A DNA stretch of 35,154 nt from Clostridiales bacterium (GTDB lineage: Bacteria > Bacillota > Clostridia > Christensenellales > Borkfalkiaceae): NCBI GenBank assembly GCA_015055805.1, contig SVHN01000014.1:1-35154 (forward strand), read 5' to 3'. Below the pieces are notes generated by a model, which worked only from the letters and a program-made list of their open reading frames with translations, was not told the DNA's origin and ran no database searches. The position numbers and the translations under genes are program-made. Below, one piece after another: positions 1-35,154 of this stretch (position 1 is its first letter; the number at the start of each line of letters is the position of its first letter).

Positions 1-137
1 ATAAGAACGGTAGCAAAAACGACGTTGTCCGTCCAGCGTATAGCGGATATTGCCGTGTTCCAAGTAAGAATAATAGTCGTTCCACCGAGAATAAAGGTAA
101 GAATAGAGAAAAAGATTATTAAAAAATGCTTGACAAT
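1..137 (-). other. possible start of a minus-strand membrane protein (partial, doubtful)
   Basis: The minus strand is open from about 137 to the window edge and would encode a strongly hydrophobic stretch (residues like HFLIIFFSILTFIL) followed by a more polar segment, as at the start of a membrane protein. There is no ATG, GTG or TTG in frame at its upstream end, only ATT, and no ribosome site. The plus strand is also open over the same bases up to a stop near 150. I cannot tell which, if either, is coding. Confidence 0.2.
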
Positions 138-161
138 AAATCGTAAATGATTTAATATAAT
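130..161 (+). promoter_or_regulatory. probable sigma-A promoter for the pot leader RNA
   Basis: A perfect TTGACA at 130-135 is followed by a TATAAT at 156-161 (spacer 20) or an overlapping TAATAT at 153-158 (spacer 17). The DNA around it is AT-rich. It would start a transcript near 165, giving a leader of about 350 nt before potA. The less than ideal spacing with the best -10 lowers certainty. Confidence 0.45.
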
Positions 162-445
162 AATCGGAACGAATCTAAGAAAAAAACAGAGTCTTTCCGA
201 GCGAATACGGACCACTCGATATCGAGTTAAGGCCAGACGGACAGCCGGGTCCACAGCCGATTGGCGGTTTACCGCTTTATTGATTGAACTAGTAAAGTTC
301 AAAGTTTATAAGTTGGTTACTTTATAACCGATAATGCGTTTTTCGCAGACTTGTGAAACGGTCAATAAAGAGTAGTAAAAGTATTGTTGCTATATAGACT
401 CTGATTACCAATATTATGCCCTATGTGAATACGATATTAGGCTTT

Positions 446-451
446 TATAAT
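446..451 (+). promoter_or_regulatory. TATAAT hexamer, possible second potA promoter
   Basis: A perfect TATAAT lies just before the terminator-like hairpin at 466-488. No convincing -35 hexamer sits 16 to 18 bases upstream, so it is either a weak promoter or chance in AT-rich DNA. Confidence 0.2.
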
Positions 452-465
452 AGGGCGGAAGTAAA

Positions 466-496
466 GCAAGCTGCATTTATGCGCTTGCATTTTTTG
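466..496 (+). terminator. terminator or attenuator before potA
   Basis: GCAAGC at 466-471 pairs with GCTTGC at 483-488, with an inner GCA/TGC extension and a TTTA loop, followed directly by ATTTTTTG. This is a compact intrinsic terminator ending about 20 bases before the potA start codon. Placed between a leader and the operon, it could act as an attenuator rather than only ending an upstream RNA. Confidence 0.6.
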
Positions 497-516
497 TTTT
501 ATTAGGAGAGTGTTAA

Positions 517-2034
517 ATGGAAAACCAAAGAAAACCTGAAAAAATAATCGAGATAAACAATCTATACCGTGAGTTCGAAGACGGCACGGTTGCAGTCGAC
601 AACATAAGCTTTTACGTCAGGAAAGGCGAATTTATAACCTTTTTAGGTCCGTCGGGTTGTGGAAAGACAACCACGCTTCGCATGATAGCAGGCTTTGATA
701 AACCCACTCGCGGAACAATTCTGCTTAACGGCCAAGACATTACCGACGTCGCGCCGAATAAGCGTCCTATAAACACGGTTTTCCAGCGTTACGCGCTCTT
801 TCCACACCTTAACGTATACGACAATATTGCATACGGCTTAAAGCTTAAAAAAGTCAAGGTTACCTATGAAGATAAAGACAAAAACACCTTTACCAAGGTT
901 ACCAAACTTTCAAAGGCAGAAATAGCAAGCAAGGTAGAAAAGGCACTCAAAATGGTTGACCTTGAAGGCTTTGAAAAACGTAGCGTTTCCACCCTTTCAG
1001 GCGGTCAGCAGCAAAGGGTTGCTATCGCAAGAGCAATAGTCAACGAACCTAAAATCCTTCTTCTTGACGAACCGCTCGGCGCGCTTGACCTTAAAATGAG
1101 AAAGGATATGCAGCTAGAGCTTAAAGAAATGCACAAAAAACTAGGCATAACCTTTATTTACGTTACACACGACCAAGAAGAAGCCCTCACTATGAGTGAT
1201 ACAATAGTCGTTATGAACGACGGCGTTATTCAGCAAATAGGTACGCCAACAGATATTTATAACGAGCCTAAAAACTCTTTCGTTGCCGACTTTATCGGTG
1301 AAAGTAACATTTTCAGCGGCACAATCGTTGGGGATAGAAAGGTAAGATTTATCGGTCATAACTTCGACTGTGTGGACGACTTTAAGAAGAACGAAAAAGT
1401 TGACGTAGTAGTTCGTCCCGAAGACGTAACATTGCTTGACGCAGGCAAAGGTCAGGTTGACGGCAAGATAATAAACTCAATATTTAAGGGCGTTCATTAC
1501 GAAATGGTAATGAAAGTCGGCAAAGCGGAAATCGTTATTCAAGACACCCACGAAAGAAAGGTCGGGGATATGGTAAGTTTAAAGATAGAGCCTAACGATA
1601 TCCACATAATGGAAAAAGAGTTTTCGTCTAATAAATACGACGGCTATATCACTAAAAAGAATACCGTGTGCTTTGGTGACGGTGAGTTTGAGTGCGACGT
1701 AACCCAGCTTTACCCTGGGTCTTTCCTTGACGAAGAGGGCTATTTAATAACTGCGGACGGGGATAGGCTAGACCTTACCGACGTAGAAGTTGACGTCGAA
1801 GTAGGATTAAAGGATATAGAGATATCCGACGACGAGAACGCAGGCGGAGCGATAGGAAATATCGTGTCAATGATCTATAAGGTAGACCACTATCAGTTGA
1901 TAGTTCGTACTGATGAGAACGAAGAAGACTTCGTGTTTGATACCGAAGATACTTGGAACGAAAACGATAGAGTAAGCGTAATCATACCCAAAGACAAAAT
2001 AAAACTTTCCTTAAAGCAGGAGATTAAGAGATGA
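517..2034 (+). CDS. potA: spermidine/putrescine ABC transporter ATP-binding protein PotA
   Basis: Cytoplasmic ATPase that powers polyamine import through PotB and PotC. The nucleotide-binding domain has Walker [10 protein letters not shown] (residues 44-52), Q-loop Q90, signature LSGGQQQR (160-167), Walker B ILLLDEP (180-186) and the switch H218. At 505 residues it is well above the usual 350-380. Two things explain the extra length: an insert around 112-133, and two TOBE-like units in the C-terminal half (about 300-365 and 445-500) where most PotA have one. The start ATG has AGGAG at 7 bases. The stop overlaps the potB start (ATGA), so the two are translationally coupled. Polyamine specificity is inferred from the PotABCD set; related substrates are possible. 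Confidence 0.95.
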
Positions 2035-2876
2035 CCAAAGAAATAACGCCGCATGAAGTAGCGGCAGGGGGAGCAAACCGCAAGTTTAAGTTTGCCTTTT
2101 CTAGAAAACAACTGTGCATACCTTACGGTCTATTTCTAGCCATGTTCGTGGTGTTACCGCTTCTGCTGATAGTGTTCCACTCGTTTACGGACAAAAACGG
2201 CGGTTTTTCGGTTGACAATTTCGTAAGGTTTTTCACAAGTTCGACCACTTTAACAACGTTAATAATAAGCGTCTTAATAGGCTTTGCAACGACACTTATA
2301 TGTATAATCATAGCGTATCCAGTAGCGTATATACTAGCAAGAAGTAATCTAAACAAAGGCGGAACGCTATTAATGCTGTTCATAATGCCTATGTGGATAA
2401 ACTTCGTACTTCGCGCAATGGCAATGAAAGACTTATTGACGCTTATCGGCGTGTTTGGGTTTAATAACTACGTCAACGTTATAATCGGTATGGTCTACGA
2501 CTATCTGCCGTTTATGATACTGCCCATTTATACGGTACTTATTAAAATGGACAAGAGTTTAATAGAGGCAAGTTTGGACTTAGGCGCAAGCCCGTTTAGA
2601 ACTTTCACAAGGATAACCTTTCCGCTTTCAGTATCGGGAATTGCTAGTGGCGCAACCATGGTATTTATGCCGACTATGACTTGTTACGTCATATCCGATA
2701 CGTTTGGTAACGGACTAATAACCATCATAGGTAAACTTATTGACGAGCAGTTTACAACCTTCCAAAACTGGAATTTAGGCTCGGCTATGGCACTTGTGCT
2801 TTTGGTAATAATGCTAGTATCCATGTGGGTAACAGGCGGATTTAAGAGTGACGACGTAAGGGGGACTAATCTGTAA
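2031..2876 (+). CDS. potB: spermidine/putrescine ABC transporter permease PotB
   Basis: Inner-membrane permease of the polyamine importer, pairing with PotC to form the channel. The 281-residue protein has about six hydrophobic segments after a charged N-terminal tail of roughly 28 residues. The cytoplasmic EAA loop that docks on PotA is visible as [14 protein letters not shown] near residues 184-197. Length fits the family. The start codon overlaps the potA stop by four bases and its own stop shares one base with the potC start, so expression depends on translation of the upstream genes. Confidence 0.93.
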
Positions 2877-3676
2877 TGAAAAAGTTTATCCAAGTATTTT
2901 ACGTTGCATTGATACTCTTATTTATTTACGCGCCCATATTCACGCTAGTTCTGTATAGTTTTGTAGATACGCCGATAGTTAGCATACAAGAGGCGTTAAG
3001 GATAGGTTTTTCCTTTGAACTCTATAAAAAACTGTTTAACGACGCCGCACTAATGACTATCGTTTGGGATACCTTATTTTTAGCGTTCTTGGCGGCGGTG
3101 CTTGCAACCGTGCTCGGAACTATCGGCGCAATAGGCATATATTATAGCAGAGGTAAACTTGGTAAAAGCGTTTCAGCCGCATCGAGAATACCCGTAATAA
3201 ACGCGGAAATAGTAACGGCTGTTGCGTTAGTTTTATTGTTTGCCGCAATCTTTACCGAATCGCGTTCGTACTTTGCAATGGTGATAGGGCACTTGGTAAT
3301 AACCACGCCTTTCGTAGTGCTGTCGGTTATGCCAAAATTAAAGCAGATGGACCCCAACCTTTACGAGGCGGCGTTAGATCTTGGCGCGTCGCCAGCAAAA
3401 GCGTTGTTTAGCGTGGTATTACCTGAGATTTTACCGGGCGTTTTAAGCGGATTTATGTTGTCGATAACCTTGTCGCTGGACGATTATATTATATCGGCAT
3501 ACACTAAACCGGCTGGTTTTGATACGATATCGACCTACGTTTACGGCGCAATGGCTAAATCAAACGCAAATTCGTCCTTACCTGCACTACGCGCGCTTTC
3601 GGCAATAATATTCGTAGTTATAATATTAGTGGTAGTTGCAAAGAACGTATACACTAGAAAAAAGGAGGCGAAGTAG
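2876..3676 (+). CDS. potC: spermidine/putrescine ABC transporter permease PotC
   Basis: Second membrane permease of the polyamine importer. The protein has 266 residues, about six membrane segments and an EAA loop (EAALDLGASPAKALF) in the second half, the contact site for the ATPase. It begins [20 protein letters not shown], a normal PotC-type first helix. TAATG joins the potB stop to this start, the tightest possible coupling. The last codons contain the AAGGAGG ribosome site for potD. Confidence 0.93.
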   Translation: MKKFIQVFYVALILLFIYAPIFTLVLYSFVDTPIVSIQEALRIGFSFELYKKLFNDAALMTIVWDTLFLAFLAAVLATVLGTIGAIGIYYSRGKLGKSVSAASRIPVINAEIVTAVALVLLFAAIFTESRSYFAMVIGHLVITTPFVVLSVMPKLKQMDPNLYEAALDLGASPAKALFSVVLPEILPGVLSGFMLSITLSLDDYIISAYTKPAGFDTISTYVYGAMAKSNANSSLPALRALSAIIFVVIILVVVAKNVYTRKKEAK

Positions 3677-3677
3677 T

Positions 3678-5183
3678 ATGAAGAAATTTGTATCAATCGC
3701 CTTGGCGTTTTTGCTTTCTTTGTCTTGTTGTTCGTTGTTTGGTTGCGCTAATAACAAAGAAGACGTGGCGGTGCTTAGGGTTTGCAACTGTGAAGACTAT
3801 ATTGACGAAGACCTGTTGCAAGAATTTACCGACGAAACGGGGATAGAGGTTGAATACTCAACTTACGGTACCAACGAAAACCTTTATAACGAACTAGTAA
3901 TAAATCCTAACAGTTACGACTTGGTCGTTCCGTCAGAGTATATGATAGAAAAACTCGCGGAAGAAGGCAGAATACAAAAACTTAACTTTGACGAAATTGC
4001 AGGATATAAAGAAAACTTGTCGCCCTTTATTACCGAAAGACTTGACGGATTAAAGGTCAAGAGCGGCGAATATCAAGGCTCGTCCCTTTCCGAGTTCATG
4101 GTCGGATATATGTGGGGAACAATGGGCTGGGTGTACAACACCGAATTTGTATCTAAAGAAGAAGTATCGTCTTGGGACGGAGTATTTTCTAATCCTGAAC
4201 TGAGTAAAAAGATAACCATAAAAGACGCGGTAAGAGATTCCTATATAGTCGGTCTTGCAATGGTGTATAAAGATAGGTTAGAACAGGCAAAAGACAACGC
4301 CGAGATTACCCAAATACTCAACAGTATAGACCAAGAATCTATTGATAAAGTCGGCGAAAAACTCAACTCTATAAAATCAATGCTTTACGGCTTTGAAGTA
4401 GATAGCGGAAAGAACGACATAGTTTTAGGCAACATAAACGCATACGTTGCTTGGAGCGGTGACGCCGCTTACGCCATAGACGTAGCGTCAGGCGAAGTCG
4501 AAGACGACGACGGAACTTTCGTAGAAAACACCAGAGATTTAAGTTACAGTATTCCCGAAGAAGGCAGTAATATTTGGTTTGACGGTTTTGTAATGCCGTC
4601 TGGCAGCACTAATCACGACGCAGTAAATAAGTTCCTAGAATTTATATCTAGACCTGAGAGCGTGTATAGAAACATGAACTATACGGGTTATACGGGCATG
4701 GTTGCAGGCGGAGAGTTTACGATGGAAGACGAGAACGGCGAAGAGTATCAAACGGATATCTTTAACGAAGTAGTTCTCGGCTGGTTTGACGAGTCGGAAG
4801 ACTTAGAAGACGGCGAAGGAGTAACAGTTGACCTTTCATACTTTTTCGGTGACGGCGATTATGACGTAATCGTTTCCGAAGAGGGATACGGTAGACTTAT
4901 AGCGCAATACCCCACGGCGGAAATAGTTGAAAGATGTGCAATAATGAGCAACTTTTCTAGCGAAACGCTTATGGATATAAACGACATGTGGGAAGGCGTA
5001 AAAGGCGAAACTTTCCCGACTTGGCTCATAATTCTCGTTGCGGTAATCGTAGTACTTCTAATGGTAGCCGTCGTTCTTTTAAGGAACAAAGAGAAATTCC
5101 CGTGGCTAAAAATTCCCGAACGCAAGACTACTTACGCCGAGCGCAAAGGATTAAAAATATTAAAGGTAGAAGAAATAGAATAA
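3678..5183 (+). CDS. potD: spermidine/putrescine-binding lipoprotein PotD with a C-terminal membrane anchor
   Basis: Extracellular polyamine-binding protein that delivers substrate to PotBC. I place the start at 3678 because AAGGAGG (3661-3667) sits just upstream and the product then opens with a signal peptide (MKKF, hydrophobic core) and lipobox LFGC with the lipidated Cys at residue 23. An earlier in-frame ATG at 3636 would only add charged residues inside potC. At 501 residues it is much longer than the usual 340-370. Part of the excess is a C-terminal hydrophobic helix at about 448-468, followed by a basic tail of some 33 residues, so the protein appears held in the membrane at both ends. 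Start assignment is firm; the second anchor is clear from sequence, its role is not. Confidence 0.9.
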   Translation: MKKFVSIALAFLLSLSCCSLFGCANNKEDVAVLRVCNCEDYIDEDLLQEFTDETGIEVEYSTYGTNENLYNELVINPNSYDLVVPSEYMIEKLAEEGRIQKLNFDEIAGYKENLSPFITERLDGLKVKSGEYQGSSLSEFMVGYMWGTMGWVYNTEFVSKEEVSSWDGVFSNPELSKKITIKDAVRDSYIVGLAMVYKDRLEQAKDNAEITQILNSIDQESIDKVGEKLNSIKSMLYGFEVDSGKNDIVLGNINAYVAWSGDAAYAIDVASGEVEDDDGTFVENTRDLSYSIPEEGSNIWFDGFVMPSGSTNHDAVNKFLEFISRPESVYRNMNYTGYTGMVAGGEFTMEDENGEEYQTDIFNEVVLGWFDESEDLEDGEGVTVDLSYFFGDGDYDVIVSEEGYGRLIAQYPTAEIVERCAIMSNFSSETLMDINDMWEGVKGETFPTWLIILVAVIVVLLMVAVVLLRNKEKFPWLKIPERKTTYAERKGLKILKVEEIE

Positions 5184-5187
5184 TAGT

Positions 5188-5961
5188 ATGGAAAATTTAA
5201 GAAACAAAAAGTGTTTTATCTGCGATATGGACGGCGTTATCTATCACGGAAACCGCCTAATACCAAGGGTTAAAGAGTTTGTCGAGTGGCTAGAAAATAA
5301 CGGAAAGAACTATCTTTTTTTGACAAATAGTTCCGAACGTTCACCGAGAGAACTTGCGCAAAAACTAGCAAGAATGGGACTAAGTGTCGGCGAAGAACAT
5401 TTTTATACTAGCGCGCTAGCGACGGCGTCGTACTTAAAAAGTCAATGTCCTTTCGGCTCGGTTTACGTTATAGGTGAACCGGGGCTGACTAACGCATTGT
5501 ACGAAGCAGGCTTTTCAATGAACGATATAAACCCCGATTACGTCGTATTTGGTGAAACTAGATCTCTCAATTACGAGAAGATAGAAAAGGCGGTAAAACT
5601 CGTTCAGAACGGCGCAAAACTTATCGGTACTAACAGCGACTTAACCGCAAGGGTAGAAAGTGGAATTATTCCAGCGACTAGAGCACTTATCGCGCCGATT
5701 GAAATGACGACGGGAAAGAGCGCGTATTACGTCGGGAAACCCAACCCCTTAATGATGCGCCACGCCCTTAAAAAACTCGATTGTCATAGAATTGACGCTG
5801 CGATAATAGGTGACCGTATGGATACGGATATTATTGCAGGGATAGAGAGCGAACTCGATACCGTATTAGTTTTAACTGGCGTAACGTCAAGAGAAGATTT
5901 GAAGAACTTTTCGTACGCGCCAAAATACGTTTTAAACGACGTCGGCGATATTTTACCATAA
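5188..5961 (+). CDS. HAD-IIA family phosphatase (NagD-like)
   Basis: Probable Mg2+-dependent phosphatase acting on a small phosphorylated metabolite in the cytoplasm. HAD motif I is DMDGVIYHG with nucleophile D13 and acid D15, motif II is LTNSS (T46), motif III includes K184 in YVGKPNP, and motif IV is GDRMDTD (208-214). The 257-residue length and the cap between motifs II and III fit the NagD/4-nitrophenylphosphatase subgroup. It begins four bases after the potD stop and ends at a terminator, so it is the last gene of the pot operon. Its substrate cannot be read from sequence, and the link to polyamine uptake is only by position. Confidence 0.85.
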   Translation: MENLRNKKCFICDMDGVIYHGNRLIPRVKEFVEWLENNGKNYLFLTNSSERSPRELAQKLARMGLSVGEEHFYTSALATASYLKSQCPFGSVYVIGEPGLTNALYEAGFSMNDINPDYVVFGETRSLNYEKIEKAVKLVQNGAKLIGTNSDLTARVESGIIPATRALIAPIEMTTGKSAYYVGKPNPLMMRHALKKLDCHRIDAAIIGDRMDTDIIAGIESELDTVLVLTGVTSREDLKNFSYAPKYVLNDVGDILP

Positions 5962-5965
5962 ACAA

Positions 5966-5996
5966 AAACCCGAGCGACTGCTCGGGTTTAACTTTT
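5966..5996. terminator. bidirectional terminator between the pot operon and the minus-strand operon
   Basis: A perfect 10-bp stem (5966-5975 with 5980-5989, loop GACT) has A-rich DNA on its left and T-rich DNA on its right, so it can stop transcription from both sides. It separates two convergent operons with almost no spare bases. Confidence 0.9.
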
Positions 5997-6853
5997 TAAT
6001 AATCCCATTTGGGGATATACTCTTCACTTGCACTATCTTGCGCTTGATAAAACATATTGTCTATCCCTAAGGACATTGCGTAATCAATTACCGAATCGTA
6101 TTCGCGAGCGGTAATTTTTCTTTTTAATTCGGGAAAAGCGTCAATTTCACCAAACGGCGTGTATTGACTCATAACGTTTATGTATGAACTGCCTTTAACG
6201 CCCTGATACCAGTCGAGAATTTTTTTGCTGTCCGAAACGCCTTGCGGAAGAACTAAATGACGAACTATAACGCCTTGTTTCATCAATCCGTTTTGGTCAA
6301 AGACGGTGGGTTTAGATTTAATCATAAACTCAATGGCAGAACTTGCAATTTCAAAATAATTTTCCTTGCCCGTGTACCGCTTGGAAAGGGTGGGGGAAAA
6401 GAATTTTATGTCGGGCAGATATACGTCTACGTATTCGTTCATCTTTTCTAGAATATCTTTATTTTCGTATCCGTGAGTGTTGTACACTACAGGAATAGAC
6501 GGACGGTATATCTTAAACGCATCTATTATTTTATTGGAATAGTGGGTGGGGTTTACAAGATTAATATTGTGCGCACCATTTTCTTCAAGTTGCTTAAATA
6601 TATCTGCAAGTTCGTTTGTAGAGATAACCTTTCCGCGTAAATTCCTTGACAGTTCGTAGTTTTGACAGAACACGCATTTTAGTGAACAACCGCAAAAAAA
6701 CACCGTTCCCGACCCGCGTTTTCCGCTTATAGGCGGTTCTTCGTATGGGTGCAGATAGTATTTAGCGATACGGATAGAGTTATCCGTACCGCATAATCCT
6801 ACGTTGCTATCTTTATTAATTTTACAACCGTTGGGGCAGAGTGAACACTTCAT
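5996..6853 (-). CDS. radical SAM protein related to pyruvate formate-lyase activating enzymes (PflX/COG1313 type)
   Basis: Iron-sulfur enzyme expected to cleave S-adenosylmethionine reductively. The cluster motif is CSLKCVFC with C56, C60 and C63. A Cys-rich N-terminus (C3, C6, C10, C21) may bind a further metal centre. The 285-residue size and the following GxxxT-type SAM-binding region match the uncharacterised PflX-like family, whose substrate is unknown. The ATG at 6853 follows the upstream stop by one base; a TTG at 6868 would add five residues and overlap the exporter gene. Neither has a well-spaced ribosome site, so translation is probably coupled. Cotranscribed last in the exporter operon. 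Confidence 0.82.
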   Translation of the reverse strand: MKCSLCPNGCKINKDSNVGLCGTDNSIRIAKYYLHPYEEPPISGKRGSGTVFFCGCSLKCVFCQNYELSRNLRGKVISTNELADIFKQLEENGAHNINLVNPTHYSNKIIDAFKIYRPSIPVVYNTHGYENKDILEKMNEYVDVYLPDIKFFSPTLSKRYTGKENYFEIASSAIEFMIKSKPTVFDQNGLMKQGVIVRHLVLPQGVSDSKKILDWYQGVKGSSYINVMSQYTPFGEIDAFPELKRKITAREYDSVIDYAMSLGIDNMFYQAQDSASEEYIPKWDY

Positions 6854-6854
6854 A

Positions 6855-8822
6855 TTATTCAAGTTCAAAAGCCCCTGTGTAGAGCTGATAATATTTACCG
6901 CGTTTAGCGATCAATTCTTGGTGCGAACCGCGTTCTATGATGTGACCTTGATCAAGTACCATAATGACGTCGGAATTCATAACGGTAGATAGTCTATGCG
7001 CAATTACGAATACCGTTCTGCCTTGCATAAGCCTATCAGTACCCTTTTGAACGAGAGCCTCGGTTCTCGTGTCGATAGAAGAAGTAGCTTCGTCAAGAAT
7101 CATAACAGGCGCATCCTTAACAGCCGCCCTTGCAATGGATAAAAGTTGTCTTTGACCTTGTGAAAGGTTTGCGCCGTCAGCGGTAAGCATGGTGTTGTAT
7201 CCGTCGGGTAGACGAGTTATAAAGTCGTGGGCATAAGCGAGTTTAGCCGCCTCAATACACTCTTCGTCTGTTGCCGAAAGTCTGCCGTAACGAATATTTT
7301 CCATAACCGTTCCCGTGAAAAGGTTGGTGTCTTGCAAAACTATGCCGAGCGATTTTCTGAGATCGGCTTTTTTAATCTTGTTAATGTTTATACCGTCGTA
7401 ACGGATTTTGCCGTCGGCAATATCGTAGAAACGGTTTATAAGGTTGGTAATGGTAGTTTTACCTGCGCCAGTCGCGCCTACGAAAGCAACCTTTTGACCG
7501 GGGTGCGCGTAGAGTGAAACGTTGTGCAGAACGATTTTATCTGGGACGTAACCAAAGTCTACGTCAAACATCTGTATATCGCCTTTGAGTTCGGTATAGG
7601 TGATAGTGCCGTCGGCTTTATGTGGGTGTTTCCATGCCCAATGTCCGGTGCGCTCTTCTGTTTCGGTAATAGTTCCATCTGGCGCGATATTGCAGCGAAC
7701 AAGCGTGACGTAACCGTCGTCAGATTCGGGTTCTTGATCCATAAGTTCAAATATTCTAGACGCGCCCGCTAACCCCATAACGACCGAGTTAATCTGCTGC
7801 GATACTTGGTTAATGTTGCCTGCAAACTGCTTACTTCTCGGCAAGAACGCCATAATGGTTGCAATAAAGGTCAACTGAACGCCGTCGTATAGTGGCTGAA
7901 AACCTGTTATCGTAAGGTTTTTTATGTTAAAGTACACTAATAGACCGCCGACGAAAGCAATAAGAACGTATAAGATATTGCCAAGGTTATTCATTATCGG
8001 ACCTAAGATATTAGCAAACGAATGCGCCTTTTCCGCATCGTGGAACAACTGTTCGTTTTTTTCGTCAAACGCCTTGATGGTTTCTTCTTCGTGACAGAAA
8101 ACCTTAACGACTTTCTGTCCGTGCATCATCTCTTCAATATAACCTTCTTCGGCAGCGATTGACATCTGCTGTCTAATAAAATATTTTGCGCTGTTTCCGC
8201 CAACTTTTTTGGTTACGAGGAACATAACGACGCAACCTAAGAAGATGACTAGGCTTAGCCAAATACTCGAAGTGAACATTATAATGAGCAGGGTAACGAT
8301 ACTAATAGATACCGAGAAAAGTTGGGGGATACTCTGCGAAACTAATTGACGAAGAGCGTCGGTATCGTTAGTAAACGAACTCATAATGTCGCCCGTTTTA
8401 TGCGTGTCGAAAAACCTTATGGGGTAGGACTGTAACTTGTTAAATATATTAGTTCTCATGTCGTGCAAAAATCTTTGAGTGAGAACAGCCATTAGCCTAG
8501 AATATATAAAGTTACATAATATTCCTGCCGTGTAAACGCAACCCATTGTGATAAATATGGTGACGAGTGACGACCAAACGGCGTCCATACCTTCAACTAA
8601 ACCTCTGCCTATTTCAAGGATAAGGCGTTCCAAAAAGATAGACGACGACACGCTAACAATCGCGCTGACTGTAAGACAGAAAAGTACTAACGATAAAAGT
8701 TTGCCGTTGGTCTTAAATAAAATTTTCAATAATCTTTTAAGCGTTCCTTTTTTTGCTTTGGGACGAGGTCCACGCATACCCTGACCGGGTTTACCGCCTC
8801 TCATAGGTACTGCTCTAGCCAT
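6855..8822 (-). CDS. ABC exporter, membrane-ATPase half-transporter with canonical catalytic site
   Basis: Half of a heterodimeric multidrug-type ABC exporter. A basic, Gly-rich N-terminal tail (about 30 residues) leads into a six-helix membrane domain, then a nucleotide-binding domain with Walker A GATGAGKTT, signature LSQGQRQ, Walker B VMILDEATSSID with catalytic Glu, and switch His in IAHRLST. About 60 residues before the ATPase domain are an acidic, Thr-rich insert (ERTGHWAWKHPHKADG region). The ATG at 8822 has AAAGGGGG eight bases upstream; a GTG at 8831 lies inside that ribosome site and is unlikely. The start overlaps the end of the partner gene. Substrate unknown; the BmrCD/YheHI group is the closest known type. 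Confidence 0.9.
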   Translation of the reverse strand: MARAVPMRGGKPGQGMRGPRPKAKKGTLKRLLKILFKTNGKLLSLVLFCLTVSAIVSVSSSIFLERLILEIGRGLVEGMDAVWSSLVTIFITMGCVYTAGILCNFIYSRLMAVLTQRFLHDMRTNIFNKLQSYPIRFFDTHKTGDIMSSFTNDTDALRQLVSQSIPQLFSVSISIVTLLIIMFTSSIWLSLVIFLGCVVMFLVTKKVGGNSAKYFIRQQMSIAAEEGYIEEMMHGQKVVKVFCHEEETIKAFDEKNEQLFHDAEKAHSFANILGPIMNNLGNILYVLIAFVGGLLVYFNIKNLTITGFQPLYDGVQLTFIATIMAFLPRSKQFAGNINQVSQQINSVVMGLAGASRIFELMDQEPESDDGYVTLVRCNIAPDGTITETEERTGHWAWKHPHKADGTITYTELKGDIQMFDVDFGYVPDKIVLHNVSLYAHPGQKVAFVGATGAGKTTITNLINRFYDIADGKIRYDGININKIKKADLRKSLGIVLQDTNLFTGTVMENIRYGRLSATDEECIEAAKLAYAHDFITRLPDGYNTMLTADGANLSQGQRQLLSIARAAVKDAPVMILDEATSSIDTRTEALVQKGTDRLMQGRTVFVIAHRLSTVMNSDVIMVLDQGHIIERGSHQELIAKRGKYYQLYTGAFELE

Positions 8823-10602
8823 TTTGTTCACCCCCTTTGTTTTGAGAATAGTAGAGTTCCTTATAGATATCGTTGCTTTTTATGAGCTGGTCGTGATTAC
8901 CGATGGCAGTAATCTTTCCGCCTTCCATAATGATAATCTTATCTGCATCTTGAACGGACGCAACGCGTTGAGCGATTATGATTTTCGTTGTTTCTGGTAT
9001 AAATTCACGGAACGACTTTCTAATCATAGCGTCGGTTTTGGTGTCGACTGCGCTAGTCGAGTCGTCAAGAATAAGAATCTTGGGTTTTTTAAGCAACGCG
9101 CGCGCAATACAGAGTCTTTGTTTTTGACCGCCCGAAACGTTTACGCCGCCCTGCTCAATGTGCTTATCAAGTTCAAAGTTAGGTATCTGAGCAAGGTTGA
9201 GCGCGTGAAGAATTTCTTCGTCGGTAGCGTTTTTGTCGCCCCATTGCATATTTTCTCTAAGCGTACCAGAGAACAACACGTTCTTTTGCAGAACGTTCGC
9301 AACGGCGTTTCTAAGCGAGTTAAGATCGTATTCTTTTACGTCGTGTCCTGCGACTTTAACCGTGCCCACGCTAGCGTCGTAAAGACGGGGGATAAGGTTG
9401 ATAAGCGTGGTTTTGCTCGATCCTGTCGCACCGAGAATGCCCACGGTTTCACCGCTTTTAATTTGTAAGTTCACGTCTTTAAGAACGTAGTTTTCCGCGC
9501 TTTCAGAATACTTAAAACAAACGTTTTCAAATTCGATACTACCGTCGGTAACTTCGGTTATCGGATTTTCAGGGGAAACGATAGAACTCTCTTCCGTTAA
9601 AACTTCGTTAATACGCTTAGCGCACGCAACGCTCATTATGATCATAACCATAATCATAGAAAGCATCATAAGGCTCATAAGCATCTGGAAAGAATAGGTC
9701 ATAAAACTTTGAAGCTCGGCAAGTTTAAGTACGGTTTCTTGGCTGTCGATAATCAGTATAGACCCTATTACGTATATAGCGATAAGACCTGCGTAAATAC
9801 AGAAGTTCATAAGCGGTCCGTTAAGGGCGATAAGTTTTTCAGCCTTAGTGAAATCGTTTTTAACGTTGTCGCTTGCCTTTTCAAACTTTTCCTTTTCATA
9901 GTCCTCTCTGACGTATGATTTAACGACGCGCATGCCGTGAATATTTTCTTGAACAGATTCGTTGAGAGCGTCGTATTTGTGGAATATCTTATTGAAGAAA
10001 GGCACGGCTTTTTTCATGATAAGCACAAGTCCTATAGCAAGGATAGGCACGGTGCAAAGGAATATTAAAGCCATCTTAGCGTTTATGTAGAAAGACATAA
10101 TCAGCGAGAAAATGAGCATAAACGGCGCGCGAACGGCAGTCCTAACGATCATCATATAAGACATTTCAACGTTGGTTACGTCGGTAGTTAGACGAGTGAC
10201 TAAACTAGACGTTGAGAACTTGTCGATATTAGAAAAGGAAAAGCCCTGAATTTTACGGAACATATCCTTTCTTAAATTTTTTGCGAAACCGCTAGACGCC
10301 GTTGCGCAAGTTTTGCCAGCCATAACACCGCAAAGCAACGAAACGAACGCAAGGGCAATAAGTATTAGGCCAAACTTTAATATAACCTGAATAAGCGTAT
10401 CGGTATTTCCCGATTCTGATATGGTTTTAATCTGGTCTAAAAGAAGAGTCATAACGAAAGGAATTAGACATTCCATAACGACTTCAATAGCGACTAAAAT
10501 CGGTGCTAGAATAGACGGTTTTTTGTACTCTCGTATAGACTTAGAAAGATTTTTTAAGATAGGGAATAACTGTCCCTTTTTCTTTTTTTCAGTATTAGTC
10601 AT
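8815..10602 (-). CDS. ABC exporter, half-transporter with degenerate catalytic site
   Basis: Partner of the downstream half-transporter. The 595-residue protein has a six-helix membrane domain and an ATPase domain with Walker A GATGSSKTT and a normal signature SGGQKQR. In Walker B the catalytic Glu is Asp (LILDDSTSAVD) and the switch His is Gln (IIAQRVAS). These changes are the known mark of the inactive site in heterodimeric exporters. The intact signature serves the partner's active site. Its ATG overlaps the tetR stop (ATGACTAA) and has AAGGAGA upstream. Regulated through the TetR protein encoded first in the operon. Confidence 0.92.
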   Translation of the reverse strand: MTNTEKKKKGQLFPILKNLSKSIREYKKPSILAPILVAIEVVMECLIPFVMTLLLDQIKTISESGNTDTLIQVILKFGLILIALAFVSLLCGVMAGKTCATASSGFAKNLRKDMFRKIQGFSFSNIDKFSTSSLVTRLTTDVTNVEMSYMMIVRTAVRAPFMLIFSLIMSFYINAKMALIFLCTVPILAIGLVLIMKKAVPFFNKIFHKYDALNESVQENIHGMRVVKSYVREDYEKEKFEKASDNVKNDFTKAEKLIALNGPLMNFCIYAGLIAIYVIGSILIIDSQETVLKLAELQSFMTYSFQMLMSLMMLSMIMVMIIMSVACAKRINEVLTEESSIVSPENPITEVTDGSIEFENVCFKYSESAENYVLKDVNLQIKSGETVGILGATGSSKTTLINLIPRLYDASVGTVKVAGHDVKEYDLNSLRNAVANVLQKNVLFSGTLRENMQWGDKNATDEEILHALNLAQIPNFELDKHIEQGGVNVSGGQKQRLCIARALLKKPKILILDDSTSAVDTKTDAMIRKSFREFIPETTKIIIAQRVASVQDADKIIIMEGGKITAIGNHDQLIKSNDIYKELYYSQNKGGEQNG

Positions 10603-11221
10603 CTATAATCTCCTTTTTGAAAACGTCGAGAATAAATTCTATCATAGGAAACTTGAAACTTGATTTAAATTCCTTCGGACAAAGAATAAAATTAAGCGTT
10701 GCGCCCTGAATAATAGAATTATAAAGTTTAGCGCACTCTTCGGGCGGGTATTTATCGGTAAAATCACCAAGCTTTATACCCTCTTCAAAGAAAGCGTTCA
10801 TTCTAAGATGCGGTGGCATTTTTTTGCATTGCGGAGGGGGAGTCCCCGACTCGGCTTTTGCAAAGATAGTGGAAACGAAAAAGTAATACCTATAAGCAAA
10901 CACTTCGTCCTTTCTCATATTCTCAAAGGTGTATTCGGTGAGTTTTTTAAGTTTTGCAAGATAGTCACTTTCTTCGAGCAAAACTTCGTCAAGAAAGTCC
11001 ATCATATTCTTTCCGCGGTTTTCCATAACCGCTTGGAATAGTTCCTTTTTGCTAGCAAAATAATGATAGAAAAGTCCGTGGCTACACTTTGCTTTTTTAA
11101 CTATATCGTTAATAGTTGCGCCGTCGTATCCCTTTTCGCAAAAGACCTTCAACGCGGCGACCACGATACCCGCTCTTCGTGTTTCTTTAAGCCTTAATAA
11201 CTGTTCTTCTGTTTTCGGCAT
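10595..11221 (-). CDS. TetR family transcriptional repressor of the exporter operon
   Basis: DNA-binding repressor, first gene of the operon. After MPKTEEQLLRLKETRRAG come the TetR helix-turn-helix elements (TINDIVKKAKCSHGLFYHYF, residues about 40-59), then a ligand-binding helical domain; 208 residues is normal. The ATG at 11221 has AAAGGAG at five bases. An upstream in-frame ATG at 11260 would lie on the -10 hexamer of the promoter, so it is rejected. Two TTGAC-N6-GTCAA palindromes at its promoter are likely its operators, implying autorepression released by an exported compound. Confidence 0.92.
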   Translation of the reverse strand: MPKTEEQLLRLKETRRAGIVVAALKVFCEKGYDGATINDIVKKAKCSHGLFYHYFASKKELFQAVMENRGKNMMDFLDEVLLEESDYLAKLKKLTEYTFENMRKDEVFAYRYYFFVSTIFAKAESGTPPPQCKKMPPHLRMNAFFEEGIKLGDFTDKYPPEECAKLYNSIIQGATLNFILCPKEFKSSFKFPMIEFILDVFKKEIIDD

Positions 11222-11234
11222 AATTCTCCTTTGA

Positions 11235-11250
11235 TTGACAGGTAAGTCAA
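11235..11250. promoter_or_regulatory. putative TetR operator 1
   Basis: A perfect palindrome TTGAC-AGGTAA-GTCAA lies between the tetR -10 hexamer and its ribosome site, covering the expected transcript start. The same half-sites with the same 6-base spacer recur at 11316-11331, which supports a real operator. Confidence 0.7.
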
Positions 11251-11258
11251 CGAAATAC

Positions 11259-11288
11259 ATTATAATAAAAAGTACAAGAAAAAGTCAA
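11259..11288 (-). promoter_or_regulatory. promoter of the tetR-exporter operon
   Basis: On the minus strand TTGACT (11288-11283) and TATAAT (11264-11259) are 18 bases apart, a near-consensus sigma-A promoter. Transcription would start near 11252, at the edge of operator 1. Confidence 0.75.
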
Positions 11289-11314
11289 CTGAATAAAGGG
11301 GGAAAAGGTTTTTT

Positions 11315-11332
11315 ATTGACGAAAAAGTCAAT
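11315..11332. promoter_or_regulatory. putative TetR operator 2
   Basis: ATTGAC-GAAAAA-GTCAAT is a perfect palindrome with the same arms and spacing as operator 1, centred about 80 bases away. It sits upstream of the tetR -35 and about 90 bases before the metK promoter, so looping or control of a second start is possible. Confidence 0.6.
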
Positions 11333-11346
11333 CAAACAAAGACGAG

Positions 11347-11365
11347 TTTTTGCCAAAGGCAAAAA
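11347..11365. repeat. palindrome TTTTTGCC-AAA-GGCAAAAA
   Basis: A perfect 8-bp stem with an AAA loop between tetR and metK. Its core TTGCCAAAGGCAA occurs again twice near tRNA-Leu (18722-18734 and 18900-18912). With T runs on one side and A runs on the other it could act as a weak terminator in either direction, or belong to a dispersed palindromic repeat family. Confidence 0.5.
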
Positions 11366-11421
11366 GCGTATAAAAATCGACTTTTATAGTTAAATTTAGC
11401 GCGATAGAATATCTTATGCGA

Positions 11422-11450
11422 TTGACATAACTAAATATTTAGTGTATAAT
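11422..11450 (+). promoter_or_regulatory. metK operon promoter
   Basis: TTGACA (11422-11427), a 17-base spacer and TATAAT (11445-11450): a perfect consensus. Transcription would start near 11457, leaving a leader of about 33 nt to the metK ATG, too short for a SAM riboswitch or T-box. Confidence 0.9.
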
Positions 11451-11489
11451 AACCTAATAACGATAAATCACCTAATGGAAAAACGTATT

Positions 11490-12659
11490 ATGAGAAATTA
11501 TTTTACAAGTGAAAGCGTAACGAGTGGTCACCCCGATAAGATTTGTGATAATATATCAGACGCGGTACTTGACGCAATACTTAGCCAAGACGAAAATTCA
11601 AGGGTCGCATGCGAATGTTCGGTAACTACTGACTTCGTTTTGGTTATGGGTGAGATAACGACGAACGCAAAGATAGACGTTGAAAGCGTTGTTAGAAATA
11701 CCATTAAAGAGATAGGCTATACCGATAAGTCCACAGGCTTTTCTTTCGATAACGCGCAAGTTGTCGTAAAACTTAACAAGCAAAGTCCCGACATTGCGCT
11801 TGGCGTAGACAATTCCGTCGAGGCAAAAGACGGCGGCGATAAATACGACCAAATCGGCGCAGGCGACCAAGGCTTAATGTTCGGTTATGCGTGCAAAGAA
11901 ACCGAAGAATTAATGCCACTACCTATAGTGCTAGCCCATAAACTTTGCGAAAAGCTTGAAGAAGTTAGAAAGAACGGAACGCTACCGTATCTTCGTCCCG
12001 ACGGAAAAGGGCAGGTAACGGTCGAATACGGAAAAGACGGCGTTTCAAGGATAGAGGCGGTCGTTCTCTCTTCACAGCACGACGAAAAGGTTACTACCGA
12101 AAAATTAAGGGAAGACCTTAAAAAGTACGTTATCGACCAAATTTTACCAAAAGAATATTTGGACGAGAATACCAAGTACTATATAAACCCAACCGGCAGA
12201 TTTGAAGTTGGCGGACCTAACGGCGACTCAGGACTTACAGGCAGAAAAATCATTGTCGATACATACGGCGGAAGATGTCCGCACGGCGGCGGCGCGTTCA
12301 GCGGAAAAGACCCGACTAAGGTTGACCGTTCGGCGGCGTACATGGCAAGATACGTCTGCAAAAATATCGTTGCGGCAGGACTTGCTGACGAGTGCCAGAT
12401 TCAGCTTGCTTACGCTATCGGCGTTGCAAAACCCGTTTCGGTTATGATAAATACTTTCGGTACTGGAAAACTTAGCGATAGCGAACTTTCAGATATCGTC
12501 GTTAAAGAGTTCGATCTTCGTCCGTCTGCAATAATTGAAACCCTAGATTTAAGAAAACCCGTATACAGGGCTACTGCAAGCTACGGACATTTTGGCAAAG
12601 ACGGATTTAGTTGGGAAAAGACGGACAGAGTAGACGATTTAATTAAGTATCTCGGATAA
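11490..12659 (+). CDS. metK: S-adenosylmethionine synthetase
   Basis: Makes S-adenosylmethionine from methionine and ATP in the cytoplasm. The product opens [20 protein letters not shown], the family's N-terminal signature, and contains the [12 protein letters not shown] motif and the glycine-rich [19 protein letters not shown] loop. At 389 residues it is full length. The start at 11490 is preferred: an ATG at 11442 lies upstream of the transcript start, and 11475 would add a five-residue extension absent from homologues. The ribosome site is weak (GGAAAAA). First gene of a housekeeping operon; its stop overlaps comF by one base. Confidence 0.96.
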
Positions 12660-13387
12660 TGGGATTAAGGTCGATATTTGAAAGGTTTATAAAAAAGCAC
12701 GTTTTTAACCCTGAGTGGCAATGCGCCGTATGCAAGGAAGAAAACTTTGACGGCGGGTTAGTCTGCAAAAAGTGCGAAGATAAACTGCCGTATAATAATA
12801 AGTATATTTGCGCGCATTGCGGAAGACAAACGCTTGCGCCCGAGCCTTACTGTTCTACTTGCGCGGAAAAACTTATCGCGATAGATAGGGCAAGGAGCGT
12901 GTTCACTTATAAAGAACCGATAAGTTACCTTATACAAAACTTAAAGTATCAAAACCATAGGTATCTAGTAGATTATTTTAGACAGAGGCTAAAACTTTTG
13001 TATCTGCAAAACTACTTTAACGCCGACTATATAATATGCGTGCCTATGACCGTTAAGTCGTTAAAAAAGAGAGGGTATAACCAGTCCGAACTTTTGGCAA
13101 AAGCACTTTCCGAAGACGTGAACGTCAGTTATCTTGACTGCGTTGAAAAGATTAAAGAAACCAAACGCCAAGCAAAACTTGGGCGTAACGAAAGGCTGAA
13201 AAATCTAAAAGGCGCGTTTAAGGTAAAGGACAAAAAATTAATAAAGGATAAAACTTTGGTTATAGTCGACGACGTTACTACTACCGGTGCAACGGCGCAG
13301 ACTATTGCCGAAAAATTAAAAAGCGCAGGCGCAAATAGCGTGTACCTTTTAACGGTTGCAAGTACTCCGCCGCGCGACGAGTATTAA
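12659..13387 (+). CDS. comF: ComF family phosphoribosyltransferase-like protein
   Basis: Homologue of ComF, the competence-associated protein needed with the ComFA helicase for DNA uptake in Bacillus, also linked to recombination repair. Two zinc-finger-like pairs are seen at the N-terminus (C22/C25, C36/C39 and C51/C54, C65/C68), and the C-terminal PRTase domain has the PRPP loop VIVDDVTTTGAT near residues 202-213. 242 residues is typical. No comFA is present; gene order here is metK-comF-secA. TAATG joins it to metK. Many non-competent Firmicutes keep comF, so competence should not be assumed. Confidence 0.88.
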   Translation: MGLRSIFERFIKKHVFNPEWQCAVCKEENFDGGLVCKKCEDKLPYNNKYICAHCGRQTLAPEPYCSTCAEKLIAIDRARSVFTYKEPISYLIQNLKYQNHRYLVDYFRQRLKLLYLQNYFNADYIICVPMTVKSLKKRGYNQSELLAKALSEDVNVSYLDCVEKIKETKRQAKLGRNERLKNLKGAFKVKDKKLIKDKTLVIVDDVTTTGATAQTIAEKLKSAGANSVYLLTVASTPPRDEY

Positions 13388-13417
13388 ATAGAAAAGTATA
13401 GTTTCAAAGGAGCAAAC

Positions 13418-16102
13418 ATGGGATTATTTAGGTATATTTTAGGCGGAGAGGCAAGAAGAAGTCTTGCTAAACTTCACAGAATGGCGGACAAGGTATTGTC
13501 TTTAGAAGAAAAGTACGCAAAGTTTACCGACGAAGAACTTCGCGACTGCACCGAACACTTTAAGGGCAGACTTAAAGCAGGTGAAACCTTAGACGATATT
13601 TTGTGTGACGCTTTTGCGGTGGTTAGAGAGGCGGCTTTCCGCGTACTTAATATGCGTCATTATAAAGTTCAGATTATCGGCGGTATTTGCTTGCATCAGG
13701 GCAGAGTTGCTGAAATGAAAACAGGTGAAGGTAAAACGCTAGTTGCAACCCTTCCCGCATACCTTAACGCGCTTGCAGGAGAGGGCGTTCATATCGTAAC
13801 GGTAAACGACTACCTTGCAGCCAGAGACGCAGAGTGGATGGGTAAGGTTTATAAATTCTTAGGTTTAACCGTCGGCGTTGCCGTATCGGGCATGGAAGAT
13901 GAAGACAAGAAAAAAGCCTACGCTTGCGATATTACCTACGGTACTAACAACGAAATGGGCTTTGATTATCTAAGAGATAACTTAAAGAGTAAACTTGACC
14001 AAATGGTACAACGCCCCTTGTCCTTTGCTATCGTGGACGAAGTTGACTCAATACTTATCGACGAAGCAAGAACACCGCTTATTATATCGGGTAAGGGTCA
14101 GGAATCAAGCGACAAATATATCACGGCGAATAAATTCGTTAAATCGTTGGTTCTCGACAAAGACTTTACTATTGATATCAAGGAAAAGAGCGTTCAAATA
14201 ACCGAATCGGGCGCGGAAAAAGCCGAAGCGTTCTTTGGACTTAACAACTTTGCAGATATTGAAAACGCAAGTCTTTCACACCACATACAACAGGCGTTAA
14301 AGGCAAACTATATCTTTAAGAGAGATAACGACTACGTCGTATCCGACGGCGAAGTTATAATCGTTGACGAGTTTACCGGACGTCTTATGATAGGTCGTCG
14401 TTATTCGGACGGCTTGCATCAGGCAATCGAAGCAAAAGAAAGCGTAAAGATCAGAAACGAAAACAAGACTTACGCTACTATTACCTTCCAAAACTATTTT
14501 AGGCTTTATAAAAAACTTTCTGGTATGACGGGTACGGCAAAGAGCGAAGAAGAAGAGTTTAGGTCAATTTACGGTCTTGACGTTCTTGAAATTCCCACCA
14601 ACAAACCGGTTGCAAGAATAGATATGCCCGACATTATCTATAAAACGGTAGCGGGCAAAAATAAAGCCATAGTAAAAGAGATAGTAGAACGCCACAAAAA
14701 AGGACAGCCCGTACTCGTTGGTACGGTAACGGTAGAGAAGTCTGAAGAAATATCTAAACTTCTCATAAGACAAGGCGTAAAACATAACGTATTGAACGCT
14801 AAAAACCACGCAAGGGAAGCGGATATCGTCGCGCAAGCAGGAAGACTTGGCGCAGTAACCATTGCGACCAACATGGCGGGTCGTGGTACGGATATTCTTC
14901 TCGGTGGTAACCCAGAGTTTATAGCAAAAAGAAAACTTCGTGAAGAAGGCGTTGCTGACGACGTTATAGAACTTGCAACTTCCTTTATATCGAATATTCC
15001 CGAAGACGTTCAGGAAGTAAGAGAACGCTATCATAGGATTTACGCAGAGATAAAAGCGCAGACCGACGAAGAAAAGATTAAGGTCGTAGAGGCAGGCGGA
15101 CTTCATATTTTGGGTACTGAAAGACACGAATCGCGCCGTATTGATAACCAACTTCGTGGTCGAAGCGGACGTCAAGGCGACGCAGGTTCGTCGGTATTCT
15201 TTATATCGCTTGAAGACGATCTTGCAAAGCGTTTCGGCGGCGAAAGAATGCAGAGAATTTACGAATTCTTTAATATCGACGAAGATCAACCCATGCAGTC
15301 CAAAATGCTTTCACGCAGTATAGAGAACGCTCAGCGCACAATCGAAGGCAAGAACTTCGGTATAAGAAAGCACGTTCTTGAATACGACGACGTTATGAAT
15401 AAGCAGCGTGAAGTTATGTACGCGGAAAGAATGAAAGTCATTAAGGACGAAAACGTTCACGAAGATATATTAAAGCTTATTCCCGACTTCGTTCGTTACG
15501 TCGTAAGTTCGGCTATTGATAACGAAAACAAACCCGATACTTGGGACTTAGACGCGCTAAATTCGGCGATAGAAATGAAACTTCTTCCCAAGGGCAGCGA
15601 GTTTGCTACCAAAGAACGTTCACAGAACTGGGATTACGAGTACTTTATCGAACAACTTATTAAAGAAACCATTGAAGTATACGACGCAAAGATAGAAAGA
15701 TACAAAGAAGAAGGCGTAAATTTCAGCGAAATAGAAAGGGTTGTATTGCTTAAAAATATTGATACCAAGTGGATAGACCATATCGACTCTATGGATCAAT
15801 TGAGAAAGGGTATAAGCCTAAGAAGTTACGGTCAGGTTGACCCCGTCTTAGAGTACAAGAAAGAAGGCTTTGAAATGTTTGAAGACTTGACCGCGGCAAT
15901 TCAAGACGACACGGTAACCTTGCTACTTAAAGCCGAACTTCAAAAAGTTCGTCCCGTAGAAAAACAGGAACAGGAAAATCTTCAAACCAACAGACCTATG
16001 GGTCCGGTTATGAAAAAGAAAGTCGTTCACGAAATCGGCAGAAATGATCCGTGTCCTTGCGGCAGCGGCAAAAAATATAAGAACTGCTGCGGCGCAAAAT
16101 AA
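13418..16102 (+). CDS. secA: preprotein translocase ATPase SecA
   Basis: Motor ATPase that pushes unfolded preproteins through SecYEG. The 894-residue protein has Walker A KTGEGKTL (101-108), the DEAD-like DEVD box (207-210) with following IDEARTPLIISG, the preprotein cross-linking domain, a second motor domain (GRGTDILLGGNPEF; RGRSGRQGD), scaffold and wing domains, and the C-terminal zinc finger NDPCPCGSGKKYKNCC that binds SecB or ribosomes. AAAGGAG lies six bases before the ATG. It follows comF by 30 bases and precedes prfB by eight. Confidence 0.97.
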   Translation: MGLFRYILGGEARRSLAKLHRMADKVLSLEEKYAKFTDEELRDCTEHFKGRLKAGETLDDILCDAFAVVREAAFRVLNMRHYKVQIIGGICLHQGRVAEMKTGEGKTLVATLPAYLNALAGEGVHIVTVNDYLAARDAEWMGKVYKFLGLTVGVAVSGMEDEDKKKAYACDITYGTNNEMGFDYLRDNLKSKLDQMVQRPLSFAIVDEVDSILIDEARTPLIISGKGQESSDKYITANKFVKSLVLDKDFTIDIKEKSVQITESGAEKAEAFFGLNNFADIENASLSHHIQQALKANYIFKRDNDYVVSDGEVIIVDEFTGRLMIGRRYSDGLHQAIEAKESVKIRNENKTYATITFQNYFRLYKKLSGMTGTAKSEEEEFRSIYGLDVLEIPTNKPVARIDMPDIIYKTVAGKNKAIVKEIVERHKKGQPVLVGTVTVEKSEEISKLLIRQGVKHNVLNAKNHAREADIVAQAGRLGAVTIATNMAGRGTDILLGGNPEFIAKRKLREEGVADDVIELATSFISNIPEDVQEVRERYHRIYAEIKAQTDEEKIKVVEAGGLHILGTERHESRRIDNQLRGRSGRQGDAGSSVFFISLEDDLAKRFGGERMQRIYEFFNIDEDQPMQSKMLSRSIENAQRTIEGKNFGIRKHVLEYDDVMNKQREVMYAERMKVIKDENVHEDILKLIPDFVRYVVSSAIDNENKPDTWDLDALNSAIEMKLLPKGSEFATKERSQNWDYEYFIEQLIKETIEVYDAKIERYKEEGVNFSEIERVVLLKNIDTKWIDHIDSMDQLRKGISLRSYGQVDPVLEYKKEGFEMFEDLTAAIQDDTVTLLLKAELQKVRPVEKQEQENLQTNRPMGPVMKKKVVHEIGRNDPCPCGSGKKYKNCCGAK

Positions 16103-16110
16103 GGTGAATT

Positions 16111-17212
16111 ATGATTAAGAGTGAAGAATTTAGACTTAAAATAAAAGAATTAAAAGGTATCCTTAGCGAGACGGGACACTCTCTTTGACATTGATAGGTT
16201 ACGTCAAGATTTAAAGGATAAGATTAAATTATCAGAACTTCCGGAAGTGTATTCCGACCTTCAAAAATCCCAACAAATATCTAAGGAAATAGCAGCGTTA
16301 GACAATAAGGTTACAACCTTTAACAAGGCTGAGAAAACGGTTATAGACGCTCTTGATATATTAGACCTTGCCGAAGAAGAGAACGACGAAAGTCTGCTTG
16401 AAGAATTATCGAACGAACTGCTTAGCGTGGAAAAGATAATCGAAGAAATGCGTCTTGCCGCCCTTCTTCGCGGAAAGTACGATAAACTTAACGCACTTTT
16501 AACCTTACATGCAGGCGCAGGCGGAACAGAGGCTTGCGACTGGACGGAAATGCTATACCGTATGTATATGTATTACGCTGAAAAGAACGGTTATACACTC
16601 ACCGAACTAGACCGTTTAGAAGGTGACGAGGCAGGCATAAAGTCGGTGTCTTTTAAGATAGAGGGCGACTGTGCTTACGGATATCTTAAAGCCGAAAAAG
16701 GCGTTCATAGACTTGTTAGAATTTCACCGTTTGACGCAAACAAACGCCGTCACACGTCGTTTGCATCATTAGAAGTAATGCCTGAGATAGAAGACGACGG
16801 AGAAATAGAAATACGCCCCGACGAATTAAAGGTGGATACCTTCCGTTCGAGTGGCGCAGGCGGTCAGCACGTAAATAAAACCGAGTCCGCAATAAGAATA
16901 ACCCACTTACCCACGGGGATAGTGGTTGCTTGTCAAAACGAACGTAGCCAAACTCAAAACCGAGAGATGGCAATGAAAATGCTTATAAGTAAGCTTATAG
17001 AAAAACGCGAAGCCGAAAGAATGGAACTTGATCAAGACATTAAGGGCGAAATAAAAAAGATTGAATGGGGAAGTCAAATCCGTTCGTACGTGTTCTGTCC
17101 TTACACCTTGGTAAAAGACCACAGAACAGGCTTTGAAATAACCGATATAGATTCGGTTATGAACGGAAATATTCAAGGATTTATAAACGATTATTTGAAA
17201 AAATCACAATGA
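16111..17212 (+). CDS. prfB: peptide chain release factor 2, with programmed +1 frameshift
   Basis: Release factor that ends translation at UGA and UAA. Translation starts at ATG 16111 (GGTGAATT upstream), runs 25 codons to CTT (16183-16185), meets the in-frame TGA at 16186-16188 and continues by a +1 slip at GAC (16187-16189). The joined product is 366 residues. The stop-reading SPF motif falls at 205-207 and the catalytic GGQ at 250-252, the same numbers as in E. coli RF2. The CTTTGAC slip site is classic, and it lets low RF2 raise its own synthesis. The usual AGGGGG stimulator three bases before CTT is not present; only CGGGA lies further away. Read as two coding parts: 16111-16185 and 16187-17212. 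Confidence 0.96.
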
Positions 17213-18261
17213 ACTACTTTGATAAAGTGCTAAGCGCGCCGTTAAAAGATAATCCTATAATAATGGGCATAGAAACGTCTTGCGACGAAACGGCTGTCGC
17301 TATAATAAAAGGCGGCAGAGAAATACTTGCCGACGTAATAATAAGCTCGGCAACCGAGCACGCAAAGTTTGGCGGTGTCGTTCCAGAAATAGCGTCGAGA
17401 TCGCATACTACTGCAATCTTAAAAGCAACCGAGCAAGCATTAAGCAATGCTAGTCTTACACTTGACGATATAGACGCCTTTGCGGTAACCGAGGGCGCAG
17501 GGCTTTTAGGCGCGTTACTCGTCGGCGTGTCTTTTGCAAAATCGCTAGCATATTCCACGGGTAAACCATTAATTCCCGTAAGTCATATTAGGGGACATAT
17601 CGCAGCAGCGTATCTTGCCGATAAGGAATTAAAGCCACCGTTTATAAGTATCCTTGCAAGTGGTGGACATACTGCAATAGTTGCGGTTGACGATTATTAT
17701 ACCTTTAACGTTTTTGGAAGCACGATAGACGACGCAGTAGGCGAAGCGTTCGACAAGGTCGCAAGAGTACTATCATTACCATATCCGGGTGGACCTAACG
17801 TTGAAAGATTAGCAAAGGACGGAAAGAACAATATAGTTCTTCCAAAAATGCTTAAAAACTATTCTGGCGGCGAGTTTGATTTTTCTTATAGCGGGTTAAA
17901 GACTGCGGTAATAAATTACGTCCATAACCAAAAAGAAAAGGGCGTAGAAATTAATAGGGCGGACGTCGCGGCAAGTTTTCAGCACGCAGCGGTTGACGTT
18001 ATAATTGACAAAGCGTTTAAGGCGGCGGAAAGACGCGGTTATAAGACCATAACCGTATCGGGCGGAGTTGGCGCAAACGGATATTTAAGAGAAACTTTAA
18101 AGGCTCGCGCCGAAAAAGACGGCGTAAAACTCGTTCTTCCTGAAAAACGTTATTGTACCGATAACGGCGCAATGATAGGCGCAGAAGGCTATTTACAGTA
18201 TAAAAAACGCAATTTTGCAGATTTATCACTAAATGCAAAAGCCGTAGTACCACTTAAATAA
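17209..18261 (+). CDS. tsaD: tRNA N6-adenosine threonylcarbamoyltransferase TsaD
   Basis: Transfers threonylcarbamoyl to A37 of tRNAs that read ANN codons, with TsaB and TsaE. The conserved start GIETSCDETAVAI begins near residue 20, and the metal-binding HxxxH is H126/H130 in SHIRGH. The GGHTAIV and GGVGANG nucleotide motifs are also present. 350 residues; the first 18 are a short extension forced by coupling to prfB (ATGA overlap), an internal ATG at residue 19 being the alternative start. tsaB and tsaE are not in the window. Confidence 0.95.
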   Translation: MNYFDKVLSAPLKDNPIIMGIETSCDETAVAIIKGGREILADVIISSATEHAKFGGVVPEIASRSHTTAILKATEQALSNASLTLDDIDAFAVTEGAGLLGALLVGVSFAKSLAYSTGKPLIPVSHIRGHIAAAYLADKELKPPFISILASGGHTAIVAVDDYYTFNVFGSTIDDAVGEAFDKVARVLSLPYPGGPNVERLAKDGKNNIVLPKMLKNYSGGEFDFSYSGLKTAVINYVHNQKEKGVEINRADVAASFQHAAVDVIIDKAFKAAERRGYKTITVSGGVGANGYLRETLKARAEKDGVKLVLPEKRYCTDNGAMIGAEGYLQYKKRNFADLSLNAKAVVPLK

Positions 18262-18273
18262 TAGGAGAAGATT

Positions 18274-18558
18274 ATGATAAAACATATAGTATGCTTTAAA
18301 CTAAAAGAAGGCGAAAGCGCAGAAAAAGCAAAGGAAGTATTGCTTTCAATGAAAGGCAACGTACCGCTTATTAGAGATATAGAAGTGGGAATAGACGTTT
18401 TGCACTCTGAGCGTTCGTACGACCTTATTTTAAGCGTTGTATTAGACGATATGAAAGCACTAGAAGAATATCAAGAAGACGAATATCACGTAAACGTTGT
18501 GAAAAAACATATGCACGCGGTTAGAAAGTCAAGTGTTTCGATTGACTTTGAAATTTGA
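18274..18558 (+). CDS. Dabb (stress-responsive alpha/beta barrel) domain protein
   Basis: Small 94-residue protein opening MIKHIVCFKLKEGESAEKA, the standard start of the Dabb fold, a dimeric ferredoxin-like barrel. Family members range from stress proteins to small cyclases and decarboxylases, so function cannot be assigned. It has ATAGGAGAAG before the ATG, follows tsaD by 12 bases and closes the metK operon. The tRNA-Leu promoter begins inside its last codons. Confidence 0.85.
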   Translation: MIKHIVCFKLKEGESAEKAKEVLLSMKGNVPLIRDIEVGIDVLHSERSYDLILSVVLDDMKALEEYQEDEYHVNVVKKHMHAVRKSSVSIDFEI

Positions 18559-18570
18559 TTTTTGTATAAT
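18542..18570 (+). promoter_or_regulatory. tRNA-Leu promoter
   Basis: TTGACT (18542-18547), 17-base spacer, TATAAT (18565-18570). The -35 lies inside the end of the Dabb gene. The start of transcription would be about 18 bases before the mature tRNA. Confidence 0.8.
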
Positions 18571-18594
18571 GTTTAACGTTGATTTAACAAGAGT

Positions 18595-18680
18595 GCGAGT
18601 ATGGCGGAATTGGCAGACGCGCTAGATTCAGGTTCTAGTGGTTAACAGCCGTACAGGTTCAAGTCCTGCTACTCGCACCA
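18595..18680 (+). tRNA. tRNA-Leu(CAG)
   Basis: Acceptor arms GCGAGTA (18595-18601) and TACTCGC (18670-18676) pair perfectly; the anticodon stem CTAGA/TCTAG encloses loop TTCAGGT with anticodon CAG. A long variable arm and GGTTCAAGTCC T-arm fit class II leucine tRNA. The CCA end is encoded at 18678-18680. It reads CUG codons. Its last 16 bases are repeated at 18841-18856. Confidence 0.96.
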
Positions 18681-18768
18681 AAAAAAGAAAGGATAGCAGA
18701 CGCTATCCTTTCTTTTTTGCGTTGCCAAAGGCAACGCGACTTGAAACACGGTTCAATCCACTAGCGTG
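18665..18768 (+). repeat. direct repeat A, copy 1 (tRNA-Leu 3' end, terminator and palindrome)
   Basis: This 104-base unit covers the last 16 bases of tRNA-Leu, the terminator hairpin, the GCGTTGCC-AAA-GGCAACGC palindrome and a short tail ending CTAGCGTG. A second copy at 18841-18946 differs by one substitution and one extra base in each of two homopolymer runs. Confidence 0.9.
18681..18718 (+). terminator. tRNA-Leu terminator
   Basis: A perfect 17-bp stem (18681-18697 with 18702-18718, loop AGAC) starts at the base after CCA and ends in TTTTTT. An A run on the other side makes it work in both directions. Confidence 0.92.
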
Positions 18769-18840
18769 GGACGGCAACCCCTTTGTCTTGAAAGTCGGTC
18801 AAGAAAGTAATGCAAGACATTTCCCCTAACAGGGGAATTA

Positions 18841-18946
18841 CCTGCTACTCGCACCAAAAAAAAGAAAGGATAGCAGACGCTATCCTTTCTTTTTTTGCGT
18901 TGCCAAAGGCAACGCGACTTGAACCACGGTTCAATCCACTAGCGTG
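18841..18946 (+). repeat. direct repeat A, copy 2, holding a tRNA-Leu 3' fragment
   Basis: Same unit as 18665-18768, 176 bases downstream. It carries a tRNA-Leu 3' remnant (CCTGCTACTCGCACCA) without the rest of the tRNA, plus a second terminator hairpin. The 72 bases between copies include a CCCCT-AAC-AGGGG hairpin near 18823-18835. The arrangement resembles the target duplication left by tRNA-end integration, or collapse of a tandem tRNA-Leu pair. Confidence 0.9.
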
Positions 18947-18960
18947 ATGCACGTTACTGA

Positions 18961-19200
18961 CGCTCGTATGTGAACTACGTTCTGCGTATAACAACTGGAT
19001 AAAAGAGCGCAGGGGGGGATTTAGTTAGTGCGCGAGACACGTTGCTACACATGCGTTCCGCAATATTCGCTAACGCTCATATGTGAACTACGTTCTGCGT
19101 ATAACAACTGGATAGAAGAGCGCAGGGGGGGGATTTAGTTGGTGCGCGAGACACGTTGCTACGCTAACGCTACGCAATACTCACTGCGTTCGTATGTGAA
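18961..19200. repeat. tandem repeat, period 113 bp, two copies plus a partial third
   Basis: The unit starting CGCTCGTATGTGAACTACG at 18961 recurs at 19074 with few differences, including a G-run of 7 versus 8 bases. The beginning of a third copy (TTCGTATGTGAACTGG) is at about 19189-19204. No reading frame spans it and I do not recognise the family. It fills the gap between two tRNA loci. Confidence 0.85.
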
Positions 19201-19227
19201 CTGGTGAGTCAGTCAATTCACTATTCA

Positions 19228-19269
19228 ACCAATAAAAAAGACAGTCATAAGACTGTCTTTTTTATTGGT
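19228..19269. terminator. bidirectional terminator between the repeat block and tRNA-Pro
   Basis: A perfect 19-bp stem (19228-19246 with 19251-19269, loop ATAA) with T runs on both strands. On the minus strand it ends tRNA-Pro; its right arm overlaps the tRNA CCA end. Confidence 0.9.
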
Positions 19270-19341
19270 CGGAGTAGCGAGACTTGAACTCACGGCCTCT
19301 TGCCCCCCAGACAAGCGCGCTACCAACTGCGCCATACCCCG
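19266..19341 (-). tRNA. tRNA-Pro(GGG)
   Basis: On the minus strand CGGGGTA (5') pairs with TACTCCG (3'), with GGCGCAGTTGGTAGCGC as D arm and anticodon loop CTGGGGG giving anticodon GGG. The T arm is GAGTTCAAGTCTC. CCA is encoded. It reads CCC and CCU. Its first 19-20 bases are repeated upstream at 19491-19510. Confidence 0.95.
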
Positions 19342-19398
19342 AAATTGCTTTATTTAGTTAACTATTAAATTGCTACACGCTACAAGTTATATACAGGT

Positions 19399-19476
19399 AG
19401 CGCCCAAGGCGCTCCCGCCCTCGTGCCATAAGGGCACTCGTGGGCTTTGGCTACAAACAGTTCACAGGACTGTTTG
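19399..19476. repeat. cluster of three palindromes upstream of tRNA-Pro
   Basis: Three short hairpins follow each other: AGCGCC-CAA-GGCGCT (19399-19413), GTGCC/GGCAC (19423-19437) and CAAACAGT/ACTGTTTG (19454-19476). They lie inside the 148-base segment between the two copies of the tRNA-Pro 5' end. No coding frame is seen. Confidence 0.6.
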
Positions 19477-19490
19477 CTTAACGCGTCGCC

Positions 19491-19510
19491 CCAACTGCGC
19501 CATACCCCGA
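19491..19510 (-). pseudogene. tRNA-Pro 5' fragment
   Basis: Twenty bases identical to the 5' end of tRNA-Pro (19323-19342), in the same orientation and 168 bases upstream, with no anticodon or 3' half. Together the copies form direct repeats around a palindrome-rich segment. Confidence 0.85.
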
Positions 19511-19621
19511 CGTCACGAACTTGTATCCATATTAAAGACAACGTAAACAATGCTTACCTTGTCAGCGCATATTATTGTATCACAACTTTTTTTATTTTGC
19601 AACAAAATTTAGGGTAAATAT

Positions 19622-19650
19622 TAGACTATTTTTAAAAATAATGTTACAAT
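19622..19650 (+). promoter_or_regulatory. probable trmB promoter
   Basis: TAGACT (19622-19627), 17-base spacer, TACAAT (19645-19650) in AT-rich DNA, about 30 bases before the trmB start. Confidence 0.5.
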
Positions 19651-19682
19651 ATTTTTAGTCAAATAATTTTAAGGAAAACTTT

Positions 19683-20351
19683 ATGAGAATAAGAAAAAAG
19701 AAACATCTAAAAGAACGTCTTGAAAGCGTTAAGGACTACGTTATAGTTCCCGTTATGGACATAAAAAACGTAAACGAGGCGATAAATAATAAAGCGTATT
19801 TCGATTATGAAGAAATGTTTAAAAATTCTAATCCCGTTGAACTAGAAGTTGGGTGTGGAAAAGGTGGATTTATTATTGAGAAAGCAAAGTGTAATCCCGA
19901 CGTAAACTATATTGCAGTAGAACTTTTAGAAAATATAATAGTTATGGCTGCGGAAAACGCTAAAAGACAAGGCTTAAAAAACTTAAAGTTTATTAATAGT
20001 GGCGCAGAATATTTGCCTAGATATATTAAAGATAATTCAATATCTAACGTATACTTAAATTTTTCTCCGCCTTATCCGCAAAAGGGGTATGAGAGCAGAA
20101 GACTTTCAAGCGACAGGTTCGTTGAGTATTACAAATCTTTCTTAAAAGACGGTGGCGCAGTATATCAAAAGACCGACGATAGAGAATTTTTCGAGTATTC
20201 ATTTAATAAGTTTTGCGAACACGGTTTTTGCGTTACGGAAATATCAAGTAAGATAGAAGACGGCAGTATTTCTAACGTTATGACCGAGTACGAGAAAAAG
20301 TTTAGTGATTTAGGAATAAAGGTAAACGCTTTAATCGCGGTAAAGCAATAA
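19683..20351 (+). CDS. trmB: tRNA (guanine-N7-)-methyltransferase TrmB
   Basis: Methylates G46 in the variable loop of tRNAs with SAM as donor. The SAM-binding loop is LEVGCGKGG (residues 54-62), E80 is the acidic ribose contact, and the family motif appears as NFSPPYPQ (126-133) with RRLS following. In most TrmB this motif reads NFPDPWPK, so the conserved Asp is Pro here. 222 residues is full length. Ribosome site AAGGAAAA is moderate. Stands alone between the tRNA block and the superoxide reductase gene. Confidence 0.9.
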   Translation: MRIRKKKHLKERLESVKDYVIVPVMDIKNVNEAINNKAYFDYEEMFKNSNPVELEVGCGKGGFIIEKAKCNPDVNYIAVELLENIIVMAAENAKRQGLKNLKFINSGAEYLPRYIKDNSISNVYLNFSPPYPQKGYESRRLSSDRFVEYYKSFLKDGGAVYQKTDDREFFEYSFNKFCEHGFCVTEISSKIEDGSISNVMTEYEKKFSDLGIKVNALIAVKQ

Positions 20352-20380
20352 AATTTTTATAGCGAATTTTCAGTTTTCTA

Positions 20381-20409
20381 TTTACAAGTATTGAAAAAAA
20401 TTGTATAAT
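20381..20409 (+). promoter_or_regulatory. promoter of the superoxide reductase gene
   Basis: TTTACA (20381-20386), 17-base spacer, TATAAT (20404-20409), about 40 bases before the start codon. Confidence 0.75.
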
Positions 20410-20449
20410 AAATAAAAGTACGACAAATGAAGAAAAGGAGTTAATATAT

Positions 20450-21070
20450 ATGGAACAAAAATTTTTTAGATGCAGTCATTGTGGAAATATCATAGCTTTT
20501 GTTAAAAACGCTGGAGTTCCCGTTATGTGTTGTGGGCAAAAGATGGAAGAACTCGTGCCCGGTAGCGTTGACGCTGCTCAAGAAAAACACTTGCCGACTT
20601 TTACAGTGGAAGATAATAAGGTATACGTTTTTGTCGGTGAAGTCGAGCATCCTATGACTGAAGAGCATTACATAGAGTGGATATCATTACAGACAAAGCA
20701 GGGCAATCAAAGAAAGGTTTTACGCCCAGGTGAAATGCCTGCAACCTGTTTTAACATTTGTAATGGTGACGAAGTTGAGGCGGTTTATGCGTACTGCAAT
20801 CTTCACGGATTATGGAAGACCGAGAATAAACAAGAACCCGTTTGCGATCTTAAACCCATCGAACCGCATGCAAACGAAAATTATCTGGTTTGCAAGTGCA
20901 ATAACGTAACCTACTTTGATATAATAAACGCAGTTCATAGTGAAAATGATATGTCAAATCTTCTAAAAGTTTTTGATAAGGTCAAGGAGACCACGCATTG
21001 TTCGCAAGGTTGCGGTGGATGTTACGGTAGAGTTATAGCGATTATATCCGACGAAATAAACGGGAAATAA
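20450..21070 (+). CDS. desulfoferrodoxin (superoxide reductase) fused to a BFD-like [2Fe-2S] domain
   Basis: Reduces superoxide to peroxide in the anaerobe's cytoplasm. Residues 1-38 form a desulforedoxin-type rubredoxin centre (C8, C11, C27, C28). Residues 40-125 form the superoxide reductase domain with the catalytic E45-K46-H47, H67, H73, C116 and H119, which together give the Fe(His)4Cys site. Beyond the usual end at about 125, residues 146-206 show CxC (C148, C150) and CxxxCxxC (C184, C188, C191), the pattern of bacterioferritin-associated ferredoxin domains. The third centre could feed electrons to the catalytic iron. AAGGAG precedes the ATG by about nine bases. Monocistronic. Confidence 0.9.
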   Translation: MEQKFFRCSHCGNIIAFVKNAGVPVMCCGQKMEELVPGSVDAAQEKHLPTFTVEDNKVYVFVGEVEHPMTEEHYIEWISLQTKQGNQRKVLRPGEMPATCFNICNGDEVEAVYAYCNLHGLWKTENKQEPVCDLKPIEPHANENYLVCKCNNVTYFDIINAVHSENDMSNLLKVFDKVKETTHCSQGCGGCYGRVIAIISDEINGK

Positions 21071-21088
21071 TATTAATAAAATATAATA

Positions 21089-21125
21089 AAAAAATGCTGA
21101 CAAAAATTTTTTGCCAGCATTTTTT
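21089..21125. terminator. bidirectional terminator between convergent genes
   Basis: AAAAAATGCTG (21089-21099) pairs with CAGCATTTTTT (21115-21125); the loop itself contains CAAAAA/TTTTTG. The T-rich right side ends the superoxide reductase transcript and the A-rich left side ends the AraC gene. Confidence 0.8.
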
Positions 21126-22002
21126 ATTTGTTGTTTGCGGTTTGTTTAAATGACGATGGGGGATTGCCGTATTGCTTTTTAAAAGCTTTGCTAAAAGCAT
21201 ATATCGAAGAATAACCTAGTTTTTCGGCAATTTCCGTCAGCGAATATTTACCTGAAAAAATTAATTCTTTGGCTTTCTCTAACTTTTGAAACTGATAGTA
21301 ATCGCTTAGGTTTTGCGAACAATGCTTTTTAAATATTGCAGATAGATAAGGATAACTATAATTAAACCGTTCACAGAGTTCGTTTAGACTTTTTATGGTG
21401 AAAATATTAGAATTTATATAATCCATAATAAGATAACACATTTGTTCCCATTGGTCGGGGTTGGTAAACTTTTTTGCAGATGCCCTAGGTGAAAAGTTTT
21501 TAATAATATTGGCAATAACAAGGTTAAGAGCTGCGTTCATTGATAAATCCTTAAACGGATTTTCGTCAACGATTTCGGTGATGCAGTAGTCGACTAAAGA
21601 GGCGAGTTGTGTGTTTCTAAAAAGTCTAGTATCGGGTTGTAAATATTCAAGCGCAATCTTGTCTAACTCTTGTTTTAGACGGCTATTTTCCGTGTTAAAG
21701 GAGATAAAGTCATACTTTAACGGGTGCTTTTTATCCGATTCAATCTTATGAATATCGGTGGGAAGAGTTAAATAGATATCGTTTTTATTCAACTTTACGG
21801 GCACGTTATTCGTGGTCATAACGCCTTCGCCGTCTAAGACTATTGTCAGTTCGTAGTATTTTGAGTGTGCGTGCGCGTCGAATAAAAGCTCGGCAGAATT
21901 AGATGAGAAAAATCTGCCGATTTGGAATAGGTAGGTGTCACCGAATTTTAACGGATCGGGCACATGTATAATGTCTAAATGAAAAACTTTTTTATTATCC
22001 AT
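21124..22002 (-). CDS. AraC family transcriptional regulator
   Basis: Probable activator of the divergent carbohydrate operon. The 292-residue protein has an N-terminal cupin-like sensor domain (HAHSKYYELTIVLDGEG, then PVKLNKNDIYLTLP) and a C-terminal AraC double helix-turn-helix (from IKSLNELCERFNYSYPYLSA to SLTEIAEKLGYSSIYAFSKA). The start ATG at 22002 has no ribosome site and coincides with the predicted transcript start, so the mRNA may be leaderless. The ligand is unknown, presumably a sugar derivative. Confidence 0.9.
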   Translation of the reverse strand: MDNKKVFHLDIIHVPDPLKFGDTYLFQIGRFFSSNSAELLFDAHAHSKYYELTIVLDGEGVMTTNNVPVKLNKNDIYLTLPTDIHKIESDKKHPLKYDFISFNTENSRLKQELDKIALEYLQPDTRLFRNTQLASLVDYCITEIVDENPFKDLSMNAALNLVIANIIKNFSPRASAKKFTNPDQWEQMCYLIMDYINSNIFTIKSLNELCERFNYSYPYLSAIFKKHCSQNLSDYYQFQKLEKAKELIFSGKYSLTEIAEKLGYSSIYAFSKAFKKQYGNPPSSFKQTANNK

Positions 22003-22008
22003 AATCAG

Positions 22009-22037
22009 ATTATATTATTAAACCAAATCATTGTCAA
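22009..22037 (-). promoter_or_regulatory. promoter of the AraC regulator
   Basis: On the minus strand TTGACA (22037-22032), 17-base spacer, TATAAT (22014-22009): full consensus. Seven bases downstream of the -10 is the A of the ATG at 22002. Confidence 0.85.
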
Positions 22038-22138
22038 GTAAATGTCTGAAAAATAAAAAATAACAACAAATAAGTAAAAATTGAATTATATAACGGTGAA
22101 ATATTAAAAAATGACAAATTTTCTAATAAGTATAGATA

Positions 22139-22167
22139 TTTACAATAAAAGGGTAAAATGATATAAT
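22139..22167 (+). promoter_or_regulatory. promoter of the oxidoreductase/isomerase operon
   Basis: TTTACA (22139-22144), 17-base spacer, TATAAT (22162-22167), about 23 bases of leader, then AGGAGAAG before the ATG. The 100 bases between this and the AraC promoter are AT-rich and likely hold the AraC binding sites, though no clear direct repeat is visible. Confidence 0.75.
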
Positions 22168-22196
22168 CGAAGAAAAACAAAATTTAGGAGAAGAAT

Positions 22197-23252
22197 ATGA
22201 AAACTGTTGCGGTTATTGGTTGTGGAAGAATTGCAGACATGGCGCATTTTCCTGCGCTTAGTAAGCTTGAAAACGTTAGAATAAAATACGCGTGTGATTT
22301 TATACTAGAAAAAGCCGAAAAGGCAAAGGAAAAGTACCCCAAGATTGAACGGGTTATTACCGATTATAAAGTCGCTCTAAACGACCAAGAAGTTGACGCG
22401 ATTTTCGTTTTAACCCCGAACTTTGCGCACTACACTATAACGATGGACGCATTGAGGGCGGGAAAGCACGTTCTTTGCGAAAAGCCTATTACGGTAAACT
22501 ATAAACTTTCTGAAGAGATGGCAAACCAAGCAAAAGCCCAGAACAAAATTTTAAATATAGGCGTTTGCAACAGATACCATAAATCGGTTGAAATGCTTAA
22601 AGAGTGGAACGACCAAGGCAAATTCGGCAATATTTACCACGCCTACTGTTCGTTCAGAAGTTTTAGAAATATACCGGGGCTTGGCGGTGCGTTCACCACA
22701 AAGAGTCAGTCGGGCGGCGGCGTACTTATCGACTGGGGCGTACACTTCCTTGATTTAGTGCTTTACGTTCTCGGTGGTGCAAAACTTAAAACCGTTTCCG
22801 CGAACGCTTACTGTGAAATGGCAAAGGATATGAAATCGTATAAGTACGAAGGAATGTGGGCGGAAGATACCGCCGATATAGAGAACGGCACCAACGACGT
22901 AGACGATTTTATTACAGGCTTTATTAGAACTGATAAAGCAAGTATATCCTTTAACGGTGCTTGGGCGCACAACGTAAAGAAAGAAGAAATGTATATCGAC
23001 TTTATGGGCGATAAGGGCGGCGCAAGATTAAACTACGGCGGAAAGTTTGAGTTTTATGACGGCGCAACGTTAGAGACCGTAAAACCCGAATACGATATTC
23101 CGAATATGTATTATATGGAAGATAAAGCGTTTATCGAGTCCATTGAAACGGGCGTAAAGGACAAGAACAATATTGAAAACATCTTGGAAACAATGAAACT
23201 TCTCGATGCGCTTTACGCGTCGTCAGATAATAAACAGGAGATTAAATTCTAA
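22197..23252 (+). CDS. Gfo/Idh/MocA family oxidoreductase (1)
   Basis: NAD(P)-dependent dehydrogenase of sugars, inositols or glycosides. The Rossmann loop is IGCGRIADMAHF (residues 7-18) and the catalytic lysine motif is LCEKPITVN. The C-terminal alpha/beta domain has the GGVLIDWGVHFLDL segment whose His helps in hydride transfer. 351 residues is normal. First of four genes with 0-17 base spacing; its stop overlaps the next start (TAATG). Substrate is not readable from sequence. Confidence 0.9.
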   Translation: MKTVAVIGCGRIADMAHFPALSKLENVRIKYACDFILEKAEKAKEKYPKIERVITDYKVALNDQEVDAIFVLTPNFAHYTITMDALRAGKHVLCEKPITVNYKLSEEMANQAKAQNKILNIGVCNRYHKSVEMLKEWNDQGKFGNIYHAYCSFRSFRNIPGLGGAFTTKSQSGGGVLIDWGVHFLDLVLYVLGGAKLKTVSANAYCEMAKDMKSYKYEGMWAEDTADIENGTNDVDDFITGFIRTDKASISFNGAWAHNVKKEEMYIDFMGDKGGARLNYGGKFEFYDGATLETVKPEYDIPNMYYMEDKAFIESIETGVKDKNNIENILETMKLLDALYASSDNKQEIKF

Positions 23253-24097
23253 TGAAAACTATCGGTTTTATTGATTATTATATAAGTGAGTGGCATGCAA
23301 ACAATTATCCTACTTGGATAAAAGAAGTTTGTGAAAAAGAAGGCTTAGATTTTAAGGTAGAATACGCGTGGGCTGAACTAGACGTTTCACCCCTAGATAA
23401 TCGTAGCACGGAAGAGTGGTGTAAAGAATTCGGTGTTCAAAAATGCAGTAGCATAAAAGAAGTTTGCGAAAAAGCCGACTATATTTTAATACTTGCTCCG
23501 TCCGATCCTGAAAAACACTTAGCCTATGCAGAAGAAGCCTTAAAGTATGGAAAAAACACCTATATAGACAAGACGTTTGCGCCTGATTTTAATACGGCGG
23601 AAAAGATATTTGAACTAGGTGAAAAATATAACACTAAGTTTTTCAGTTCGTCAGCATTAAGGTATGCAACTGAACTCGACGATATGGTCGACACCAAGTC
23701 GGTCGTAACGCTTGGTGGCGGCGGCAATATGCCCGAATACATTATTCATCAGATAGAAATGGCTGTAAAACTTCTTAACGATACGGCTAAGAGATTAAGG
23801 GTAGAAAAGGTTGGCGACAATCAATACGTTACTTTTGTAGAGTTTGATAACGACAAGAAAGCAACCTTTAACTATTCGGTAGCAAACCCGTTTGCTGTAA
23901 GTTGCCAAGCAATGGATAAGCGTTCGCGTTTTTCGGTTATAAGGTCTGATTTCTTTAAGATTTTGATTGCAGATATTCTTAAATTTTATCAAACTAGCAA
24001 AACTTCTTTTAATACCGAACAAACGCTAGAAGTTATGAAAATCCGCGAGGCTGTAATAGCCGGCATGGAAAAGAACGGACAATGGATAACGCTTTAA
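23252..24097 (+). CDS. Gfo/Idh/MocA-like oxidoreductase (2), divergent
   Basis: At 281 residues it is shorter than its neighbours and lacks a clean GxGxxG at the N-terminus (MKTIGFIDYYISEWHANNYP instead). The middle keeps the Rossmann-type LILAPSDPEKHLAYAEEAL and an IDKTFAPD that corresponds to the EKP catalytic loop, with Lys kept. It may bind the cofactor atypically or act as a partner subunit. Coupled by TAATG to the gene before. Family assignment is good, activity uncertain. Confidence 0.75.
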   Translation: MKTIGFIDYYISEWHANNYPTWIKEVCEKEGLDFKVEYAWAELDVSPLDNRSTEEWCKEFGVQKCSSIKEVCEKADYILILAPSDPEKHLAYAEEALKYGKNTYIDKTFAPDFNTAEKIFELGEKYNTKFFSSSALRYATELDDMVDTKSVVTLGGGGNMPEYIIHQIEMAVKLLNDTAKRLRVEKVGDNQYVTFVEFDNDKKATFNYSVANPFAVSCQAMDKRSRFSVIRSDFFKILIADILKFYQTSKTSFNTEQTLEVMKIREAVIAGMEKNGQWITL

Positions 24098-24114
24098 TAA
24101 GCAAGGGAAAAAAC

Positions 24115-25125
24115 ATGAGTGATTTTAGGGTCGGAATAGTCGGTTGTGGAAGAATTTCCGTAATGCATTTAGTGTCGCTTGCTAATATCGACGGAGTTAA
24201 ACTCGTTGCTTGCTGTGATATAAAGAAAGACAGGGCGGATAGCGTAGCGGAAAAATACGGCGTAAAAGCGTATTATTCGTACGAACAAATGATAGAAGAG
24301 CAAAACCTTGACGCAATCCATATATGTTTACCGCATTATTTGCATTGCAAAGTCGCGTGTTACGCTTTTAGTAAGGGTATAAACGTAATAACCGAAAAAC
24401 CTATGGACGTGGATTTTGAAAGCGCAAAAGCCGCAGTTGACATGGCAAAAGCGAAAGGCGTTTTGTTTGGCGTTATATCGCAATGTAGATATAATAACTC
24501 TGCTAGACTGGTTAAAAATGCTGTTACAAGCGGTAAACTCGGCAAAATCATAGCTGCCGTTTCCACGCTTACTTGGTCAAGATCAGACGATTATTATATG
24601 GAAAGCGACTGGAAAGGCACTTGGGATAAGGAGGGCGGCGGCGTGGTTATAGACCAAGCAATACACTCAATCGACCTTGTCAACTGGATTATAGATTCAG
24701 AAATAGAAAGTGTCAACTGTTCAATGTCAAATCGCGGTCACTCTATAGTAAAGGTAGAAGATACCGCAGAAGGTTTAATAACCTATAAAAACGGTGCAAG
24801 ATACGCCTTTTATTGTATGAATAATTACGGCTGCGACGAGCCTATCGAAATTAAACTGTTGTGCGAAAAAGGCAAGGTCGTTTTCGGCTATGACGACGCA
24901 TATATCTACTATAACGACGGCACGACGGAAGAGGCGCATCAAGACGTAAATACAGTAACTTACGAGGGCGGAAAAGATTACTGGGGGTTTCAGCACGTTC
25001 GTCAACTAAACCAGTTTTACAATGCGTTAAAGGGCAAAGAACCGCTTGAAATAAGCGGCGAAGAAGGATTAAAAACTCATAAACTCATTATGGAAATCTA
25101 TAAAAAAGGTGGAATGAAAAAATGA
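24115..25125 (+). CDS. Gfo/Idh/MocA family oxidoreductase (3)
   Basis: Full-length dehydrogenase of 336 residues with the cofactor loop VGCGRISVMHL near the N-terminus, the EKP motif in ITEKPMDVDFE and the GGGVVIDQAIHSIDL catalytic segment. I start it at 24115, where AAGGG lies eight bases before ATG; an upstream ATG at 24082 sits inside the preceding gene and adds a non-conserved extension. Its stop overlaps the isomerase start (ATGA). Confidence 0.9.
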   Translation: MSDFRVGIVGCGRISVMHLVSLANIDGVKLVACCDIKKDRADSVAEKYGVKAYYSYEQMIEEQNLDAIHICLPHYLHCKVACYAFSKGINVITEKPMDVDFESAKAAVDMAKAKGVLFGVISQCRYNNSARLVKNAVTSGKLGKIIAAVSTLTWSRSDDYYMESDWKGTWDKEGGGVVIDQAIHSIDLVNWIIDSEIESVNCSMSNRGHSIVKVEDTAEGLITYKNGARYAFYCMNNYGCDEPIEIKLLCEKGKVVFGYDDAYIYYNDGTTEEAHQDVNTVTYEGGKDYWGFQHVRQLNQFYNALKGKEPLEISGEEGLKTHKLIMEIYKKGGMKK

Positions 25126-25967
25126 AAATAGGCGTTATAACAGACTGTTTTAAGAAGAGCCATTTTGACGGTATCAAGTCAGCCGCAAAAATGGGACTTG
25201 ACGGCGTTCAGATATATGCAACTACGGGAGAGTTTTCACCCGAACTTACCGAAGAACAAAAAGACAAGTACAAGGCAGAACTAAGGTCTAACAACTTGGT
25301 CGTATCTGCTCTGTGTGGTGATATGGGCGGTTTCGGGTTTGAGATTGAAAAGGACAATCCCGATCGAATCGAAAAGACCAAAGCGATTATCGACCTTGCG
25401 GTAGAATTTGACGCAAAATTCGTTACAACCCATATAGGTGTTATTCCTGAGAATAAGGAAGAACCAAGGTATAAAGTTATGTTATCTGCGCTTACCGAGT
25501 GTGGACTTTATGCAAAGAAAAAGGGCGTAACGCTTGCTATTGAAACAGGTCCGGAAAAAGCCAAAACGCTACTGAATTTTTTAGAAGATACCAAAGGCGG
25601 TGTCGGTGTAAACCTTGATCCTGCGAACTTTACCATGGTTACAGGTCAAGATGCGGTCGAGGCGGTTCATATATTAAAGGACTATATCGTGCATACACAC
25701 GCAAAAGACGGGATAATGCTTGATAAAAATCAAGATCCAACCGACGTTTATCATGCATTTGCAGTCGGTGGCGTAGATGCGCTCAATGCTTGTAGCGGAT
25801 TTAAGGAAGTACCGTTAGGGGAAGGACAGGTTGACTGGAAAAATTATATTGCTGCCCTAAAAAGTATCGGTTACGACGGGTTTTTAACAATTGAGAGAGA
25901 GTGTGGCGATAACCCCGAGGCTGATATAGAAAAAGCCGTGACCTTTTTAACGGAAATAATAAAATAA
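25122..25967 (+). CDS. sugar phosphate isomerase/epimerase-like TIM-barrel protein
   Basis: AP endonuclease 2-type TIM barrel, 281 residues, the fold of xylose isomerases, IolE/IolH and keto-sugar epimerases. Metal ligands are visible as E in AIETGPE, D in NLDPANF, H in HTHAKD and E in LTIERE. Last gene of the operon, overlapping the previous one by four bases. Together with three Gfo/Idh/MocA enzymes it suggests oxidation to a keto-sugar followed by isomerisation or elimination; that pathway is inference. Confidence 0.88.
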   Translation: MKIGVITDCFKKSHFDGIKSAAKMGLDGVQIYATTGEFSPELTEEQKDKYKAELRSNNLVVSALCGDMGGFGFEIEKDNPDRIEKTKAIIDLAVEFDAKFVTTHIGVIPENKEEPRYKVMLSALTECGLYAKKKGVTLAIETGPEKAKTLLNFLEDTKGGVGVNLDPANFTMVTGQDAVEAVHILKDYIVHTHAKDGIMLDKNQDPTDVYHAFAVGGVDALNACSGFKEVPLGEGQVDWKNYIAALKSIGYDGFLTIERECGDNPEADIEKAVTFLTEIIK

Positions 25968-25985
25968 TTAAAACTTAAATGAAAG

Positions 25986-26015
25986 AACGCAATGCCAAGG
26001 TGTTGCGTTTTTTAC
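25986..26015 (+). terminator. terminator of the carbohydrate operon
   Basis: AACGCAA (25986-25992) pairs with TTGCGTT (26003-26009), followed by TTTTAC and another T run, 19 bases after the stop codon. Confidence 0.85.
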
Positions 26016-26035
26016 TTTTTAAATTAAATAACGGC

Positions 26036-26064
26036 TTGAAAGGAACGCGATAATATGCTATACT
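26036..26064 (+). promoter_or_regulatory. promoter of the flavin reductase-SDR operon
   Basis: TTGAAA (26036-26041), 17-base spacer, TATACT (26059-26064), then AAGGAG before the ATG at 26098. Confidence 0.7.
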
Positions 26065-26097
26065 TATTAAAATACTTGATTATATAAGGAGAAAACA

Positions 26098-26658
26098 ATG
26101 AGAAAGAACTTAAAACCTAAAGCGTACGTTTATCCATTGCCCGTGCTAATCGTGGGTACTTATGACGAGAACGGCGTTGCAGACGCAATGAACGCTGCGT
26201 GGGGAACAGTTTGTGATAATGCGCAAGTGTCGATATGTTTAAGTGCAACGCATAAGACGGTCAAAAATTTATTAAAAACTAAGGCGTTTACCGTTGCAAT
26301 GGCAGATGTTAAAAATATTATACCTGCCGATTACGTTGGTGTGGTTTCAGCAAACGAAGAGCCTAATAAATTAGCAAAGACTGGCTGGAAAATAACAAAG
26401 AGTAATTTTATCAACGCGCCTATAATTGAAGATTTACCGCTTGTTTTAGAGTGTAAACTCGTTAGTTATGACCCTGATACGGAAATTTGTATCGGTGAAG
26501 TAGTCAACGTAAATGCAGACGAGAGTATTCTTGACGAGAAAGGCAAGGTCGATTTAACCAAGTTTAAGCCTATTTGTTACGATTGTGATACTTACGGTTA
26601 TTACTCGCTGGGTGAAAAGGTCGGTCAAGCGTTTTCCGACGGGTTAAAACTTAAATGA
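26098..26658 (+). CDS. flavin reductase-like / flavoredoxin-type FMN-binding protein
   Basis: 186-residue split-barrel protein. The N-terminal PLPVLIVGTYDENGVADAMN and the following MNAAW segment match flavin reductase-like domains that bind FMN and pass electrons to partners; HKTVKNLLKTKAFTVAM is also typical. Possible role is an electron carrier or flavin reductase in the cytoplasm. Translationally coupled by ATGA to the SDR gene. Partner and electron donor cannot be named. Confidence 0.85.
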   Translation: MRKNLKPKAYVYPLPVLIVGTYDENGVADAMNAAWGTVCDNAQVSICLSATHKTVKNLLKTKAFTVAMADVKNIIPADYVGVVSANEEPNKLAKTGWKITKSNFINAPIIEDLPLVLECKLVSYDPDTEICIGEVVNVNADESILDEKGKVDLTKFKPICYDCDTYGYYSLGEKVGQAFSDGLKLK

Positions 26659-27449
26659 AATACGCGCTAGTTACGGGTGCTTACGGCGGAATGGGATACA
26701 GTACGGTAAAGGAATTAGTGTCCCACGGTTATACCGTTTTTGCACTCGATAAAAAGGTTAAAGAAAAAGAAGATAACGTTGTCCCGATAGAAGTGGACGT
26801 TACCGACGCTAAGAGCGTCAAATCTGCGTTTAGAAGTGTTTGCGCGGTTACGGACGAACTTGCAACCGTAATCCACTTTGCTGGGGTTTATATGCTCGAT
26901 TCGTTGGTTGAAATTCCCGATGAAGATTTTGAACGGATTTTCAAGATTAATCTTTACGGCGCGTTTTACGTCAATAAAGTTTTTATGCCACTACTTAAAA
27001 GTGGTAGTAAGATAATTATGACCACAAGCGAATTAGCACCACTTGATCCATTGCCTTTTACAGGAATATATTCGGTAACTAAAAGCGCGCTTGATAAATA
27101 CGCGTATTCGCTAAAAATGGAACTTCAACTTTTAGGTGTTTCCGTTTCAGTTATAAGGGCAGGCGCGGTATCAACGGGAATGCTAGGGGTATCAACTGCG
27201 GCACTTGATAAATTCTGCCAAAAGACGACAAATTATGAGTGTAATGCAAAAAGGTTTAAGAAGATAGTTGAAAGTGTTGAGTCAAAATGTGTTCCGCCAG
27301 AGAAGATAGCCAAAAAAACGCTTAAAATTCTAAATAAAAAATCACCAAAATTCGCTTATAGCGTAAATAGAAATAAACTTTTATTACTGTTTAACGTATT
27401 GCCATCAAGTTTGCAATTTTGGGCAATAAAAAAGATATTAAAGAAATAG
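26655..27449 (+). CDS. short-chain dehydrogenase/reductase
   Basis: 264-residue NAD(P)-dependent oxidoreductase with cofactor loop TGAYGGMG (residues 7-14), N99, and the catalytic triad S125, Y139 and K143 (YSVTK). The C-terminal 60 residues are basic and end in a hydrophobic patch (LLLLFNVLPSSLQFW), which hints at membrane contact as in some sterol or lipid SDRs. Overlaps the flavin protein by four bases. Substrate unknown. Confidence 0.9.
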   Translation: MKYALVTGAYGGMGYSTVKELVSHGYTVFALDKKVKEKEDNVVPIEVDVTDAKSVKSAFRSVCAVTDELATVIHFAGVYMLDSLVEIPDEDFERIFKINLYGAFYVNKVFMPLLKSGSKIIMTTSELAPLDPLPFTGIYSVTKSALDKYAYSLKMELQLLGVSVSVIRAGAVSTGMLGVSTAALDKFCQKTTNYECNAKRFKKIVESVESKCVPPEKIAKKTLKILNKKSPKFAYSVNRNKLLLLFNVLPSSLQFWAIKKILKK

Positions 27450-27480
27450 TTTTTTTGAGATCGTTTCTTTAAGCATTTTT
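27438..27480 (+). terminator. weak AT-rich terminator after the SDR gene
   Basis: TTAAAGAAA (27438-27446) and TTTCTTTAA (27464-27472) form a 9-bp stem with a 17-base loop, followed by GCATTTTTT. The left arm overlaps the SDR stop region. All A-U pairs but one per arm, so efficiency may be low. Confidence 0.4.
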
Positions 27481-27491
27481 TAATAACTTAA

Positions 27492-27528
27492 AAGGCAAAG
27501 AGACGAGAATTTGGGCAAATCTTGCCTT
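27492..27528. other. hairpin upstream of the CRISPR-Cas locus
   Basis: AAGGCAA (27492-27498) pairs with TTGCCTT (27522-27528), and the loop contains an inner ATTT/AAAT stem. No T run follows, so it is not an obvious terminator. No coding frame is seen in 27450-27640. Confidence 0.4.
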
Positions 27529-27555
27529 GTGAAATGGAAAATTAAAAAATTTTAT

Positions 27556-27580
27556 AAATATGACTAAAGTTGTCATATTT
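27556..27580. promoter_or_regulatory. operator-like inverted repeat upstream of cas9
   Basis: AAATATGAC-N7-GTCATATTT is a perfect 9-bp inverted repeat with a 7-base spacer, the geometry of a dimeric repressor site. TATAAT hexamers occur shortly after (27587-27592 and 27596-27601) but without convincing -35 boxes. Confidence 0.4.
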
Positions 27581-27642
27581 AATGTCTATAATGGTTATAA
27601 TTTATAAAATTTTATTTAAATACAACTATTTTATATAAAAAG

Positions 27643-27667
27643 AAAAAAGCTCTCCAGTAAGGAGAGC
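27643..27667 (-). terminator. tracrRNA terminator
   Basis: A perfect 7-bp stem GCTCTCC/GGAGAGC with a 5-base loop followed by six T on the minus strand. Confidence 0.85.
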
Positions 27668-27733
27668 GACATCGCCAAATGCGAATAAATGGTTAGAATA
27701 AATCTTTATTTGAACTCGTCTTGTTTATTCTGC
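27643..27733 (-). ncRNA. tracrRNA of the type II-A CRISPR system
   Basis: Predicted RNA of about 91 nt, opposite in strand to cas9 and ending 54 bases before it. It starts seven bases after a consensus promoter, runs through an anti-repeat-like segment (about 27703-27733, containing AACAAGACGAGTTCAAATAA), then a nexus-like stem AATAA-AGAT-TTATT, a small GCAT/ATGT stem and finally the terminator GCTCTCC-TTACT-GGAGAGC-TTTTTT (27643-27667). Order, size and position match tracrRNAs. It predicts crRNA repeats beginning close to GTTTGAACTCGTCTTG. No such repeat is found elsewhere in the window. Confidence 0.8.
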
Positions 27734-27739
27734 AAGATT

Positions 27740-27768
27740 ATTATAACTATAAAAAATGAAAAAGTCAA
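27740..27768 (-). promoter_or_regulatory. tracrRNA promoter
   Basis: On the minus strand TTGACT (27768-27763), 17-base spacer, TATAAT (27745-27740). It overlaps the region where a cas9 promoter must act on the other strand, so the two transcripts may interfere. Confidence 0.82.
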
Positions 27769-27786
27769 CTTTTTGAGAGGAACAAA

Positions 27787-30700
27787 ATGAAAAAATTTTA
27801 TTTGGGTATGGATATTGGAACTGAATCGGTTGGTATGGCTTGCACGGATGAAAATTACGATTTACTACGCGCAAAAGGAAAGGATTTATGGGCAGTGCGC
27901 TTATTTGATGAAGCAAACGACGCAAAAGAACGTCGGACAAAAAGAGCGGCACGTAGAAGACTTCAGCGTCGCAGACAGCGTATCGAATGGTTACAGGACG
28001 TATTTGCGCCCTTTATGAAAGATGAATTATTTTTTCTACGCTTAAATAATAGCGGCTTTTATAAAGAAGATAAAGATAAAAGATTGGTCTCAAAGTTTTC
28101 ATTATTTAATGATGTTGGTTATACAGATAAGGAGTTTTATAAAGAATATCCTACAATATTTCATCTTCGTGAGAAATTGCTTAAGGAACCAGATGCAAAG
28201 ATAGATTTGCGTCATTATTATCTTGCATTGCATCATATTGTCAAATATCGTGGGCATTTCCTTTTTGAAGGTGAAAACATGGGGGATGTTCGGGATATTA
28301 AGAAATTATTCAAAAATTACAACGATTTAATTAGCGAATATGGGATAGAACTTGACTTGTGTTTATCTGAAGCCAAGGCTGAAGCTTTTAAGACGTTGGC
28401 TCTTTATGGAAAAGGAAAAAATGACAAAAAAAAGGAAGGAATACTTTTGTTTGGAGCGACGAGTGTAGAGAAAAAAGAGTGGATTGCTCTTTTGTTAGGC
28501 TCTACTGTTTCGCCTAAAAAGATGTTTGGAGAAGATTATCAAGAAAGGTATAAAGAAGAGAAAGCCTTCTCTTTTGATGGACTTACAGATGAGGCCTTTG
28601 AAGCAATGCAAGAAAATTATGAGGAAGAACATTTTGCATTGTTGCAAGCAGCTCGTTCCATTTATAACTTTACCGTTTTCGAAAGGGTATTGGAGGGTAG
28701 TTCTTGCATTTCAGAGGCGATGGTTGCGATCTATAAGAAACATAAAGAAGATTTGAAATTGCTGAAAGACTTTGTGAAAGAAAATTACACACAAGAAGTG
28801 TACTATAAAATTTTCCGTAGTCGTAAAGAAACAGCAAACTACGTTAATTATATAGGTTATAATCAATCTAAAGGCATAAAATCATCTGTTTCAAAATGTA
28901 AAGAAGAAAATTTTTATAAATTCCTTGTAAAGGTACTAAAGTCCGAAACAGTTGTCTATAAAGAAAAGTTGGGTAAGATTATCAAAGAACTCGACGAGAA
29001 AACTTTCTTGCCGAAGATTTTGCACGCTGACAACGGCTTGTTTCCGCATCAAATCAATGAAATGGAATTAAATATGATTTTAGAAAATCTCTGCAAACAA
29101 TACCCTGAGTTTGTCCAAATAGGTGATGACGGGTATTCGCCTAAACAAAAGATTGAAAAGATTTTCAAATTTAAAATTCCTTACTACGTCGGACCGTTAA
29201 ATACTGCAAGTGCTAATGCGTGGATGAAACGTAACGATGGTTTAGCGGAAAAAATTACGCCTTGGAATTTTGACTCTATTGTAGATAGAGCGGGAAGCAA
29301 CGAGGAATTTATTCGTCGTATGACCAATAAATGCACTTATTTGAGAGGTAAAGACGTGTTGCCCAAGTGCTCTATGTATTATCAAGCTTTTGACGTTCTT
29401 AATCAAATCAATAAATTGACAATAGAAGGTGCACCTATATCACTTTCATTAAAACAAGAGATTTTTCAAAACGTATATCTTTTCAATAAAAAGGTGACGG
29501 CAAAACAAATTAGGGAATATTTAGTAAAACAAGGTTATTGTACACAAGAAGAAAGCAGCAACGTTTTAGGCGGATTTGATAATCTCGCAGACTTGAAGGC
29601 AAGTATGAGTTCTTACGTTGGTTTTAAGACAAAATTTGGCTCTTTGGTAGACAGTAATCCTGAAATGTTTGAAAATATAATACTTTGGCACACCTTAAAT
29701 AGCGACAAAACGATTGTAGAAGAAATTGTTTTAAGAGAGTATGGAAATATTTCTGCAATTAGAGAAAATATTAAGTGGTTAAAAAGTTTGACTTCTTTTA
29801 AGGAATTTGGAAGACTATCAAAAGAATTATTGCTTGATATTGTAGGTGGTGTAGATCAAGCGACGGGGGAAATTTATACGATTTTAAATCGCCTATATAA
29901 TACTAACTATAATTTTAATCAATTATTGTTTGCTGATGAGTATAATTTTAGAAAAGAAATAGAAGAGAACAACGGTGGAGTAAATAAGGAAGAAATAACG
30001 TACGATGACGTAAGAGAATTGTATGTATCTCCTATGGTGCGCCGTGGTGTTTGGCAAGCGTTACAGATGACGAAAGAATACGTTCATGCAGTAGGAAAGA
30101 CACCCAACAAAATTTTTATCGAAGTCACCCGTCAAGATGGGGAAAAGGGTGAAAGAGGACGCAAGGCATCGCGCAAAAATAAACTTATGGAACTTTACAA
30201 AGAGATAGGTTCAGATTGTCGTGATATCGAAGAGTTGACTAAAGAATTAACACACCAAGATATTACAGATTCTCGTTTGCGTTCAGAACGCTTATATTTA
30301 TATTTCTTACAGCTAGGAAAGTGTGTTTATACGGGTAATCGTATCAATTTGGAAGAATTGATGGGTAATCGATATGACGTTGACCATATTATTCCACAAT
30401 CTATGACGAAAGATGATAGTGTCGATAACAAGGTGTTAGTAGAGCGTCAAAAGAACGCAGAAAAAACAAATCAATATCCATTGCCTGAGGGCTTTACGAC
30501 ACAACAAAACTTTTGGAAATTATTGAAAGTCAAAGGTTTAATGAGCGAGTCAAAGTTTAATCGATTAGCAAGAGTGAAACCTTTGTCTGATGACGATTTT
30601 AGAGAATTTATTAATCGTCAACTTGTCGTTACTAATCAAACCGTAAAAGCTGTGGCAGAGCTTTTAAAACAAAAGTATGAACCGTTGGGTACAAAAATTG

Positions 30701-31872
30701 TTTACAGTAAAGCGAAGAACGTTGATGATTTTAAGCAAAGGCATGGCATCGTTAAATGCCGTGAAACTAATGATTTACACCACGCTCGTGATGCGTATTT
30801 GAATATCGTAGTTGGGAATATTTACGATACTAAATTCACTTCAAAATACGCTTATAGATATACGGATAAAGAAGGCACTTCTCGTGAGTACAATTTAGAT
30901 AATTTATATCGTTGGAAGATCGACGGTGCATGGAATGGTGCTAGTGATATTGTTAGAGTAAAGAAAATTGTCGCAAGAACAAGTATGTGTGTGACAAGAT
31001 ATGCTTATACCAACCAAGGTGCTTTTTATGACGAAACGATTTATAATAAAGATGATGGTGCCATCGCTTTGCCTCGCAAAATGTCCATGCCATATGTTCA
31101 AACTGAAAAATACGGTGGTTTTAAATCGTTGAAGACGGCCTACTTTGCAATAGTGCAAAGTAAGGATAAGAAAGGGTGTTTAATTAAAACCATAGAGGCA
31201 ATTCCCGTACTTGTAGATTATCAAGCGAGGCAAGATGCTTGCGCGGTTATAAGATATTTGCAAAGAAAAGGATTGGTAGAGCCTAAACTTATCGTGCAAA
31301 AACTAAAGATGAAATCTTTAGTTGCTATAAATGGATATAATGCATGGTTGGCAGGGGTTACAGGTAATCGAATTTTGATTCACAATGCAGTGCAATGGTT
31401 TACAAAACCTGAAGTAGATAATTATATTAAACAACTTTTAAAATATATTGAGAGAGATAAAGAGGGTAAACTTTCAATATCAGAAAAAGAAAGCGACAGT
31501 ATTTCTTTGACACAAAACAGACAAAAGGTTTCGCTATATGCTACAAAAGAAGAAAATTTAAAGATATATAATGGCATTATTTCAAAATTGAATCAAAAGC
31601 CTTATCAAGGATTATCAAGTGTAAGAGCTTTCTCTAAAAAACTTCAAGAAAAGGCAAGGCTATTTAAAGATATAACAACTTTTGAACAAATTAAGGTATT
31701 ATTGCAAATTGTTCGTTTTATGAAGTGTAATGCTGAATGTTCAGATTTATCTTTGTTAAAAGATGGGACGACTTGTGGCAAGTTATTGATTGGTAAAAAT
31801 ATTACCAACGTCGATTTCTCAATTATTCATCAATCTCCTTGCGGTTTAGTTGAGCGTATTCAAAAAGTTTAA
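27787..31872 (+). CDS. cas9: CRISPR-associated endonuclease Cas9 (type II-A)
   Basis: RNA-guided DNA endonuclease of 1361 residues, full length for type II-A. RuvC-I is YLGMDIGTESVG with D9; an Arg-rich bridge helix follows (ERRTKRAARRRLQRRRQR, about 48-65). RuvC-II is KIFIEVTRQ with E779. The HNH nuclease has YDVDHIIPQS with D866 and H867 and the downstream Asn in DNKVLV. RuvC-III is HHARDAY with H999 and D1002. All nuclease residues are present, so it should cut both strands. GAGAGGAAC lies before the ATG. Codon use is more AT-rich than the housekeeping genes, consistent with acquisition. TAATG couples it to cas1. Confidence 0.96.
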   Translation: MKKFYLGMDIGTESVGMACTDENYDLLRAKGKDLWAVRLFDEANDAKERRTKRAARRRLQRRRQRIEWLQDVFAPFMKDELFFLRLNNSGFYKEDKDKRLVSKFSLFNDVGYTDKEFYKEYPTIFHLREKLLKEPDAKIDLRHYYLALHHIVKYRGHFLFEGENMGDVRDIKKLFKNYNDLISEYGIELDLCLSEAKAEAFKTLALYGKGKNDKKKEGILLFGATSVEKKEWIALLLGSTVSPKKMFGEDYQERYKEEKAFSFDGLTDEAFEAMQENYEEEHFALLQAARSIYNFTVFERVLEGSSCISEAMVAIYKKHKEDLKLLKDFVKENYTQEVYYKIFRSRKETANYVNYIGYNQSKGIKSSVSKCKEENFYKFLVKVLKSETVVYKEKLGKIIKELDEKTFLPKILHADNGLFPHQINEMELNMILENLCKQYPEFVQIGDDGYSPKQKIEKIFKFKIPYYVGPLNTASANAWMKRNDGLAEKITPWNFDSIVDRAGSNEEFIRRMTNKCTYLRGKDVLPKCSMYYQAFDVLNQINKLTIEGAPISLSLKQEIFQNVYLFNKKVTAKQIREYLVKQGYCTQEESSNVLGGFDNLADLKASMSSYVGFKTKFGSLVDSNPEMFENIILWHTLNSDKTIVEEIVLREYGNISAIRENIKWLKSLTSFKEFGRLSKELLLDIVGGVDQATGEIYTILNRLYNTNYNFNQLLFADEYNFRKEIEENNGGVNKEEITYDDVRELYVSPMVRRGVWQALQMTKEYVHAVGKTPNKIFIEVTRQDGEKGERGRKASRKNKLMELYKEIGSDCRDIEELTKELTHQDITDSRLRSERLYLYFLQLGKCVYTGNRINLEELMGNRYDVDHIIPQSMTKDDSVDNKVLVERQKNAEKTNQYPLPEGFTTQQNFWKLLKVKGLMSESKFNRLARVKPLSDDDFREFINRQLVVTNQTVKAVAELLKQKYEPLGTKIVYSKAKNVDDFKQRHGIVKCRETNDLHHARDAYLNIVVGNIYDTKFTSKYAYRYTDKEGTSREYNLDNLYRWKIDGAWNGASDIVRVKKIVARTSMCVTRYAYTNQGAFYDETIYNKDDGAIALPRKMSMPYVQTEKYGGFKSLKTAYFAIVQSKDKKGCLIKTIEAIPVLVDYQARQDACAVIRYLQRKGLVEPKLIVQKLKMKSLVAINGYNAWLAGVTGNRILIHNAVQWFTKPEVDNYIKQLLKYIERDKEGKLSISEKESDSISLTQNRQKVSLYATKEENLKIYNGIISKLNQKPYQGLSSVRAFSKKLQEKARLFKDITTFEQIKVLLQIVRFMKCNAECSDLSLLKDGTTCGKLLIGKNITNVDFSIIHQSPCGLVERIQKV

Positions 31873-32753
31873 TGGGTTTCCGTACTGTAATTATTAAAAA
31901 CAGAGCAAAATTAGAAGTTCGCTTGAATAGTTTAATCGTACGTGGTGAACAGGAAAAGAAAGTTTTTTTGGATGAAATCGATACGTTGATTGTTCAAAGT
32001 ACGGCGGTTTCTTTAACTGCCTCTTTGTTATGCGAGTTGGTAAAAAGAGATATTAAAGTAATTTTTTGTGACGAAAAACACAATCCGCAATCAGAACTTT
32101 TGCCATATTATAGTGCGCATAATACTTCTAAACGTTATAAAGAGCAAATTGCGTGGAAAGACGAAATAAAAGCAAAAGTTTGGCGTGAGATTGTAAAAAA
32201 GAAGATAGAAGGGCAAGCGCAACATTTGCTTGATGTTAATTTTTTTGAACAAGCTGATTTATTGTATTCCTATATGCGTGAAGTGCAAGACAACGACTTA
32301 AGCAATCGTGAAGGACATGCAGCGAAAGTGTATTTTAATTGTTTGCTTGGGTTAGGCAATAGTAGAAAATCTGGGGGATTTGTAAATGGGTGCTTAAACT
32401 ATGGGTACGCTGTTTTACTGTCTGCATTTAATCGAGAAATTGCGTCTAGTGGATATTTAACACAGTTAGGGATATGGCATGATAATGAATTTAACGAGTT
32501 TAATTTGGCCTGTGATTTAATGGAGCCTTTTCGAATAGTCGTGGATAGAACTGCAATGTGTTTGGTAGAAGGAGATAAAGAGTTTAAGAAAAAAATGACT
32601 AACGTTTTGAATTATAAAACTATTATTGATGGAAAAAATACTACGCTTGATTTAGCAATACGGCAATTTACAAAAAGTGTTTTTCGCGCATTGCAAGAAG
32701 AGAATGAAAATTTGTTGATTTTTCCCGAAAAAATTATACAAGATGAATTATAA
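31872..32753 (+). CDS. cas1: CRISPR spacer integrase Cas1 (type II)
   Basis: Inserts new spacers into the array as a Cas1-Cas2 complex. At 293 residues it is normal for type II. The catalytic metal site is complete: E147 in NREGHAAKVYF, H203 in GIWHDNEFN and E218 (with D215) in CDLMEPFR. No deletion or stop is seen. It starts on the last base of the cas9 stop and overlaps cas2 by 11 bases, so the three genes form one translation-coupled operon. Confidence 0.95.
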   Translation: MGFRTVIIKNRAKLEVRLNSLIVRGEQEKKVFLDEIDTLIVQSTAVSLTASLLCELVKRDIKVIFCDEKHNPQSELLPYYSAHNTSKRYKEQIAWKDEIKAKVWREIVKKKIEGQAQHLLDVNFFEQADLLYSYMREVQDNDLSNREGHAAKVYFNCLLGLGNSRKSGGFVNGCLNYGYAVLLSAFNREIASSGYLTQLGIWHDNEFNEFNLACDLMEPFRIVVDRTAMCLVEGDKEFKKKMTNVLNYKTIIDGKNTTLDLAIRQFTKSVFRALQEENENLLIFPEKIIQDEL

Positions 32754-33063
32754 ATTTATGAGATTGATGCTATTTTTTGATTTGCCCATGATAACGGACA
32801 AAGATAGACGTGAGTATAACCGTTTTCATAAATATCTTTTGAAAAACGGATTCATTATGATGCAAAAATCCGTTTACACAAAACTTGTTATAAATAACGT
32901 AACAAGTGCAGCAGTAAAACAACGTATCCGTAACAACCTTCCTAATGATGGAATAGTAGAACTCTTAGAAATTACCGAAAATCAATTTTCAAAGATAGAG
33001 TATCTTGTTGGTGAAGAACAGCAACTTGTTATTGATACAATGGATAGATTGGTGGAGTTATGA
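32743..33063 (+). CDS. cas2: CRISPR-associated protein Cas2
   Basis: Structural partner of Cas1 in spacer capture, with a ferredoxin-like fold. The 106-residue product has MRLMLFFDLP near its start (the conserved Asp is at residue 13) and a normal length for type II. The ATG at 32743 overlaps the end of cas1; an internal ATG at 32758 is a second option. Its stop overlaps the csn2-derived start in ATGA. Confidence 0.93.
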   Translation: MNYKFMRLMLFFDLPMITDKDRREYNRFHKYLLKNGFIMMQKSVYTKLVINNVTSAAVKQRIRNNLPNDGIVELLEITENQFSKIEYLVGEEQQLVIDTMDRLVEL

Positions 33064-33281
33064 AACATGAAATTAAAATCTCACACGTGCATTTGGAAAC
33101 ACCACTTACCATATCGGATGAATACGTTCAATTGCTAATTGTTGAAAATCCAACTGAGTTTTATAATATGGTGTCAGAATTAGATGGTCAATTTGACGGA
33201 AAAGAAGGATCGTTTGTCTTTTCGGTAAATGATGAAGTTGTTGCAGCTGAAAAGCATGGTGTAATGATATCGGAGGGTAAA
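33060..33281 (+). pseudogene. csn2: csn2 remnant (5' third)
   Basis: About 72 codons of a Csn2-like protein following cas2 by the normal ATGA overlap. Csn2 proteins are normally about 220 residues or more; the rest, including the helical leg and the ring contacts, is absent. The join to the reductase leader lies near 33268-33281. Assignment rests on gene position and on by-eye similarity to the Csn2 N-terminus. Confidence 0.7.
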
Positions 33282-34970
33282 ATGAAAATTGTAATAGTTG
33301 GTGGGGTTGCAGGTGGTGCAACTGCCGCAGCAAGAATAAGAAGACTCAACGAACACGCAGAAATTATTATTTTTGAGCGTTCGGGTTTTATTTCATACGC
33401 AAATTGTGGTTTGCCGTATTATATCGGTGGCGTTATTGAAGATAAAGAAGATTTGACACTTCAAACTCCCGAAAGTTTCTTTCGCCGTTTTAGAATTATG
33501 GCAAAAGTTAATCACGAAGTAACCGATATTGACGTGAAAAACAAAACTGTTCACGTAACCGATTTAAAGACGGGAACGAGTTTTGCTGAAACCTACGATA
33601 AACTCATTTTGTCACCTGGGGCAAAACCGATTTTGCCAGATTTCTATACTGAAAATGAAAGAACTTTTACACTCCGTACCATAGAAGATACACTTAAAAT
33701 TCGTGATTTTGTTGAACAAAAAAAGCCTAAGACTGCAATTGTTGTAGGTGGTGGCTTTATCGGTCTTGAAATGGCTGAAAACCTTGCTGAATTAGGAATT
33801 AAAACTTCCATTATTCAGCGTGGCAATCATCTTTTACCGACGGTTGACTGTGATATGGCGTCCTTCATTCATGCGAACTTCCGTCATCACGGCGTACAAT
33901 TGTTACTAAACGTTAATACGAATAAAATGAATATTACAAACGACCAAGTTTCACTTGATCTTGATAATGGCTTAAGCATAAGTGCTGATATGGTCATACT
34001 TTCAGTTGGTGTTACACCCGAAAATACACTTGCTAAAAAGATAGGTTTAGAACTTGGTGTTAAAGGCGCAATAAAAGTTAACGCCAAGATGGAAACTTCA
34101 ATTCCCGATATCTATGCAGTAGGGGACGCAACCCAAGTAAAGCATTTTATAACCGATAAAGATTCTGCAATTTCACTTGCAGGACCTGCCAACAAGCAAG
34201 GTCGCATAGTTGCTGATAATATTTGTGGCTTAAATAGCGAATATAAAGGCTCGCAAGGCTCATCGGTAATTAAACTTTTTGATATGACCGTTGCGACTAC
34301 TGGTATTAACGAACATCAAGCCAAAACAAACGGCATAGAATACGAAAAGGTTATTCTAACGCAAAACTCACACGCTGGCTATTATCCAGGCGCAATGGTT
34401 ATGACCGTTAAACTCATTTTTGAAAAGAAAACCTATAAGATTTTAGGTGCGCAAATCGTTGGCTATGACGGTGTTGATAAGCGCATTGACGTTATTGCAA
34501 CGGCAATTAGGGCAGGTATGAAAGCAGATGAACTAAAAGATTTAGACCTTGCTTACGCTCCGCCGTATTCTTCTGCAAAAGACCCCGTAAATATGGCAGG
34601 CTTCGTTGTTGAAAACATCAAAAACGGCATAGTTAAACAGTTTTATTATGAAGATATTCCGTCTTTAAGAGAAAGAGATGACTTGATTTTGCTTGATACT
34701 CGCACACCTTTTGAATACATGCGTGGACATGCAGAAGATTTTATCAATATTCCACTTGACGATTTAAGAGATCGCTTAGGCGAACTTGATAAAACGAAGA
34801 AAATCTACGTTATGTGCCAAAGTGGCTTGCGCAGTTATCTTGCAACTCGCATTTTAATGCAAAACGGCTTTAACGCCTACAACTTTGCAGGTGGTTTTAG
34901 ATTATACAGCAGTATCAAAAACGAAGAAATGCTATCAAAACAATGCTATACCTGTGGTATGGATAAGTGA
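33060..34970 (+). CDS. chimera: truncated Csn2 fused in frame to CoA-disulfide reductase with rhodanese domain
   Basis: One open frame of 636 residues. Residues 1 to about 72 resemble the start of Csn2 (short beta strands, then LLIVENPTEFYNMVSELD and GSFVFS), the ring-forming adaptation protein expected after cas2. From Met75 it is a complete CoA-disulfide or polysulfide reductase: FAD loop GGVAGGATAAARIRRL, redox Cys116 in SYANCGLPYY (Cys42 of that protein), a second GGGFIGLEMAE nucleotide fold, and a C-terminal rhodanese domain with YVMCQSGLRSY, ending CYTCGMDK. Cas2 is coupled by ATGA. The reductase also has its own ATG at 33282 with GGAGGG before it, so it may be made alone as 562 residues. 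About two thirds of Csn2 is missing. Confidence 0.85.
   Translation: MKHEIKISHVHLETPLTISDEYVQLLIVENPTEFYNMVSELDGQFDGKEGSFVFSVNDEVVAAEKHGVMISEGKMKIVIVGGVAGGATAAARIRRLNEHAEIIIFERSGFISYANCGLPYYIGGVIEDKEDLTLQTPESFFRRFRIMAKVNHEVTDIDVKNKTVHVTDLKTGTSFAETYDKLILSPGAKPILPDFYTENERTFTLRTIEDTLKIRDFVEQKKPKTAIVVGGGFIGLEMAENLAELGIKTSIIQRGNHLLPTVDCDMASFIHANFRHHGVQLLLNVNTNKMNITNDQVSLDLDNGLSISADMVILSVGVTPENTLAKKIGLELGVKGAIKVNAKMETSIPDIYAVGDATQVKHFITDKDSAISLAGPANKQGRIVADNICGLNSEYKGSQGSSVIKLFDMTVATTGINEHQAKTNGIEYEKVILTQNSHAGYYPGAMVMTVKLIFEKKTYKILGAQIVGYDGVDKRIDVIATAIRAGMKADELKDLDLAYAPPYSSAKDPVNMAGFVVENIKNGIVKQFYYEDIPSLRERDDLILLDTRTPFEYMRGHAEDFINIPLDDLRDRLGELDKTKKIYVMCQSGLRSYLATRILMQNGFNAYNFAGGFRLYSSIKNEEMLSKQCYTCGMDK
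33272..33284 (+). promoter_or_regulatory. internal ribosome site and start for the free CoA-disulfide reductase
   Basis: GGAGGG at 33272-33277, four bases, then ATG at 33282 opening MKIVIVGGVAGG, the natural start of the reductase. This suggests the reductase gene kept its own leader when joined to csn2. Confidence 0.7.
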
Positions 34971-35015
34971 TTGATAAATAAAAATTAGTATGATATTATG
35001 CTAAGTAAAAATAAA

Positions 35016-35044
35016 TTGACACAAAAAGCAAAATATGATATAAT
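35016..35044 (+). promoter_or_regulatory. promoter of the last, partial gene
   Basis: TTGACA (35016-35021), 17-base spacer, TATAAT (35039-35044): perfect consensus, with transcription expected near 35051. Confidence 0.85.
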
Positions 35045-35067
35045 CGCAAAAATGAATAAATACAAAT

Positions 35068-35110
35068 GGAACCAGCTGACTGTAGAGAACGTTGGTTCCT
35101 TTATGCTTTT
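35068..35110 (+). terminator. leader hairpin, possible attenuator
   Basis: GGAACCAGC (35068-35076) pairs with GTTGGTTCC (35091-35099) with a 14-base loop, then TTTATGCTTTTTAG. It lies between the promoter and the next start codon. The T stretch is broken, so termination may be weak. Confidence 0.4.
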
Positions 35111-35124
35111 TAGAGGAAAATCTT

Positions 35125-35154
35125 ATGGTTAGAAAAAAGAAAATCAAGCTTTCG
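35125..35154 (+). CDS. 5' end of an unidentified gene (partial)
   Basis: ATG at 35125 with AGAGGAAAA upstream opens MVRKKKIKLS and runs off the window. Ten codons are too few to name a product. The leader also contains a 26-codon frame from ATG 35052 to a TAG overlapping this start. Confidence 0.5.
   Translation, partial: MVRKKKIKLS

Follow-up and report, generated by a model that had tools for sequence, protein, structure and literature searches.

A csn2 remnant in frame with a predicted CoA-disulfide reductase gene, a probable deletion scar in a type II-A CRISPR-Cas locus

Genes at the Locus

The window analyzed here is the whole 35,154-nt stretch of DNA, from a Clostridiales bacterium of the family Borkfalkiaceae. 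Its right part carries a block of type II-A cas genes, and the open reading frame (ORF) that follows cas2 runs on into a metabolic gene. Genomes of the same genus are denoted by G numbers and loci used for comparison by L numbers. The features of the locus are the following.

26098-26658, plus strand, flavin reductase-like (flavoredoxin) gene, left flank (PF01613, E 1.2e-15)
26655-27449, plus strand, short-chain dehydrogenase (SDR) gene, left flank (PF00106)
27643-27735, minus strand, predicted tracrRNA with putative ends (promoter hexamers 27768-27740, terminator stem 27667-27649)
27787-31872, plus strand, cas9, full length, 1361 aa (TIGR01865, 829.5 bits)
31872-32753, plus strand, cas1, 293 aa (TIGR03639, 292 bits)
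32743-33063, plus strand, cas2, 106 aa (TIGR01573, 65.7 bits)
33060-34970, plus strand, Csn2-reductase ORF, 636 aa, no internal stop
33060-33275, plus strand, csn2 5' remnant, about 72 codons (TIGR01866; 64% identity to residues 1-72 of the L047 Csn2)
33268-33274, plus strand, junction TATCGGA, common to the upstream side of the reductase, csn2 side deduced from relatives
33272-33284, plus strand, reductase ribosome-binding site GGAGGG (33272-33277) and ATG (33282), read from the sequence, GGAGGG in seven of nine congener loci
33282-34970, plus strand, CoA-disulfide reductase with C-terminal rhodanese domain, 562 aa (family profiles, PDB match, congener copies)

The products of cas9, cas1, and cas2 are full length and exceed the cut-offs of TIGR01865, TIGR03639, and TIGR01573, respectively. 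Four motifs, which we take to be the catalytic ones of Cas9, are present in the window gene, as in L047 and L049. The tracrRNA unit consists of a TTGACT-17-TATAAT promoter and a hairpin with a T tract (fold z -2.07), and its sequence pattern can also be seen by eye upstream of cas9 in L047, L048, and L049. The tracrRNA is predicted from this shared pattern, the promoter, and the terminator.

The start ATG of the chimeric ORF and the cas2 stop overlap by 4 nt. The intact csn2 genes of L047, L048, and L049 show the identical arrangement, in agreement with the original prediction, which placed the chimera directly after cas2 in the usual position of csn2. The composition is also confirmed as first read: about 72 Csn2 residues are followed, without a stop, by a complete 562-aa CoA-disulfide reductase-rhodanese, according to matches to TIGR01866, the L047 Csn2, NF010037, and PF00581. 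The GGAGGG and the ATG at 33282 that the reductase was said to have kept are both present in the sequence. The boundaries can be refined: the Csn2 match stops at about residue 72 (base 33275), and 33268 is the first base of DNA homology on the side of the reductase.

Other elements were noted toward the ends of the window. Positions 209-260 (plus strand) match the Rfam family SpF59_sRNA (RF02440, named from Streptococcus) with 66.1 bits against a gathering threshold of 37.2. At 35016-35100 (plus strand), near the contig end, there is a perfect TTGACA-17-TATAAT with TG ahead of the second hexamer, followed by a GGAACCA...TGGTTCC inverted repeat found by eye. Elsewhere in the genome, the final 165 bases are matched only by two short, partial stretches, and the G003 contig stops within 6 nt of the position that matches the end of the window contig.

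The Csn2 Remnant

For the first residues of the chimera the original prediction had named two Csn2 profiles, and only one of them gave a match. TIGR01866 aligns its positions 1-65 (of 222) with residues 6-70 (E 5.5e-8) at 32.8 bits, just below the cut-off of 35; the stump gives no full-length match over the cut-off, and intact Csn2 relatives score 123-130 bits. PF09711 matches neither the stump nor anything else in the assembly. In the intact L047 Csn2, the sole relative scanned, this profile begins only at residue 44, and PF09711 was dropped as a test of the stump for that reason. When the L047 Csn2 was compared with the whole assembly at E <= 1, the sole match was the stump (residues 1-72, 64% identity, E 7.5e-25). 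The 3' part of csn2 was not found elsewhere in the assembly by this query, and its relocation within the genome was rejected. The stump is identical to the L047 protein at 46 of 71 positions, and L047 and L049 agree at 39 of 71. Such conservation fits a recent deletion and would also fit a retained function.

The S. pyogenes Csn2 is reported to have a globular domain made of two segments (residues 1-62 and 144-219); the first of these is followed by a hinge (63-72) and then by a helical domain (73-133) (PMC3316568). With the Csn2 family (TIGR01866, PF09711; PMC3316568) the chimera shares the first 72 or so residues, the place after cas2, and the 4-nt overlap with cas2, but, going by the domain boundaries given in that report, it has no helical domain, second hinge, or C-terminal half of the globular domain. 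As Csn2 is cut at the position matching the first hinge, the fold cannot be completed, and by this analogy the stump should be unable to form the Csn2 tetramer. In an AlphaFold2 model of the chimera (20 rows; mean pLDDT 84.4) the reductase is folded and the stump is predicted as strand-strand-helix-strand-strand, with means of 56-81 for blocks of 10 residues and values below 50 at the join (residues 70-73). The model is compatible both with and without a folded stump appendage.

The Reductase and Its Neighborhood in Congeners

The 3' part of the ORF is a predicted CoA-disulfide reductase. Residues 75-515 match NF010037 with 398.7 bits, over the cut-off of 394; the reductase stays below the cut-offs of TIGR03385 (519.5 against 578.8) and NF007123 (422 against 458), and the rhodanese domain (PF00581) is C-terminal of the reductase part. 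The best solved chain is the CoA-disulfide reductase 3icr (E 2e-171 over residues 73-623). The same full-length two-part enzyme is seen in the CoA-disulfide reductase-rhodaneses 3icr, 3ics, and 3ict and also in the CoA-persulfide reductase 8a56. Compared with these, the open frame of the chimera adds 74 residues, about 72 of them csn2-derived, ahead of the native start.

No other close copy exists in the genome, where the next match is 26% identical. The congener survey covered 44 genomes of the genus, including the window's own, with a reductase threshold of E <= 1e-40. Matches were obtained in 12 of the 44 genomes, and in 8 of the 11 others the reductase is at least 90% identical. G016, with two short fragments at 99%, is a ninth such congener; other short fragments could escape this threshold. 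Complete copies, 90-93% identical, were found in G003, G007, G011, G043, and G046, and weaker matches in G055 (65%), G059 (72% over 117 residues), and G002 (42%). Because complete copies with 90-93% identity are present in five congeners, import of a foreign reductase together with the cas genes was rejected. The original prediction had left open whether the redox gene was foreign or resident; it appears to be resident, and it adjoins genes that are its neighbors in congeners. The dN/dS ratio is 0.079-0.123 in the 5 pairs that include the window's copy and 0.068-0.126 in the 10 other pairs, with dN in the window pairs (0.039-0.051) slightly above that in the others (0.022-0.042). The reductase is under ordinary purifying selection, although dN/dS is an average over all of its history and does not refer to the time since the fusion alone.

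In congeners, the gene next to the reductase encodes a NifX-like protein of 135 residues (PF02579 in the G019 copy). All nine congeners with a reductase at least 90% identical encode this protein, and in eight of them, including both G016 copies, its gene immediately precedes that of the reductase; G008 has both genes truncated, each at the end of a different contig. The query for the NifX-like protein matched 13 of the 44 genus genomes and had no match at E <= 1 in the window's genome, and relocation of this gene within the genome was rejected on that result. The NifX-like gene occurs with no reductase match in G042, G013, and G047, where it is 92% identical and situated at a contig end. Of the genomes with weaker reductase matches, G055 and G002 lack a match to the NifX-like protein, and G059 has the two genes on separate contigs. 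A TTGAAA...TATAAT sequence precedes the NifX-like gene in 9 of 10 loci (by eye), and GGAGGG precedes the reductase in seven of nine congener loci, the exceptions being G003 and G007.

The left flank of the cas block has counterparts in the same neighborhood. The window flavoredoxin (26098-26658) shares 72, 75, and 79% amino acid identity with the NifX-side gene of G003, G011, and G019, respectively. In G003, the window genes 11442-18558, flavoredoxin, NifX, and the reductase follow in this order on a single strand; the window genes 19683-25967 and the SDR gene have no match within the 20 kb of G003 compared. Window DNA from 26098 to 27454 matches G019, where homology stops at 27454 and an AbiH gene (L041:2430-3704, minus strand) and then NifX-reductase follow. 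One G016 contig has an SDR gene (59% identical), a DUF3825 gene (L039:934-1701, minus strand), and NifX-reductase; another has a tyrosine integrase gene near NifX (L038:1824-3239, minus strand). Collinearity of the left flank with congeners is thus partial. To judge from these comparisons, the cas block occupies a variable slot beside the usual neighbors of the reductase, and the slot between flavoredoxin/SDR and NifX-reductase is possibly a small defense hotspot.

Relatives of the cas Block and the Missing Array

A Cas9 query on the named genome collection, from which records of very near genomes may be absent, yielded three loci, L047, L048, and L049, with best-segment identities of 66, 59, and 65%. 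Comparison with relatives had been proposed along with the original prediction, and all three loci have an intact csn2 (230, 233, and 229 aa, full length for TIGR01866) followed by an array with 36-nt repeats and a 66-nt period. The repeat pattern without its last base has 3, 3, and 21 exact copies in L047, L048, and L049, respectively. Two peculiarities of these loci were noted. In L048, cas9 has an in-frame stop at codon 273 despite the presence of csn2 and the array, which would be either a sequencing error or a further sign of decay in this Cas9 group. In L049, the array contains a run of N at about 16125-16225.

No array was found within positions 25900-35154 of the window. A genome-wide search, made with the expected repeat pattern only, and allowing 3 mismatches at most, gave 0 matches across the 1.73 Mb of the assembly (1 for the reversed-pattern control), and relocation of the array elsewhere in the genome was rejected accordingly. 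Without an array there are no crRNA guides. Adaptation in S. thermophilus and S. pyogenes is reported to require all four of Cas9, Cas1, Cas2, and Csn2 (PMC6620040). As neither a complete Csn2 nor an array was found, the locus should be incapable of either adaptation or interference, though Cas9, Cas1, Cas2, and the tracrRNA look intact.

Junction and Origin of the Chimera

Similarity of the window DNA to the congeners sets in at 33268, 14 nt ahead of the reductase ATG, in eight of the nine loci with upstream sequence, and at 33272 in G003. The heptamer TATCGGA is ahead of the reductase in seven of the nine. At the homologous csn2 site, L047 has TATCTGA, with six of the seven bases of TATCGGA, and L048 and L049 share five and three; at least six matches of seven are expected by chance in about 0.3% of position pairs. 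Judging the csn2-side sequence before the deletion from these relatives, we find that the data suggest a deletion at a 7-nt TATCGGA microhomology.

We consider the chimera to be a deletion scar in a degraded type II-A locus, with a probability of about 0.85 that covers either history, loss in place or arrival of a block already cut. In the first of these, a type II-A block (tracrRNA, cas9, cas1, cas2, csn2, and array) would have been situated in the slot between flavoredoxin/SDR and the NifX-reductase operon. One deletion in place, possibly aided by TATCGGA, would then have begun at about codon 72 of csn2 and ended 14 nt short of the reductase ATG. Lost with it would be some 477 nt of csn2 (going by its length in L047), the array with its leader, the NifX-like gene, and the operon promoter. 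The join would be in frame by chance, about 1 in 3. The single event in place and its mechanism are what we infer from these comparisons. The intact csn2 and array of the relatives support the original prediction that the 3' part of csn2 and the array were lost by deletion or recombination, which fused a redox gene to the rest. It had further offered a neutral scar or a redox protein expressed from the operon: both fit the comparisons, the scar is the most likely, and the loss of the NifX-like gene is now added. No conspecific strain with an undeleted locus was found. The assembly comprises 20 contigs at 95.7% completeness, and its gaps could contain the missing parts.

The other history belongs to the scar reading and does not exclude it. 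The cas block may have arrived already cut, the transferred segment ending within csn2 and replacing NifX, with no later deletion. The content of the slot differs among congeners (AbiH in G019; DUF3825 and the integrase in G016), and Cas1 matches at E <= 1e-20 occur only in 2 of the 43 other genus genomes, with 30 and 34% identity, as a transferred block would have it. We nevertheless regard this course as rather unlikely, since tracrRNA, cas9, cas1, and cas2 are intact and the stump is undecayed, which makes loss in place simpler; the end product is identical.

Expression and Possible Function

The TTGAAA-TATAAT of the NifX loci has no counterpart here, so the reductase is probably dependent on the cas transcript and would now be transcribed from the cas operon. 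No terminator-like site was found on the plus strand in 33060-33282. Terminator-like sites number 9 on both strands against 4.4 expected, and as those on the plus strand lie inside cas9, cas1, and the reductase, read-through along the operon is something that we can only infer. Promoter-like sites in 27440-35154 number 34, compared with 28.4 in shuffles (sd 5.4); with no clear excess, a new promoter inside the stump (33142-33169, 9 of 12) was discounted. Since the reductase has kept its own ribosome-binding site and ATG, the 562-residue form is likely the main product; translation would start mainly at 33282, and the 636-aa chimera would be minor or silent. In three of nine congener loci (G011, G043, and G046), too, the reductase frame continues upstream without a stop as far as an ATG 34 codons away, overlying the NifX end in another frame; G043 and G046 are sister genomes in the tree, and the three cases cannot all be counted as independent. 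Given these extensions, and as one random join in three is in frame, the in-frame join is not special by itself.

It is improbable that the chimera is a working protein maintained by selection, with the stump tethering or regulating the reductase or with the reductase recruited to the control of the cas operon. Agreement with such a role can be seen in the frame that stays open through the join, the stump that is not visibly decayed, the stretch 33060-33282 free of plus-strand terminator-like sites, and the model, which keeps a folded reductase and secondary-structure elements in the stump. On the other hand, all of Csn2 past residue 72 or so is gone, and the S. pyogenes globular domain, as described (PMC3316568), needs residues 144-219 too. 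None of the nine congener loci that include sequence upstream of the reductase contains a Csn2 part, the reductase retains a start of its own, its dN/dS is unremarkable, and an open upstream frame is also seen in three of these nine loci, two being sisters. In its boldest form, this role would mean that the cas operon captured a resident enzyme, and that a 636-residue Csn2-reductase is made and kept under the cas promoter with its Csn2-derived extension, while array-less Cas9 and tracrRNA persist; we consider this a long shot.

That two places were wrongly joined at 33268 by the assembler is highly improbable. The assembly consists of 20 contigs, the window contig stops 184 nt past the ORF, and the region appears hard to assemble, as several related metagenome-assembled genomes break within the reductase: contigs of G008, G016, G019, and G059 end inside it, and in G041 it is split over C17:237550-238182 (residues 1-211) and C13:3078-3668 (residues 366-562). 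But only about 7 nt are shared at the join, far below the k-mer length at which assemblers join sequences. The flavoredoxin and SDR genes left of the cas block adjoin the reductase operon in G019, as the flavoredoxin does in G003, and both lost partners, the csn2 3' part and NifX, have no match elsewhere in the assembly. A misassembly would have to hit the correct neighborhood by chance with some 7 nt shared, which speaks for a real join; with synteny arguing against misassembly, the join at 33268 is probably real.

Discussion

Degraded type II-A systems have been described in Mollicutes, where at least 8 of 21 systems are reported as inactivated or degraded (PMC6882279). The present locus is similar to those in that cas genes or arrays are partly lost or disrupted; the difference is that the available part of that report describes disrupted or undetected genes and no csn2 stump in frame with a metabolic gene. 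Among the matches listed in the open-access literature (titles and abstract starts) there is no Csn2-reductase chimera, in accordance with the original statement that none was known.

The locus provides a snapshot of CRISPR-Cas decay, in which a single deletion may strip both memory and adaptation while sparing the effector genes and the tracrRNA. The same deletion may make a resident metabolic gene part of the cas transcript. For annotators it is a caution that such in-frame chimeras should not be taken as new domain architectures. If the reductase is indeed driven by the cas promoter, the locus would serve as a natural experiment on why cas9-cas1-cas2 operons persist without an array.
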